From contig PLEY01000115.1 of the NCBI GenBank assembly GCA_003136595.1, forward strand, positions 24,442 to 80,909: 56,468 nucleotides of DNA, read 5' to 3'. Origin of the DNA: Burkholderiales bacterium (lineage in GTDB: Bacteria; Pseudomonadota; Gammaproteobacteria; Burkholderiales; Burkholderiaceae_D). The notes below the pieces were generated by a model, which saw nothing but the letters and a program-made list of their open reading frames with translations, did not search any database and was not told the DNA's origin. Below are positions 1 to 56,468 of the stretch, piece by piece (the stretch's first letter is position 1; each line of letters opens with the position of its first letter). The position numbers were made by a program, and so were the translations under genes.

Positions 1-1245
1 GGCAGCCGCGGCCGCGACTACATGGCCAGCCACGTCCTCCTGGTGCGGGAGGCGCTGCGCCACGCCCCGCCAGAGGAGGTCGCCCGCGATCTCGAGGCGG
101 CCCCCGGCCGGCGTATGCGGCTCATCGCTGCCCCGCCCGCCAATGCCAGCGCGGAGCCCCCTCCCCTTGAGGTCTATCCGACCCGCATGGTCGAAGCGCT
201 GCGTGAGGACTATGGCAGCGATGCCGTTCGCTTTACGACCAATCCGATCGTCGCACTGTGGGTGCAGGCCTCGCCCGGCGGCTGGTGGCTCATGATTCCA
301 TCCTCCCGATTCGAGGTGCCGATCCCGTGGCCGACGGTGATTGCCACAGTCGGCGCGGTCGGTCTGATGGCGATCGTCGTGGGTTTTTACGTGCTTCATC
401 TGTCGCGTCCCCTGCGCACGCTCGCGGAGGCCGCTGGTCAGTTCGAGGTCGGCAAGCGGCCGCAACTGCCCCTGTCGGGGCCGGACGAGGTGCGCTCTGT
501 GACCGCCCAGTTCAACGCCATGGCCGAGCGCCTTGCACAAAACGATGCGGAGCGGCGGGTCATGCTGGCCGGACTGCCCCACGACCTTAGGGCCCCGCTC
601 GCGCGCGCAAAATTGCGCCTGGCCCTGATGGAGGATCAGGACCGCAGCGGCTTCGAGCGCGATCTCGGGGAGATCGAGCGCATCGCCGACCAGTTTGTCG
701 CCTATCTGCGCGGCCTTGACCACGACACCAGCCGCTTTGCCCGGGTCGATGTCGCGCACCTGCTGGCGGACCGGGGCCGGGTCTGGCAGGGCGCGGGTCA
801 GGCCGTGGCGGCCGAGCGGATCGACGCGGTTGCGCTTGAAGGCGATCAGGGCGCGCTCGAGCGCGCGATCGACAATCTCATCAGCAATGCCTTTGCGCAC
901 GGCCAGGCACCCGTCATCCTGCGCGGCATCGCCGCGGCTGACAGCTATCGCATCGAGGTCGAAGACCGCGGACCGGGCATCCCCGAGGACCTGCGCCAGG
1001 AGGCGCTGCAGCCGTTCGTCAGACTCGACAGTTCGCGCGGCGCGGCCTACAGCGCAGAGTCGGGCTCCTCCCAGGCCGGCCGCACGCTCGCACCCTCGGG
1101 TGGCCATTGTGGACTCGGTCTGGCCGTGGTGCAGGCCGTATCACGTCTGCATGGCGGCCGCGTCGCGCTCAACAATTCTCCGACCGGAGGGCTGATCGCA
1201 GCGATCGTCCTGCCTCTGGCGAAGCGGCAGATCGCACCGGCCTGA
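1..1245 (+). CDS. EnvZ-like sensor histidine kinase (5' end outside window)
   Basis: Osmosensor-type inner-membrane histidine kinase. The frame is open to base 1, so the gene starts upstream; an ATG at 22 is internal. In order the visible part shows the end of a periplasmic domain, one membrane segment (about bases 325-405), a HAMP region, a HisKA domain with the H-box HDLRAPLAR (phospho-accepting His at bases 580-582) and a HATPase domain with N-box (DNLISNAFAHG), G1 (DRGPGIP) and G2 (GLGLAVV). The H-box and HAMP spacing resemble EnvZ. A cognate OmpR-type regulator would be expected just upstream, outside the window. The gene runs into a convergent ybeD-like gene with only 4 bases between the stops and no visible terminator. 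The family is certain; the EnvZ assignment is likely but not proven, since the sensor domain is mostly missing. Confidence 0.88.
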   Translation, partial: GSRGRDYMASHVLLVREALRHAPPEEVARDLEAAPGRRMRLIAAPPANASAEPPPLEVYPTRMVEALREDYGSDAVRFTTNPIVALWVQASPGGWWLMIPSSRFEVPIPWPTVIATVGAVGLMAIVVGFYVLHLSRPLRTLAEAAGQFEVGKRPQLPLSGPDEVRSVTAQFNAMAERLAQNDAERRVMLAGLPHDLRAPLARAKLRLALMEDQDRSGFERDLGEIERIADQFVAYLRGLDHDTSRFARVDVAHLLADRGRVWQGAGQAVAAERIDAVALEGDQGALERAIDNLISNAFAHGQAPVILRGIAAADSYRIEVEDRGPGIPEDLRQEALQPFVRLDSSRGAAYSAESGSSQAGRTLAPSGGHCGLGLAVVQAVSRLHGGRVALNNSPTGGLIAAIVLPLAKRQIAPA

Positions 1246-1249
1246 TCAC

Positions 1250-1516
1250 CTAGAGCGCGGCGGACACCATCGGGTGATCGGAGAGCGCCTGGTAGAGGGC
1301 GTCGAGCTGTTCGCGGCTGACTGCGCGAATCGTGGCCGTGATGCTCAGGTACTTGCCCTCCCTTGAGGGGCGCGTAACCAGGGTCGCTGGATCGAAGTCC
1401 GGTGCATGCGACACCACCAGGGCGGTCATCGTCTGCACGAATGCGGGATGGTTCAATCCCATGATCTTGATGGGAAATTCGAGCGGGTACTGGATGACGC
1501 TGTCAAGTTCGGCCAC
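1250..1516 (-). CDS. YbeD-like DUF493 protein
   Basis: Small (88 residues) ferredoxin-fold protein of the DUF493/YbeD family, a family often encoded beside lipoate synthesis genes; its biochemical role is not settled. The family core is visible: an N-terminal YPLEFPIKIMG strand, a central helix, and a C-terminal REQLDALYQALSDHP helix. I chose a GTG start at 1516 because GAGGGAG lies about 8 bases upstream and the family begins just before this strand; longer readings add non-conserved sequence that overlaps the upstream gene. It is the last gene of a minus-strand run after dacC and the D-amino acid aminotransferase. In many beta-proteobacteria lipB and lipA follow this gene; here the next gene is a convergent sensor kinase instead. 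Confidence 0.85.
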   Translation of the reverse strand: MAELDSVIQYPLEFPIKIMGLNHPAFVQTMTALVVSHAPDFDPATLVTRPSREGKYLSITATIRAVSREQLDALYQALSDHPMVSAAL

Positions 1517-1559
1517 GCTCTGTCTCCCTCTGAACTGCTGTCCAGGCGCCGGTGGCGCG

Positions 1560-2456
1560 CTAGCCGGCGACCGACGCGCTGGGTAGGGCGGCGCGCAATG
1601 ATTCGGCCTTTGCGTCCTGATACCAGCCATACAGGCGCTGGTAGACAGGGCCCGGAACGCCCGCGCCGACGGCTCGACCATCAAGGCGCACGACCGGCAC
1701 GACTTCCTTGGTGGCCGACGACAGCAGGATCTCGTCGGCCTCGGCGACCTCGTCCTCGGAGATCGGCCTGATCTCGAACTGGAGTCCATGGGTCGCCGCG
1801 AGTTCGGCGATCAGTCCGTAGCGGATCCCCTCGAGGATGCGCTCGTTCTTCGGGGGCGCGTAGAGCACGCCGTGCTTGACCACCCACGCATTGGACGACG
1901 AGCCCTCCGTCAGCAAACCGTCCCGGAACATGATCGTCTCGGCGACCCCATGGGCGGCGGCGTTCTCGGCCATGAGCACGTTGCCAAGCAGGGAAATCGA
2001 CTTGATGTCGCAGCGCAGCCAGCGGTTGTCCTGCGCGGTCACTGCGGCCAGGCCCCGCTCACGCACGTCGGCGCCGGGCAATGCCAGGGGGCTGCTCATG
2101 AGGAACACGGTCGGGGTGGCAGTCTTCGGAAACGCGTGGGCGCGCTTGGCAACACCCCGCGTGACCTGCATATAGACGAGCTGGTCGGGGGCGCCGAACG
2201 ACGCGATCAACTCGGCCACGCGAGCCTTCCAGCCATCGGTGTCGAAAGGGTTGGTGATGCCCACCGCAGCGAGGCTGCGCGCCAGGCGCGTCAAGTGCTG
2301 GGCGAGGCGGAACGGCACCCCCTGATAGACCGGAACCACCTCGTAGATCCCGTCGCCGAAGATGAAGCCCCGGTCGAGGACCGGCACGCGGGCTTCGGAC
2401 AGGGGCAGCATCTCGGCATGCCCGTCGACACTCAGATAGACGATCGGATCTTCCAT
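1560..2456 (-). CDS. dat: D-amino acid aminotransferase (class IV PLP enzyme)
   Basis: Transaminates D-alanine and other D-amino acids with 2-oxoglutarate, feeding D-glutamate/D-alanine pools for peptidoglycan. The 298-residue protein has the class IV fold signature: PVLDRGFIFGDGIYEV near residues 26-40, the PLP lysine (Lys152) in DIKSISLLGNV, and EGSSSNAWVV in the C-terminal half. Start at ATG 2456 is supported by AAGGGA six bases upstream; an in-frame upstream ATG has no such site. A branched-chain aminotransferase is the main alternative, but SSSN and the neighbouring D,D-carboxypeptidase favour D-amino acid use. It lies 54 bases after dacC and 43 bases before the ybeD-like gene, on the same strand, so the three are probably co-transcribed. 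Confidence 0.85.
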   Translation of the reverse strand: MEDPIVYLSVDGHAEMLPLSEARVPVLDRGFIFGDGIYEVVPVYQGVPFRLAQHLTRLARSLAAVGITNPFDTDGWKARVAELIASFGAPDQLVYMQVTRGVAKRAHAFPKTATPTVFLMSSPLALPGADVRERGLAAVTAQDNRWLRCDIKSISLLGNVLMAENAAAHGVAETIMFRDGLLTEGSSSNAWVVKHGVLYAPPKNERILEGIRYGLIAELAATHGLQFEIRPISEDEVAEADEILLSSATKEVVPVVRLDGRAVGAGVPGPVYQRLYGWYQDAKAESLRAALPSASVAG

Positions 2457-2510
2457 TGTGGGTCCCTTCATCCTCAATCGCGTCATTTTAACCTTGGGGG
2501 CGGACGCTGA

Positions 2511-3701
2511 TCAGTGCTTGAACCAGAGTTTTACGGAGTCCCACACCCTGCCGAAGAACCCTGCCAACTCGACGTCCTCGAGCGCCACAACCGGCAGATT
2601 GGCGACAGGCTTGCCATCGATCGAGAGGTGCAGCGTGCCGATGCGCTCACCGCTTCGCAACGGAGCCAGGAGCGGCTGGTTGTGATCGAGCACGGATTTG
2701 ACGTCCTGGGCGCCACGCCCCTTGGGTACCGTCAGGTAGATCGGTCGGGTGAACCCGACCTTGACCTGCGCGACGCGGCCTTTCCAGACTTCGGGAGTCG
2801 CCACCGGCTCATTGGCATCATAGAGTTTGACCGCATCGAAATCCTGAAAACCCCAGTTCAGGAGCTTCAGGCTCTCCTGCTGGCGGGCATCATCGGAGGT
2901 GGTGCCAAGCACGATGGCGAGGAGCCGCCGCTCGCCGCCGCTTGCCATCGGCCGGTGCGCCGACGAGATAAGACAGTAGCCGGCCGCGTCTGTGTGGCCG
3001 GTCTTGACGCCGTCGACCGAGGGATCGATCCAGAGCAGCCGGTTGCGGTTCGGCTGGCGGATGCCGTTATAGGTGAACTCCTTCTCCGAATAGAGCTTGT
3101 AGAACGAAGGGAAGTCGTTGATCAGGTGCTCGACCAGGATGGCCAGATCTGCGGGGGTCGTGTAATGCTGGGGATCGGTGAGGCCGGCGGCATTGCGATA
3201 ACTGGTGCCGGTAAGGCCCAGGCGTTTGGCCGTGGCATTCATCATGTCGACGAACGTGGATTCGTTGCCCGACACCGCCTCTGCGAGCACCAGGGCGGCA
3301 TCGTTGCCCGACTGGATGATGAGCCCGTGCAGGAGTTCGTCGACCGTGACGGTCTTGCCCGGTGGCAAGAACATCACCGATTCCTGGTGCTGATTGACGC
3401 GCTTGTAGAGGTTGGCCGGGACCGGCACCTGTTGTTCGAGCGCAAGGCGCTTGTCCTTCAAGGCCTCGAGGGTCAGGTATTCGGTCATGAGCTTGGTCAG
3501 GGACGCCGGGTCGACCCGGCCGGCCGGGTCGAGGCCCGCCAGCGTCTGGCCGCTGGTGAGATCGACCAGAACCCAGTTCTTGGCCGCGATCACGGGAGCG
3601 CTTGGCATCTGCGCTCCCGCATTCACATTGCAAAGCAGCAGGATCACCGTGGTGGCAACGAGGTGCCAGAACTGGCGAGACAACGCAGGAATCCGGGGCA
3701 T
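2511..3701 (-). CDS. dacC: D-alanyl-D-alanine carboxypeptidase (PBP5/6 family)
   Basis: Low-molecular-weight penicillin-binding protein that removes the terminal D-Ala from peptidoglycan pentapeptides on the periplasmic face. The 396-residue sequence has an N-terminal signal peptide (hydrophobic stretch about residues 11-30), the catalytic SLTK motif (Ser67/Lys70), SGN at 131-133 and KTG at 233-235. A C-terminal beta domain follows, ending in an amphipathic helix with VWDSVKLWFKH that would anchor it to the membrane, as in PBP5/6. Adjacent D-amino acid aminotransferase fits a shared cell-wall role. Family is certain; the choice among dacA, dacC and dacD names is by synteny and could differ. 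Confidence 0.92.
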   Translation of the reverse strand: MPRIPALSRQFWHLVATTVILLLCNVNAGAQMPSAPVIAAKNWVLVDLTSGQTLAGLDPAGRVDPASLTKLMTEYLTLEALKDKRLALEQQVPVPANLYKRVNQHQESVMFLPPGKTVTVDELLHGLIIQSGNDAALVLAEAVSGNESTFVDMMNATAKRLGLTGTSYRNAAGLTDPQHYTTPADLAILVEHLINDFPSFYKLYSEKEFTYNGIRQPNRNRLLWIDPSVDGVKTGHTDAAGYCLISSAHRPMASGGERRLLAIVLGTTSDDARQQESLKLLNWGFQDFDAVKLYDANEPVATPEVWKGRVAQVKVGFTRPIYLTVPKGRGAQDVKSVLDHNQPLLAPLRSGERIGTLHLSIDGKPVANLPVVALEDVELAGFFGRVWDSVKLWFKH

Positions 3702-3784
3702 GGCTGGGTGAATCCGCTTAAAGGAAAGGATCTGGAGGAGGCTCGTCGAGCGCGCGGCTCAAAAGCCCGGTGCAAGGGGGGGTG

Positions 3785-4282
3785 TTAGACGAAGTTTCGA
3801 CCGATGCGAAGAAACAACTCACGCACCGCGCCGGGGTCAGCCTTGGGTTGTTGAGTGATCATCATGCGCTCAGCGTCGCGCAGGGCGGCTCGCAGATCCG
3901 GCGGGGTGGCGGCCTCGCGGATCCGCTCGCTCGCGGCCTTGGCGAGAGCGCCGAACTTCTCGTCAAGTTGCAGCACCGCGCGGCGTTTGAATTCATCGAA
4001 CATGTCGGCGGTCATGCTGGCCGCAAGAAACGGATCCTCCTTCGGATCGACAGCCGGCGGGTGGCCGCGCTCGCCGATCTTCTCAATGAATCCGTGCGCA
4101 ATCAGATAGGACAGGGTCTCGGTGATTTCCTGGGGCCGCGCCACCGTCTCCAGTTCGGCCACGTTGCGCTTGCCATCGACCAGGGCTAGAAAGCGGCGGT
4201 AGCGGGCGGCCAGGCGATGCGGGTGAGTCGCAACGCTATCGTTGCCCTTGGCGGATTTGGCGTACACAAAGTGCTTCTGCAT
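3785..4282 (-). CDS. Uncharacterised 165-residue protein
   Basis: I do not recognise a named family. The N-terminal half (residues about 25-75) reads like a small winged-helix module: YRRFLALVDGKRNVAELE, then a stretch predicting a helix and the strand-like LSYLIAHGFIEKIGERG. This resembles the helix-turn-helix tail domains found in some beta-proteobacterial regulatory proteins. The C-terminal half is helical and charged, with no catalytic motif, signal peptide or membrane segment. Codon use matches the neighbours, and the gene sits 6 bases after the alpha/beta hydrolase and about 80 bases before dacC, so it is a genuine operon member. Function unknown; a DNA- or protein-binding role is only a guess. 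Confidence 0.7.
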   Translation of the reverse strand: MQKHFVYAKSAKGNDSVATHPHRLAARYRRFLALVDGKRNVAELETVARPQEITETLSYLIAHGFIEKIGERGHPPAVDPKEDPFLAASMTADMFDEFKRRAVLQLDEKFGALAKAASERIREAATPPDLRAALRDAERMMITQQPKADPGAVRELFLRIGRNFV

Positions 4283-4288
4283 GCTGAA

Positions 4289-4948
4289 TTACCCGTGCGC
4301 GGTGGCGCTGGTCGCGACACTGGGGTCGCCCTGCCACGCCTGGAGGACGATTTGCTTGATGAGGTTGAGCTTGCGATGGAAAAAATGATCGGCCCCAGGG
4401 ATCACGACGACCGGCAGATCCTGCGGGCCTGCCCAGTCTAACACCGCCGAAAGCGGGACGGTATCGTCCTTTTCCCCGTGAATCAGGAGCGTATTGGACG
4501 GCACGGCGGGAACCTCCCAGCGGGAGACGGCCGTGCCGACGAGCGCGAGTTTCTGGGGCGGGTGACCGACGGCCGCAAGCCGCCGAGCGACCCCCGCCTG
4601 TACAAAGCTGCCGAACGAGAATCCGCCCAGCACCAGTCGCTCGCTGGGGGCCTCCCGTTGCAGGGCCGCAACGACTGCCAGCAGGTCTTCCTCCTCGCCG
4701 CGACCTTCGTCATGCCGTCCGGCCGTCCTACCCACGCCACGGAAATTGGGCCGGGCCACGCGATACCCGAGGGCCAGAAAGGCGCGCGCGAGCGTCTGAA
4801 CCACCTTGTTCTCAAGCGTGCCGCCATAGAGCGGGTGAGGATGGGCGACGAGGGCCAGACCGAGTGCTGGGATCTCGGGCAAGTCGAGCGCGACCTCAAT
4901 ATCCCCGACCGGGCCCGACAGGACCACGCGCTCGGTCGCGGCGTTCAC
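4289..4948 (-). CDS. Alpha/beta hydrolase (small serine hydrolase)
   Basis: A 219-residue alpha/beta hydrolase of the short, lidless type common in beta-proteobacteria. The nucleophile elbow GFSFGS places the catalytic serine at Ser111. LIHGEKDDTVP supplies the acid near residues 161-162, and GADHFFH supplies the histidine at 188. HPHPLYGGT near residue 36 is the usual oxyanion-side motif of this group. The substrate cannot be told from sequence. Start is a GTG at 4948 that overlaps the TGA of the preceding [2Fe-2S] gene (GTGA overlap), so translation is probably coupled. The unknown 165-residue gene follows after 6 bases. Confidence 0.85.
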   Translation of the reverse strand: MNAATERVVLSGPVGDIEVALDLPEIPALGLALVAHPHPLYGGTLENKVVQTLARAFLALGYRVARPNFRGVGRTAGRHDEGRGEEEDLLAVVAALQREAPSERLVLGGFSFGSFVQAGVARRLAAVGHPPQKLALVGTAVSRWEVPAVPSNTLLIHGEKDDTVPLSAVLDWAGPQDLPVVVIPGADHFFHRKLNLIKQIVLQAWQGDPSVATSATAHG

Positions 4949-5265
4949 TGCGGATCCAGCAGCAGGCGCTCGACGATGCGCCCATCGCGCAGGTGCGACT
5001 CGACGATCTCGTCGATGTCGCTCGCATCCACGTAGGTGTACCAGGTGGCTTCGGGATACACCACGACCACCGGTCCCTGTTCGCAGCGGTCAAGACAGCC
5101 GGCCTTGTTGATGCGAACGCCGCCGGGGCCGGCCAAACCCAGTTCCTTGACCCTGGCCTTGGCGTGCTCCTGGAGCGCCTTGGCGCCCTGGTTGGCGCAG
5201 CATGGACGCTCGCCACCGTCGCGCTGGTTCAGGCAAAAAAAGACATGGTGCGCGTAGAAGCTCAT
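4945..5265 (-). CDS. Thioredoxin-like [2Fe-2S] ferredoxin
   Basis: A 106-residue soluble protein of the thioredoxin-fold [2Fe-2S] ferredoxin family (related to the NuoE C-terminal domain and Aquifex ferredoxin). Cluster ligands are the spaced cysteines Cys11, Cys22 or Cys23, Cys57 and Cys61, the last pair in KAGCLDRCEQGP followed by VVVYPE, which is diagnostic. ATG 5265 has GAGGA about six bases upstream, and the family begins exactly with a short strand HVFFC; an ATG 39 bases further up lacks a site. It is probably an electron carrier, partner unknown. The start of the hydrolase gene overlaps its stop by 4 bases. Confidence 0.87.
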   Translation of the reverse strand: MSFYAHHVFFCLNQRDGGERPCCANQGAKALQEHAKARVKELGLAGPGGVRINKAGCLDRCEQGPVVVVYPEATWYTYVDASDIDEIVESHLRDGRIVERLLLDPQ

Positions 5266-5287
5266 GAATTCCTCGTCAGAATCCGGA

Positions 5288-6424
5288 TTATACCGAGCCC
5301 GCAAATCGCTCCCCAGGCGCCTCGCGCGCCCGGAACAGATAGGCCAGGGCGAGAAATGGCCAGGCGAGGCTCACGCCGAGCGCGAGGCCATAGAAATTGA
5401 GCAGCCGTCCGGAAGCCCAATCGAGGGTCGCCTCTTCGAAATAGGGATTCTCCGGGAGGGCGTTGACCAGAACCAGTCCGACAAGAAGCAAGATCTGGGC
5501 GCTCGCCCGCCGCCAGCGGGCCGGCAGATGCATGCCCAGGAGCAGGATGAGGGCCGCGGCGATTGCGCTCTCAAATGCCCCGCGCGTCACCCACGCGAAG
5601 GGCGCGCCGGGCGAATAGGTCCAGCCGGTGCTAAGCGTCTTGGCAAGGCCCGAGGCGGCAACAAATCCGAAGATGAGAGGGATGCGCGGGGCAAAGCGCC
5701 GTGACAGGCTCAAGAACAGCATCCCCGCCCCCGCGAGGAAACATCCTGAGACGAGCGCCTCCTCGATCGCAAAGCCGCGGGCACTGGGTTCGAGCAGGAA
5801 ACCCAGCCAGGCCGGCTCTCTGATAGCGATGCCCACGGTCTTGGCCACGGCGCCGCAGGCAAAGGCAAAGGGCTGGGGGTAAAGGATGGCGCCGAACCAG
5901 AGGGCGACGATGACTAGGCCCCAGCTGGCGTCACGGTCAAACCACTGCAGCCGCAACTCGCGCAGACGGCCCCGGTCGAGGATCGGCCGGGCCAGCAAGC
6001 CCCCCGCGAGCGCCCCGGCCAATGCCCCGGCAACGTTGGTGGTCAGATCGACCTTGGATGCGACACGCGTAGGCAGGTAGGTCTGCAAGGCTTCGAGGAC
6101 GGCCGACAGGCTCGCACAGCCGACGAGGGCCAGCGCGGCGGCGGCGGTACCACGCACACGGGGGTAGAGCGCCAGCACGGCCAGCGCGCCCAGGGGGAGG
6201 TAGCCCAGGACGTTGACCGCCATGTCGAACTCGAGCGCCCGCGACGGCCAGGGCGACCAGAGATAGTCGAAGGGGCCGATGCCGCGTTCGCGCCATCCTG
6301 AGAAAGGGTAGAGACTCGCATCGATGACGAGGCCCACATAAGCGAGGCACGCCACGCGCGCGAGGGGGGACGAGCGGCGCTGCCAGGCGCGCGGGACGGG
6401 GCTGGCGGCGGGCTTAGGCTTCAC
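5288..6424 (-). CDS. VanZ-like family membrane protein
   Basis: A 378-residue polytopic membrane protein. The first about 130 residues match the VanZ family: SLYPFSGWRERG after the first membrane helix, then MAVNVLGYLPLGALAVLAL, a run of small residues, and LEALQTYLPTRVASKVDLTTNVAGALAGA. Further hydrophobic segments fill the C-terminal two thirds, about ten in total. The function of non-enterococcal VanZ proteins is not established; the original VanZ gives low-level teicoplanin resistance. Start is probably GTG at 6424 after GGCGGA. The gene is divergent from birA with 132 bases between them, and its stop lies 22 bases before the [2Fe-2S] gene start. Confidence 0.85.
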   Translation of the reverse strand: MKPKPAASPVPRAWQRRSSPLARVACLAYVGLVIDASLYPFSGWRERGIGPFDYLWSPWPSRALEFDMAVNVLGYLPLGALAVLALYPRVRGTAAAALALVGCASLSAVLEALQTYLPTRVASKVDLTTNVAGALAGALAGGLLARPILDRGRLRELRLQWFDRDASWGLVIVALWFGAILYPQPFAFACGAVAKTVGIAIREPAWLGFLLEPSARGFAIEEALVSGCFLAGAGMLFLSLSRRFAPRIPLIFGFVAASGLAKTLSTGWTYSPGAPFAWVTRGAFESAIAAALILLLGMHLPARWRRASAQILLLVGLVLVNALPENPYFEEATLDWASGRLLNFYGLALGVSLAWPFLALAYLFRAREAPGERFAGSV

Positions 6425-6556
6425 GGTCCGCCGGCGCTTCGGGCCGGAAAAAGAGGTCGGGCATGGGATTCATGATAAGACGCTTTCTGGCCCGGCCCGT
6501 GCACGCGCGCGGGGCGGCTTTGCCCGCCGACGCCCCCACAGTGGCAAAATCGTGCC

Positions 6557-7582
6557 ATGAATGCTGCAGCAAGCCTGTCCCTTGCCGTCCTCGCCGTCCT
6601 GGCCGACGGGGTCGCACGCTCACCCAGCGCGATTTGCGCGCACGCCGGCGGCACGCCCCAGGAACTCGAGCGGGCCCTCGCACGGCTCGAGGCGGCCGGA
6701 CTACCCCTGCGCCGCGACGCCCTTCTGCGTGTGTCCCTCGAGCGCCCGTTCATACCTTTGGATGCCGGCAGCATCGAGCAGCGTCTCGAGGGCCTCGGGA
6801 TCGCCACACGGGTCGAAGTCGAGGCGATCATCGATTCGACCAATGCCGAATTGCTGCGCCGCGCCCGCAGCGCACCCGCCCTGGCGGTGCCTGCGGAACT
6901 CGTGATCCTCTCGGCTGAGCTCCAGACCGCCGGGCGGGGACGGCAGGGGCGGGCCTGGTCGGCTCAGGCCGGCTCCTCGCTTGCGGTTTCATTCGGGCGC
7001 GCCTTGCCCCTCGGTCTGGGCGGACTTGCGGGTCTTAGCCTCATGTGCGGTCTCGCGGTGCGCGATGCCGTAGAGCGCAGCGGCGTGACCCTCGATTTGA
7101 AGTGGCCCAACGACCTGCTGTGGGGCGGTCAGAAGCTGGGGGGCATACTGATCGAGGCGCATCCGCTCGGGCGGACCCAGAGTTGGGTCGTGATTGGCGT
7201 GGGTCTTAACGTCGCCCCCGACCCGGCACGCCTGGCGGCCTTGAGCCAGCCGGCGCAGGGGACCCTCCCCGCCACGGATCTGACCTCGGCCGGCGCCGAT
7301 GCGCCCGTCGACCGCAATCGCCTCGTCGCGGCGCTCGCCGATACGCTCAGCATGCGGATCGAGCAATTCACAAAGCACGGCTTTGGTCCGTACATCGCGG
7401 ACTGGAACGACCACCATGCGTACCGCGACCTCCCGGTCGAGATGCTCGAGCGCGGCCGGGTCGTGCAGTACGGCATCGCCCGCGGTGTCGATGAGCAAGG
7501 GCGGCTCTGTCTTGAGACCGCAAGTGGGGCGCAGGCGCTGGTGGCGGGCGATGTCTCGCTGCGTCCCGGCAGCCGCGCCTAG
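6557..7582 (+). CDS. birA: Biotin--[acetyl-CoA-carboxylase] ligase, BirA
   Basis: Activates biotin as biotinyl-AMP and transfers it to the carrier lysine of acetyl-CoA carboxylase (and other biotin enzymes). In this 341-residue form residues about 5-65 look like a degenerate winged helix, so it may also act as a biotin repressor. The catalytic domain has GRGRQGRAW (residues 126-134), the family's ATP/biotin loop, KWPNDL at 182-187 and GGILIE at 195-200. A small C-terminal beta domain follows. The coaX start is 15 bases after its stop, and the birA-coaX-SPOR order is typical of Burkholderiales. Confidence 0.93.
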   Translation: MNAAASLSLAVLAVLADGVARSPSAICAHAGGTPQELERALARLEAAGLPLRRDALLRVSLERPFIPLDAGSIEQRLEGLGIATRVEVEAIIDSTNAELLRRARSAPALAVPAELVILSAELQTAGRGRQGRAWSAQAGSSLAVSFGRALPLGLGGLAGLSLMCGLAVRDAVERSGVTLDLKWPNDLLWGGQKLGGILIEAHPLGRTQSWVVIGVGLNVAPDPARLAALSQPAQGTLPATDLTSAGADAPVDRNRLVAALADTLSMRIEQFTKHGFGPYIADWNDHHAYRDLPVEMLERGRVVQYGIARGVDEQGRLCLETASGAQALVAGDVSLRPGSRA

Positions 7583-7597
7583 GACGGCGAGACACCG

Positions 7598-8392
7598 ATG
7601 CAGACCTTGCTTGTGGACATTGGCAACACGCGCACCAAATGGCGTGCTGTCGATGTCGCGGCCGGATTTGCGAAGGGCGATCCCGGGGGCGCCGCGCCGC
7701 TTGGCGAGCACGCCGCGCTCGCCAGGGACTGGCGCGACCAAAAGCCCGCGTCGGTGTGGATCGCCAATGTCGCCAAACCCGAGGAGCTCGCGGCGCTCCG
7801 CGCGGTGCTGGAAGACGAGCATCCTTCGGCGCAGGTGTTCGTACTCGTACCGAAGCAGCAAGAGGCCGGTGTCATTAACTGCTATCCGGAACCGGCCCGG
7901 TTGGGCGCCGACCGCTGGGCCGCGCTGATCGGCGCGCGCGCCCTCTATCCGGGACGCAATGTCCTTCTCACCAGTCTCGGTACCGCGACCACCATCGACG
8001 TGCTCCGGGACGACGGCCACTTCGCCGGAGGGGTGATCCTGCCAGGCATCGCCCTCATGCGCCACGCGCTCGCCCACAACACGGCGGGGCTGCCCCTCGC
8101 GCAGGGCCGCTATCGCGCGCTGGCGCAAGGAACCGACGACGCCATCGACAGCGGCATTCTGCATGCCCAGGCCGGGGCCATCGAGCGGGTTCTGCGGGAC
8201 ACAGGTCTTATGGCCGGGGACAGCGGCCCCGGTGGTGGCGTGGCCGGCGAGGCCGTCTGCCTTCTGACAGGGGGCGATGCGGCGCTGGTACTACCCCTGC
8301 TGCCGTTTTCCGCGGTGATCGCCGATAATCTGGTGCTGCGGGGTCTGCTGGTGGTCGCGCGCGAAGGACACTCTTCCCGAGTCGAAACTTGA
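7598..8392 (+). CDS. coaX: Type III pantothenate kinase, CoaX
   Basis: Phosphorylates pantothenate, the first step of coenzyme A synthesis. This 264-residue protein has the acetate/sugar kinase-Hsc70 fold: the N-terminal phosphate motif DIGNTRTKW (residues 7-15), GADRWAAL (103-110) which includes the substrate Asp, and the LGTATTIDV strand followed by GGVILPGI. The length is normal for the family. A GGCGAGA-like site precedes the ATG. The TGA overlaps the TTG start of the SPOR gene (TTGA), so the two are likely translated together. No type I coaA gene is visible in the window. Confidence 0.93.
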   Translation: MQTLLVDIGNTRTKWRAVDVAAGFAKGDPGGAAPLGEHAALARDWRDQKPASVWIANVAKPEELAALRAVLEDEHPSAQVFVLVPKQQEAGVINCYPEPARLGADRWAALIGARALYPGRNVLLTSLGTATTIDVLRDDGHFAGGVILPGIALMRHALAHNTAGLPLAQGRYRALAQGTDDAIDSGILHAQAGAIERVLRDTGLMAGDSGPGGGVAGEAVCLLTGGDAALVLPLLPFSAVIADNLVLRGLLVVAREGHSSRVET

Positions 8393-9093
8393 AAACTCTT
8401 TTTTCACTGTTGCTGATCGCCAACCTGGCCTTCTTCGCCGTCCAGGCGGGATTCTTCGGTCACGTGCTGCCGGATGGTCGCGAGCCTGCGCGCAGCGCCG
8501 ACCAGATCAGTCCTGAGAAACTGAACCTGCTGCCCGCCGATGCGGACGTCAAGGCTCCGGTTGCGGCGGTGACGCCAGCCCCTCCTCCGGCGACCAAAAC
8601 CTACGCCTGTGTGGAACTGGGCAGCTTCTCCGTTGACGATGCGCGCCGCGCCGAGACGCTCATTGCGGGAGTGGGGCTCGCTGGCCGCTACGCGCAGCGC
8701 AAGACCGACGAGGCCGCAAGCTACATCGTGTATCTGCCCCCGTTCAAGACCAAGGCCGACGCCGACCGGGCCTCGGCTGAGTTGCATCGCATCGGTGTGA
8801 ACGACTTCTTCATCATCCAGGAGAACGGGCCTTTCAAGCTCGCCATTTCCCTGGGCGTGTTCCGTACCGAGGAGGCGGCCAAGGCCCAGCTGACCAGTCT
8901 CAGTCAGCTCGGAGTACGCAATGCCAAGACGGGTGAGCGTTCAACCACGGTCGCCAAGGTGTATTTCCAGTTCCGCAACATCGACCAGGAGACCGACGCG
9001 AAGATCGTCGAACTCAAGGCCTCGTTTGCAGGAACTGAAGTTCACGACTGTGCGGGGACCGCAGCGAGCACCGGGTCCTCGAGCGGGACGTGA
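8389..9093 (+). CDS. SPOR-domain protein
   Basis: A 234-residue protein with an N-terminal hydrophobic segment (residues about 3-22, LFSLLLIANLAFFAVQAG) that is a single membrane anchor or signal. A linker follows, then a SPOR-type fold at about residues 70-150 (CVELGSFSVDDARRAETLI, YIVYLPPFKTKADADRA). SPOR domains bind denuded glycan strands at division septa, so a role near peptidoglycan is likely. The start is TTG at 8389, inside the coaX stop region; this start matches the anchor position. The last 52 bases overlap the end of the convergent AraC-type gene. The position after birA-coaX is conserved in Burkholderiales. Confidence 0.82.
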   Translation: MKTLFSLLLIANLAFFAVQAGFFGHVLPDGREPARSADQISPEKLNLLPADADVKAPVAAVTPAPPPATKTYACVELGSFSVDDARRAETLIAGVGLAGRYAQRKTDEAASYIVYLPPFKTKADADRASAELHRIGVNDFFIIQENGPFKLAISLGVFRTEEAAKAQLTSLSQLGVRNAKTGERSTTVAKVYFQFRNIDQETDAKIVELKASFAGTEVHDCAGTAASTGSSSGT

Positions 9094-10052
9094 ATGAGCC
9101 AGTGCGCATCGCCCGCATCCCTGACGTCGGTCGAGGTGACGTAGTGCACCGCCTGGCGCGAGCGCTCCTTCGCACGCGGCATCCAGAAGTGGTGGATGGC
9201 GCGCACGGCATCGGCCAAGCGCTTGGCCGGACCCGAAAACTCGAAGGTCGCAAAGCGCCCGCCCGCGAGCCTCGCTGAGCCCAGCTGGGAGATCAGGGCG
9301 GGCTCCAGTTCGGCGGTGTCAAAGCCGATCTCAAGGCGGAACGCCCCCTCGGCAAGGAGACCGAAGAGATCAACGGTCGCGATCACGGTTTCGCGGTCGC
9401 CAGGCGCCTGGCCATGCAGCCGCTCGAGCACGGCACAGCTGGCCGCGAGATCGCCATTGGCCTTCACATCTGCGCGCAGAAAGCCGATGGGGCGCTCAGG
9501 CTCGGTGCCAAGGCTGACGGGCCCCAGCCGGTCGATCCAATCGGAGCCGAGTCGCTCGCGCAGACCGCCTTCAAGGCCGGCCAGCTTGCCCATCAGCATC
9601 ACTTCGCGAAACCGCGTGGGGGCGACGCCAAAGTGGGCCGAGAACGCGTGCGAGAAGGCCGACAGGGTCTTGTAGCCTGAGGCGCGCGCAACCGCGCTCA
9701 CCGGGGTGAGCTGATACAGCAACGCATAGGCGCTGCGCTCAAGACGCAGCCGCTTGATGTGCTGGTGCAGGCTCTCCCCGAAATAGGCGCGAAACTTACG
9801 GTGGAAGTGAAAGGGCGACAGGCTCATGCGCGCGGCCAGAACCTCGAGGGTCAGCTCTTCGCGCAGGTGTTCGTTGATGTACACGGACAGATTCAGCAGT
9901 TTGGGCTGAACGGGCAGCTTTGCGACCTCTGCACCGTTTCCCTTGGCGCGGCCCGTGGCCTCGCCGTCCGGGACGGCCATGGGTATCGATCCAAAAACCC
10001 CGGGGGCGCGGGGGACGAGGGGTGTGGCGAGGCTACGGATGCGATGGGGCAT
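9042..10052 (-). CDS. AraC-family regulator with GyrI-like effector domain (copy 1)
   Basis: A 336-residue transcription regulator. Residues about 55-150 form an AraC/XylS double helix-turn-helix (LSVYINEHLREELTLEVLA, SPFHFHRKFRAYFGE, VARASGYKTLSAFSHAFSAHFGVAPTRFRE in segments). Residues about 175-336 resemble the GyrI/SOUL-like effector-binding domain found in Rob- and BmrR-type regulators (EPERPIGFLRADV, WMPRAKERSR, HWLIHVPLED). The effector is unknown; such domains bind small lipophilic or drug-like molecules. I start at ATG 10052, since an internal in-frame Met (residue 25) is possible and further upstream sequence is non-conserved. A paralogue ends 7 bases upstream, so the pair is co-transcribed. 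Its end overlaps the SPOR gene end by 52 bases. Confidence 0.85.
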   Translation of the reverse strand: MPHRIRSLATPLVPRAPGVFGSIPMAVPDGEATGRAKGNGAEVAKLPVQPKLLNLSVYINEHLREELTLEVLAARMSLSPFHFHRKFRAYFGESLHQHIKRLRLERSAYALLYQLTPVSAVARASGYKTLSAFSHAFSAHFGVAPTRFREVMLMGKLAGLEGGLRERLGSDWIDRLGPVSLGTEPERPIGFLRADVKANGDLAASCAVLERLHGQAPGDRETVIATVDLFGLLAEGAFRLEIGFDTAELEPALISQLGSARLAGGRFATFEFSGPAKRLADAVRAIHHFWMPRAKERSRQAVHYVTSTDVRDAGDAHWLIHVPLEDPVLAAVPAQS

Positions 10053-10059
10053 GATGGGC

Positions 10060-11031
10060 CTATGCGACCACAAGTCCGGCGGGGCTAGCGCTGCGCGTGG
10101 TGCTCTGGCGCTCGCTCTGCGGCTCGAGTGGAATGTAAAGAGTGAGGTGGACCGCCTGACCAACAGCGGGTAGGTTACCGTCTGGAAAACGTACGAAGAC
10201 CTGATCGGGCCGCGGGCATTCGCCACTGGCCTGAAGCCAGCCGTCAAAGTGGCGCCGCCACAACCGGTAGAGCTGCGCAATGCTGCCAACGCCATCGAAA
10301 ACCGCGTAGCGCCCGCCCTTGAGCTGGACGTTCGCACGCCGTGCCGCCTTGCGTTCGAGGCCTCCCGCGCGTACCGTCTGCTCCCAAACCTCGGCATCGA
10401 CGGCAACACAGGCCATGGGCGCCGCCCGACCCGACAGGCCGCGACGCCGTTGCGTGCGCGCGAACAGTCCCGGCATCGACTCGACGCCGAACAGTGCGGT
10501 CTTTGAGGCGGAGAGGAACGTCGCGCGCCGGTAGCCTGGTGCCGCACTGTCGACGATCGCCAGTGCGCGTTCGGGCTCGTCGCGAATCGTCACCGAGAAC
10601 GGGGCGAAGGGATTGCTGGTCATCCGGTAGGCATTGCGGGCGCCCGCGAGCGCGGCCAGATGGCCCGTGCGGTTTTGCGCGGCGCGATCGTGCAGCATGC
10701 GATAGCGGAACTGACGCGGGGAGACGCTCGCGTACGAGGAGAATGCGTGTGAGAACGACGAGAGACTCTTGTAACCCGACGCGAAGGCGATCGCCTTGAC
10801 ACTGCGCCGGTTCGAACTGGGCACCGGGTAGCTGAGTTCGAACGCCGCGCGCTCCATACGCAGCCGGGTGACGAAGTCGTGCAAGGTCTCGCCGCGCCAG
10901 GCCTTGAACACGCGATGAAACCGGAACCGGGACAGCCCGACCGTCTGCGCCAGAAACATCAGCGACAAGTCCGCGTCAAGATTGTCCTGGATAAACAGGC
11001 ATGCATTGTATAGATCGACTGCATCGACCAT
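10060..11031 (-). CDS. AraC-family regulator with GyrI-like effector domain (copy 2)
   Basis: A 323-residue paralogue of the next gene with the same architecture: AraC HTH pair in the first about 100 residues (LFIQDNLDADLSLMFLAQTVGLSRFRFHRVF in parts, SGYKSLSSFSHAFSSYASVSP), then a GyrI-like domain (EPERALAIVDSAAPGYR, HLTLYIPLEP). Residue differences between the two copies in the recognition helices suggest different targets. ATG 11031 has GAGGAG about seven bases upstream, a clear ribosome site; copy 1, 7 bases downstream, has a poor site and may depend on coupling. The preceding 189 bases to the asparaginase stop hold no gene and are the likely promoter region. Confidence 0.85.
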   Translation of the reverse strand: MVDAVDLYNACLFIQDNLDADLSLMFLAQTVGLSRFRFHRVFKAWRGETLHDFVTRLRMERAAFELSYPVPSSNRRSVKAIAFASGYKSLSSFSHAFSSYASVSPRQFRYRMLHDRAAQNRTGHLAALAGARNAYRMTSNPFAPFSVTIRDEPERALAIVDSAAPGYRRATFLSASKTALFGVESMPGLFARTQRRRGLSGRAAPMACVAVDAEVWEQTVRAGGLERKAARRANVQLKGGRYAVFDGVGSIAQLYRLWRRHFDGWLQASGECPRPDQVFVRFPDGNLPAVGQAVHLTLYIPLEPQSERQSTTRSASPAGLVVA

Positions 11032-11220
11032 CGCTGCTCCTCGGAGGCTACTGCTCCCTGACACACCGGTCCGGGGGCGAAGTATAGGTAGAAAACGGCC
11101 CGCGAAAGATTGGACAAGGATTAGCGGTAAAGTTGCCTGCCCGGTGAAGGTTGGTGACAGAGAGCAATTTCAGGGTACCTGCTATCCCCTGATGTCAGCA
11201 GGGTCTCCTCTGCTCGGACC

Positions 11221-12240
11221 TTAACGCCGCAAGTTGAATATAGGCCGAACTGCGCCGGTTTGCAGGCCGCGATGATTCCGGATTGCGGGATTCTTCCAGG
11301 CCGCGAGGAGCTCGCCCGAGCGACCCTGCAAGAGTCCCAGCTGGCCCAGCGCTTCGACCACCGCCACCTGCAGGGCCCGCGCCGACCCGTCGGCGACTTT
11401 GACGGCCAGACCCAGACCAGCGCTGCGGCTGCCCAGCACCTGCACACCATCCGCACCCGCCTTCGAGATCCAGTCCCCGGGGGCGGTGCGCATGTAGGCC
11501 AGATCGCCGCGCGCTTCGCCCGAGACCAGCTCGGGATGCCCGGTCATGGCCGTGAAAATGGCCCCGAACGCTTCGCCAAATTCAGGGTCGGCGCTGCCCT
11601 GGGCAAGGCGCGCGTACAGGTGCGCGATGCCTGCGAGCGGCATGGCGTAATTCGGCGCGGAACAGCCGTCGATGCCAGCAACAAGGCTCTCGAGCGGGGC
11701 ACCCAGAACCCGTGCGACCTGGCCGCGAATCCGCGTCTGCAGGGGGTGGTCCCAATCCAGGTACCCCCGGGTCGGATGTCCGTGCAGGCGGCACCAGGCG
11801 AGAAAGCCGCTGTGCTTGCCGGAGCAGTTGTTATGCAATTGCGTCCAGCGCGCCCCGGCAGGGGGGTCTGCGCCGACGGCCGCGAAATGAAGCGGTGCAT
11901 GCACCCCGCAGGAAAGGTCGTCCTCGCCGCAGCCGCACGCCGCGAGGATCTTTCGAACCCCCTCGAGATGCATGTCGGCTCCGGAATGGCTTGCGCAGAG
12001 AAGCGCGAGCTCGCGCGATCCGAAGCCGAACTGACGCAGACCCCCGTCTTCAATAAAGGGCAGCGCCTGGATGGGCTTTAAGGTCGAGCGGGTGAAACAC
12101 AGGGTCTGGGGGTCACCCACGCCATAGAGCAGGCGCCCGGCGACGTCGACCACGGCAATGGCGCCATGGTGAACGCACTCCCTCGTTGCGCTTTCAGCCG
12201 ACAGGCCGCGCGTGGTCTCAACAAGAGGTGCCGTCGTCAT
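11221..12240 (-). CDS. L-asparaginase, AnsA/Rhizobium-type (asparaginase II family)
   Basis: A 339-residue asparaginase of the thermolabile Rhizobium etli AnsA type, unrelated to E. coli AnsA/AnsB. Family motifs are visible: FTRSTLKPIQ with a SxxK pair (Ser52/Lys55), the SHSG motif near residue 87, the HNNCSGKHSGFL segment, and GIDGCSAPNY. By homology the Ser/Lys pairs near the N terminus are catalytic. It would hydrolyse L-asparagine to aspartate and ammonia. ATG 12240 lies inside the end of rfaE2, overlapping by 23 bases on the same strand, so translation may be coupled. Whether it is cytoplasmic or periplasmic cannot be told; no signal peptide is visible. Confidence 0.83.
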   Translation of the reverse strand: MTTAPLVETTRGLSAESATRECVHHGAIAVVDVAGRLLYGVGDPQTLCFTRSTLKPIQALPFIEDGGLRQFGFGSRELALLCASHSGADMHLEGVRKILAACGCGEDDLSCGVHAPLHFAAVGADPPAGARWTQLHNNCSGKHSGFLAWCRLHGHPTRGYLDWDHPLQTRIRGQVARVLGAPLESLVAGIDGCSAPNYAMPLAGIAHLYARLAQGSADPEFGEAFGAIFTAMTGHPELVSGEARGDLAYMRTAPGDWISKAGADGVQVLGSRSAGLGLAVKVADGSARALQVAVVEALGQLGLLQGRSGELLAAWKNPAIRNHRGLQTGAVRPIFNLRR

Positions 12241-12721
12241 CGCGGGCAAGACTACGGATGCGTTCCAGGGTTGCCGAGGTGGAGCGTTCGAACACGAAGG
12301 GGATGGCGAGCGCACTCCCACCCCAGGAGCGTACCAGATGCGCTTCGCGCAGACGCTCCATGTCATAGTCGCCGCCCTTGACGAGGATGTCCGGCCGCAG
12401 CAGTTCGATGAGCTCGTAGGGCGTGTCCTCGTCGAACAGGGTCACGAGGTCGACCGCGGCGAGCGCTGCGAGCAGTGCCGCCCGGTCTTCCTGGGTGTTG
12501 ATCGGTCGGTCGTTACCCTTACCCAGGCGCCGCACCGACGCGTCGCTGTTCACGCCGACTATGAGCGCTGCGCCCAGGGCACGCGCCTGCGCGAGGTAGG
12601 TCACATGCCCGCGGTGGAGGACGTCGAAGACGCCGTTGGTGAACACCACCGGTCTGCCCAGGCCTGCGCTTAACCGGTGGGCCTCCATCGGGCTGACCAC
12701 TTTGTCTTCGAAGGGTGCCAT
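12218..12721 (-). CDS. rfaE2: D-glycero-beta-D-manno-heptose 1-phosphate adenylyltransferase
   Basis: The second half of E. coli HldE as a stand-alone enzyme: transfers AMP to heptose 1-phosphate to give ADP-heptose for lipopolysaccharide core. The 167-residue protein has the cytidylyltransferase-like motif TNGVFDVLHRGHVTYL (HRGH at residues 36-39), VGVNSDASVRRLG with the phosphate-binding Ser, and LVKGGDY. The kinase half (RfaE1/HldE1) is not in this window. The neighbour at the 5' side is a divergence-free gap of 76 bases to the desaturase-like gene; at the 3' side the asparaginase start overlaps by 23 bases. Confidence 0.92.
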   Translation of the reverse strand: MAPFEDKVVSPMEAHRLSAGLGRPVVFTNGVFDVLHRGHVTYLAQARALGAALIVGVNSDASVRRLGKGNDRPINTQEDRAALLAALAAVDLVTLFDEDTPYELIELLRPDILVKGGDYDMERLREAHLVRSWGGSALAIPFVFERSTSATLERIRSLARDDDGTSC

Positions 12722-12797
12722 CGGCCGGGCGCGGACAGATGCGGCAGGACCAGCAGGTATCAGGGCACGCGGTGCGGGCGCTGCAACAGGCAGGCGC

Positions 12798-13691
12798 TCA
12801 GACCGTCTCGCCCAGGGCCGAGGCAGGACCTTTGACCGGCAAGGCTGCCGCCGCGCCTTGTGCGATCCGCTGCGTGATTTCCTTCCGGTAGCGGTTCAGA
12901 TCCTGGGCCGAAGAGAAGGTCCGCTCAAAGAGCAGTGACAGATTGTGCAGGATCCGCTCGACGACCTTCGACTCCCATTCGGTGTCGAATTTGATCTGGG
13001 TATCAAGCCAGCGCTCGAGCCAGTTGGGATCCGGCAGGCGCGATTGAACCGTATCGTTTGGAAACAGGGCCTCGTTGACGTGCAGGTTGGTCGGATGCAG
13101 GGGCTTTTCGGTGCGGCGCGCGGAGGCCATCAGAACACCGATCTTGGCGAACGCCGCCCGCGCTGAATCGCCGAGTTCAGCAAGTGACTTTTTCATGTAG
13201 CGCAGATAGGCGCCACCGTGTCGGGCTTCGTCCTGGGAGATCAGCTTGTAGATATGCTTGATGACCGGCTCCGTATGCCATTCAGAAGCCCTGCGGTACC
13301 AGTGATTCAGGCGGATCTCCCCGCAGAAATGGAGCATCAGCGTCTCGAGGGCGGGTGCGGGATCGAACGGAAAACGCACGGCGTGCAGTTCCGCCTCGGT
13401 CGGCACGAGTTCCGGGCGAAAGCGCCTTAGGTACTCCATCAGGACCAGCGAATGCTTCTGCTCTTCGTAGAACCATACCGACATGAAGGCCGAGAAATCC
13501 GAATCGTCGCGGTTATCGCGCAGGAACATCTCGGTAGCCGGCAACGCAGACCACTCAGTGATCGCGTTCATCTTGATCGTCTGGGCCTGTTCGTCGGTGA
13601 GTTTCTGGGGCTCGAACGAATCCCAGGGAATGTCTTTGGACATCTCCCAACGCACCGCCTCGAGCGACTTGAACAATTCGGGATAAAGCAT
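12798..13691 (-). CDS. Di-iron ferritin-like protein, acyl-ACP desaturase family
   Basis: A 297-residue helical protein of the fatty-acid desaturase type 2 (soluble acyl-ACP desaturase) group, or a ferritin-like relative. The di-iron signature is complete in order: Glu46 (ITEW), EEQKH at 76-80, Glu125 (CGEIRL) and DEARH at 154-158. Such enzymes use a ferredoxin, O2 and two electrons to insert a double bond; the partner is unknown. Start ATG 13691 has GGAAG nine bases upstream and agrees with the family start; in-frame codons further upstream add non-conserved sequence. The gene is separated by 242 bases from the end of the permease gene of the lipid operon on the same strand, and may act on the same fatty acids (inference). 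Confidence 0.78.
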   Translation of the reverse strand: MLYPELFKSLEAVRWEMSKDIPWDSFEPQKLTDEQAQTIKMNAITEWSALPATEMFLRDNRDDSDFSAFMSVWFYEEQKHSLVLMEYLRRFRPELVPTEAELHAVRFPFDPAPALETLMLHFCGEIRLNHWYRRASEWHTEPVIKHIYKLISQDEARHGGAYLRYMKKSLAELGDSARAAFAKIGVLMASARRTEKPLHPTNLHVNEALFPNDTVQSRLPDPNWLERWLDTQIKFDTEWESKVVERILHNLSLLFERTFSSAQDLNRYRKEITQRIAQGAAAALPVKGPASALGETV

Positions 13692-13933
13692 AGGGGAGAC
13701 TTCCGGGCAAGTGTTTGATTTTAGCAGAAAAGCCCTCGACCAGAGGGGACAGGCACGCTCTTGCCGAACGATTGCTCGAAGCGGTACGTTGACGGCTGCC
13801 GGCCCCGTACCCGCCTTTGCGGCCCGTCTGCGGCCCATCTACGGCCGGGTCAGCCGGGTCGGCCGTCTCGGTCTGGCGGCTGACATCATCCCCCTTGAAT
13901 ACGTAACGCACGTGTCAGCGGATTCGCCTGACC

Positions 13934-15268
13934 CTAGGCCACCTGCCTGATGAACGGCGAGCGCCACAGCAGCAAGGCAGCGCCGAGCTTCAGCGCGCAG
14001 GGCACCAGTGCATAGCCGAACGACAGCGCATTGGTGCCCTTGGCCGTCAGATGGGACGGGTCATAACCGAGCGCGCCCAGGAGCGGCAGGCTGATTCCGG
14101 CCGCCAGCGCCAGGTTCAGTTTGGTCGCGAGACTCCACAGGCCGAAATAGGCGCCTTCCCGCACTCCACGATGCCCGGCCTCGGCGATGACGCCCGCCAG
14201 GATCGCCGGCGGCAGGGCGAGATCGCCCCCGATGGCCATGCCCGAGACGACGCAGATGGCCGCAAAAGGGATGAGATCGCCGGCGACGAGGAAGTACACC
14301 CAGACGAAAACCACCACGCTGAAGATCATCCCGAAGAGCCAGGCGCGCGCGAGCCCAAAACGCCCGGCCGCGAGGACCCACAGGGGCATCGAACAGGCGG
14401 CGGCCAGAAAGTAGACGCCCAACAGCAGCGCATCTCGATTTTCGAGTTCCAGCACGTCCCGGATGTAGAAAAGGACCAGGGTCGCCGGAATTGCGCTGGC
14501 GATGCCGTTGGCAAGAAAAATGACGAGCAGGGAGACGAAACGCCGGTTCGCCAGCGGCACGCGAAACGTCGAGAAGAGGCCAATCCCCTCGGCGAACACG
14601 AGTTTCCTGCCCAAAGGCGGATGCGGCGCCCGAAACAGCAGCAACAGGCCCGTGGCCAAGAGGGTGAAGACGAACAGGCCTGACAGCGCATCCATGCCGA
14701 GAACCTGCGGGACGGCCGCGGCGACCAGCACGCCAAGCAATCCACAGCCCTCGCGCACGCTGGTGATCCGGGTCCGCTCGTTGGCCACGTCGGAGAGATC
14801 CGCTCCCCAACTGTAGTACGCGATGTTGGCCAGTGAGAAGCCGGCGTAGACGACGATGAGGGCCGCGGCCAGCCAGACCGAGGCCCAGATGGAGGCAGCA
14901 CCCCGGCCCATGGGCGGCTGAAAGAGGGCGACGTAGCCCACAGCGAGAAGCGGCAGGGAAAAGACGACGAAGCGCCGGTAACCCCGAAGCCACCGGGCAC
15001 CCTCGCTGCGGCGACCGTGATCCACCCACCAGCCAAAGAGCGGGTCGGAGACGGCATCGAGCAGCCGTACGGCGAGCAGGATGATGCCGATGATCTCCAG
15101 CGACAGTCCGAAGCTGTCGCTGTAGAACTTCGGAACGAACACATAGATCGGCAGGGCGACCAGGGAGAGCGGCAGGCCGAACAAGCCGTAGCTGAACAGC
15201 TGCCCCGCATCCAGTTCGGGTTTGTCCCCCGCAGAGCCGCCAGGAACCGGTGCCAACGCGTCAGCCAC
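13934..15268 (-). CDS. GPH/MFS-type permease
   Basis: A 444-residue, twelve-helix transporter of the glycoside-pentoside-hexuronide (MelB-like, MFS_2) family. Visible traits are the first helix region LFSYGLFGLPLSLVALPIYVF, the conserved RLLDAVSDPLFGWWVDH loop between helices 2 and 3 (family consensus around DPxxGxxxD), and AYYSWGADLSD in the second third. The substrate is unknown; because it lies in a lipid-modifying operon, a sugar is not a safe guess. Start is GTG at 15268, 35 bases after the chalcone-isomerase-like gene stop, so it belongs to the same transcript. A GPH-like permease is, as I recall, also part of photo-oxidative-stress gene sets in Rhodobacter. Confidence 0.8.
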   Translation of the reverse strand: MADALAPVPGGSAGDKPELDAGQLFSYGLFGLPLSLVALPIYVFVPKFYSDSFGLSLEIIGIILLAVRLLDAVSDPLFGWWVDHGRRSEGARWLRGYRRFVVFSLPLLAVGYVALFQPPMGRGAASIWASVWLAAALIVVYAGFSLANIAYYSWGADLSDVANERTRITSVREGCGLLGVLVAAAVPQVLGMDALSGLFVFTLLATGLLLLFRAPHPPLGRKLVFAEGIGLFSTFRVPLANRRFVSLLVIFLANGIASAIPATLVLFYIRDVLELENRDALLLGVYFLAAACSMPLWVLAAGRFGLARAWLFGMIFSVVVFVWVYFLVAGDLIPFAAICVVSGMAIGGDLALPPAILAGVIAEAGHRGVREGAYFGLWSLATKLNLALAAGISLPLLGALGYDPSHLTAKGTNALSFGYALVPCALKLGAALLLWRSPFIRQVA

Positions 15269-15303
15269 CCGGGCTCGCCCGGGGCCGGCGCCTCAACGGC
15301 GCG

Positions 15304-15927
15304 TCATCGGCGCGGCGCCGCATCGGCCAGCAGTTTCTCGCGCAGCTCAGGCGCCTTGGTACGCGGATCAAGCCAGATCCGAAAGAAGGCCTGGGCAAGT
15401 TCGGGATCCTGGAGAAATCCGAGCAGCGCTCCATCTGAATAGAGCTTCAGCCCCTGGCCGGGCAGGAACAGACCCGTCAAGTGCTGACCATCGACGACAT
15501 CGGGAATCACCTTCAGGAGCTCCTCGTACCACTGCTCGCGCTGGGCCGGGGAACCCGCCCCTAGCCGTTCGAACTCGTCGAGCGAGGTCTTCGCGATGGC
15601 CTTGCCCTCGAAATGGCGGGCATACTTGACGTCGAGCGCGAAGGGCGCCGCGCCCGGCCGCTCCGGGAGGTAGCCTGCATCCCCGACAAAGAATTGGGCA
15701 TCGTAGACATGGAACCCCCAAAAGCGCAGCACCCCCTGGCCGGCGAGCCTGGCCTCGGGGATCGCCTGAGCCACGGGCGCAGGGACCGAGGCTGCGGCTA
15801 GCGCCCCCTGGGCGCCGGCAAGCGGAGCAAAGAGGGCAAGGCACACCTCGCAAACCAATGCAAAGGCCAGAGCACAAGCATAACGAAAGGCAGACCCATC
15901 GCGGCGCAGGCTCTGATCAACTCGCAT
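15304..15927 (-). CDS. Chalcone isomerase-like protein (secreted)
   Basis: A 207-residue protein with an N-terminal signal-like segment (YACALAFALVCEVCLALFAP), then the chalcone-isomerase-like core: LRFWGFHVYDAQFFVGDAG, LDVKYARHFEGKAIAKTS and the segment PGQGLKLYSDGALLGF near the end. Bacterial members have no proven chalcone chemistry; the fold can bind fatty acids (plant FAP proteins), which would fit its lipid operon. It likely acts in the periplasm. ATG 15927 overlaps the end of the methyltransferase by 11 bases, so translation coupling is likely. The next gene is the GPH permease. Confidence 0.82.
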   Translation of the reverse strand: MRVDQSLRRDGSAFRYACALAFALVCEVCLALFAPLAGAQGALAAASVPAPVAQAIPEARLAGQGVLRFWGFHVYDAQFFVGDAGYLPERPGAAPFALDVKYARHFEGKAIAKTSLDEFERLGAGSPAQREQWYEELLKVIPDVVDGQHLTGLFLPGQGLKLYSDGALLGFLQDPELAQAFFRIWLDPRTKAPELREKLLADAAPRR

Positions 15928-17164
15928 GCTCGAGAGTGAACTGGATCACGTTGGTGTTGGCATGCCGGAATGCTGCCTCGCAGTAGGCCAGATAGAACGC
16001 CCAGGTGCGCACGAACGGCGTGTCGAACGCCTGGGCACGAATTTCCCGCTCATGAATATAGAAATTGCGCAACCAGGCCTGTAGTGTACGCGCATAGTCC
16101 TGTCCGAACTCAAAAGCCTCGGTGACCACGAGCCCGGCGCGCTCAGCGTGCTTGCGGAAAATGGTGGGTGTCGGCAGCATGCCCCCCGGGAAGATGTACT
16201 GCTGTATGAAGTCGCTGCTCTTGCGGTAGGTCGGAAACAGGTCATCGGCGATGGTGATCGTCTGGATCACGGCACGGCCCGAGGGCTTCAGGTTTTTTTT
16301 CAGGCACTCGAAGTAGCTCGGCCAGTATTGTTCCCCGACCGCCTCGAACATCTCGATCGAGGCGATGCAGTCGAACTGCTCCTTGGTGTCGCGATAGTCC
16401 TGCAGCCTGAACTCGGCGCGCCCGCCCAGTCCCAGTGCCTCGAGCCGCTCGCGGGCATAGGCCAGCTGTTCGGTGGACAGCGTAAGTCCCGTGACGTGCA
16501 GGCCCTCGCGCGCGGCAACCTCGGCGAAACCACCCCAGCCGCAGCCGATCTCGAGCAGATGCTGGCCCGGCTTGGGGGCGAGCCTCTCGAGGATGCGCCG
16601 GTATTTCGCAAGCTGCGCCGCGGGCAGGTTCTCCAGGTCGTCACCGGACGCCGGCGCGTGGGCAAAGAGCGCGCTCGAGTACGTCATGCTCGGATCGAGC
16701 CAGAGCTCGTAGAAGCCGTTGCCGATGTCGTAGTGCGCGTGGATGTTCTTGCGGCTGCCCACCCGGGTGTTGCGATGCAGCAGATGGCGCAGGCGGTAGA
16801 AGACCTTGCCCCACCACTTGCCGTAGATGACGGCCTCGATGGCGTTGCGGTTGGCGACCATCACATGCATGAGCGCGGACAGGTTCGAGGTGCTCCAGTC
16901 ACCTGCGATGTAAGTCTCGCCAAATCCGATGTCGCCGTTCTTGAGCGCCGCATCGCACACGTTCCAGTTCGCAAGGACAATGTCGGCGTGCGGCTCGCCC
17001 CGGCCAAAGCGCATCGTGCTGCCTCCTGGCAGGGTCACCGTGAGCGATCCCTCCGACATTTTCTCCATGAGCTTGAGCACAAGACGGGCCGAAGGCGGGG
17101 CACCTTCGGTCGGTGCCGCGACGTGCGCAAGATCTGATTCGGGAAGGAGATGCTGCGTTGTCAT
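15917..17164 (-). CDS. Cyclopropane-fatty-acyl-phospholipid synthase-like methyltransferase
   Basis: A 415-residue SAM-dependent enzyme of the cyclopropane fatty acid synthase family, acting on unsaturated acyl chains of membrane phospholipids. HYDIGNGFYELWLDPSM (residues 144-160) is the family's substrate/bicarbonate region, LEIGCGWGGF (204-213) binds SAM, and EMFEAVGEQYWPSYF follows. Known relatives make cyclopropane rings or add methyl groups (UfaM, first step to furan fatty acids); sequence alone does not decide which. Start ATG 17164 overlaps the preceding DUF1365 gene by 4 bases, and its own end overlaps the chalcone-isomerase-like gene by 11. Confidence 0.9.
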   Translation of the reverse strand: MTTQHLLPESDLAHVAAPTEGAPPSARLVLKLMEKMSEGSLTVTLPGGSTMRFGRGEPHADIVLANWNVCDAALKNGDIGFGETYIAGDWSTSNLSALMHVMVANRNAIEAVIYGKWWGKVFYRLRHLLHRNTRVGSRKNIHAHYDIGNGFYELWLDPSMTYSSALFAHAPASGDDLENLPAAQLAKYRRILERLAPKPGQHLLEIGCGWGGFAEVAAREGLHVTGLTLSTEQLAYARERLEALGLGGRAEFRLQDYRDTKEQFDCIASIEMFEAVGEQYWPSYFECLKKNLKPSGRAVIQTITIADDLFPTYRKSSDFIQQYIFPGGMLPTPTIFRKHAERAGLVVTEAFEFGQDYARTLQAWLRNFYIHEREIRAQAFDTPFVRTWAFYLAYCEAAFRHANTNVIQFTLEHAS

Positions 17165-17982
17165 CGGTTAGCCTCTGCTGCGGGAGAATCGGGTTTGGGG
17201 ATGAACGGGACGCGCTTGATCCACAGTCTTGCGGCCTGCCAGTGGATGCGGGCGATCACGCCGAGGGTGAACAGTGGAAACCGGAGGAAGGCCCAGAGAA
17301 GACGGGCATCGGACAGGGGCACGTGCGTGCCGCTCAGACTGGTCTTGAGCAGCGGTCCATGCAGGTCGTCGTAGTCGATACGCATCACCGAACGCTGGGC
17401 GGTGACCATGAAGCGGAAGCGGTAGCGGCCCTCGATCCGGCAAAAGGGCGAGACGTGGAAGACCTTGCGCGCCTCGAGTTCCTCGCCAAAGCGCAAGGCC
17501 CGCCCATCCGCATGGTCGAGCAGATAGCAGTGGCTCTCCCCAAAGGTGTTGTTCACCTCGCACAGGATCGCGCGCAGCGTGCCGTCCTCCCGGTGGCAGA
17601 ACCAGAAGCTGACCGGATTGAAGACATAACCCAGGACGCGCGGAAAGGCATGCAGCCAGACCGGGCCGGTGGCGTCGTCCACGCCGTTGGCGCGCAACAG
17701 GGCATCGATCCATTCTGCGAGATCGCCGCCATCGCGGCCACCGTGGTCCCTGTCATGGAAAGCAAACAGGTTCCAGCGGTTGTAGCCGATAAGGCGGGTT
17801 CCCGCGAGCGCCTCGGGCAGCTCGCGCACCGGCAGGCGCAGAAAGTAGCTGCCGTACTCGAACGCATTGCCGCAGGGTCGCAGGCGCTGGTGGCGCACGC
17901 AGCCAAAGGCGATCGTGGCCCCCCCGCGCGCCCCCGGGGCGCCAAGCGTTGCTCCAGACCGACTCTGCGTCAAGGTATCCAT
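17161..17982 (-). CDS. DUF1365 protein
   Basis: A 273-residue DUF1365 member (FGCVRHQRLRPCGNAFEY near the start, VFNPVSFWFCHREDG, and KVFHVSPF near residue 180). The family has no proven biochemistry. It occurs together with a flavin amine oxidase and a cyclopropane-synthase-like methyltransferase in many proteobacteria, so participation in unusual fatty acid synthesis is a reasonable inference. I use ATG 17982, just after the preceding oxidase stop; a TTG at 17997 inside the oxidase end is an alternative adding five residues. The 3' end overlaps the methyltransferase ATG. Confidence 0.85.
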   Translation of the reverse strand: MDTLTQSRSGATLGAPGARGGATIAFGCVRHQRLRPCGNAFEYGSYFLRLPVRELPEALAGTRLIGYNRWNLFAFHDRDHGGRDGGDLAEWIDALLRANGVDDATGPVWLHAFPRVLGYVFNPVSFWFCHREDGTLRAILCEVNNTFGESHCYLLDHADGRALRFGEELEARKVFHVSPFCRIEGRYRFRFMVTAQRSVMRIDYDDLHGPLLKTSLSGTHVPLSDARLLWAFLRFPLFTLGVIARIHWQAARLWIKRVPFIPKPDSPAAEANR

Positions 17983-17986
17983 CGAC

Positions 17987-19297
17987 TCAGGCGGCAAGCG
18001 CTGCCGCCGCCGGAACCTGCGCGAGGATGCCCTCGGCTGCGGCCAGGCCGGACTTCAGACCATCCTCGTGGAAGCCATACCCGGTCCATGCGCCTGCAAA
18101 CCAGGTGTTGCGAGCGCCCTGGATGTGCGGGAGCCGCGCCTGGGCCTTGATGGCCCCGAGATCGAAGACGGGGTGACTGTAATCGTACTCGCCAAGGATG
18201 GTCTCGGGGGCAGGCGGACTGGCCGCATTGAGCGACACGATCACGGGCCGCTGGAAGGGTAGCGGCTGCAGACGGTTCAATAGATAGTGGACGCACACCG
18301 AGGATGTCGTGGATGTCGTGGATGCATCGGAGGCGATCGTGCGTTGGTAGTTCCACGCCGCCCACGCGCGGCGCCGGGTGGGAAGCACCGCGGCATCGGT
18401 GTGCAAGACGGCGTGATTCTGCTGGTAGCGGATCGCACCCAGCACGCTGCGCTCCTCGTCGGAGGCATCGAGAAGGAGCGCCTGGGCCTGGTCGGTGTGG
18501 CAGGCGAGAACCACCTGGTCGTAGTCCACGCTGTCATGGCTGCCCCGCACCGTGACGCGGCCCGCCGGATCAGCGCCGCGGACGATGCCCAGAGCCTTAT
18601 CGTTGATGCGCACCTCGGGGATGGCCTTCGCGAGCACCTTCACATATTCCCGTGCACCACCGCGTACCGTGTACCACTGGGGCCGATCGGTGACCTGGAG
18701 CAGGCCATGGTTATGGCAGAACCTAACGAAGGTGGCGAGCGGATATTCGGCCATCTGGGCGGTGGAGCAGGACCAGATCGCAGCGGCCATCGGCAAGAGG
18801 TACCAGTCCCGAAAGGCCTGCCCGAAGCGCTCGTCGTCGAGGAACTGACCGAGCGTCATGTGCAGCGCAGTGGCATCGGGCTCTTGCGCGAGCGCCGTGG
18901 CGCGCGCATTAAAACGCAGGATGTCACGCAGCATCACGAGAAACCGGGGGTTTACGAGATTGCGGCGTTGGGCAAAGACGCTGTTCAGGTCAGTACCGGC
19001 CCACTCGAGCCCGCGCACGCCATTCTCGATCAAGCCGACCGAGAACGACATCTCCGAGGCACTGGTGACGATGCCCAGTTGCTCGAAGAGCCGAACAAGC
19101 GTGGGATAGGTGCGGTGGTTGTAGACCAGAAACCCGGTGTCGACCGGATAGGTCAGACCATCGACGGTGGCATCGACCGTGTGCGTGTGGCCCCCCAGAT
19201 AACGCTCCGACTCATAGAGCGTCACCTCATGCATGCCCGACAGGCGCCACGCGCAGGCGAGCCCGGAGATACCCGCGCCGATAACCGCAATTTTCAC
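17987..19297 (-). CDS. FAD-dependent amine oxidase-like oxidoreductase
   Basis: A 436-residue flavoprotein with the N-terminal dinucleotide motif GAGISG (residues 7-12) followed by an acidic strand end (LYESERYLGGHTHTV), and a C-terminal FAD-contact segment WFAGAWTGYGFHEDGLKSG. It is the usual first gene of DUF1365/CFA-synthase clusters (often annotated as NAD/FAD-binding or amine oxidase); the substrate is not known, and a fatty-acyl oxidation or desaturation step is an inference. Start GTG 19297 with GGGGGA six bases upstream. A short nucleotide repeat (GGATGTCGT units near 18303-18323) makes the run STTSTTSS about residue 328. A 306-base leader precedes it. Confidence 0.85.
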   Translation of the reverse strand: MKIAVIGAGISGLACAWRLSGMHEVTLYESERYLGGHTHTVDATVDGLTYPVDTGFLVYNHRTYPTLVRLFEQLGIVTSASEMSFSVGLIENGVRGLEWAGTDLNSVFAQRRNLVNPRFLVMLRDILRFNARATALAQEPDATALHMTLGQFLDDERFGQAFRDWYLLPMAAAIWSCSTAQMAEYPLATFVRFCHNHGLLQVTDRPQWYTVRGGAREYVKVLAKAIPEVRINDKALGIVRGADPAGRVTVRGSHDSVDYDQVVLACHTDQAQALLLDASDEERSVLGAIRYQQNHAVLHTDAAVLPTRRRAWAAWNYQRTIASDASTTSTTSSVCVHYLLNRLQPLPFQRPVIVSLNAASPPAPETILGEYDYSHPVFDLGAIKAQARLPHIQGARNTWFAGAWTGYGFHEDGLKSGLAAAEGILAQVPAAAALAA

Positions 19298-19400
19298 TGA
19301 AATCCCCCACGCGGTCGTTCAGCCCGCCCCCCCCGCTTCGGGCTGATAATGACCGGTTCGGCCGGGCACCAAAAGATGCCCGCCGCCTCCATGTAAAACG

Positions 19401-19479
19401 ACTGCGAAACGACCCGGGGTACAAATTGGGGGGGGAGGGGCACCCCGGGGGAACCCGCTGACGCGGGTCGTCTCGCAGT
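19401..19479. repeat. Long imperfect inverted repeat in lipid-operon leader
   Basis: Arms 19401-19416 (ACTGCGAAACGACCCG) and 19464-19479 are complementary at 15 of 16 positions, with 47 bases between. A nested, partly competing pair uses 19413-19420 and 19442-19449. Function unknown; an RNA switch between two folds or a decayed repeat element are both possible. Confidence 0.6.
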
Positions 19480-19490
19480 ACAACCGTGCT

Positions 19491-19516
19491 GCAACCCGAA
19501 GTTTTCGCCGGGTTGC
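19491..19516. repeat. Hairpin, possible folE2 terminator or leader element
   Basis: GCAACCC (19491-19497) pairs with GGGTTGC (19510-19516), with an inner CGAA/TTCG match. It lies about 90 bases beyond the folE2 stop on the minus strand. No T-run follows, so a factor-independent terminator is not well supported. Confidence 0.4.
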
Positions 19517-19603
19517 GTGCGAGCGTCAAGCGCGCTCGTTGTATTTACGTAGGTCCCGAAGCTTTGGATTCGGCCAAGCCATTGCGCCCATAGCCCGTAT
19601 CGG

Positions 19604-20407
19604 TTAGGCCGCGAGGCGCTTGTCGCGCTCGATGCGGGCGTAGGCCGAGTGGTTGTGGATCGACTCGAAGTTTTCCGAGGCGACCGAGTACGAGAGGATC
19701 CGGGCGTCCTGGTCGAGGGCGAGCGCCAGGTCCCGCACCAGGTCCTCGACGAACTTGGGGTTCTCGTAGGCCCGCTCGGTCACGTACTTCTCGTCGGGCC
19801 GCTTCAGAAGCCCCCACAGCTCGCACGAGGCCACGCTTTCAGCGATACCCACCAGCACCTCGATCGGCATGTCGGCGGCAATCTCGGCGGCGAGAGTCAG
19901 GTGCGAGCGCTGGTTGTGGGCTCCATACTGGGAGATGTTCTTCGAGCAGGGGCACAGACTCGTGACGGGCACGAGCACCTCCTGCGTGAAGAAAAAGCGC
20001 GAGTCGATCTGCTCGGCGGTCAGCGTCACGTGATAGTCCATGAGGCTCTGCACCTTCGAGACGGGTGCCGTCTTGCGGACAAAATAGGGGAACCGGAACT
20101 GCATGTAGCCGCGGCGCGCGCCCAGGCGCTCCACCATCGTCTGCATGAGCGCGTGCACGGATTGGTAGCTCAGCTCCGGCACGCCGGCCTCCAGCACCTC
20201 GAGAAAACGCGACATGTGGGTGCCCTTGACTGCCGCGTCGAGACCGACATAGAGATCGACGTGGGCGATGGTGTGCTGGGCTCCCTCAGGTCCCGCGACC
20301 TGGATGGGATAGACGACCGACTTGACCCCCACGCGTTCAATGGCGATGTTACGGGCATCCGCTACGGACTGTATATCAGGCAGAGGCAGTCTCTCCGGGG
20401 CATTCAT
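19604..20407 (-). CDS. folE2: GTP cyclohydrolase type IB, FolE2
   Basis: Opens GTP to 7,8-dihydroneopterin triphosphate, the entry to folate and queuosine (and pterin cofactors). The 267-residue protein has the FolE2 signature [22 protein letters not shown] (in part), with the metal-binding cysteine region Cys152/Cys154, and the ExxH segment downstream. FolE2 can work with metals other than zinc, which suits zinc or oxidative stress. ATG 20407 has AAGGAATT upstream. Its place between a photoreceptor-type regulator and the lipid operon matches known light-induced gene sets of Pseudomonas and Burkholderia, where a GTP cyclohydrolase is included. Confidence 0.93.
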
Positions 20408-20438
20408 GTAATTCCTTTATGGGGCCCACAAACGGGGC

Positions 20439-20445
20439 AGACAAT
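20439..20445 (-). promoter_or_regulatory. Half-site like the gpx/litR inverted repeat, before folE2
   Basis: Reading toward folE2 this is ATTGTCT, the same seven bases that begin the inverted repeat at 21266-21280. It is only a half site, 31 bases before the folE2 ATG, so chance is possible. Confidence 0.25.
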
Positions 20446-20535
20446 CGGCACCAGCCGCGCCATCAGTGGCGACTCGAGGTCATCCTGAAAGCCGCGGTGG
20501 CCTAACGCCGGGCGGCCAAGCCGCCGGCTACTCGG

Positions 20536-21141
20536 TCAGGATGCAGCGAGAAGCTTCTCGATCTCCCCGACAAACTTGCGATCGGTCGGTCCGACGGGGC
20601 TCGCGAAACTTGCCACCACGTTGCCGTTGCGATCCAGGACATACTTGAAGAAATTCCATCCCGGCTTCTTGCCAGTGGCCTGCGCGAGCGCGAGATAGAG
20701 CGGATTGGCGCTGGCGCCAACCACTGAAGTCTTTGAGAACATCGGAAATTTCACGCCGTACGTGTTGTAGCAGAAGTCCGCGATCTTCTTGTTTTCGTCA
20801 GGCTCCTGCGCGAAGTCGTTCGAAGGAAAGCCGAGCACGACCAGACCCTTGTCCTCGTACTTGGCATAGAGTTCCTCGAGCCCCTTATACTGATCGGTGA
20901 AACCGCAGTAGCTTGCCGTGTTGACAACCACCACCACCTTGCCCGCGTACTGGCACAGCGATTGCTCCGATTCGTCCTGGAGCTTCTTGAACGTGCGGTT
21001 AAGGAGGCTGGGGCAGGACCCGGGGGCAGGGGCCGCAGTCGCGGCGGGAGCACTGCTCTGGGCCTGGGCAGCGGGAGAAACGAGCCCGCACAGGGTGCAG
21101 GTCAGTAGCGCAATCATCGAGAAAACCGAGCGTGCTTTCAT
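20536..21141 (-). CDS. Exported glutathione peroxidase
   Basis: A 201-residue member of the glutathione peroxidase family that reduces peroxides, possibly lipid hydroperoxides. The N terminus is a signal peptide (hydrophobic residues about 7-24, AQAQ near the cleavage site), so it acts in the periplasm or envelope, an unusual place for this family. The catalytic Cys79 lies in NTASYCGFT (Cys, not selenocysteine). Other family residues are Gln and Trp in GFPSNDF...and KPGWNFFKY. It has no visible gene partner downstream until folE2. ATG 21141 has GGAG about 7 bases upstream; an earlier Met is less well placed. It is divergent from the litR-like gene with a well-formed promoter. Confidence 0.88.
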   Translation of the reverse strand: MKARSVFSMIALLTCTLCGLVSPAAQAQSSAPAATAAPAPGSCPSLLNRTFKKLQDESEQSLCQYAGKVVVVVNTASYCGFTDQYKGLEELYAKYEDKGLVVLGFPSNDFAQEPDENKKIADFCYNTYGVKFPMFSKTSVVGASANPLYLALAQATGKKPGWNFFKYVLDRNGNVVASFASPVGPTDRKFVGEIEKLLAAS

Positions 21142-21201
21142 GTTGCACTCCTTCGAGTAGGCGGACATTGTGGGAAGCGGAGAAACTGCCCCGCGGGGGC
21201 A

Positions 21202-21216
21202 CTTGTCCTAGGCAAG
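21202..21216. promoter_or_regulatory. Imperfect inverted repeat, candidate operator 2
   Basis: CTTGTC-CTA-GGCAAG, arms matching at 5 of 6 positions with a 3-base spacer. It resembles the repeat at 21266-21280 and lies downstream of the gpx -10, where binding would block transcription. Confidence 0.45.
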
Positions 21217-21233
21217 ACCTACTTCAGCGGCTT

Positions 21234-21262
21234 ATACTAAGGACACGGCCGCGAGAAGTCAA
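21234..21262 (-). promoter_or_regulatory. Promoter of glutathione peroxidase gene
   Basis: On the minus strand TTGACT (21262-21257) is 17 bases from TAGTAT (21239-21234), matching 5 of 6 and 4 of 6 consensus bases. Two similar inverted repeats lie at either side. This is a sequence-based prediction. Confidence 0.55.
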
Positions 21263-21265
21263 CGA

Positions 21266-21280
21266 ATTGTCTTGGACAAT
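21266..21280. promoter_or_regulatory. Perfect inverted repeat ATTGTC-N3-GACAAT, candidate operator 1
   Basis: ATTGTCTTGGACAAT is a perfect 6+3+6 palindrome between divergent gpx and litR-like genes. It lies just upstream of the gpx -35 and overlaps a possible litR -35 (TTGGAC, 21272-21277). A MerR-type dimer is a natural binder; the specific protein is an inference. Confidence 0.5.
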
Positions 21281-21310
21281 CTTTTCGGCTTGGGATTTAT
21301 TGCTGTTCCA

Positions 21311-21318
21311 GGAGGAGG
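21311..21318 (+). promoter_or_regulatory. Strong ribosome-binding site placed for a leader peptide, not for litR
   Basis: GGAGGAGG at 21311-21318 lies 11 bases before ATG 21330. The litR start at 21359 is 40 bases away and has no site of its own, which suggests that litR translation depends on the leader. Confidence 0.5.
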
Positions 21319-21329
21319 CAGAGCATACG

Positions 21330-21362
21330 ATGCCCCGCTCCCCTATGCATAAACTGGCATGA
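21330..21362 (+). CDS. Possible 10-codon leader peptide coupled to litR
   Basis: Reads MPRSPMHKLA and stops at TGA 21360-21362, whose first two bases overlap the litR ATG (ATGA). It follows a strong ribosome site (GGAGGAGG), while litR has none, so translation coupling is the simplest reading. Too short for family recognition; no repeated codons suggest classical attenuation. It may be chance, and no conservation can be checked here. Confidence 0.4.
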   Translation: MPRSPMHKLA

Positions 21363-22300
21363 ATGAGTTCATTGCACAACCTGATGTTACCCTGAGCATC
21401 GCGGCTGTCGAGCGCGACACCGGCCTGTCGAAGGACACCCTGCGGGTCTGGGAGCGGCGCTATGGCTTTCCCATGCCCAGGCGCGACGCCTTTGGCGAGC
21501 GCTGCTACGGCACCGACGAGGTCGACAAGCTGCGCCTCGTCAAGCGCCTCATGGACGGCGGTCACCGGCCCGGCAAGATCGTGCACCGCTCGAGCGCCGA
21601 ACTGCAGGAGCTGGCGCAGGCCTTGGCGCCTCCGGCCGCCTCGCCCCCGTGCGCCGACCTCGATGGCTACCTGAACCTCCTTAAGACGCATCGTGTCGAT
21701 GAGCTCAGGCGCTCGCTGTCCCAGGAGCTGGTGCGCGTGGGTCTCGCCCGTTTCGTCGCGGAGTCGATCGCACCGCTCACGGTTCTGGTCGGGGAATGCT
21801 GGGCGCGCGGCTCGATCGAGATCTTCGAGGAGCACCTCTTCACCGAACTCGTCCAGGTGCTCCTGCGCAACGCGATCAACCAGATTCCCGAACCTGGCGG
21901 CCGCCCGGACATCCTCCTCACCACTTTTCCACAAGAGCCCCACGGCCTGGGTCTGCTCATGGCCGAGGCGCTTTTCTCCCTGGACGGCTGCAAGTGCGTC
22001 TCGCTCGGGGTGCAGACGCCGATCTGGGATATCGCCCGCGCAGCACAGGCCCAAAGGGTTGACATCGTGGCCCTGTCATTCTCGCCGGTCGTCAACGGTC
22101 ACCAGCTTATCGAAGGTCTCATCGAACTGACGCATCGTCTCGGACCCTCGGTCGAGATCTGGGCGGGCGGCACACACCCGCTTCTCAAACGCCGGCCACC
22201 GCTTAACGTTCGCACCCTGTCGGGACTTGCCGACCTGCACCTTGCCGTCGCGGAGTGGCGCTCGCGCGCCGCGGCGCGGGGCGATCGGGCCGCATCGTAG
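21359..22300 (+). CDS. litR: LitR/CarH-type MerR regulator with B12-binding photosensor domain
   Basis: A 313-residue transcription regulator. An N-terminal MerR winged helix (residues about 10-80: DTGLSKDTLRVWERRYGFP, RCYGTDEVDKLRLVKRLM) is followed by a helical bundle and a cobalamin-binding fold. The bundle carries W148-x9-E158-H159, and the B12 domain has ExHxxG at 193-198 with the ligand His195; both are the adenosylcobalamin marks of CarH/LitR. Known homologues are repressor tetramers in the dark that fall apart when light breaks the Co-C bond. ATG 21359 overlaps the TGA of a possible leader peptide. Its neighbours (gpx, folE2, lipid operon) match light-induced gene sets. Some relatives do not bind B12, so function needs testing. 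Confidence 0.88.
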   Translation: MNEFIAQPDVTLSIAAVERDTGLSKDTLRVWERRYGFPMPRRDAFGERCYGTDEVDKLRLVKRLMDGGHRPGKIVHRSSAELQELAQALAPPAASPPCADLDGYLNLLKTHRVDELRRSLSQELVRVGLARFVAESIAPLTVLVGECWARGSIEIFEEHLFTELVQVLLRNAINQIPEPGGRPDILLTTFPQEPHGLGLLMAEALFSLDGCKCVSLGVQTPIWDIARAAQAQRVDIVALSFSPVVNGHQLIEGLIELTHRLGPSVEIWAGGTHPLLKRRPPLNVRTLSGLADLHLAVAEWRSRAAARGDRAAS

Positions 22301-22318
22301 CGTGCTGCGGGTGCTGTA

Positions 22319-23137
22319 CTACATCTGTTTGAACAGGTGAGTGAAGCTGCGACTGACCTCGAGCTTCTCAGGATGTCCCTTCAAGGCCACGATCTGCCGT
22401 CCACGAAAGTCGCGTGTCACCCCGGCGATCGCCGTGGTATTGACGAGCGTGGAGCGATGGATCTGCCAGAACTGACCCGGATCGAGTTCCTCGATGAGCT
22501 CCTTGATCGGCTTTTTGATGAGCGCCTCGAACTGCAGAGTCTGAACGCGCGTGTATTTCTCGTCGGACTGGAAGAAGAGGATCTCCTGGACCGGGATGAG
22601 ACGCAGGCTCTGGCCCATCGATGCCTGAATCCACTGCAGGTAGTCGCGCGCGGCGGCGCCGCCCGCCGCGCCGTTCGGGCCGGACTCAAGTCGGGCCGCG
22701 AGCCTTGCGAGGAGGCGCGGCAGGTCCTCTGCCTGGGCGTCCTGGTCGGGCGTGCCGCCGCCCAGGCGCTCCTTGAGCCGCGCAACCGTGAGCGCGAGGC
22801 GCTCGCGCTCGGCGGGCTTTAGCACATAGTCGATCGCTCCCTGCTCAAACGCCTCGATCGCGTACTGGTCATAGGCGGTGATGAATACGACGTGGCACAT
22901 CCCGGCGACGGTGCGCGCGACCTCGATCCCGGTCATCCCGGGCATGCGGATGTCGAGAAACGCGAGATCCGGGCTGTGTTCCTGGACGAGCGCGAGCGCC
23001 TCGGTGCCATTCTTTGCCTCGCCCAGGAGCTGCAGTTCGGGCCAGACCTCCGCCAGGCGCAGCTTGAGCTGCTCGCGCATGAGCCGCTCGTCGTCGGCGA
23101 GGATGGCAGTAATCGGTCGATCGGTGGTTTCGGACAT
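22319..23137 (-). CDS. LytTR-family response regulator
   Basis: A 272-residue response regulator with an N-terminal receiver domain (phospho-acceptor Asp62 in AFLDIRMPG, Lys in VLKPA) and a C-terminal LytTR DNA-binding domain (LRLIPVQEILFFQSDEKYTRV, FWQIHRSTLVNTTAI). It is the AlgR/LytT group, which regulates envelope, exopolysaccharide or adhesion genes. Between the domains is a low-complexity linker (GPNGAAGGAAARD). Start ATG 23137 is chosen as the family begins with the receiver strand; a longer in-frame reading adds 25 non-conserved residues. The cognate sensor kinase lies at 23633-25189 with a membrane protein between them. Confidence 0.88.
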   Translation of the reverse strand: MSETTDRPITAILADDERLMREQLKLRLAEVWPELQLLGEAKNGTEALALVQEHSPDLAFLDIRMPGMTGIEVARTVAGMCHVVFITAYDQYAIEAFEQGAIDYVLKPAERERLALTVARLKERLGGGTPDQDAQAEDLPRLLARLAARLESGPNGAAGGAAARDYLQWIQASMGQSLRLIPVQEILFFQSDEKYTRVQTLQFEALIKKPIKELIEELDPGQFWQIHRSTLVNTTAIAGVTRDFRGRQIVALKGHPEKLEVSRSFTHLFKQM

Positions 23138-23153
23138 GCGGGGCGGGTGGGCT

Positions 23154-23561
23154 TCACGTCGATGCCAGGGGCGGCATGCGGCGGCGGCGCAGGCCGCGTA
23201 CCAGTAAAACACAGCCGGCCACGACGATCAACACCGGCGAGAGCACCAACGCGAGACTCCCGAACACGGCGATGCCGGCCGCCCCCATGCCGATCAGGGT
23301 CGCTGCGAGCGCGAGCAGCAGGCCGCACGGCACGAGCACGCCCACCAGCGCCACGAGAAGACCGATGGCAACGCCGGTCGCAAACAGGGCCACGGCAGCG
23401 ATCAGGGTGACAAGCACGGTGGCCAGATGCCCGTCAAGCAGATCGTCCCCCACGCTCACGCTCATGCCCCCCGCATCGCCCCAGAGGGCGGCGCCCAACG
23501 CGAGCGCCGCCAGCACGCAAAGCAGCGCCCACAACTTGAACAGCACGCCGAACAGTTTCAT
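23154..23561 (-). CDS. Small hydrophobic membrane protein
   Basis: A 135-residue protein with four predicted membrane helices: about residues 4-27, 45-68, 69-93 and 99-120. No family is recognised. ATG 23561 has AAGGAG about seven bases upstream. It lies between the sensor kinase and the response regulator on the same strand, 71 bases after the kinase stop and 16 bases before the regulator start, so it is probably part of the same operon, perhaps a regulator of the kinase (inference). A long run of Ala, Leu, Val and Gly makes codon-based calling unreliable; operon position is the main support. Confidence 0.7.
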   Translation of the reverse strand: MKLFGVLFKLWALLCVLAALALGAALWGDAGGMSVSVGDDLLDGHLATVLVTLIAAVALFATGVAIGLLVALVGVLVPCGLLLALAATLIGMGAAGIAVFGSLALVLSPVLIVVAGCVLLVRGLRRRRMPPLAST

Positions 23562-23632
23562 GTCCCGATCTCCTTGGTCCTGCCAGCTTCACTAAGGGTT
23601 ACCTAGAATTCCATCGATTCACTTCGATGCAC

Positions 23633-25189
23633 TCAGCCCCGCTTGGCCGCGGGCTGATACGGTACGATCACCGCAACGCTGGTGCCGCTGGGTTCATTGG
23701 CGGTGATCACGAAGCGGGCCCGCCCGCCGTAGAGCAAATTGAGCCGCTCGCGAATGTTGGCCAGGCCGAGGCCGCCGCCCGACGTCGGCGCACCCGCCGG
23801 GTTGAAGCCCAGCCCGGTGTCGGCGATGGTCACGTAGAGATCACCATCGGCGACCTCAGCCTGGATCCTGATCGATCCGCCCTCGGCCTTCGGCTCCAGG
23901 CCATGCTTGATGGCATTCTCCACGAGGGACTGCAGCATCATTGGCGGAAACTCGGCCGAGCGCAGCCCCTCGGGCACCAGGATGAACACCTGCAGCCGTT
24001 CTTCCATGCGCACCTTCAGAATGTCCAGATAAGCCCTGACCAGTTCGACTTCACGACCCAGCGTGGTCGAGGACTCGCGCATCTGCGGCAAGGCCGCGCG
24101 CAGATACTGGATCAGGTTCTTCTGCATGGTCGAGGCGCGCGCTGGATCAGTCTCGATCAGGTAATCGACCGAAGACAGCGTATTGAAAAGGAAATGGGGC
24201 TCGACCTGGGCTTGCATCATCTGCATCCGGGCCTCCACCACCTGGCGCTGCAGGCTCTCGTGCTCGGCCACCTGGGAGGCGGACCGGACCAGGGCCTCAG
24301 CACGCCGCTTGTTGCTCATCGACACCTTGATGGCGATCAGGTAGGCGAACGCAATCGTCATCACGACCTTGAAGAAGTCCCAGAGGGCGACGCTCTCCCG
24401 ATGGACCACAGTGCGCTTGGTGTGCTCCTCGACGACGTTGTCGATCGCCTCCTGGATCTCGCTTTGCGCCTGCTTGACCGCGTCGACATACTCCTCTTTG
24501 CGTTCGCTGCGCTGCTGCTCGGCTAGAGCGCGCTGCTGCTCGGCGTCTTCCCGGGCCGCCTGCGCATCCTTCTCGGTACTGTTCTCATCCCCATCTGCGT
24601 GGCTCGCTGCGGCGCCCTTATCGGCCGCCCCGGGCGCCTTGTTGGCCGCCTCGTCGAGGATGCGCACGCCGTGTGAATCGATGACGATCTCCTTGCCGTC
24701 CTTTTGCAGCCGGATGGCTTCCTTGTCGACCGGATCCCGACCCGGTCCTCCCGGCGTGGCGGGGGGGACAGGCGGCGCCTTGGGCAGGTCGATATGCATC
24801 GGCTTGCTCGGCTTGCCATCAAAGGAAGGCTGAATCGTCAACCCGCCCGTATCGTCCTTGACCTCGATCTTGATGGGCTTGTCGGGGCCGGTGACGATCT
24901 CGGTGGGCTCGTCGATGCCAAGGATGTTGCCAATCGTCACCGAGGCGATGAAGATCACGAGTCCAAGCAGCGAGATGCGCTTCCAGGAAGCCTCGGCGGC
25001 CCAGGCGGCCACCTGGGCATTCCACTCCTTCAGATGGGGCAGGGCGCGCTGCAGCCAGTCGCCCAAACCCGAGACGAAATCGCTCGCGGGCTGCGGCCGG
25101 CGGCCGGGCGTGAACCCGCCGGCCGGTGGCGGAGCACCGTTGGGTGGCGGGGGGGCGCCGGGAGGCGGATCGATATCGGGAGGCGTCAT
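23633..25189 (-). CDS. LytS-like sensor histidine kinase
   Basis: A 518-residue kinase of the His_kinase (PF06580) type, partner of the LytTR regulator. Order: Pro-rich N terminus (PPPGAPPPP...), a membrane segment about residues 71-91, an extracytoplasmic region about 92-270 with a charged coiled coil (AREDAEQQRALAEQQRSE) and a short sequence IVIDSHGVRILDE, a second membrane segment about 271-290, then the phospho-accepting region QVEPHFLFNTLSSV near 325-338 and HATPase with NAIKHGLEPKAEGG and TGLGFNP. The large, unusual extracytoplasmic domain is probably the sensor; ligand unknown. The same strand and order as the two following genes suggest one operon. Confidence 0.88.
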   Translation of the reverse strand: MTPPDIDPPPGAPPPPNGAPPPAGGFTPGRRPQPASDFVSGLGDWLQRALPHLKEWNAQVAAWAAEASWKRISLLGLVIFIASVTIGNILGIDEPTEIVTGPDKPIKIEVKDDTGGLTIQPSFDGKPSKPMHIDLPKAPPVPPATPGGPGRDPVDKEAIRLQKDGKEIVIDSHGVRILDEAANKAPGAADKGAAASHADGDENSTEKDAQAAREDAEQQRALAEQQRSERKEEYVDAVKQAQSEIQEAIDNVVEEHTKRTVVHRESVALWDFFKVVMTIAFAYLIAIKVSMSNKRRAEALVRSASQVAEHESLQRQVVEARMQMMQAQVEPHFLFNTLSSVDYLIETDPARASTMQKNLIQYLRAALPQMRESSTTLGREVELVRAYLDILKVRMEERLQVFILVPEGLRSAEFPPMMLQSLVENAIKHGLEPKAEGGSIRIQAEVADGDLYVTIADTGLGFNPAGAPTSGGGLGLANIRERLNLLYGGRARFVITANEPSGTSVAVIVPYQPAAKRG

Positions 25190-25522
25190 GTCACTGCGGG
25201 AATCTGGAAAGGCGGGGTTGGGTCATAGGGTGACCATCACGGCGCCGCTGCAGGCCTGCGGCCGTTCGGTCGGCGTACTGGGGCGGCGTACTGGGGTCGA
25301 AGCGGCCGCCGTGTAGGGCGACGTAGCGGTGGGCTCTGACGTGGGCTCAGACGTGGACTTAAAGGCGTTCATAGGTTGCAAGATTGGCAAAGACCGGCTG
25401 CGCGAACTGCGCACACCCGCACTCTAGTCGCCCGCGGCGCTCCGTACACCCCGATTGCGACAGAGTGACGGATGCACAGCCCCAAAGGTCAGCCGGGCAG
25501 ATAGGCCGGGCGAAGTGCGGCC
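25190..25522. other. 333-base intergenic stretch with short tandem repeats
   Basis: Lies between phaM (stop 25523) and the kinase start. GGCGTACTGGGGC units at about 25272-25296 and GTGGGCTC/GACGTGG units at about 25329-25355 are tandem. A 63-codon open frame on the minus strand inside it is Ser/Thr/Pro-rich (SEPTSEPT, STPVRRPSTP) and repetitive, so I do not call it a gene. It should hold the kinase promoter. Confidence 0.5.
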
Positions 25523-26296
25523 CTAGGCCTTGGCCTTCTGGGCAGACTTTCTGACCGGTGTGCGCGCACCCGAACGGGACGGCGCTGCCGTACGGGGAAC
25601 CCCCCCTGACGGCGGAGGGGGCGCCGCGGACGGAGCACTGGCCGATGTGCCGGCCAGCGCCGCCTGCGCCACCTGGTTGAACTGGTCCTGCAGGAAACCC
25701 AGCCAGGATGGGGCCGTCAAGCCCGGACCGTCGGCTGATTTGGGGGTCTTGCCAGCCGATTCAGCGCCGCGCTTTTGCGGGTTGCGCACCGCCTGGGGTC
25801 GGGCCCGCGGGGCACGCGACTGCGCGGGTTCGACCCCGGGCGGCACGCTTGCGTTGGCGCTCTGGGGGGCGCCGGGCTTCGGATTCGGCCAATTCGCATG
25901 GCCCACTGAGGATTCCGCTGCCTGGGAGCCAGCTCGCCCCGCCATGAAATCATCGGCCGCGCCCGTCAGGCTGCCGCCGAAGGACTGGATCGTCGCGATC
26001 GTGTTGCGCTGCACCTCGAGGCTTTGGATCGTGGCGCGCAACAGATTGGCGTTGATGGCCAGCCAGGATTCCACGGCCTTCAGGTCTGTGATGCGCTTGT
26101 CGAGTTCCTCCAGATCCAGGGTGGGCACGACGAAACCGGGGACGGCAGTGGGCAGCGCGCCCCACAGGTTCTTGATGAAATCAAAGCCCGCCGGCATCGC
26201 TGCCGCTGCAGCGCCCCCCGAGAGAGGGTTGGCAAAGGCCGCCATGGCTGCCTTGGGGATCTCGGGCCAGCCGGGGATATTGATCTTCTTCGACAT
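25523..26296 (-). CDS. phaM: PhaM-like polyhydroxyalkanoate granule regulatory protein
   Basis: A 257-residue protein like Ralstonia PhaM, which binds PHB granules, activates PhaC and links granules to DNA. The N-terminal part (residues about 35-110) has the family segment GFDFIKNLWG, DLEELDKRITDLKAVESWLAINANLLR and LEVQRNTIATIQSFG. The middle is Pro/Ala-rich and the C terminus is basic (RSGARTPVRKSAQKAKA), a probable DNA-binding tail. No other pha gene is in this window. Start ATG 26296 lies after GGAGATCAC. It is transcribed away from a divergent DUF3108 gene 166 bases upstream. Confidence 0.85.
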   Translation of the reverse strand: MSKKINIPGWPEIPKAAMAAFANPLSGGAAAAAMPAGFDFIKNLWGALPTAVPGFVVPTLDLEELDKRITDLKAVESWLAINANLLRATIQSLEVQRNTIATIQSFGGSLTGAADDFMAGRAGSQAAESSVGHANWPNPKPGAPQSANASVPPGVEPAQSRAPRARPQAVRNPQKRGAESAGKTPKSADGPGLTAPSWLGFLQDQFNQVAQAALAGTSASAPSAAPPPPSGGVPRTAAPSRSGARTPVRKSAQKAKA

Positions 26297-26462
26297 GTGA
26301 TCTCCTCTGGCAGATCGCAGCGCTGCACGGGCGCCTTGCCGGGCAACGGTATCATGCAAGCGCGTGGCGCCATTTTGCGGGCCAGTATGACAGGCTTGCC
26401 GCGCGGCAGAAAGCAGGCCCGGACTTGTCAGGCAACCTGGATCGTCAACTCCCATCAGTAAG

Positions 26463-27620
26463 ATGCTCGCGCGCTTTTGGACTTCCCTGCGTCTTCGACT
26501 TGCGCTCTTCATCCTGCTCTCCCTGGCACTGCATCTCGTGGTGCTTGGCCTGCCGTTTTTCTCCCTCACACCGGCGGCGCCCGAGGTCGGACGCATCGAG
26601 GCCACCCTGATGCCTCTGCCCGCCCCCAAAACCTCCGAGCCACCGGTGCCCGTGCCGAAGCCACGACCGACATCGCGTCCACCACCCTCCCGACCGGCCG
26701 AGCGACCCGCCAAGCGGGCCGACACGGAGCCGGACCTGAAGGCCCAGCCGCCGCCCGCGGCGATGCCGGTTGAGACCTCGACCGACGGCCCTGCCATGCC
26801 GGCTGTCCCCGACGCGCCGGGCGGCGAGCCCGCTGTTGGGCCCGCTGTTGAGTCCGGTGCTGGGTCTGGTACCGGGCCCGACAGCAAGCCGTCCGGCACC
26901 TCGGACTCCCCCGCGGCCGCGGCTGGGAATGCGCCCACTCCAGCGCGCCCGGCCAGTCCACCGCAATCCGCAATCCTGTACTACGACGGCGTGGGTCGAG
27001 ACCCGCGGAAGGATCCGAACCAGCGGCTGATCGGCAACGGCACCCTCACCTGGCGCATCGAAGGCGAGAACCACTACCAGGCCGATCTGAAGGCAACGCT
27101 GAGTTTTCTCTTCATCAGTTTCACCGTGGTCGACTCGCACAGCGAGGGCGACATCGATCAGGGCGGGCTGGAACCCTTGCGCTACAGCGAGACCCCGCGC
27201 AATCGCGACGCTCTGGTGACACTGTTCCGGCGCAGCCAGGACAGCGTGGGCATTCGCGGCGGGACCATCGATCAGGTCCAGAAGGGGACGCAGGACCGAC
27301 TGTCGATCGTCTTCCAGCTCGGGGCCCTGTTGCGCGCCAACGCCGATCTCTGCCAGCCGGCTGCCCAGTTCGAGGTTCAGGTGGCCAATGTAAAAGGCGA
27401 AGTGAGCGCGTGGTCGTTTCGAAGCCTCGGCTTGGAGCCGGTCGATTCAGGCATCGGCCGCATTGACGCCGTGCATGTGCAGCGCATCCTGCGCCCGGGC
27501 ACCAACGAGCGTGGTATCGACGTGTGGATCGCGCTCGACTTAGGCGGCTATCCGGCGCGGATCTTGTACACCGAACCCAACGCAGCCAACATCGATCTCA
27601 CACTCACCCGGATCGAATGA
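26463..27620 (+). CDS. DUF3108 protein with membrane anchor and Pro-rich linker
   Basis: A 385-residue protein: one N-terminal membrane segment (residues about 12-34, ALFILLSLALHLVVLGLPFF), a Pro/Ala-rich stretch to about residue 170 resembling a TonB spacer, then a DUF3108 beta domain (GNGTLTWRIEGENHYQADLKATL, ... FVxxDSHSEG type region, DVWIALDLGGYPARILYTEP). DUF3108 proteins are periplasmic, of unknown function, and related in fold to outer-membrane lipoprotein carriers. The linker contains nucleotide duplications (GGGCCCGCTGTTG-like) that look recent. Start ATG 26463 has only a weak site (AGTAAG). Confidence 0.83.
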   Translation: MLARFWTSLRLRLALFILLSLALHLVVLGLPFFSLTPAAPEVGRIEATLMPLPAPKTSEPPVPVPKPRPTSRPPPSRPAERPAKRADTEPDLKAQPPPAAMPVETSTDGPAMPAVPDAPGGEPAVGPAVESGAGSGTGPDSKPSGTSDSPAAAAGNAPTPARPASPPQSAILYYDGVGRDPRKDPNQRLIGNGTLTWRIEGENHYQADLKATLSFLFISFTVVDSHSEGDIDQGGLEPLRYSETPRNRDALVTLFRRSQDSVGIRGGTIDQVQKGTQDRLSIVFQLGALLRANADLCQPAAQFEVQVANVKGEVSAWSFRSLGLEPVDSGIGRIDAVHVQRILRPGTNERGIDVWIALDLGGYPARILYTEPNAANIDLTLTRIE

Positions 27621-27745
27621 CGAGCGCACCCCCGGCAGAGGACGGCGCACAGGCGTCCTTCGAGGAGGGGATCCGCGCCCGGGCGCGACGCTTGGGGGGC
27701 GCTTGGGGGCGGCGGGCGTAAAAAGGACCCGGTGCGTCATTTCGC

Positions 27746-27777
27746 CCTGCTGCCCGGCCAGGCGCTCGGGCAGCAGG
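27746..27777. terminator. Strong hairpin downstream of indolepyruvate oxidoreductase
   Basis: CCTGCTGCCCG (27746-27756) pairs perfectly with CGGGCAGCAGG (27767-27777), 11-bp stem, 10-base loop, 21 bases beyond the oxidoreductase stop and between convergent genes. On the minus strand a T-run occurs only about 21 bases later, so intrinsic termination is uncertain. Confidence 0.5.
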
Positions 27778-27797
27778 AAGCCCGTGAGGCCCGCGGC

Positions 27798-30700
27798 CTA
27801 TGCCGCGCGTGCCGTGCTGATTTCGGTCACCGATGCCGAGAAAGCGGCGAGCAACTCGCCTTCCTTGGTGCGGGCGGCAGCCATGCTGGCCTCCTTGATG
27901 TGGCCGTAGCCGCGAATCTCCTCGGGCACGCTCGCGACCGCCACCGCGGCATCGAGGTTTTCCGCAGTGAGCTTGGCCAAGATCAGCTGCAGAGTCTGCT
28001 CATAGCGCTCGATGAGGGCGCGCTCGGCCCGACGCTCCGCGGTATAGCCGAACACATCGAGTGCGGTGCCCCGCAGGCGCCGCAGGCGGGCCAACACGCG
28101 CATGGCCAGGAGGGTCTGGGACCCGAACTCGCGCTTGACCAGATGACCCTTGGCATCGCGCTTGGACAATAGTGGCGGGGCCAGGTGGAATTTGAGCTTG
28201 TAGTCGCCCTCGAACTGCGCGCTGATCTTGTCCTGGAAGGCCGGATCCGCATACAGCCGCGCCACCTCGTACTCGTCCTTGTAGGCCATGAGTTTGAAGA
28301 AATACCGCGCCACCGCCTCGGTGAGCCGGGTTCCCCCGAGCTTGCCTTCTGCGGCGCGGGTGGACTCGACGAGGCGCCGGTAGCGTTCGCCGTAGGCGGC
28401 ATTCTGGTAGTCGGCAAGAAAGGCAACGCGCCGGCCGATCATCTCATCGAGGCTCGAGGAGACACGCTTGAGCGCGATCACCTCAGCCGGGAAGGCGACC
28501 TTGGCGACGGCCTCCGGGTTGAACGCGGCACGCCGGCCCCACAGGAACGCCTTCAGGTTGGTCTCGATGGCCACGCCGTTCAACTCGATGGCACGCTCGA
28601 GAGCCTCGCGCGCGAGGGGTACCCAGCCGCGCTGCCAGGCGAATCCGAGCATGAAAGGATTGGTGTAGAGCGCATCGCCCAGAAGGGCGACCGTCAGTTT
28701 GTTGGCGTCGACAAATGCGCAGTCCGCGCCAACGGCGGCCCTGATGTCCGCCTCCATGCTGCTGCCCGGAAACTGCCAGTCGGGGTTGCGTACGAAGTCC
28801 GACGTGGGGGAGTTCGTGGTGTTGACCACGGCGCGCGTCACGCCCTCGAGCATCTTCGAGATCGACTCGCGATTCGCAGTGACCACGAGATCGCAGCCGA
28901 TGATGAGATCGGCCTCGCCGGTCGCGATGCGTGTGGCGTGCAGCTGTTCGGGGCTGGGCGCGATCTGGACGTGCGAGGAGACCTCCCCACCCTTCTGGGC
29001 GAGGCCGGCCATGTCGAGAACCGACACGCCCCGACCTTCGAGGTGGGCCGCCATACCAAGGAGCTGTCCGATCGTCACGACTCCGGTCCCGCCGACACCG
29101 GTCACGAGGATGCCGAAGGGTCCGGCAAGCTCAGCGCGGCCAGGCTCGGGCAGATCGAACAGATGATCGACGTCCTCCTTTGCGAGCGAGCCCTGACCCT
29201 TGCGCAGCCGTCCCCCTTCGACCGTGACAAACGAGGGGCAGAAGCCATTGACGCATGAATAATCCTTGTTGCACGAGGACTGGTTGATCTGGCGTTTGCG
29301 TCCAAACTCCGTCTCAAGCGGCTCGATCGAGATGCAGTTCGACTGCACCGAGCAGTCGCCACAACCCTCACACACCAGGTCGTTGATGAAGGCGCGCTTG
29401 GCCGGATCGGGGAATCCTGGCTTGCCGTCGACGATCTTCTTGCGGCGCCGGCGCTTCTCCGAGGCACAGGTCTGGTCATAGATCAGGACCGTGCAACCGG
29501 CGACCTCGCGCAGTTCTCTCTGGATCCGGTCCAGTTCCCGCCGGTGCACGACATCCACGTCCGGGGCGAGCTCCACGCCGGTGTATTTCTCAGGCTCGTC
29601 GGTCACGACCACGATGCGCGCAACACCCTCGGCCGCCATCTGGCGCGTGATCTGGGGAACCGAGAGGATGCCGTCGACGGGCTGGCCGCCGGTCATGGCC
29701 ACGGCGTCGTTGAACAGGATCTTGTAGGTGATGTTGACCTTGGCTGCGACCGCCGCGCGAACCGCCAGATAACCTGAATGGAAATAGGTGCCGTCTCCCA
29801 GATTGGCGAAGATGTGCTTTTCAGTGGTGAACGGCGACTGGCCGATCCAGGGCGCGCCCTCTCCGCCCATCTGCGTGAACGTGCTGGTGTTCCGATCGGG
29901 CATCCATACGGTCATATAGTGGCAGCCGATGCCGGCCACCGCGCGCGAGCCTTCGGGCACGACGGTCGACGTGTTGTGCGGGCAGCCCGAGCAGAAGAAG
30001 GGCTTGCGCTCGATGGTCACCCGGGGGCGGGCGAGCGCGCGGTCCTTGGCGTCGATCAGTGCGATGCGCGCCTCGATGCGCGCTCTCACATCGCGCGGCA
30101 ATTCGAAATTACTCAGACGCTGGGCGATCGCGCGCGCGATCAAAGCCGGGGACAGTTCGTACTTGGCCGGCAGAAGCCAGTTTCCCTGGGGAATCGCCCA
30201 CTCCCCGCCTTCCTTGTCATCGAACTTGCCATAGACCCGCGGACGGACGTCCTCACGCCAGTTATAGAGTTCCTCCTTGACCTGGTATTCCAGGATCTGG
30301 CGCTTCTCCTCGACCACGAGGATCTCCTGGAGTCCGGTGGCGAACTGCCGCACGTCATAGGCATCGAGCGGCCAGACCACGCCAACCTTGAAGAGCCTGA
30401 TACCCAGGCGCGAGCAGACCTCCTGGTCGAGACCGAGATCCTCCAGCGCCTGGCGGGTGTCCAGGTAGGCCTTGCCGCCGGACATGATGCCAAAGCGGGC
30501 CTGGGGCGAGTCCCACTCCGTATAGTTGAGCTTGTTGGCGCGCGAATACGCGAGGGCGGCGTACCACTTGAAGTCCATGAGCCGCGCTTCCTGCTCGAGC
30601 GGGGTGTCGGGCCAGCGGATGTTCAAGCCGCCCTCGGGGATCACGAAATCCTCTGGGAGCCGGATCTGGACGCGCTCGGGGTCGACGATGACGGACGCCG

Positions 30701-31355
30701 AGGCTTCGACGACGTCCGTCACGACCTTAAAGCCGGTCCAAAGACCCGAGTAGCGGCTCATCGCATAGGCATGCAGCCCGAGATCAAGATACTCCTGCAC
30801 GGTCGCCGGAAAGAACACAGGGATGCCGCACGCCTTCAGAATGTGGTCCGATTGGTGCGGGAGCGTCGATGACTTGGCCGAGTGGTCGTCTCCGGCCAGG
30901 ACCAGCACCCCGCCGTGGCGGCTTGTGCCGGCGGCATTGCCGTGCTTGAACACGTCGCCGCAGCGATCGACGCCCGGCCCTTTGCCATACCACATGCCAA
31001 ACACGCCGTCGTACTTGGCGCCCGGGTACATGTTGACCTGCTGGGATCCCCAGACCGAGGTTGCCGCCAGCTCTTCATTGACACCGGGCTGGAAGGTGAT
31101 GTGATGCTGCTGGAGATACTTCTTCGCCTTCCAGAGCGTCTGGTCGACCCCGCCCAACGGGGAGCCGCGATAGCCCGATACGAACCCGGCCGTATTCAGG
31201 CCCGCTGCCAGATCGCGTTCGCGCTGCAGCATCAAAAGACGCACCAGCGCCTGGGTTCCGTTCAGATAGACGCGGCCGCGGTCCAGCGTGTATTTGTCGT
31301 CGAGCGTGACGCGGTCAATGGCCTCGCGCAGCGCTTCGGGAAGGGGGGCATTCAT
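27798..31355 (-). CDS. Indolepyruvate ferredoxin oxidoreductase (fused alpha-beta)
   Basis: A 1185-residue fusion of the IorA/IorB-type subunits. It oxidatively decarboxylates aryl (or branched) 2-oxo acids to acyl-CoA using CoA, TPP and ferredoxin. TPP part: NLGDGTYFHSG and NDAVAMTGGQPVDG around residues 508-560. An iron-sulfur section CEGCGDCSVQSNC followed by CNKDYSCVNGFC lies at about 655-710. A gamma-type domain (GVGGTGVVTIGQLLGMAA) follows, then a C-terminal extension. No ferredoxin gene lies next to it. The RBS GAGGA before ATG 31355 is good. Common in Burkholderiales in amino acid degradation; exact substrate unresolved. Confidence 0.9.
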   Translation of the reverse strand: MNAPLPEALREAIDRVTLDDKYTLDRGRVYLNGTQALVRLLMLQRERDLAAGLNTAGFVSGYRGSPLGGVDQTLWKAKKYLQQHHITFQPGVNEELAATSVWGSQQVNMYPGAKYDGVFGMWYGKGPGVDRCGDVFKHGNAAGTSRHGGVLVLAGDDHSAKSSTLPHQSDHILKACGIPVFFPATVQEYLDLGLHAYAMSRYSGLWTGFKVVTDVVEASASVIVDPERVQIRLPEDFVIPEGGLNIRWPDTPLEQEARLMDFKWYAALAYSRANKLNYTEWDSPQARFGIMSGGKAYLDTRQALEDLGLDQEVCSRLGIRLFKVGVVWPLDAYDVRQFATGLQEILVVEEKRQILEYQVKEELYNWREDVRPRVYGKFDDKEGGEWAIPQGNWLLPAKYELSPALIARAIAQRLSNFELPRDVRARIEARIALIDAKDRALARPRVTIERKPFFCSGCPHNTSTVVPEGSRAVAGIGCHYMTVWMPDRNTSTFTQMGGEGAPWIGQSPFTTEKHIFANLGDGTYFHSGYLAVRAAVAAKVNITYKILFNDAVAMTGGQPVDGILSVPQITRQMAAEGVARIVVVTDEPEKYTGVELAPDVDVVHRRELDRIQRELREVAGCTVLIYDQTCASEKRRRRKKIVDGKPGFPDPAKRAFINDLVCEGCGDCSVQSNCISIEPLETEFGRKRQINQSSCNKDYSCVNGFCPSFVTVEGGRLRKGQGSLAKEDVDHLFDLPEPGRAELAGPFGILVTGVGGTGVVTIGQLLGMAAHLEGRGVSVLDMAGLAQKGGEVSSHVQIAPSPEQLHATRIATGEADLIIGCDLVVTANRESISKMLEGVTRAVVNTTNSPTSDFVRNPDWQFPGSSMEADIRAAVGADCAFVDANKLTVALLGDALYTNPFMLGFAWQRGWVPLAREALERAIELNGVAIETNLKAFLWGRRAAFNPEAVAKVAFPAEVIALKRVSSSLDEMIGRRVAFLADYQNAAYGERYRRLVESTRAAEGKLGGTRLTEAVARYFFKLMAYKDEYEVARLYADPAFQDKISAQFEGDYKLKFHLAPPLLSKRDAKGHLVKREFGSQTLLAMRVLARLRRLRGTALDVFGYTAERRAERALIERYEQTLQLILAKLTAENLDAAVAVASVPEEIRGYGHIKEASMAAARTKEGELLAAFSASVTEISTARAA

Positions 31356-31733
31356 GGGACATCCTCAAAAATCGTGTTTTTTCGGAAGCTGGGCGACAAC
31401 GATAACGCATCTGCCCAACCGCGGTGCGCCGTCTTGTGGATGACGACCGCAGGGATTGCGCAAGCAATTAGCATGCGCAGACGAGGCCCTTGGCCACGCG
31501 TCGGGCCGAACGGTAGCAGAAACCGGCCCGGGCTTCAATCTGCGCCGCGTCATCCGTGTCGCTTCATCGGCGTGACGTCAGTGATCCGAAGCGCACGCGG
31601 CCGGGTTTCGGGGGTGGCCCGGGCCTGGTCAGACGTGGTCAGGCCTCGCCAGCAAGCGCACGCAAGCGCCTGCAATCGACTGCATGCGTCTGCATATCGG
31701 GCCGGACCCGGGGTTGGATCCTGGGCCCGCAAC
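31356..31733. other. 378-base gap before indolepyruvate oxidoreductase
   Basis: No gene is supported. The part next to the oxidoreductase holds its ribosome site (GAGGA) and an upstream TTGCGCA...TGCGCA pair (31457-31462 and 31474-31479) that could be an operator. The part near 31640-31700 has GCAAGCGC and TGCATGCG/CTGCAT-like short repeats. These are weak signals. Confidence 0.35.
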
Positions 31734-32216
31734 CTAGTACCCCGCCGGGCGCTCCGAGAGTTCGCGGAAAAACGAGCCAATCGCGGCACTCCCCATGCGC
31801 CGTGCGTCGGCCAACTCGCCGGCGCGCGTCTCGTAGACGATCTCGTTCTTCGGGGTCACCACGACCACAGACGGAATGCCCTTGGCGATCGGCTTGCCGT
31901 ACAGGCGGGCAAAGGCAAGGTTCTTATCGAAGTGCCCCACATCAACCTTGACGACCACGTAGTGGGCATCGATCACGGGCCCGAGCGCCTCACCGTGCAA
32001 GGCCCGATCCAGGGCGCGGCAGTCCTCACACCAATTGGCACCAAAAATGATCAGGATGCGCTTGTTGGCGGCGCGCGCAGTGCCGAGTGCGCTTTCCAGT
32101 TCGTGCTGCGCATCGGCCTGCTCATCGTAAGGCAGCGCCTGGGCTGAGGCCACGAGTGCGCAGGATAAAAGGAGCAAGGCACCCAGGATGCGGGTCCCAG
32201 TTCGGATCGCTTTCAT
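31734..32216 (-). CDS. Thioredoxin-like exported protein
   Basis: A 160-residue thioredoxin-fold protein with an N-terminal signal peptide (GALLLLSCALVASAQA, residues about 11-27) and an active-site WCEDC motif (Cys63/Cys66). The family is often called thioredoxin family or DUF255-like; with a WCxDC pair it is likely a periplasmic disulfide reductase or a chaperone-linked oxidoreductase. Start ATG 32216 is preferred over a GTG two codons earlier. It is the last gene of a run that begins with the DUF971-ubiE group, 97 bases after ubiB. Confidence 0.83.
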   Translation of the reverse strand: MKAIRTGTRILGALLLLSCALVASAQALPYDEQADAQHELESALGTARAANKRILIIFGANWCEDCRALDRALHGEALGPVIDAHYVVVKVDVGHFDKNLAFARLYGKPIAKGIPSVVVVTPKNEIVYETRAGELADARRMGSAAIGSFFRELSERPAGY

Positions 32217-32312
32217 AATCACCCATCTATCTAATCAACCCGGCCGGGGGGCCTGCGGTCCTCACTCGGGCCACCTGCGGACCACCTGTGGGCTGTTTCA
32301 CAATTGTAGCGC

Positions 32313-33869
32313 TTAGATCAGGCGAAGCCTCAGCAGTATCGCGAGGATGATGAGCGCGACAACGGCCGCCGAGAGAAAGCCAAGGCCGATGGCGAGCGTG
32401 CGGTTGGTCTCGGCGAGCGCAGCCCTTAGGCGCTCGGCCTCTTCGGTTCGCGAGTTATCGGATTGCCGCACGAGCGCCTGGTGCAAGAGCCTGGGCAGAT
32501 GCGGCAGGACCTGCGACAGATGGGCCGCCTCCTGCTGCAGGCGCCCCTGGAAACCCTGCCAGCCAACCTGTTCCTGCATCCAGCGCTCGAGAAACGGTTT
32601 GGCGGTCTTCCAGAGATCCAGGTCAGGGTCGAGCTGTCGTCCCAGTCCCTCGATGTTCAAGAGGGTCTTTTGCAGCAGCACGAGCTGGGGTTGGACTTCG
32701 ACGTTAAAGCGTCGGGAGGTCTGGAACAGGCGCAAGAGGACCTGTCCGAACGAGATCTCCGATAGCGGCCGATCGAAGATCGGCTCGCAGCAGGCCCGAA
32801 TCGCCGACTCGAGCTCGTCTTCGCGGGTGTCTTTCGGCACCCAGCCGGACTCGATATGCAGGGTCGCGACCCGCTTGTAATCACGCCGGAAAAAAGCCAG
32901 GAAGTTCTGGGCCAGATAGTTCTTGTCGAAGTCGGTGAGCGTGCCGACGATGCCGAAATCCAGCGCGATGTAGCGGTTGAAGTCGCGCCCGCCGTTGTGT
33001 TCCCGGGTGCCGACGTAGATGTTGCCAGGATGCATGTCGGCATGAAAAAAGCCGTGGCTGAACACCTGCGTGAAAAAGATCTCCACACCCTCGCGCGAGA
33101 GCTTCTTCAGATCGATGCCGGCGGCGAGCAGTTCGTCGATGCGCGAGATCGGGATGCCGTGCATGCGCTCCATGACGATCACCGACTGCGAACAATAGTC
33201 CCAGTACATCTCGGGAACGCGCAGCAGGGTGGAGTTGTGGAAGTTGCGCCGCAGCTGGCTGGCGTTGGCCGCCTCGCGCATCAGGTCCAATTCGTCGTGC
33301 AGATGTTTGTCGAACTCGGCCACGACTTCCCGGGGGCGCAGGCGCTTGCCATCGGCCCAGAGCCGCTCGACCAGACTTGCGGCGGTGTGCAGCAGAGCCA
33401 GATCGCGATCGATGGCATGACGCATGTTGGGTCGCAGCACCTTGACTGCGACTTCTCGTCCATCATGCAACACGGCGAGATGCACCTGGGCGATCGAGGC
33501 CGAGGCGACGGGCGTGCGCTCGAAGGAGGCGAACAGCTGGCTCGGGTGCTGGCCCAGCGAGGTCTCGATCTGCCGGATTGCCAGCTCCGAGTCAAACGGC
33601 GGAACCCGATCCTGCAGGTGCGCCAGTTCCTCGGCGACATCCTCGGGCAGGAGATCGCGGCGCGTCGAGAGGACCTGGCCGAATTTGACGAAGATCGGCC
33701 CCAGATCCTCGAGCGCCTGGCGCAGTCGCACGCCACGCGGTGAGCTGAGGTCGCGCCCCATGCGCAACCAGGTGATGCCGATAGGCAGCGTCAGGCTGTC
33801 CACCGCGATCTGATCCAGACCGTAGCGCCACATGACCCGCACAATCTTCAGCAGGCGAAACAAGCGCAT
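32313..33869 (-). CDS. ubiB: UbiB atypical kinase-like protein of ubiquinone synthesis
   Basis: A 518-residue membrane-associated kinase-like ATPase needed for aerobic ubiquinone production, probably by extracting lipid intermediates. The KxGQ signature occurs as KFGQVLSTR (Lys62, Gln65), followed by ASIAQVH, the KVLRP strand, ExD-like helix region, and ALDFGIVG near residue 303. The C terminus has two hydrophobic segments (about residues 490-518) that anchor it to the inner membrane. Normal length. It starts 3 bases after ubiJ; order ubiE-ubiJ-ubiB is the classical operon. Confidence 0.94.
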
Positions 33870-33872
33870 GGC

Positions 33873-34493
33873 TTAGGTGCGCCCCTGACGCTCGATTCGC
33901 TTTTCGAGGCGCGCCAAGTCATCGCGCAAGGTGCGCACCGCGTCGGCCAAGGCGCGGACCTGGCGCGGCCGCACCAGCTGCGGGTCCTCCTCAAGGAGGT
34001 ACTCAGCAAGGTTCTCGCCCGCGCGCGCCGCGCCCAGGCGGACCTGCCGCGCCGCTTCCTGGGCGGTCCGGGTGAGCCGTCGGGCGGCGATGTCGCCGAC
34101 CACCCGGCTTAAGTCTTCCTCAAATTCCCAGCGAACATTCTGCGCGACCAGGGAGACGGCCTGGGCGAATTCGGCATCCCCTTCAAGCTTCACCTGCCGC
34201 AGTGCTGAGTTCGGGCCCTGGACGAATATCGCTCCCAGGCTGCCGGGGGGCAGCTCGATGGAGACGTTGGGCACCGCATCGGATTCGGCAAGGCGCACCA
34301 GTCCCTCCGTGTCGAGGGTCAAACTCAACGCGAACGGCGCAAGCGTCAATCGGAGCGTCTTGCCGGCATGCTCCACGAGCTGCTGGCGCGCCCAGGGCTC
34401 GCGCGCAAGGATGTGGTTCAGGGCGGCAGGAAGCGCGGCAAGAGGGCTGGGCAGTACGGGCAGGGCAAAGAACGGCGGCGGGGAGGCGGTCAT
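33873..34493 (-). CDS. ubiJ: UbiJ, SCP2-like ubiquinone accessory protein
   Basis: A 206-residue protein with an SCP2-type lipid-binding domain (residues about 30-140: LTLAPFALSLTLDTEGL, SIELPPGSLGAIFVQG, LVAQNVRWEFEEDLSRVVGDIAARR) and a C-terminal coiled coil (LADAVRTLRDDLARLEKRIE). UbiJ serves as a lipid carrier for the soluble Ubi complex in E. coli. ATG 34493 is chosen; a GTG three bases earlier is also possible. It is 36 bases after ubiE and 3 bases before ubiB. Confidence 0.88.
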   Translation of the reverse strand: MTASPPPFFALPVLPSPLAALPAALNHILAREPWARQQLVEHAGKTLRLTLAPFALSLTLDTEGLVRLAESDAVPNVSIELPPGSLGAIFVQGPNSALRQVKLEGDAEFAQAVSLVAQNVRWEFEEDLSRVVGDIAARRLTRTAQEAARQVRLGAARAGENLAEYLLEEDPQLVRPRQVRALADAVRTLRDDLARLEKRIERQGRT

Positions 34494-34529
34494 CACGCAA
34501 GCATAGCAAAGCGCACCCGGTGGGGCGCC

Positions 34530-35270
34530 CTAGAGCTTCGTCCCCTCGTGCAAGGCGACCGCTCCTGCCGCGAGATTGAACACCACGGACCGCTCGAACC
34601 CGGCTGCCTCGAGCATGCCCTTGAGCGTCTCCTGATCAGGATGCATGCGGATCGACTCGGCAAGGTAGCGATAACTGTCGGCGTCTTGCGCGACCTTCTG
34701 GCCAAGCCAGGGCAGCACCTTGAACGAGTAGGCATCGTAGATTGGGCGAAGGGGCTCCCAGATCCGCGAGAACTCCAGAACCAGGACGCGTCCACCCGGC
34801 TTGAGCACCCGGAACATCTCGGCCAAGGCCCGGTCCTTGTGCGTCATGTTGCGCAGCCCAAAGGCCACCGTGACCAGGTCGAAGTAATCGCCCGGAAAGG
34901 GCAGCTGCTCGGCATCGCACAAGGCCACCGGCAGGATCTGCCCACGGTCGAGCAGGCGATCGCGACCCACACCGAGCATCGAGGCATTGATGTCGGTGAG
35001 CCACACTTCGCCCCCTGACCCTGCCCGCTTGGCAAAAGCATGGGCCAGGTCGCCCGTGCCACCTGCGATGTCGAGCACCCTTGCCCCCGGCCGCACGGCC
35101 GCGCGCGCGATGGTGAATGCCTTCCACAGGCGATGCATGCCAGCCGACATGAGATCGTTCATCACGTCGTACCTCTGGGCCACGGAGTGGAAGACGTCGG
35201 CGACCTTCGCCGCCTTCTCGTGCTCGTCAACGCTGCGAAAGCCGAAATGGGTGGATTGGCCGGTGGTCAT
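34530..35270 (-). CDS. ubiE: UbiE, C-methyltransferase of ubiquinone/menaquinone synthesis
   Basis: A 246-residue SAM-dependent C-methyltransferase that adds the C-2 methyl group to the quinone ring. UbiE signatures are present: [17 protein letters not shown] (residues 35-50), the SAM loop [12 protein letters not shown] (66-77), [16 protein letters not shown] and [20 protein letters not shown]. Length is standard. Its order with ubiJ and ubiB confirms the name. DUF971 precedes it, with its stop 57 bases upstream. Confidence 0.95.
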
Positions 35271-35327
35271 CGCAGGCGGCGGGTGCAGAACGGGTGATGG
35301 GGCATCGCGGCGACCAAGCTCTAGCCG

Positions 35328-35747
35328 CTAGCGACGTTTGATCTCGGTCGCGACGGACTCGAGGGGTGCAGCGGGAGCGGTGCGGCTCGCCTCGGCCGCT
35401 TCGAGACGCTCGAGGTACTCCTGCCACAGACGTTCCTTGTTCACGCCCAGGAAGTAGAGATAGTCCCAGGAGTAAATTCCCGTGTCGTGGCCGTCCGTGA
35501 ACAAGGGCTTGATGGCATAGTGGCCGATCGGCTCCAGTGCGCGCACACCGACGTCCCTCTTGCCGGTTTGCAGGACCTCCTGTCCAGGCCCATGCCCACG
35601 CACCTCGGCCGAGGGCGAATAGACGCGCAACAATTCGAAACTGAGGTCGAAGCGCTGTCCGTCTGAAAACGCCACTTCGAGCCGTCGGGATTGCTGATGG
35701 ACGATGATTTCTGTTGGGGCGGGATCGCCCTTGGTCAAGCCGGACAT
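35328..35747 (-). CDS. DUF971 protein
   Basis: A 139-residue DUF971 protein (gamma-butyrobetaine-hydroxylase-like N-terminal domain): VFSDGQRFDLSFELLRVYSPSAEVRGH in part, then AIKPLFTDGHDTGIYSWDYLYFLG. It is widely found upstream of ubiE in beta-proteobacteria, with no established function; a role in quinone or Fe-S biology is only suggested by position. Cytoplasmic, no cofactor motif seen except a His in DGHDTGIYSW. Probably the first gene of the ubi operon. The 218 bases before it are shared with the divergent phoB promoter. Confidence 0.85.
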   Translation of the reverse strand: MSGLTKGDPAPTEIIVHQQSRRLEVAFSDGQRFDLSFELLRVYSPSAEVRGHGPGQEVLQTGKRDVGVRALEPIGHYAIKPLFTDGHDTGIYSWDYLYFLGVNKERLWQEYLERLEAAEASRTAPAAPLESVATEIKRR

Positions 35748-35902
35748 ACGACGCTTCGCATTCTGTCCGCCCCCTGGCGGATTCGGTTGCCTTGCCAGCC
35801 GCCATTGTACGCGTTGCCGGGCGGGTCCTCTGGGCCGCGCGAGTTGGCAGATTGCGCGTTGATTGGGTGTGGATTGAGCGTTGAGTGCATGTTTTTAGAC
35901 AC

Positions 35903-35931
35903 CTGTCACGCTCGTGTCATAGACTTGTCTT
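35903..35931 (+). promoter_or_regulatory. PHO box, three 11-bp-spaced repeats
   Basis: CTGTCAC (35903-35909), GTGTCAT (35914-35920) and TTGTCTT (35925-35931) are in the same orientation with 4-base spacers and an 11-base period, close to the PhoB consensus CTGTCAT. It lies about 35 bases before the phoB ATG, so autoregulation by phosphate starvation is likely. The match is by eye; no scoring was possible. Confidence 0.7.
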
Positions 35932-35965
35932 AATGTCCGACCTTCATCGACCCCGGAATTGCCCT

Positions 35966-36703
35966 ATGCCGAGCACCATCCTTGTCGTGGAAGACGAACC
36001 GGCGATCCAGGAACTGGTCGCGGTCAACCTGACATTTGCCGGGCACAAGGCGTTGCGAGCGGCGACGGTCGATCAGGCCTCGACGTTAATCCGTGCCGAA
36101 CTGCCCGACCTGATCCTGCTCGACTGGATGCTGCCAGGCAGTTCGGGAATCCATTTCGCAAAAAAGCTGCGCAACGACGAGCGGACCAAGGATATCCCGA
36201 TCATCATGTTGACGGCGCGTTCGAACGAATCGGACAAGGTGGAGGGTCTGGACGCCGGCGCCGACGACTATATCACCAAGCCCTTCTCACCCAAGGAGCT
36301 GATCGCGCGCATCAAGGCGGTGCTGCGCCGCCGGGCACCCCAACTCACCGACGACGTGGTCGAATTGGGGGGTCTTAGGCTCGATCCGGCAACTCACCGC
36401 CTGTCGGGTACGCATGCTGACGGCGTCTTGCGGGCTCTGGAGATCGGGCCGACCGAATTCCGCCTGCTGCACTTCTTCATGACGCATCCCGAGCGGGTCT
36501 ACTCCCGGGCCCAGTTGCTTGACCAGGTGTGGGGCGACCACGTCTTCCTGGAGGAGCGTACGGTCGATGTCCATATCAGGCGCCTGCGCCACTCGCTGAC
36601 GCCCACCGGTCACGAGTATCTGGTCGAAACGGTGCGTGGCAGCGGCTACCGCTTTAGCGTCGCGGCCCAGCGCCTGGCCACGGCTCAGGCGGGTGCGGCT
36701 TAG
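35966..36703 (+). CDS. phoB: PhoB response regulator of phosphate starvation
   Basis: A 245-residue OmpR/PhoB-type regulator: receiver domain with Asp53 in [10 protein letters not shown] and Lys in [10 protein letters not shown], and a winged-helix C terminus ([49 protein letters not shown]). It would bind PHO boxes to turn on pst, phoA and other genes when phosphorylated by PhoR. Start ATG 35966 fits homologues; an in-frame upstream GTG lies in the PHO box. No pstSCAB or phoU lies nearby. phoR starts 134 bases later, an unusually wide spacer for this pair. Confidence 0.93.
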
Positions 36704-36837
36704 GCCCCCACTTAGGCCCCGTGCGCCCCGCGCACTCCGGATCGATGTCCGGGTCGATTGATGAGGGAAAACGCCCCAAACCCCCCAAAGGGCGCCTGGT
36801 TTTGCGAGAATGAGGCCGCCCGGACATCCTTCGTCCG
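36704..36837 (+). other. 134-base spacer between phoB and phoR
   Basis: Begins with a tandem duplication at the phoB stop (CTTAGGCCCCCA then CTTAGGCCCC, about 36699-36720). A short inverted pair CCGGA/TCCGG sits near 36735-36750. No gene and no clear promoter seen. Confidence 0.4.
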
Positions 36838-38211
36838 ATGGGGAGTCGCATCGCGGTGAATTCAATCTGGTGGCGCTCACTGGCCGTGCTGGGCATGCTC
36901 GCGGTGACCGGTGCGGCTGTCGTGCTGGCCAAGGGGTGGGAAGCGGGGCTGGGGGTGGTGGTGTGCGCCCTGCTCCTGCTCTGGCTCAGAGAACAGCGCC
37001 AGCTGGCCCACCTGCGGCGCTGGGTGGACCTGGAGCGCAAGCGCGAGCTGCCGCCCGCCGGCGGCCCCTGGGAGGACCTGTTCGCCAAGCTCTACCGGCA
37101 GGCACGCGAGAGCGAGCGCCAGCACGCGGCGCTGACCGATGCGCTTGTGAGCTTCCGGCGCGCCGCACAAGCGCTGCCAGACGGCGTGGTGATGCTCAAT
37201 GATGCCAACCAGATCCTCTGGTGCAATGGTCAGGCCGAGCAGCACTTCAACCTGCGGCTTGACACGGATGCCGGACAAAGCATCACCTATCTGCTGCGCG
37301 CACCGGACTTCTTAGCCTACCTCGCAGGTCGCCAATGGGATGTCCCGGTCGAATTGCGCATGCGCTCGGGCGGCCAACTGGCGGACCACATCCTCTCGGT
37401 GCAGTTGGTCGAGTACGGCGATGCCCAGCGCCTCTTGCTCTCGCGGGACATCACCAAGATCGAGCGGCTTGAGACGATGCGGCGTGACTTCGTCGCCAAT
37501 GTCTCGCACGAACTGAAAACCCCGCTGACCGTCCTGGCCGGGTTCCTCGAGACCATCCGCGAGGTGAAATTACCGGCACGCCAGCAGGAGCACTATGTGG
37601 CGCTCATGAGCGAGCAGGCGGAACGCATGCAAAGCCTGGTGGCCGACCTGCTGACACTCTCGGCGCTCGAGGCCGACCGCGGCCCGACCGGCGATGCGAT
37701 CGACATGTCGGTGCTGCTTGCCAGAATCGAGGCAGCCGCCGCAGAACTGTCCAAGGCGCGCCACACCATCACCTTCACAGCCGACCCTAACCTGAATCTC
37801 TTCGGCTCCGAGACCGAGATCGCCAGTGCGCTCACCAATCTCGTGACCAATGCAATACGCTACACCCCAGACGGGGGTGAAATCTGTGTGAGCTGGTCGC
37901 GGATCGAAACCGCACAAGGGGTCTATGCGCAATTTGCGGTGAGCGACACAGGGATCGGCATTGAAGCCCATCACCTGCCCCGCCTGACCGAACGCTTCTA
38001 TCGCGTCGATCGCGGCCGCTCGCGGGGCTCAGGAGGAACCGGCCTTGGCCTTGCGATCGTCAAACACGTTCTCACACGCCACCAGGGGCGGCTGGAGGTG
38101 ACGAGCTCGGTTGGCGCGGGCAGCCGCTTCGTCGCACTCTTCCCAGAATCGCGCATTCAGACGCGCGTGCCCGACACACATGGGGACGGCGAGCGCCGCG
38201 ACGCAGCGTAA
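36838..38211 (+). CDS. phoR: PhoR sensor histidine kinase
   Basis: A 457-residue inner-membrane kinase. Two membrane segments at about residues 12-32 and 37-52, then a linker and a PAS domain (about 105-205, QALPDGVVMLNDANQILWCNGQ). HisKA with NVSHELKTPLT (His224) follows, and HATPase with NLVTNAIRYTPDGG, GIGIEAHHLPRLTERFYR and GGTGLGLAIVKH. The PAS domain and small periplasmic loop are typical of PhoR. Start is uncertain: ATG 36838 as given, or GTG 36856, which has GGGGAG about 10 bases upstream. It ends 13 bases from a convergent gene, no terminator visible. Confidence 0.93.
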   Translation: MGSRIAVNSIWWRSLAVLGMLAVTGAAVVLAKGWEAGLGVVVCALLLLWLREQRQLAHLRRWVDLERKRELPPAGGPWEDLFAKLYRQARESERQHAALTDALVSFRRAAQALPDGVVMLNDANQILWCNGQAEQHFNLRLDTDAGQSITYLLRAPDFLAYLAGRQWDVPVELRMRSGGQLADHILSVQLVEYGDAQRLLLSRDITKIERLETMRRDFVANVSHELKTPLTVLAGFLETIREVKLPARQQEHYVALMSEQAERMQSLVADLLTLSALEADRGPTGDAIDMSVLLARIEAAAAELSKARHTITFTADPNLNLFGSETEIASALTNLVTNAIRYTPDGGEICVSWSRIETAQGVYAQFAVSDTGIGIEAHHLPRLTERFYRVDRGRSRGSGGTGLGLAIVKHVLTRHQGRLEVTSSVGAGSRFVALFPESRIQTRVPDTHGDGERRDAA

Positions 38212-38224
38212 GGGCGGTTGCGAT

Positions 38225-39949
38225 TTAGACGAGCCGGAACAGCACGTGGTCGTAGTCCAGCCCCCGGTGCACGAGCTCTTCCAGCCGCAATGCCGTGGGA
38301 GTGCCCTCGGCCACGACGCGCAGCGTCCGCGCCGGGCGAAAGGTGGCCGCCGGCAGCACCAGCGCATACTGCGTCGGTGCAGCACGCACCCGGTCCCAGA
38401 TCGGCGCGTCGTCCAGGGGCACGGCATTCGGGACCATCAGGTACGCCGGTTCGATATCGACCTGGTCGAGGGCGGCGCGCACCGGCTGGGGTAGCCCCGG
38501 TATCAGACGGATGCGAACCAGATGGGTCGATGCCGGCCGGGCGACACCCTGGCTGTTGTCGTTGATGCCTTGCTGGAGACCCTGCACCGAGCCGAGCAGG
38601 AAGGGGATCGGGCCGACCTTGCCGCCCAGTTTCAGGCCGATCAGCTGGCCGAGGTTCAAGCGCGGGCGGACATGTCTGCGCATGCAAAGCACGCTGTCGG
38701 GCACTTCGCCCACCACCGACCAGGTCTCTGCCTCCTCGAGCATCTGTTCGATGCGGGCCCGCTCGATCTCACCGCGCGTACGCGTCAATGCGTCCTCGGG
38801 CATGCGCGTGTAGTCATAGGTGATCGACCCGGTCAGGGTCGAGATATGGCGATGCGGCCCGTCCGCCCCTTGCGCCGCGCCAATGGCCGCCAGCGCGAAC
38901 TCGGACGGGGACGGACGCCAGACCTGCTCTGGGAAATCGATCGATTCGGGCATGACCGTACCCCAGCGGCGCAGCAGTCCGGCGAGCAGGTTGCGGCTCG
39001 CTGCAGGTCCGATCGAGTCGCCCAATCCAAGACTGTGCGGGCTGTTGCCCTCATCGAGCAGCGCCAAGCGATGCTCGACGCTCTTGAGCACCCGCTGGGT
39101 ATCGAGCCGGACCTGATGCTCGTTGCCAGCGAGTTGGATGACCGGGCCAGGATTGGTCGCAGGGCGGACCGGCGGCCCCCCGAGCTCCAGCGCGCTGTCG
39201 ATCCGAAATCCCACCTTGGAGGCCCAGCGCAACGCGCAGGCCATGGCCGCCAGGAATTCGGGCGGCGAGAGCATGGTGGGGTCCGCGAGGGCAAGCAGGA
39301 GCGGCAGGTTGAACGCCTCGCGGCAGGTCTCCGTCAGGCTCGAGTGCAGCGGGTCTTCGACCTCGACATTGGACACCCCCAGCTGACGGGCAAGCTGTCC
39401 CAGCCGGCAATGCTGATCCCACAGGCGCTCGGGCACAGCCACACGCAGCCTGAGGTAGAGCACCAGCACGTGGGCGTTGGTGTCGAGTGCCCGATGCAGT
39501 GCCATCACCTTGGTCGCGACCGGCGCCAAACCCTCCTCGCGGCCCGGGCTCGCGCGGCTGACGGGCACTTCGTGGGGATCGTCGCCGAGGCGCGGAATGA
39601 GGAGCTCATAGGCCTCGCGCAGATCCTCGCAGGTGTCGATCAGGGACCACACCGGCTCGGCCTCGTTGGCCAGCAGCGGCACCGGGCGAAATTCGAGGAC
39701 GCGCACCCGGTCGCGCAGCTGGGTATAGAGGACGACGCGGACCCGATCGATGATCTCGTACTTGCGCGCAGGTCCAAGCGGGCCTTCCATGACCTCGCCG
39801 ATATACTCACCGATGCGCTTGAGGTTCTCGGGCGAGTCGGCCGGAGCGAGCGTGGCAAGCCAGGCACGGGCCTTGGCGGCGTCACTGGCCGCCTGGAATT
39901 CACTGCGCGCGTGCGTTTCGCTTGCGCGGCGAAAGCGCAGCGTCACCAT
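38225..39949 (-). CDS. Uncharacterised 574-residue protein
   Basis: I do not recognise a family. It has no signal peptide, membrane segment or obvious catalytic motif. The N-terminal third is helical and charged (LKRIGEYIGEVMEGPLGPARKYEIIDRVRVVLYTQLRDRV and similar). Middle segments are rich in loops with VPVSRASPGREEG. The C-terminal part has VLCMRRHVRPRLNLGQLIGLKLGG, compatible with a beta-rich PilZ-like or DNA-binding domain, but not firmly. The start at ATG 39949 overlaps the HIT gene stop (CCATGGTGA), supporting real translation. Codon bias agrees with neighbours. It forms an operon with HIT and the FAD/Fe-S oxidoreductase. Confidence 0.78.
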   Translation of the reverse strand: MVTLRFRRASETHARSEFQAASDAAKARAWLATLAPADSPENLKRIGEYIGEVMEGPLGPARKYEIIDRVRVVLYTQLRDRVRVLEFRPVPLLANEAEPVWSLIDTCEDLREAYELLIPRLGDDPHEVPVSRASPGREEGLAPVATKVMALHRALDTNAHVLVLYLRLRVAVPERLWDQHCRLGQLARQLGVSNVEVEDPLHSSLTETCREAFNLPLLLALADPTMLSPPEFLAAMACALRWASKVGFRIDSALELGGPPVRPATNPGPVIQLAGNEHQVRLDTQRVLKSVEHRLALLDEGNSPHSLGLGDSIGPAASRNLLAGLLRRWGTVMPESIDFPEQVWRPSPSEFALAAIGAAQGADGPHRHISTLTGSITYDYTRMPEDALTRTRGEIERARIEQMLEEAETWSVVGEVPDSVLCMRRHVRPRLNLGQLIGLKLGGKVGPIPFLLGSVQGLQQGINDNSQGVARPASTHLVRIRLIPGLPQPVRAALDQVDIEPAYLMVPNAVPLDDAPIWDRVRAAPTQYALVLPAATFRPARTLRVVAEGTPTALRLEELVHRGLDYDHVLFRLV

Positions 39950-40410
39950 GGGAAGGCGGCGTTCAGAGCGGGCGGCAAGACCTGGCCGAGCGCCCGGGCG
40001 CCCGCAAGACGCGCGGCCCAAGCGGCATCCCGGCCGGCACTCAAGCCATGGGCGAAGGCCGGTCGGCGCGGCACTGCCCAGATCGGGTCGGGGAAGTGGC
40101 GGTCATCGGACCAGCGGGGTATGACGTGCCAGTGTAAGTGGGGCACTTGATTACCGAGACTCGCGAGGTTGATTTTGTCGGGGTCCAGCATATCACGCAG
40201 TGAGCGCTCCACAACATGCACGACCTCCAGAAGATGGGTCCGCCCGGGGCCGTCCAGATCGCTCATTTCGCGTACACAGGCGTTCCAGATCACCCTGCAG
40301 TAGCCGGGGTAATCGGGGTCGTCAACCTGCACCACCCGCACGTGCTTACCCCGCCACAGGAGACTGCCGCCATCTGTTGCGCACAGTGCACACTCCACCA
40401 CGTCACTCAT
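39943..40410 (-). CDS. HIT-family nucleotide hydrolase-like protein
   Basis: A 155-residue histidine-triad protein. The signature HLHWHVIPRW (His91, His93, His95) is complete except for the usual HxHxHxx order; NLASLGNQVPHLHWH fits Fhit/HIT-like members. The family hydrolyses nucleotide phosphoramidates or dinucleoside polyphosphates. Two cysteine pairs near the N terminus (ECALC, WNACV) may bind metal. ATG 40410 is chosen; longer readings are not conserved. It lies 66 bases after the large oxidoreductase and overlaps the 574-residue gene start by 7 bases. Confidence 0.86.
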   Translation of the reverse strand: MSDVVECALCATDGGSLLWRGKHVRVVQVDDPDYPGYCRVIWNACVREMSDLDGPGRTHLLEVVHVVERSLRDMLDPDKINLASLGNQVPHLHWHVIPRWSDDRHFPDPIWAVPRRPAFAHGLSAGRDAAWAARLAGARALGQVLPPALNAAFPW

Positions 40411-40476
40411 GGCGGCAGGCGCGGTCCAACACCGCCAACCGCCGCGCGGCCTGCCTTCCAGACGGCCGCACACCCG

Positions 40477-43400
40477 TCACACCAGGACCCGCTCGATGCC
40501 ACCCGCATTGGCGCGACGCACGTACGTTTCCATCCAGTCGGCGCCAAGGAGGTGGCGCGCCAGCTCCACCACGATGTAGTCGGCTTCCATGCCCGACACA
40601 TCCTCGTAGCGCGCGAGGCCCTGCAGACAGGACGGGCAGGACGTCAGGATCTTCAGGGGTCCCTTGAAATCGCCGGCGGTGAGCGTCGCATGGGCGCGCT
40701 CCAACTCCTCCTCCTTGCGAAACCGCACCTGGGTCGAGATGTCCGGACGGGTCACGGCGAGCGTGCCGGATTCCCCGCAGCAGCGGTCATTGTTCTCGAT
40801 GACCCCGTTCACGGTGCTGTTGACGAGCGTATTGACGACCCGTAACGGGGCGTAGCTCTTCATCGGCGAATGGCAGGGATCGTGGTAGGTGTAGCGCACA
40901 CCCGTGGCGCCCTCCAGGCGCACACCCTTTTCCATCAGGAACTCGTGGATGTCGATGATCCGGCAGCCCGGGAAGATCTGGTCGAACTGATAGCCCTGGA
41001 GCTGGTCGAAACAGGTCCCGCAGCTGACGATGACGGTCTTGATGTCGAGGTAGTTAAGCGTGTTGGCGACGCGATGGAAGAGCACACGATTGTCCGTGAT
41101 GATCTTCTCCGCCTTCTCGAATTCCCCGGTGCCGCGCTGCGGATAACCGCAGCACAGGTAGCCGGGCGGCAGTACCGTCTGCACGCCGACCTGCCAGAGC
41201 ATCGCCTGGGTGGCGAGTCCAACCTGAGAGAACAGGCGCTCGGAGCCGCACCCCGGAAAATAGAACACGGCCTCGCTCTCGGGGCTGGTCTTCGGGTCGC
41301 GGATGATCGGGACAATCTTGTCGTCTTCGATGTCGAGTAGCGCACGCGCGGTCCGTTTGGGCAGATTTCCCGGCATCTTCTTGTTGACGAAGTAGATCAC
41401 CTGCTCGCGCAGGGGCGGCTTGCCGACGGTGGCTGGCGGGGCCGCCGTCTGGCGCTTGGCCGCGAGGCGAAAAATCCGGTTGCCCAGGCGCTGCAGAGAA
41501 TACCCCCAACCCATCATGAGCTGGCGCGCCACGGTGATGGTCGTCGGATCGGTGGCATTCAGGAACAGCATGGCGGCGGACGTGCCCGGATTGAACTTCT
41601 TCTTGCCCATCTTGCGCAACAGGTTGCGCATGTTCATGGAGACATCGCCAAAATCGATGTCGACCGGGCAGGGCGCAAGGCACTTGTGACACACCGTGCA
41701 GTGGTCCCCCACATCGGCAAACTCGTCCCAGTGCTTGATCGACACGCCGCGCCGGGTCTGCTCCTCGTAGAGGAAGGCCTCGATCAGGAGCGAGGTCGCG
41801 AGGATCTTGTTGCGCGGTGAGTACAGCAGGTTGGCCCGCGGCACGTGGGTGGCGCACACGGGCTTGCACTTGCCGCAGCGCAGGCAGTCCTTGATCTGGT
41901 CGGAAATGGCGCCGATGTCGCTTTGCTGCATGATGAGGGACTCAGCCCCCATGAGGCCGAAACTCGGCGTGTACGCATTGCGCAGATTCGAGGGATACGC
42001 CGGCATGTCGAGGAGCTTGCCGAGGTTGAAGTGCCCCTTGGGATCGACACGGTCCTTGTATGTGCGAAACGCGCTCATCTCATCTGCGGTCAGGTACTCG
42101 AGCTTGGTGATGCCGATGCCGTGCTCGCCCGAGATCACGCCGTCCAGATCGCGGGCGATCTGCATGATGCGGGCAACCGCCGCGTTGGCCTCGTTGAGCA
42201 TGACGTAGTCATCGGAATTGACCGGGATGTTGGTATGCACGTTGCCGTCACCGGCGTGCATGTGGAGCGCGACGAAGAGCCGTCCCTTCAACGTGCGGGC
42301 ATGGATCTGATCGCAGCGGGCGAGTAACGGGGCGTAAGCGCCGCCGAGGAAGAGTCTTTGCAGCGGCGCGCGGAGCTCTTCCTTCCAGGACACGCGGATC
42401 GTGCGGTCCTGAAGGACGTCGAAGAGCCGCAGGTCTGGTCTCTCGTGAAGCCGTGCGCGCAGGGCCTCGACCAGCGACCCGAGGCCAAGCGCCGTCAACT
42501 CCGCGAGCGTCGCACGCAATGGGCTGTCCATCTGCTCGAGCAGGAACTGCCAGCGGCGGCGGGTCAGATCGAGCAGCAGGCGCGCCTGGGCGGGGCGGTC
42601 GGCGAGCAGCTCGAGGGGCGGCTCGCGATCGATCTCGCCATCGCGGGCCATGGCAATCGGCAGATCCCCCGCAAAAAACGCGGCCAGCGCGTCGATCAGC
42701 CGCAGCTTGTTGCCGATTGAGAACTCGATGTTGATGCGCTCGATGGCATCGGTGTAGGCGCCAAGGCGCGCGAGCGGGATGACGACATCCTCGTTGATCT
42801 TGAAGGCGTTGGTGTGCTTGGCGATCGCCGCCGTGCGCGCACGGTCCAGCCAGAAGGTCTTGCGCGCTTCTGCGCTGACGGCCACGAAGCCTTCGCCCTG
42901 CCGGGCGTTGGCCACCCGTACCACCTCGGAGGCTGCGCGCGCGACGCTCGCCTCGTCGGCGCCGACGATGTCGCCAAACAGGACCATCTTGGGAAACGCA
43001 CCCCGCTTGGACTTGGTGCTGTAGCCCACCGCCCGCAGATAGCGCTCGTCCAGATGCTCAAGGCCCGCGAGGGCGGGGCCACCCCCCTGCGTCTGGGCGT
43101 CGAGGAAATCCTTGATCTCGACGATGGCGGGAACAGCGTCGCGCGCCTGACCGAAAAATTCCAGGCAGACCGTGCGGGTATGGGGTGGCATCTTGTGCAA
43201 GAGCCAACGGGCGGAGGTGATGAGCCCATCGCAGCCCTCCTTCTGGACCCCGGGCAGCCCGGCGAGAAACTTGTCGGTGACATCCTTGCCGAGCCCATCC
43301 TTGCGAAAGCGGCGGCCCTCGACCTCGAGCGTCTCGCGGCTCGTGATGGTGGTGCCATCGGCGCCCAGGCGGCGAATCTCGAAACGTACCAGGGATGCCT

Positions 43401-44430
43401 CGTGGATCTTGCCGAGGTTGTGACCCTGGCGCACGATCTCGAGCCAGCCGCCGTTGGCGTCGACCATGCGCCAGCTGACCAGGTTGTCCAGTGCCGTGCC
43501 CCACAGGACGGCCTTCTTGCCGCCGGCGTTCATGGCAATGTTGCCACCGATGCACGAGGCGTCCGCCGAGGTCGGGTCGACCGCGAACACCCATCCAGCG
43601 CGCTCCGCGGCCTCGGTCACGCGCTTGGTCACGACGCCCGCACCGGTTGCAATCGTCGCGACGGGTCCGGCTAGTCCAGGCAGCATCGTCATCTCGACAG
43701 CGCCCAGCTGGTCCAGCTTCTCCGTGTTGATGACGGCCGAATAGGCGGTCAGCGGAATCGCGCCGCCCGTGTACCCGGTACCCCCGCCACGCGGGATGAT
43801 GGTCAACCCGAGCTCGATGCAGGCCACGACGAGCCCGGCAATCTCGGACTCGGTATCGGGCGTCAGAACCACGAAGGGATACTCCACGCGCCAGTCGGTT
43901 GCATCGGTGACGTGTGAGACGCGCGAGAGCCCGTCAAACTTGATGTTATCGCGGGCTGTGACCTTCGCCAGGCGGCGCAGCGCCGCCCGGCGCAGCCGCG
44001 CGGTGGTCGCGAACTCCGTCTCAAATTCCGAGACGATGCGGCGCGCAGCTTCGAGCAGCATCCCCACCTTGCCGTCCCGTTCCAGGTCGTCGCTGTCGCG
44101 GCGCCTCTCGATCTCGCCTACGCGATGCTCCATCGCCTCGATCAGCGCCGCGCGGCGCTTGGGATTCTCGAGCAGGTCGTCCTGGAGGTACGGGTTACGT
44201 CGCACCACCCAGATGTCGCCCAGCACTTCATAGAGCATGCGCGCCGAGCGTCCCGTGCGGCGCTCGGCCCGCAGCTCGTCGAGGACACGCCAGACGTCCT
44301 CGCCGAGGAGGCGAATGACGATCTCGCGATCGGAGAACGACGTATAGTTGTAGGGGATCTCGCGCAGGCGCACCTGTGGCGAGCGCGCGACATCCGGCAC
44401 GTCGAGGGTAGGCGAAGTCGGGGCATTCAT
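40477..44430 (-). CDS. FAD-binding and [4Fe-4S] oxidoreductase, Dld/GlcD-like, with DUF3683
   Basis: A 1317-residue fusion protein. Order: DUF3683 (about residues 15-110, [21 protein letters not shown]), an FAD-binding PCMH domain with [15 protein letters not shown] (about 213), a cap domain, two [4Fe-4S] motifs [11 protein letters not shown] (about 847) and [12 protein letters not shown] (about 910), and two CCG domains (FFPGCGSE about 1060, HDPCHSP about 1183, CCGESG about 1218). The parts match D-lactate and glycolate dehydrogenase systems, which feed electrons to quinones. The substrate is probably a 2-hydroxy acid; D-lactate is a guess. ATG 44430 is preferred over a start 20 residues upstream. 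Confidence 0.85.
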
Positions 44431-44824
44431 GGCAGCCAGGGCCTTGGAGGTGGGCCAGCCCGGCACGAGTGCGCTGGGTCCGTGGCGCATTTTAGCCCAG
44501 CAGCAGCAGACCCGCCGGGGGGTCTCTATCCGGGAAGCAGAGCAAGAAGGGCCATGGCCGCGATCTCAAGCGACATGACGCCGGCAGGACTGGTTCCGGC
44601 CGAGTTCCAGGCTCACTCTTTGGGCCTGGATACCCCGGCAATCGACAGTTGCCGCAACTAAAGCAACTAAACACAGGCACAAGAGGCCGCCGAGTGCGTA
44701 AAGCTGGGGTTGATGGACCCCGGGGACTTCCTCACGATGTGCTGATGCCCGAAGAGGGCGAAGGCAGTCGAGACACTACCGCCAAGTACTGCAGCGCCGG
44801 GCGCGATCGTGGGTTAGGGACATG

Positions 44825-45290
44825 CTACGAAGCGCGACGCCAGGAGGAATCCCAATCCTCACAACTCCTAAGGGGCATCTGCGGCATTCCCCAAAATGAT
44901 CGGGTCGACCCCTGAAAGCGCCGATCCAGATTCAGGTTCACCGGCTCGTCGGACGCGTCGGCGATAAAGACCGGCACCCCGTCACGTTCAAGTTCGCCGA
45001 ACGTCCGCCATCGGTCTGCAACCCGAAACCGCCTCTCAGCTCCCTCGGACGCCTTTTTGAGCCGCTTTGAGCCGCTTTGAGCCGCTATCGGGCCCCTCTT
45101 TCGCCGTGGATAGGTGAGCTCCTCTAGGATCCGATTGGGTGCTCGAATCCTCTGGCTGGTCGCTGGCTGTCTCCGGCTTGCCGACCGATGAATTCACCGG
45201 TACCCTTGCGCCAGCCAAAAGCCATCCAACCGTACCCGGCCGTTTGGGGGCGCCAACCGGCCCGTGCTGCAGCGCCCCCGCGCTAATCAC
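44825..45290 (-). pseudogene. Possible frameshifted reading frame broken at a 10-bp tandem repeat
   Basis: Two minus-strand open frames meet at a tandem repeat. The first runs from an ATG at 45290 to a stop at 45036-45038. The second, in another frame, covers about 45052-44825 and reads protein-like (RRFRVADRWRTFGELER, GVPVFIADASDEPVNLNLDRRF) up to a stop at 44825. Removing one 10-bp unit (GCCGCTTTGA, 45061-45080) would join them into one frame of about 150 codons. No homologue recognised; codon bias is weaker than in neighbouring genes. Confidence 0.35.
45051..45090. repeat. 10-bp tandem repeat GCCGCTTTGA
   Basis: Units at 45061-45070 and 45071-45080 are identical, flanked by partial copies at 45051-45060 and 45081-45086. 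The unit length is not divisible by three, so copy changes would shift the reading frame. Confidence 0.7.
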
Positions 45291-45419
45291 GGTTCCGGCC
45301 CGACGGACCGCGCGCGGCGCTGGGTGACCCCCCCAGTTGCTGCGAGCCGGGTCGCCGGGGTCCGCGAGCGCTCACCCCGCGGCCCTGTCCGGGATGGACT
45401 CCAACCCGGCCTGTCTACC

Positions 45420-46943
45420 ATGAAACACCCTGACTATCTAAAGCGCATCCTCACCGCCCGGGTCTACGACGTCGCGCGGGAAACCGAACTGCAGGCCGCC
45501 CCGGCGCTCTCAGCGCGCCTGGGCAATGCCGTCTGGCTCAAGCGCGAGGACAATCAGGCCATCTTCAGTTTCAAGCTGCGCGGCGCCTATAACAAGATGT
45601 CCCTCTTGTCCGCGAGCAAGCGGGCGCGGGGCGTCATCGCGGCCTCGGCCGGCAATCACGCCCAGGGCGTTGCACTGGCCGCCCACAGGCTCGGCTGCCA
45701 CGCGGTGATCGTCATGCCGCAGACCACCCCCCAGGTGAAGATCGACGCGGTGCGCGCCCACGGTCAAGCGGCCGTCGAAGTGGTGCTCGCGGGAGATTCC
45801 TACAGCGACGCCTACGAGCACGCGCTCACGCTGCAGGCCAAGCGGGGACTCGAGTTCGTGCACCCTTTCGATGATCCGGACGTGATCGCGGGTCAGGGGA
45901 CGATCGGCGTGGAGATCCTGCGCCAGCATCCAGGGCCGATCGATGCCCTCTTCGTCGCCATTGGCGGGGGCGGGCTGATCTCGGGCATCAGCGCCTATGT
46001 CAAGGAGGTCCGGCCCGAGATCCGGATCATCGGTGTCCAGACCGTCGACTCGGATGCCATGCGCCAGTCGCTTGCGGCCAAGCGCCGCATCACGCTCGAG
46101 TCGGTCGGCCTGTTCTCCGACGGGACCGCGGTCAAGACCGTCGGCGCGGAGACGTTCCGCCTGTGTCGGCGCTATGTCGACGAAATCATCGTGGTCGATA
46201 CCGACGCGATCTGCGCGGCGATCAAGGACGTGTTCCAGGAGACGCGCAGCATCCTCGAGCCTGCTGGCGCGCTGTCGATTGCGGGTCTGAAGGCCTACGT
46301 CGAGCGCGAGGGCGCGAAGCACCAGACCCTGATTGCCGTGGCGTGTGGCGCCAACATGAATTTCGACCGGATGCGGTTCGTGGCCGATCGGGCCGAGGTT
46401 GGCGAAGAGCGCGAGGCGGTGTTCGCGGTCACCATCCCTGAGGAGCGCGGGAGTTTCCGGCGCTTTTGCGAGCTGGTCGGCAGCCGCAACGTGACCGAAT
46501 TCAACTACCGCATTGCCGATGCGGTGTCGGCCCATATCTTCGTTGGCATCCAGATCCGCAACCGGGCCGAGGGGCAAGCCATTCTGCGCCACTTCGTGAA
46601 AAATGGATTCGCGACCGTCGACTTGTCCGGAGACGAATTGTCCAAGCAGCATGTGCGCTACATGGTCGGCGGCCGCTCGAGCCTTGCGGGCGATGAGAGG
46701 CTCTACCGGTTTGAGTTTCCCGAGCGTCCGGGCGCCCTCATGCGCTTTCTCACCTCGATGAGCCCGAACTGGAACATCAGCCTCTTTCACTACCGGAACC
46801 AGGGTGCGGATTACAGCAGCATCCTGGTGGGCCTGCAGGTCCCGGCGCGCGACAAGCGGGCGTTTCGCAGCTTCCTCGAGACGCTTGGCTATCCTTATGC
46901 CGACGAGTCGAAGAACCCCGCCTACCGACTGTTTCTGGGCTAG
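45420..46943 (+). CDS. ilvA: Threonine ammonia-lyase, biosynthetic
   Basis: A 507-residue PLP enzyme that converts threonine to 2-oxobutanoate, first step of isoleucine synthesis. PLP lysine Lys52 lies in SFKLRGAYN; glycine-rich GGGGLISG lies near residue 190. Two ACT-like (ThrA-dehydr-C) domains in the C terminus (VTIPEERGSFRRFCEL, FEFPERPGALMRFLTS) are the isoleucine/valine allosteric sites, marking the biosynthetic rather than catabolic form. Start ATG 45420 matches homologues, although the site before it is weak; longer readings upstream are not conserved. Stop is followed by an 11-bp repeat (GTACTCG at 46943 and 46954). Confidence 0.93.
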   Translation: MKHPDYLKRILTARVYDVARETELQAAPALSARLGNAVWLKREDNQAIFSFKLRGAYNKMSLLSASKRARGVIAASAGNHAQGVALAAHRLGCHAVIVMPQTTPQVKIDAVRAHGQAAVEVVLAGDSYSDAYEHALTLQAKRGLEFVHPFDDPDVIAGQGTIGVEILRQHPGPIDALFVAIGGGGLISGISAYVKEVRPEIRIIGVQTVDSDAMRQSLAAKRRITLESVGLFSDGTAVKTVGAETFRLCRRYVDEIIVVDTDAICAAIKDVFQETRSILEPAGALSIAGLKAYVEREGAKHQTLIAVACGANMNFDRMRFVADRAEVGEEREAVFAVTIPEERGSFRRFCELVGSRNVTEFNYRIADAVSAHIFVGIQIRNRAEGQAILRHFVKNGFATVDLSGDELSKQHVRYMVGGRSSLAGDERLYRFEFPERPGALMRFLTSMSPNWNISLFHYRNQGADYSSILVGLQVPARDKRAFRSFLETLGYPYADESKNPAYRLFLG

Positions 46944-46960
46944 TACTCGACTCGTACTCG
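46943..46960. repeat. 11-bp tandem repeat at ilvA stop
   Basis: GTACTCG at 46943-46949 recurs at 46954-46960 with an 11-base period, immediately at and after the ilvA stop codon. Confidence 0.5.
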
Positions 46961-47053
46961 GTTCACCGCGCGCTGGCGGCAGTCCAGCAGGTTTACCGGT
47001 GGCCGGGCATACTGTTGCCTTCATTCCATCTGTCTCACACTGGGAGATCGAGC

Positions 47054-47776
47054 ATGCAAGTCCCCGCAGATCAGGGCGCGCGCCAGTACCGGTACTACGA
47101 TTTCATCATGGCGGCCTTTGTTGTCGTGCTCCTGTGCTCGAATTTCATTGGCGCGGCCAAGCAGGCCACCGTCACGCTGCCCTGGGTGGGTGCCGTCACC
47201 TTTGGCGCCGGGATCCTGTTCTTCCCGATCTCCTACTTCTTCGGCGATGTCCTGACCGAGGTCTACGGCTACGCCCGCGACCGGCGCTGCGTCTGGGCGG
47301 GCTTCACGGCCTTGTTGTTCGCCTCGGTGATGGCGTGGGTCGTGGTCGCCCTGCCGGCAGCCGATACAGCCTTCATGAAGGAATACCAGGGCAATCTTGC
47401 CGGGGTCTTCGGGAACGCCTGGCGCATCGCGCTCGCGTCGATGCTTGCATTTTGGTGTGGCAGCTTCGCCAACAGCTTCGTGCTGGCCAAGATGAAGATC
47501 TTCACCGATGGCAAGTGGCTTTGGACGCGCACCATCGGCTCGACCGCGGTCGGCGAGCTTGTCGACTCGTCGCTCTTCTATTTCATCGCCTTCTATGGAA
47601 TCTGGGCCACCGACGATATCGTCAAGGTGGCCATCATCCAGTACATCCTGAAGACCTCATGGGAGATCATTGCCACGCCTTTGACCTACGCCATGGTGGG
47701 ATTCCTAAAGCGCCAGGAGCGCGAGGATTACTTCGACCGCAGCACGAATTTCAGCCCGTTTCGCCTCGAGTCCTGA
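47054..47776 (+). CDS. yhhQ: Queuosine precursor transporter YhhQ
   Basis: A 240-residue membrane protein of the VUT/DUF165 family, which imports queuosine precursors preQ0/preQ1. Six hydrophobic segments; typical motifs are CSNFIGAAK near residue 28, FGAGILFFPISYFFGDVLTEVYGY, and SLFYFIAFYG in the C-terminal half with the conserved GELVDS before it. Start ATG 47054 has GGGAG about nine bases upstream. The organism also makes dihydroneopterin triphosphate (folE2), so preQ0 uptake here may supplement or replace synthesis; que genes are not in this window. The 110 bases before it show no recognisable preQ1 riboswitch. Confidence 0.88.
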   Translation: MQVPADQGARQYRYYDFIMAAFVVVLLCSNFIGAAKQATVTLPWVGAVTFGAGILFFPISYFFGDVLTEVYGYARDRRCVWAGFTALLFASVMAWVVVALPAADTAFMKEYQGNLAGVFGNAWRIALASMLAFWCGSFANSFVLAKMKIFTDGKWLWTRTIGSTAVGELVDSSLFYFIAFYGIWATDDIVKVAIIQYILKTSWEIIATPLTYAMVGFLKRQEREDYFDRSTNFSPFRLES

Positions 47777-47792
47777 CGGACTCCCCCAGCCT

Positions 47793-48521
47793 CTAGGCAT
47801 CGAGCAGTGTGGCGAGGTCAAGAAAGCTCGACGCATTGAGGTCAAATGAGGCATCCGGTCCCGGATCGGGATGCCGGTTCGCTCCGTATTCGAGAGGCCG
47901 CTCGACCAGCGCGGTTCGAAGGCCGCACGCCTGAGCCGCACGCAGATCGGATTTGTGGGCGGCAACCAGCATCAGCTCGGCAGGCTCGATCCCGATCAGT
48001 CGGGCTGCGCCGAGATAGACTTCCGGATCCGGTTTGTAGTGCTGGAAGAGCTCGGCGGAGAGGATGAGATCCCAGGGAAGGCCGGCATTCTTGGCCATGT
48101 TGTTAAGCAGACTGACGTTGCCATTCGAGAGCGTCGCGACCGTATAGCGGCGCTTTAACCGTCGCAGCCCGCGCACCGAGTCCGGCCAGGGGCGCAGTCG
48201 GTGCCAGGCGCGATTCAGTTCCGCGCGCTCGGCCTCGCCAAGATCCCCCAGTCCAAAGGACGGGGCGATGTCCTCAAGGATCATCCGGTGCAGCGCATCG
48301 ATGTGCTGCCAAGGCAACGCGCCGCTGCGCACCCGGTTCATGGCCGGCGCATAGCCTGCCCGCCAGGCATCGGCGAAGCCTGCGGCATCGACCTTCAGGC
48401 GATGTGCTCGCGCGAGCACGCGGACCTCGCGGATGAGACTGCCTCGCCAGTCGACGACCGTGCCGAACACATCGAAACACAATGCCTTGATGCCCGCAGT
48501 GCCCGCTCCGCGTGGCGTCAT
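47793..48521 (-). CDS. HAD-superfamily haloacid dehalogenase, type II-like
   Basis: A 242-residue HAD enzyme. The nucleophile Asp17 lies in CFDVFGTVVDW, the second motif is TLSNGNVSLLNN, and KPDPEVYLGAARLIG and VAAHKSDLRAAQACGL complete the fold. This resembles (S)-2-haloacid dehalogenases, which hydrolyse 2-chloroacids, but many members act on other phosphate or halide substrates. Start uncertain: ATG 48521, or TTG 48530 (nearer GAGAG). Convergent with yhhQ, stops 16 bases apart; the ttcA gene is 30 bases upstream of its start. Confidence 0.83.
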   Translation of the reverse strand: MTPRGAGTAGIKALCFDVFGTVVDWRGSLIREVRVLARAHRLKVDAAGFADAWRAGYAPAMNRVRSGALPWQHIDALHRMILEDIAPSFGLGDLGEAERAELNRAWHRLRPWPDSVRGLRRLKRRYTVATLSNGNVSLLNNMAKNAGLPWDLILSAELFQHYKPDPEVYLGAARLIGIEPAELMLVAAHKSDLRAAQACGLRTALVERPLEYGANRHPDPGPDASFDLNASSFLDLATLLDA

Positions 48522-48551
48522 GAACGCCAACTCTCGTGCGGCCCGCTCATT

Positions 48552-49484
48552 TCATTCCGACACGAGACTTGCATCGGCATCCTGGCTCGCCTGCGCTGGG
48601 GTTCGCATCGGATGGAAATGGATGCGATCCCCGGCAACCTCAGCCATTTCCAGAGCCACTCCAGAGCCCGGGTCGCTCGACCCCCGCCTTTCGTGCCCCG
48701 GGATGATCGCGTCAAGGCCCTCAAAATCGAACAGCTCCCCATCGGCGAGGTGCGAGGGAACGACGTGCTGCATGGCCCGAAAGATGTTGCCAATCCGCCC
48801 GGGCGCCTCACGCTCCCAGTGCGCCAACATCTCCTTCACCTTACGGCGCTGCAGCGTCTCCTGGGAGCCGCACAGGTCACACGGAATGATCGGATAGGCC
48901 TTCTTGCGTGCGTAAGCGGCAATGTCGCGCTCGGCGCAATAGGCGAGCGGTCGAATCAGGACATGCTGGCCATCGTCGCTCTTGAGCTTCGGCGCCATCG
49001 CCTTGAGCGTGCCGCCGAAGAACATGTTCAGAAACAGGGTCTCGACGAGGTCGTCGCGATGATGGCCGAGCGCGATCTTGGTGGCCCCCAGCTCCCGCGC
49101 CGTGCGGTAGATGATGCCCCGGCGCAGCCGTGAGCATAACGAACAGGTCGTCTTGCCCTCGGGAATCTTGTCCTTGACGATCGAATAGGTGTCGGCTTCG
49201 ACGATGCGGTACTCAACCCCGAGCGCTCCAAGATAGTCCGGCAGGACATGGGCGGGGAATCCGGGCTGCTTCTGGTCCAGATTCATGGCAATGATCCGAA
49301 ACCCGATGGGAGCCCGCTTCTGCAGCGCGAGCAGGATCGAGAGCAGCGTGTAGGAATCCTTGCCACCGGACAGGCACACCAGCACCACATCGCCCTCGCC
49401 GATCATGGCGTAGTCCGTGATGGCCGACCCGACCTGCTTGATGAGGCGCGATTCGAGATGCGCGAAGTTCGATGAAGTATGCAT
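48552..49484 (-). CDS. ttcA: tRNA 2-thiocytidine(32) synthetase TtcA
   Basis: A 310-residue ATP-dependent enzyme that thiolates cytidine-32 of tRNA using a [4Fe-4S] cluster. PP-loop SGGKDS lies at residues 39-44; cluster cysteines CSLC (114, 117) and CDLC (202, 205) are present. Length and spacing are standard. The start at ATG 49484 has no strong site. Just upstream are tandem repeats GCCGCCTTATTAA (49491-49516). Confidence 0.94.
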
Positions 49485-49490
49485 GATCCA

Positions 49491-49516
49491 GCCGCCTTAT
49501 TAAGCCGCCTTATTAA
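49491..49516. repeat. 13-bp tandem repeat upstream of ttcA
   Basis: GCCGCCTTATTAA occurs twice at 49491-49503 and 49504-49516, followed by further GAAGCCG-like degenerate copies to about 49565. It falls in the ttcA leader. Confidence 0.7.
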
Positions 49517-49608
49517 GCCGGCTTGAAGCCGTCCTGAAGCCGGTTTGGAGCCCATGTGAAGCCCACTGCAAATTCTATCGGATCACGCCAACTCGCGTGG
49601 CGTGAAGT

Positions 49609-50940
49609 CTAGGCCGCCTCTGGCGGCAAGCGCGCGCGCAACAGCTGGATGTGGCTGCGCAGCTGATACTGATCATTGCCAAACTGGAGCGGCAGGCGCA
49701 ATGCCCTAACGCGCCCCTCCACGGCGGACAACGCTTCCGCACACGCGGCCGCATGAGCTGCATCGAGAGGCAGCGGAAACTTCTCCTCGATGGCTTTCAG
49801 CTCCCCATAGAGGCGATTGATGCGCGCCTTCTTGCGCCAGCGCACCACGGCCGGGCCGATGCGCAGCAAAGGCAGCAGAAGGACGAGAAAGGGGACCACC
49901 ACGACCAGTGTTCTCTCGAGGCGATTGGCGACCCAGAAGGGCAGATAGCGCTGAAAGAACGGCTTGCCCGACTGGAAATAGCGCTTTGCCTCAGGACTCT
50001 GAATGAAGCCGGGTGCGGGCGGCGCCGGAAACTCGCCGGCATGCTGGAAGAGCCCTGGGCCGCTGTGCACCTCGGTTGCGATTTCGAGGAGCAGATAGGC
50101 AAGCGCCGGATTCAGATCGGATCTCACCAGAAGGTTTGCCGTCGGGGCGAGCAGATGAACGTCGCTGCCCGGATAGTCGCTGGCAAGGCTCACCGCGCCC
50201 CTGGGCAGCACCACCTTGGAGAGCCAGCCAAAGCGGCGCACGTAGGCGTCGGCCTGCTCGAAGTCGACGAGCGGCAGGCCGGCCCGAAACGCCTCCTCGA
50301 CCACCGGGGATTCGGCGGCCGCGATCACGAACACGGCATCGGCCTGCCCCCGTTTCAGCGCCTCGACCCCGGCCTCGGGAGACAACGTCAGGAACGTCGA
50401 ATTCTGCCGGTCCACTCCATTGGCACCCAGCAATTCCTCGGCCGTGGCGAGCGTACCGCTGCCGGGATCGCCCACCACGATGCGGCGCCCGCGCAACTGC
50501 GCGAGGCGCGTCACGCTACCGGGCAGATGGTGAAACACCAGGATCGGCTCATAGTAGAGGCTCGCCGCCGCTTCAATGCGCCCATCTGCTGCGTCCGCGT
50601 CGCTGCCCGTGCCGCCTTGCACCAGCGCGATGCTCACTCCCGAGGCCGGATCCTTCAGGCGCCCGAGATTCTCCACCGATCCAGAAGACTCGCGCACTTC
50701 GAGGGCCACGCCGTTGGCCTCGAAAAGGGCGCGATAGCGCTGGGCGGCCGCCCAGTATCCGCCACCCGGACGACCGGCACTCAGGATGAGCGTACGGGGA
50801 GGCGGCGGATCGAGGAGGCCAAACCCGAGCCACAGGAGTCCGGCCAACGCGAGAAAGACGGCAACTGCCGCGAGAAGCAGCTCGCGGTCAGTGAGGGCAT
50901 CGAGATCCAGATCACGCAGTCGCGCTTTGAGCTCGGACAT
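49609..50940 (-). CDS. TAXI-family TRAP transporter solute-binding protein, membrane-anchored
   Basis: A 443-residue solute-binding protein of the TAXI (TRAP-associated extracytoplasmic immunogenic) group. N-terminal membrane anchor (residues about 20-45, AVAVFLALAGLLWLGFGL), LSAGRPGGGYWAAAQRY, substrate pocket region ESSGSVENLGRLKDP, then GTGSDADA. A C-terminal membrane segment (about 349-367, VVVVPFLVLLLPLL) and a charged tail follow, an arrangement not seen in classical exported binding proteins. No TRAP permease gene is next to it, so the transport partner is unknown. Its ATG 50940 is 65 bases from the folB stop on the same strand. Confidence 0.82.
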   Translation of the reverse strand: MSELKARLRDLDLDALTDRELLLAAVAVFLALAGLLWLGFGLLDPPPPRTLILSAGRPGGGYWAAAQRYRALFEANGVALEVRESSGSVENLGRLKDPASGVSIALVQGGTGSDADAADGRIEAAASLYYEPILVFHHLPGSVTRLAQLRGRRIVVGDPGSGTLATAEELLGANGVDRQNSTFLTLSPEAGVEALKRGQADAVFVIAAAESPVVEEAFRAGLPLVDFEQADAYVRRFGWLSKVVLPRGAVSLASDYPGSDVHLLAPTANLLVRSDLNPALAYLLLEIATEVHSGPGLFQHAGEFPAPPAPGFIQSPEAKRYFQSGKPFFQRYLPFWVANRLERTLVVVVPFLVLLLPLLRIGPAVVRWRKKARINRLYGELKAIEEKFPLPLDAAHAAACAEALSAVEGRVRALRLPLQFGNDQYQLRSHIQLLRARLPPEAA

Positions 50941-51005
50941 GGGTGTGACGAAGAGGCTTTACAGAGGCTTTACGCCGGGGATCCGACAAGGGGAGGGTGC
51001 CGCAC

Positions 51006-51401
51006 CTAGTCTTCGCGAAAGCGGAAGATCTCGACGCCCACCGCATCACAATCGGGATAGACATCGGGCTTCTCGGTCGCAACCCTCACGGCGCGCACAC
51101 GCGGATTCAGCAGAAGCGCCTCGGCGATCTCATCGCACAAGGTCTCCTGCAGATTGATATGCCCCTGGCTGGTCCGTGCCATGATCGTCTGGCGGATCAG
51201 ATCGTAGTCGACGACCTCGTGGATCTTGTCGTTGCGGGGAGTGGACTCGGACAGTGGCACGAACAGGTCCACATTGATGAACATGCGCTGGGCCCCGGTC
51301 TTCTCGAAGTCGTGGATGCCGATGTTGACATCGAGCCTGAAGTTGCGCAGAAAAAGGCGCCGGCAATCGGCGAGCCTGGGATCGGGCGGAAAGTTATGCA
51401 T
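51006..51401 (-). CDS. folB: Dihydroneopterin aldolase FolB
   Basis: A 131-residue FolB-type protein that cleaves dihydroneopterin to 6-hydroxymethyldihydropterin (folate synthesis). Family motifs: VNIGIHDFEKTGAQRMFINVDL near residue 27, DKIHEVVDYDLIRQTI and TLCDEIAEALL. The catalytic Tyr in VVDYD and Glu in (L)CDEIAE positions are seen. ATG 51401 has a strong GGAGGGG site about four bases upstream, seven bases after the SDR stop. With the SDR this forms a pterin mini-operon. Confidence 0.9.
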   Translation of the reverse strand: MHNFPPDPRLADCRRLFLRNFRLDVNIGIHDFEKTGAQRMFINVDLFVPLSESTPRNDKIHEVVDYDLIRQTIMARTSQGHINLQETLCDEIAEALLLNPRVRAVRVATEKPDVYPDCDAVGVEIFRFRED

Positions 51402-51408
51402 ACCCCTC

Positions 51409-52197
51409 CTAGCGGGCCAAGAACATGATGTCACGCTCAGTGGGAGTGAGGTGCTGACCACCGTCGACGAGGAGCGTGGTGCCCGTCAGAGCACGCGCCC
51501 GCGCGGCATAGCAGACCGCCTCGGCGACATCGGCGGGCGTGCTGGAGCGGCCGAGCACGGTCTGGCGATGCGCGAGTTCGAAGCCCAAGGCGGACTGGTC
51601 CGCCGAGGGCAGGGTGATCCCGGGAGCGACGCCTACGACCCGCACATGCGGGGCGAGCGCCTGTGCAAGCATCGTGGTCGCGGCCTGGAGCGCCGCCTTG
51701 GATAGCGTGTAGGAGAGGAAATCGGGATTCATGTTGAAGAGCTTCTGGTCAAGAAGATTGATCACCACCGCTGCGGCTTCAGCGGGGTGGTCCAGACAGC
51801 GCCGGTGCAGATCGCGGGCGAGCAAAAGCGGTGCGACCAGGTTCGTGCGCATCTGGGCGCACAGCCGCTCGCCATCGAAGTCCTCGATCGAGTCAAAGTC
51901 GAACCGTGAGGCATTGTTGACGATGCATCGCACCTCACCCAGCTTTTCGGCACATGCCGGCAGGAGCGTCGCAACGTCGGCTGCGCTATCCAGATCGGCC
52001 GACAGGGCAATGGCCCGGGCGCCACCATTCTCGATCTCTCGGACCGTCTCCAGAGCGTCCGCCGCGGATGTCCCGAAATGCACGGCAACGTCCCAGCCGT
52101 CCTTGGCGAGCGCAAGTGCGATGCTGCGCCCGAGCCTGCGCGCAGCACCCGTCACGAGCGCAACCGGGCGCACGTCCCCTCCGTTTGCTGTTGCCAC
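51409..52197 (-). CDS. Short-chain dehydrogenase, pteridine-reductase-like
   Basis: A 262-residue SDR. TGAARRLG (residues 16-23) is the NADPH-binding variant typical of pteridine reductase PTR1/FolM rather than TGxxxGIG. The active site reads YTLSK. It would reduce dihydropterins or dihydromonapterin using NADPH. Its position right before folB (7 bases) supports a pterin role. Start ATG 52197 fits SDR homologues; the upstream gap to the divergent midA (110 bases) holds 14-bp tandem repeats. Confidence 0.82.
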   Translation of the reverse strand: MATANGGDVRPVALVTGAARRLGRSIALALAKDGWDVAVHFGTSAADALETVREIENGGARAIALSADLDSAADVATLLPACAEKLGEVRCIVNNASRFDFDSIEDFDGERLCAQMRTNLVAPLLLARDLHRRCLDHPAEAAAVVINLLDQKLFNMNPDFLSYTLSKAALQAATTMLAQALAPHVRVVGVAPGITLPSADQSALGFELAHRQTVLGRSSTPADVAEAVCYAARARALTGTTLLVDGGQHLTPTERDIMFLAR

Positions 52198-52245
52198 CTG
52201 TCAGTGCCTCCACCTGCCTGCAAGGTCCACCCAAGGCCCCCGTTC

Positions 52246-52282
52246 AAGCCATCGAGTTTAAGCCATTGAGTTTAAGCCATCG
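52246..52282. repeat. 14-bp tandem repeat in midA/SDR divergent promoter
   Basis: AAGCCATCGAGTTT (52246-52259), AAGCCATTGAGTTT (52260-52273) and a partial copy to 52282. One mismatch between the full units. It lies in the shared promoter area and 26 bases before the midA ATG. Confidence 0.7.
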
Positions 52283-52307
52283 GTAGGCAAGCCCCTACAA
52301 TAGCGCC

Positions 52308-53474
52308 ATGAACGCATCACTTCCTGAGCCCAGCGCCCTTGCGCAGTCGGCAAGTCGCGCACTCAAGGTGCGCATCGCCGAGCGGATCGGCAAGCGCCGC
52401 GGCTGGATCCCGTTCTCAGAATACATGCAGCTCGCGCTTTATGAACCGGGCCTTGGATACTACACCGGGGGCGCCGCCAAGCTCGGAGTTGCTGGCGACT
52501 TCGTGACCGCCCCGGAGATATCCGCCCTGTTCGGTCAGGCGCTTGCGCACCAGGTGGAAGAGGTGCTCGCTGCCACGCGGAGCGAGATTCTCGAGGTCGG
52601 CGCCGGGAGCGGTCAGCTCGCGCTCCAGATACTTGGGGAACTCGCGCGACGCGACGCGCTACCCGAGCACTATCGCATCCTCGAGGTCTCCCCCGAGCTT
52701 CGCGAGCGTCAGGCGCAACTCTTCAAGGCCGCACCGCCAGACTGGGCGAGGCGCGTGAGCTGGCTCGACGAGCTGCCCGAAAGCCTGTCGGGTGTCATCA
52801 TCGCCAACGAAGTCTTGGACGCGATGCCTGCCGAGATCGTCGTCAGGTCGGCCGGGCATTGGCTCGTCCGTGGCGTGGTGCTTGACCCCGAAGGTCAGCT
52901 GGGCTACCAGGACCGCAGCGCCAGTGCCGAGCTGGCTGCAGCCCTCAGAGCGCGTGTTCCCGGGCCGGGACAACTCGGGGACGGCTACACCACCGAGTTG
53001 AACGAGACCGCCCAGGGGTTCGTCGCCACACTTGCGAAAAAGCTCGAGCACGGTGCCATGATCCTCATTGATTACGGCTTCCCGGCGGCCGAGTACTATC
53101 ACCCCGAGCGGCGCCAGGGAACCTTCATGGCCCACTATCGCCACCGCGCCCACGACGATCCGTTCTTCTGGCCGGGCCTGCAGGACCTCACCACGCATGT
53201 CGACTTCAGCGCATTGGCTGCCGCAGCCCGCGCCGCGCAAGCAGATGTCCTCGGCTATACCAGCCAGTCCCATTTCCTCCTCAACTGCGGGATCCTCGAG
53301 CTCCTCGAAGGCAGCGCCGAGGACCCGTCAAAATGGCTGCCGCAGACCAACGCGCTGCAGCGCCTGCTCTCGGAGGCCGAGATGGGCGAGCTCTACAAGG
53401 TGCTGGCCGTGGGCCGGGGCCTCTCCCAACCCCTCCTCGGCTTTGCGCGCGGCGACCGAGGCTCAGCGCTTTAG
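52308..53474 (+). CDS. MidA/NDUFAF7-like SAM-dependent methyltransferase
   Basis: A 388-residue class I SAM methyltransferase (PF02636). LEVGAGSGQL at residues 95-104 binds SAM; YMQLALYEPGLGYY and GDFVTAPEISALFGQALAH precede it as in the family; a helical C terminus follows. The mitochondrial homologue NDUFAF7 methylates an arginine of the complex I subunit NDUFS2. A bacterial role in NADH dehydrogenase assembly is an inference. The stop at 53472-53474 lies within a short tandem repeat shared with the convergent cca end. Confidence 0.85.
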   Translation: MNASLPEPSALAQSASRALKVRIAERIGKRRGWIPFSEYMQLALYEPGLGYYTGGAAKLGVAGDFVTAPEISALFGQALAHQVEEVLAATRSEILEVGAGSGQLALQILGELARRDALPEHYRILEVSPELRERQAQLFKAAPPDWARRVSWLDELPESLSGVIIANEVLDAMPAEIVVRSAGHWLVRGVVLDPEGQLGYQDRSASAELAAALRARVPGPGQLGDGYTTELNETAQGFVATLAKKLEHGAMILIDYGFPAAEYYHPERRQGTFMAHYRHRAHDDPFFWPGLQDLTTHVDFSALAAAARAAQADVLGYTSQSHFLLNCGILELLEGSAEDPSKWLPQTNALQRLLSEAEMGELYKVLAVGRGLSQPLLGFARGDRGSAL

Positions 53475-53507
53475 CTCAGCCCCTTTAGCTCAGCCCTTTA
53501 GCTCGGG
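53470..53507. repeat. 13-14 bp tandem repeat overlapping the midA and cca stop codons
   Basis: TTTAGCTCAGCCCC (53470-53483), TTTAGCTCAGCCC (53484-53496) and partial TTTAGCTCGGG (53497-53507). The midA stop (53472-53474) and the cca stop (53490-53492, minus strand) lie inside it. Confidence 0.75.
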
Positions 53508-54629
53508 TGCCGCCCGGAGGACTGCAAGACGCGCATCCCGGATGGCGCTTGCGATGTCCGCGCCCGTCTTGGTGCGTGCGATCGCGCCGGCATCGACCGT
53601 GCGGATCAGGCGCAGCGCCACATCGAGGAGCCTCGCCGCAGCGCCAGGGGCCTCGCCCTCAAGTTCGCCCAAGGTCTGCAGGAGGAGTTCGAAGCGCGCC
53701 GTGCGCCGCAGGGCATCCGAGCGCTCGAGGATCTCGAGCAGATGCTCGGGACGGGGGACACTCAGGGGTGAATTCAGGGGTGTGTTCAGGAGCGCATTCA
53801 GGGCGGTGATCGCAGGTCCCGTGCGCACGGTCAAAAGCGCAAGCTCGGTGCATTCCGACGGTAGGCGCAGGCGCTCGGCCAGCGAGGCGATCGCGGCCTC
53901 GCTCAAGCCGGGTTCGGCGAGCCAGACGGCGCTGCGTACCGGGAGCACCCGGTGATGGGCCGCACACGCATCGAGTGCGCTCCAGCTGCAGGATGCCGCT
54001 TCTGACAGTTCCGGGGCGATCCGTCCGAGCGCCTCGCACTGTGCGAGGATCTGGAACATGCGCGAGGGCCGGTCTTCCATAAGCCCGCGGGCCAGTTCCT
54101 GCCAGATCCGTTCGGGCACGAGCGCATCGACTTCCCCGGCACGGACCATCTGCCCCATCAGCTCGAGCGTCTCGGGTGCGACCGAGAAATCGGTGAAGCG
54201 CGCGGCAAAGCGCGCCACGCGCAGGATGCGCACAGGATCCTCGACGAAGGCCGGTCCTACGTGCCGCAGGACGCGCGCCTTGAGATCGCGTTGTCCGCCG
54301 AAGGGGTCGGTGATGAGCCCTTCGGCATCCTCGGCCATGGCATTGATGGTCAGATCGCGCCGCTCCAGGTCCTGCTCCAGAGTCACGCTGGGATCCGCGT
54401 GGAGTACGAAGCCGCGGTACCCGGGCGCAGTCTTGCGTTCCGTGCGCGCAAGCGCATACTCTTCATGCGTCTCGGGATGGAGAAACACCGGGAAGTCGCG
54501 GCCGACCGGTTGATAGCCCAGGGCGACCATCTCCTCGGCGGTCGCGCCGACCACCACAAAATCGCGGTCGACAACCGGCAGATCGAGGAGCCTGTCGCGG
54601 ACCGCACCGCCCACGCCATAGATCTTCAT
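53490..54629 (-). CDS. cca: CCA-adding tRNA nucleotidyltransferase, HD domain absent
   Basis: A 379-residue class II tRNA nucleotidyltransferase that adds or repairs the 3' CCA. The catalytic head is intact: [22 protein letters not shown] (DxD at the metal site), [47 protein letters not shown]. In E. coli-type enzymes an HD phosphohydrolase domain follows; here the region with the HD residues is missing (about 35 residues shorter, no HDLGK), and the sequence passes directly to [17 protein letters not shown] nucleotide repeat near 53758-53800 encodes [11 protein letters not shown] addition should be kept, but the phosphatase/2'3'-cyclic phosphodiesterase activity is probably lost. ATG 54629 fits homologues. 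Confidence 0.88.
53758..53800. repeat. Imperfect tandem repeat inside cca
   Basis: AATTCAGGGGTG, GTTCAGGAGCG and CATTCAGGGCGG-like units follow each other and encode part of NTPLNSPLS. They appear in the region where the HD domain was lost. Confidence 0.45.
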
Positions 54630-54648
54630 CGCCGTCTGCGTTCGCGCG

Positions 54649-55311
54649 CTAGGTGAGCAGGGACGGCCGATAGGGCTCGTCGGCAGCCAGATACGCCGTC
54701 TCAAGCCGTGCCGCCTCCGACCACGCGCGCATGCCCGAAGAGTTCAGGACCGCTTGGCGATAGTCCGCAAGGCGGGCGGGCATGGGGAGCTCGTAGGTCT
54801 TAAGCCGCGAGACCACCGGGGCGAAGAAGGCATCGACCGCGCCAAACGATCCGAACAGGAACGGCCCTCCCGATTCGTCCAACGCTCCACTCCACATCCT
54901 GGCGAGCCGGTCCAGGTCACGCTGCACCTCAAGATTCCAGCCACGTCCGGCGAGGCTTGCCTGGATGTTCATCGGGCACTGAGTGCGCAGGGCTGCAAAG
55001 CCGGCATGCATCTCAGCACACATGGAACGCGCACGGGCCCGCTGCCCGGTCCCACGTGGCCAGATCGCGCGCTCAGGAAAGCGTTCGGCCAGATACTCTG
55101 CAATCGCGAGGCTGTCCCACACCACCACGGGACCATCCTGCAGGACCGGCACCCGGCGCGAAGGCGACAGCCGCTCGATCTCGAACTCGAACTGCGGCGT
55201 CCCCAGTGGCAGCAGCCGCTCCTCGAATTCGATGTCCAGCTGCCTCATGAGCAGCCACGCACGCAGCGACCACGATGAGTAGTTCTTGTTACCGATCACG
55301 AGACGCAGCAT
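54649..55311 (-). CDS. Glutathione S-transferase-like protein
   Basis: A 220-residue GST-fold protein: thioredoxin-like N-terminal domain with [16 protein letters not shown] (Ser/Trp positions as in the zeta/beta-like group), [26 protein letters not shown] for glutathione binding, and a helical C-terminal domain ([21 protein letters not shown]). The catalytic residue appears to be a Ser in SSWS. Substrate unknown. Its stop is 19 bases before the cca start on the same strand; the NDUFA9-like gene stop is 70 bases upstream of its start. Confidence 0.85.
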
Positions 55312-55381
55312 GACAGGCCCCTTTCTTTCCGATCATTGTGGGTCATTGCGGTTGATCCGCGGGTACGCGCGAACCCCTGGC

Positions 55382-56365
55382 TTAACGGTGCGCCCGCGCG
55401 CGCAGCGCATCCAGATGCGCTTCGGGCAGCACGCCTGCCACATGTTCGATGACATACTGTTCGATCGAAGTCGCCCGCCACCCCTCCTTGCCCTGCAGTT
55501 CGGGGGCATCAAGCCCGGGCAGAAGGCCTGAGGCAATGTTGTCTTCGCGCATCGAATCGAGATTGTCGCGCGACATGAGCGGCCCTCCCGGCAGGCATTC
55601 CATGGCGAAGGCCTGCAGCCGGCCCAAGGCATCGCCCAAAGGTATGACCGGACGCGCATGGCCGCCCGCGAGGCCCGCGATGTGAACCAGTTCCCGCAGC
55701 GTATAGATGCGGGGCCCCGCCAGTTCGTAGATTTTCCCATAGCTTGCCGCGGCGTCGAGCGCCTCGACCATCGCATGGGCGACATCGACGACGTAGACGG
55801 GCTGAAAGCGGGCCGCGCTGCCGGCCAGCGGCAAAATTGGTAACCAGCGTTGCAGCCGCGCAAACAGGTTGAGGAACTGGTCCTCTTCGCCAAACACAAC
55901 CGAGGGCCGAAAGACTGTGGTGTTAAGGCCATGCGCTTGCAGCACGGCCGCCTCACCGTCCGCCTTCGAGCGCAGGTACATCGAGGCAGCCTGGTTGCTG
56001 GCACCCAGCGCGCTCATATGGAGGAGGCGCCGCACGCCCTGTTCGCGGCAGGTCTCAACCAGAGCCCGCGGCAGCTCGACGTGCGCGCGTGCGAACGCCC
56101 GTCCATAGGGCGTGCCGCGGTCCGAATGCAGGACGCCGACCAGATTGATGACGGCATCCTGGCCCGCGAGCAGCCGCTTGCGGTCGGCGGCGTCATAGGG
56201 GTCTGCCTCGACCACATCGACGGTCGGCAGCAGGATAAGGCTCTGGGCCCGCTCGCGGCGCCGTGTTGCGACCGTGATGTGGCGACCCAACGCCGCCAAC
56301 TGGGCCACCACATGACTGCCGATGAACCCGGAGGCACCGAACACCACAATTTTTTCGTACTTCAT
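55382..56365 (-). CDS. NDUFA9-like NAD-binding SDR (complex I-associated family)
   Basis: A 327-residue atypical short-chain dehydrogenase, the bacterial counterpart of NDUFA9, an accessory subunit of mitochondrial complex I. Dinucleotide loop GASGFIG (10-16), VINLVGVLHSDRG, and LLHMSALGASNQAASMYLRSKADGE, where the YxxxK catalytic pair is replaced by YLRSK (kept in form). Many bacterial members are annotated as complex I NDUFA9 family, without direct proof. It may stabilise a quinone-interacting complex. Promoter region 56366-56468 lies upstream. Confidence 0.87.
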   Translation of the reverse strand: MKYEKIVVFGASGFIGSHVVAQLAALGRHITVATRRRERAQSLILLPTVDVVEADPYDAADRKRLLAGQDAVINLVGVLHSDRGTPYGRAFARAHVELPRALVETCREQGVRRLLHMSALGASNQAASMYLRSKADGEAAVLQAHGLNTTVFRPSVVFGEEDQFLNLFARLQRWLPILPLAGSAARFQPVYVVDVAHAMVEALDAAASYGKIYELAGPRIYTLRELVHIAGLAGGHARPVIPLGDALGRLQAFAMECLPGGPLMSRDNLDSMREDNIASGLLPGLDAPELQGKEGWRATSIEQYVIEHVAGVLPEAHLDALRARAHR

Positions 56366-56390
56366 CGATTCCAGACAAGTAGGGCGAGCG

Positions 56391-56406
56391 GCGTTGCGCG
56401 CAACGC
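56391..56406. repeat. Perfect 16-bp palindrome GCGTTGCGCGCAACGC
   Basis: A perfect palindrome 25 bases upstream of the NDUFA9-like start, extended by CGAGC/GCTCG flanks (56385-56389 and 56405-56409). No T-run, so it may be an operator or the end of an upstream gene's hairpin beyond the window. Confidence 0.45.
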
Positions 56407-56468
56407 TCGCGTAGAGCCGTGATCCGCAGCGCGCGTCGGCCAGCCCCCGCCGACCACAAGCCCGAGTA

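Follow-up and report, generated by a model that had tools for sequence, protein, structure and literature searches.

A predicted B12-type LitR light sensor adjoins furan fatty acid-family and glutathione peroxidase genes in a Burkholderiales bacterium

In Pseudomonas putida and P. mendocina, LitR regulators (PplR1/PmlR1 and PmlR2) belong to light-inducible regions in which a MerR/LitR regulator, ufaM and an FAD oxidoreductase occur together; folate and pterin genes are light-induced, and a promoter with a TTGACT -35 box has two binding sites, one over the -35 and the other lying after the start site and ahead of the start codon (PMC9758184). Furan fatty acid synthesis has been described in Rhodobacter sphaeroides (RSP1091-1087) and Rhodopseudomonas palustris (RPA2569-2571), where the steps of UfaM, UfaD (an FAD protein) and UfaO (a DUF1365 protein) have been demonstrated and where the three R. 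palustris genes are enough to produce a furan acid (PMC7380195); the Rhodobacter operon also includes a GPH symporter (PMC7074977). CarH proteins of Thermus, Bacillus and the Myxococcales combine a MerR head with a B12-binding domain bearing the Wx9EH and B12 motifs, and some myxobacteria are thought to carry two operators at divergent promoters, with inverted repeats in some CarH operators (PMC8156234, PMC9304148). In Shewanella oneidensis the exported glutathione peroxidase PgpD belongs to an oxidative-stress regulon together with cfa and photolyase genes (PMC4336711).

The locus analysed here shares features with each of these systems and departs from each of them. Like the Pseudomonas regions it joins a LitR gene, an FAD oxidoreductase and a ufaM-like gene, has a pterin gene (folE2) and places two predicted sites about a promoter with a TTGACT -35 box; the Pseudomonas LitRs, however, lack a second B12 domain, PmlR2 being relieved by a LOV protein, and their site is TGTACA-N12-TGTACA, whereas the LitR described here has a B12 domain and a predicted TTTGTC-N3-GACAAA site that is often duplicated at a distance of 62-64 bp (PMC9758184). 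The Rhodobacter operon is controlled by RpoE/ChrR with ufaM elsewhere, whereas at the present locus LitR is next to the block and the lipid genes are in line with gpx and folE2 (PMC7380195). The described CarH targets are carotenoid genes, bound at an 11-bp direct repeat; the predicted site here is an inverted repeat, frequently present as two phased copies, at a lipid and peroxidase promoter (PMC8156234, PMC9304148). The periplasmic PgpD is under the ECF factor RpoE2, in contrast to a gpx that is divergent from LitR and whose product is predicted to be exported (PMC4336711). Published precedents exist for ufaM with a GTP cyclohydrolase in Pseudomonas LitR sets and for an ECF-controlled periplasmic peroxidase in Shewanella (PMC9758184, PMC4336711); the parts are of known kinds, and the pairing of LitR with furan and peroxidase genes and the paired DNA switch look new.

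We analysed a window of 56,468 nucleotides, in whose coordinates all positions are given, from the draft genome (196 contigs) of a Burkholderiales bacterium (GCA_003136595.1, contig PLEY01000115.1). The litR/carH-type gene (21359-22300, + strand; 313 aa) is divergent from a block on the - strand in the order gpx-folE2-ufaD-ufaO-ufaM-CHI-GPH permease. This comprises a Cys-form glutathione peroxidase-like gene (gpx, 20536-21168; PF00255, E 2.4e-31), the GTP cyclohydrolase gene folE2 (19604-20407; NF010200 above cut-off), a ufaD-like FAD oxidoreductase (17987-19297; PF01593), a ufaO-like DUF1365 protein (17161-17997; PF07103, E 8.8e-83), a ufaM-like SAM methyltransferase of the CMAS family resembling CFA synthase (15917-17164; PF02353, E 3.2e-81), a chalcone isomerase-like (CHI) protein (15304-15927; PF16036) and a GPH-type MFS permease (13934-15268; PF13347, E 4.7e-59). 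Gaps of 128 bp separate gpx from folE2 and of 306 bp folE2 from ufaD. Family-profile searches found in the window every gene that an earlier sequence-only reading had named, nearly all of them correctly; its "overlapping operon" holds for ufaD-ufaO-ufaM-CHI, the permease following 35 bp further on, and its "divergent" peroxidase is divergent relative to the regulator only, gpx being co-directional with folE2 and the operon. An Rfam search of positions 9000-26000 gave no match.

That reading had also called the regulator CarH/LitR-type, and the protein is indeed of the B12 type, with a MerR DNA-binding head (PF13411, 43.4 bits; cut-off 21.6) and a B12-binding domain (PF02310, 42.5 bits; cut-off 32.1), the latter ruling out a class II LitR as in Pseudomonas, which has no complete B12 domain. 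It matches the CarH structures 3whp (E 6e-26) and 5c8d (E 7.8e-26), with W148, E158, H159 and H195 aligned to W131, E141, H142 and H177 of TtCarH. The Wx9EH (W148, E158, H159) and ExHx2G motifs are intact and both are found in all 80 named homologues, the best 80 of 555 relatives; residues E193, H195, G198, S240, G270 and G271 are invariant among 24 sequences. We take ExHx2G...S...GG to be the full B12 motif, with Val expected two residues past S240, where the window LitR has Ser. The score against the NCBIfam CarH equivalog NF052513 is 124.7 bits, below the cut-off of 400, and the protein is a CarH relative, not a CarH equivalog. The source genome contains an adenosyltransferase gene. Judged from sequence, this predicted B12 light sensor probably switches the adjoining lipid and gpx genes.

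The candidate operator is a palindrome, TTTGTC-N3-GACAAA, predicted upstream of LitR genes and a new element of this work. It occurs in 66 of 75 new LitR loci (the best 80 of 555 relatives minus five duplicates of training loci) against 43 of 1500 random segments, and the model tested on held-out halves recovered 18, 19, 17 and 13 of 24 loci against 4-6 of 480 controls. A second copy lies 62-64 bp away, equivalent to six helical turns, in 45 of 124 loci, with 45 of 116 site-to-site distances falling in this range; TTGAC stands between the paired copies in 25 of 46 aligned pairs, and 21 of the 46 have an additional -10 box. The top-scoring site of the window, predicted operator O1 (TTGTCTTGGACAA, 21267..21279, unstranded; 23.3 bits), is an exact palindrome beside the -35 box of a sigma-70 promoter predicted before gpx by consensus scan (TTGACT-17-TAGTAT, 21234..21262, - strand). 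Predicted operator O2 (TTGTCCTAGGCAA, 21203..21215, unstranded; 17.0 bits), its partner in the aligned pair, lies past the predicted -10 box with its centre 64 bp from that of O1, so that the two flank the sole - strand promoter-like match of that scan between positions 19280 and 21400. Pseudomonas-type sites were considered and rejected: the litR-gpx gap contains no TRTACA, of which the whole window has eight copies against a shuffle mean of 5.29. A further operator-like site at 10978 (18.3 bits) was discarded as it lies inside an AraC-type coding ORF. Genome-wide, TTGTCYWDGNCA gave 18 matches against 15 for its control, no excess; the one-mismatch palindrome TTGTCNNNGACAA was in excess, at 130 places per strand against 68 for its control. 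Scoring of 18 of these loci and a scan of ten proteins beside some of them (TonB plug, PAS/GAF sensors and others) produced no convincing extra member, though more may exist. Among the matches listed in a literature search, no paper concerned this operator or LitR-linked furan genes in phototrophic Burkholderiales; published work in J. Bacteriol. on the class III LitR from Burkholderia multivorans and on P. putida LitR may overlap with the present findings.

No LitR site was found in the 306 bp between folE2 and ufaD, so that the window's ufa genes could come under light control only by read-through from the gpx promoter. The same gap favors an arrangement in which LitR governs gpx-folE2 only and the ufa genes respond to singlet oxygen through an ECF sigma factor and ChrR, as described for related gene sets in Rhodobacter (PMC7074977) and Shewanella (PMC4336711); a whole-genome search also found two cupin_7 (ChrR-like) proteins above cut-off. 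Nevertheless, the four ORFs scanned beside the cupin_7 genes, a small sample, encode a G6PD, a radical-SAM protein and two proteins without a family, with no sigma factor, and in all 12 loci where ufaD is the mapped gene nearest to LitR the operator sits between the two. No ECF sigma/ChrR pair was found among ten proteins scanned at the locus. We regard ECF control of the ufa genes as quite unlikely.

The ufaD, ufaO and ufaM genes, which encode FAD amine-oxidase-like, DUF1365 and CMAS proteins together at this locus, are assigned by family and gene order to the known furan fatty acid pathway. In the ufaM-like protein Ser164 and Gln301 replace the bicarbonate ligands Cys139 and His266 of CFA synthase (E. 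coli numbering), so that it lacks the ligand pair of a canonical cyclopropane fatty acid synthase. The same Gln is found in the cyclopropane synthases of cotton, two of three of which have the Ser as well (PMC3132707); the substitutions are thus no proof of a product other than cyclopropane, and we dropped them as an argument. This precedent, membership of PF02353 and 37% identity over 288 aa to the genome's other CMAS protein are what speaks for a light-induced cyclopropanation set, with ordinary cyclopropane acids as its product. We consider such a set very unlikely: the genes for UfaD, UfaO and UfaM lie side by side in 59 of 80 loci (the best 80 of 555 relatives), the equivalent R. palustris trio suffices for furan acid, and the separate CMAS protein keeps both Cys and His. 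All 119 sequences compared have Gln in place of the E. coli-type His, which is a clade mark only. A search of the source genome for DUF3833 gave no match, and the positive control was silent too.

The peroxidase probably starts at an internal Met at 21141 and has a signal-peptide-like N-terminus, judged by eye from a hydrophobic stretch ending in AQA, which suggests that it is probably exported. Catalytic Cys, Trp and Asn are in place (C88, W171, N172); an FPSNDF segment stands where human GPX7 has FPCNQF, and at these positions Ser stands in 51 of 54 and Asp in 48 of 54 sequences. Although the sequence-only reading took Gpx for an unusual addition to a LitR set, gpx is no oddity there, because in 35 of 80 named loci (again the best 80 of 555) no mapped gene divergent from LitR lies closer to it than gpx, and these are all of the 35 Gpx loci. 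Recurrent neighbors of B12-type LitR include folE2 and a Gpx whose N-terminus resembles a signal peptide, and the expectation that folE2- and CFA-like genes belong to known LitR sets agrees with the Pseudomonas genes (PMC9758184).

Comparison of gene order across Burkholderiales, which the earlier reading had proposed as a check, showed that the block recurs: UfaO is present in 43 of 46 LitR genomes in a sample of 150 (46 of 59 LitR genomes retained at E <= 4.4e-42, 13 weaker ones dropped). A strong LitR match is missing in 21 of 64 UfaO genomes, 60 of which were examined as stretches besides the window, leaving out weak matches (G042, G086, G127). In the closest named loci with LitR (the best 80 of 555 relatives), neighboring genes were UfaD in 65, UfaO in 62, UfaM in 59, Gpx in 35 and FolE2 in 21, some of the loci ending at contig boundaries; a B12-type LitR adjoining the UfaD/UfaO/UfaM set is thus a recurrent arrangement. 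Related genomes in these counts are not independent samples; similar gene orders recur across loci of many families, which is beyond chance. The lipid genes are not always under LitR, whose place beside ufaD is taken in 11 loci by a gene from a TetR-like cluster. The source genome contains a photosynthetic reaction-center gene and a BchB-like gene, and in the 150-genome sample 19 of the 20 phototrophs have UfaO, compared with 45 of the other 130 genomes. Named carriers of the locus include Rubrivivax gelatinosus, Limnobacter humi and Polynucleobacter strains.

Taken together, we think it probable that the block is a photo-oxidative-stress set of an anoxygenic phototroph, with a LitR-operator light switch, furan lipid synthesis and an exported Gpx, and with the desaturase-like gene outside it. 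By analogy with CarH and PmlR2, AdoB12-bound LitR would occupy in the dark the two palindromic operators flanking the gpx promoter and keep it shut; light would break the Co-C bond and release LitR, allowing transcription from gpx through to the permease. UfaM would then methylate an unsaturated phospholipid chain, UfaD introduce a second double bond and UfaO insert oxygen and close the furan ring, yielding a lipid that may scavenge singlet oxygen, with the exported Gpx removing peroxide at the envelope. The lipid product, the light response and DNA binding by LitR are all inferred. More tentatively, and rather doubtfully, Burkholderiales may have a B12 switch of new build, in which a LitR tetramer holds two inverted-repeat operators spaced by six helical turns and locks the intervening promoter into a small loop that light can break, so that B12 photochemistry is directly coupled to the making of furan lipids and to the removal of peroxide at the envelope; this would be a standing photoprotection module of the order's anoxygenic phototrophs, in the place that RpoE/ChrR holds in Rhodobacter. 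The locus would tie a B12-type light-sensing repressor to antioxidant furan fatty acids across an order, especially in its phototrophs. A precise candidate operator sequence and spacing are now defined, light-induced furan lipids are predicted in the three named carriers, and the promoter layout may be useful for light control.

The acyl-ACP-desaturase-like di-iron gene (12798-13691, - strand; its ORF extends to 13838, and homologues begin at MLYPELF, 13691) lies on the strand of the block and falls in the fold family that the sequence-only reading gave it; its inclusion in the light set is not supported. It would, on that proposal, supply or modify unsaturated chains for UfaM and be driven by read-through from the LitR block. 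The gene occurs close to LitR in 37 of 80 named loci (the best 80 of 555 relatives), in all 37 directed away from the block (10 left, 27 right); it follows LitR by 7-8 bp in three loci, asnB-FER-folE2 is divergent from LitR in two (L188, L190), and 19 of the 20 phototrophs have the gene, compared with 41 of the other 130 genomes. These points, and the best fold matches of its product, favor membership, which we nonetheless consider unlikely: the gene pairs with rfaE2 (37 loci, with a median gap of 29 bp), follows BON-, SIS- and LppC-type housekeeping genes in several loci without a ufa block, lacks a UfaO gene in the same genome in 18 of 60 cases, and has an upstream LitR site in just 1-4 of 53 loci. 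The genome count excludes one of 61 found (a 35-residue match) and retains three partial matches (G147, G050, G026). In the window, 242 bp with one weak terminator-like hairpin separate it from the permease, and no promoter-like match precedes it within 13650-13960. As part of the joint explanation preferred above, the gene probably belongs to a unit with rfaE2, the heptose-1-P adenylyltransferase gene outside the light set (12218-12721, - strand; TIGR02199 above cut-off). Over the entire ORF PF03405 scores 29.7 bits (threshold 22.7); no stretch passes by itself. Putative di-iron ligands E46, E77xxH80, E125 and E155xxH158, assigned by motif only, are invariant in 35 sequences. The predicted structure (pLDDT 91) is most similar to acyl-ACP desaturases (Z 19.4, 3.5 Å over 244 residues, 14% identity), a modelled fold that implies no function, followed by R2-like oxidases (Z 17.1).

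The LitR-associated block is real and conserved. Its pathway and regulator families are known and its companions mostly so; as far as the literature was searched, the way the genes are combined, the phasing of the two operators and the association with phototrophy are new. Translation and family scans confirmed the gene list of the sequence-only reading. The regulator (21359-22300) carries a MerR head and a B12-binding domain, both above cut-off, and its closest solved relatives are CarH; because it does not reach the NCBIfam CarH equivalog cut-off, we describe it as a CarH relative and not a CarH equivalog. The AdoB12-holding residues of Thermus CarH, W131, E141, H142 and H177 (PMC11796333), align with W148, E158, H159 and H195, equivalents of which are kept in 46, 47, 46 and 45, respectively, of 47 LitR proteins (window included); both motifs (Wx9EH and B12) are present in 80/80 named LitR homologues. 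The window LitR is of the B12 type, in contrast to the class II LitRs described from Pseudomonas (PMC9758184). One homologue (L100:11942-12916, reverse strand) retains the first Glu and has lost the W131, H142 and H177 equivalents and other checked positions; it is perhaps a light-blind derivative. A palindrome still lies upstream of it, and its locus also holds folE2, a photolyase-related gene and the desaturase-like gene.

UfaM, UfaD and UfaO families stand side by side in the window, the same three as in the Rhodobacter and R. palustris furan pathway. In R. sphaeroides UfaM methylates, UfaD (RSP1091, FAD) desaturates and UfaO (RSP1090, DUF1365) is required for the oxygen step, and the three R. 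palustris genes are enough for the furan acid (PMC7380195). The window methyltransferase has Ser164 and Gln301 in place of Cys139 and His266 of CFA synthase; with the window counted, all 119 compared sequences have Gln at the latter position and 114 have Ser or Ala at the former, while a second CMAS protein of the genome (contig C143) retains Cys and His. By these substitutions the methyltransferases form a clade apart from the CFA synthases. They are not proof of product, because cotton cyclopropane synthases also have Gln and, in two of three, Ser (PMC3132707); that the enzyme makes ordinary cyclopropane acids and not furan is improbable, although we raised this estimate slightly.

The block recurs across Burkholderiales in the comparison that the sequence-only reading had proposed; the counts pool genomes that are related to one another and do not represent independent events. 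Among 150 sampled genomes, strong LitR matches were found in 46, UfaO in 64 and both in 43, leaving 21 UfaO genomes without a strong LitR match; stretches of up to 20 kb were read around 60 UfaO genes and at another 40 loci with the desaturase gene or LitR. Of 555 named LitR loci, the 80 closest were mapped; near LitR they have UfaD (65), UfaO (62), UfaM (59), CHI-like protein (47), GPH permease (45), Gpx (35), FolE2 (21) and a photolyase-related protein (15), and gpx, where present, is always the nearest mapped divergent gene (35/35). Genes often run in the order SnoaL-SDR-DUF3833-permease-CHI-UfaM-UfaO-UfaD-(FolE2)-(Gpx)-divergent LitR; both bracketed genes occur in the window, where the permease is followed by the desaturase gene instead of SnoaL-SDR-DUF3833. 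Adjoining litR at 22319-25189 are two ORFs that were named by eye, one as a response regulator of the LytTR type and one as sensor kinase-like; a LytTR match occurs in only 1 of the best 80 of 555 loci. In 11 loci (L042, L045, L047, L058-L062, L071-L073) a gene of one cluster, whose one scanned member is TetR_N, adjoins ufaD at the usual place of LitR, as if the regulator of this lipid operon had been exchanged.

The antioxidant genes have precedents. In P. putida, folE2 is listed with the light-induced genes that PplR controls (PMC8508746), and in Rhodobacter singlet oxygen induces it (PMC7074977). The Shewanella RpoE2 regulon contains an exported Gpx together with cfa and photolyase genes (PMC4336711); thus of the two genes previously taken as additions to LitR sets, Gpx is a known companion of the stress response, while inclusion of the desaturase was not supported. 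At the FPCNQF segment of human GPX7, LitR-linked Gpx proteins (window 20536-21168 and 53 homologues) have Ser in 51/54 and Asp in 48/54, and those of L080 and L129 keep the canonical form; FPSxDF could be the signature of a subfamily that differs in mechanism or substrate. It is unlikely that a singlet-oxygen ECF sigma/ChrR system controls the ufa genes and LitR governs gpx-folE2 only; we raised this estimate slightly because few neighbours of cupin_7 genes were scanned.

A search with no model set beforehand turned up the palindrome TTTGTC-N3-GACAAA as common to regions upstream of LitR. With models trained on half of the loci and a pass mark of 14 bits, 18, 19, 17 and 13 of 24 held-out LitR upstream regions passed, as against 4-6/480 random segments from the same loci; so did 7-10/19 Gpx and 6/13 FolE2 upstream regions, and 0-1/21 UfaD upstream regions in loci without LitR. 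In new loci 66/75 passed versus 43/1500 random segments, some of which perhaps overlap a true site; the palindrome fell below threshold upstream of LitR in L183, L189, L200, L203, L204, L208, L210, L213 and L226. A strong site is present in 101/124 distinct loci, with a second in 69. Among 116 site-to-site distances, 62 bp (n = 14), 63 bp (n = 21) and 64 bp (n = 10), equivalent to six DNA turns, form the only peak of such size. In the window, predicted operators O1 (21267-21279) and O2 (21203-21215) flank a predicted reverse-strand gpx promoter (-35, 21262-21257; -10, 21239-21234), which a separate consensus scan returned as the sole match on that strand in 19280-21400. PmlR2 sites on its light promoter have a similar layout and a different sequence (PMC9758184). 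TTGAC follows the LitR-proximal palindrome in 25 of 46 pairs spaced 57-68 bp, 21 of them with a -10 box too, and is absent from the other 21. We infer, from helical phase alone, that a LitR tetramer may loop the DNA between the operators. The predicted light response of the block, LitR-operator binding and furan product, with AdoB12-LitR closing the gpx promoter in the dark, are together probable; a B12 photoreceptor switch of new build, its looped operator pair coupled to furan lipids, is a doubtful proposition, and both estimates were lowered slightly because roughly half of the pairs lack the promoter boxes. With one mismatch allowed, the palindrome occurs at 130 places in the window's own genome versus 68 for a reversed control. 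One LitR-like copy (G000:C165:20178, L166:1497-1516; 18.9 bits) lies ~31 bp upstream of a TonB-receptor plug-domain ORF and may point to B12 uptake or be due to chance; another (window 10978-10997, 18.3 bits), within an AraC-type coding ORF, is probably chance.

The desaturase-like gene (12798-13691), which had been placed in the light set, instead forms one unit with rfaE2 (12218-12721), and only 1-4/53 of its upstream regions pass 14 bits. Where the ufa block is missing, the gene in several loci comes after BON-, SIS-, LppC- and RsmI-type genes, and the LitR-ufa block is found upstream of the desaturase-rfaE2 unit in both orientations. It points away from the block in 37/37 named loci having the gene (80 closest of 555), an arrangement that any divergent block at this position would give. 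We treat the gene as a conserved neighbour, possibly co-regulated by read-through. The protein is 69-84% identical across 56 near-full-length matches outside the window's genome, which come from several Burkholderiales families (UfaO, 25-62%), and its E/ExxH/E/ExxH set is complete and invariant. Searches found neither an NCBIfam model for it nor a solved structure close to it in sequence; acyl-ACP desaturases are the best match to its structural model (pLDDT 91), with Z 19.4 over 244 residues at 14% identity, and the protein is possibly lipid A- or envelope-related.

The 4.86-Mb draft genome has one reaction-centre gene, on a 5-kb contig near BchN/BchB-type nitrogenase-like domain genes; the source organism is very probably an anoxygenic phototroph. 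Among the 20 reaction-centre genomes of the sample, 19 hold UfaO, 17 LitR and 19 the desaturase-like gene, compared with 45, 29 and 41 of the other 130; the phototroph G118 has none of the three, and G069 and G141 are without a strong LitR match. Each of 10 phototroph genera includes at least one UfaO genome (P ~3e-4, given 44/92 genera), an association for which shared descent accounts in part. Because bacteriochlorophyll produces singlet oxygen, the purpose of the block in phototrophs is obvious.
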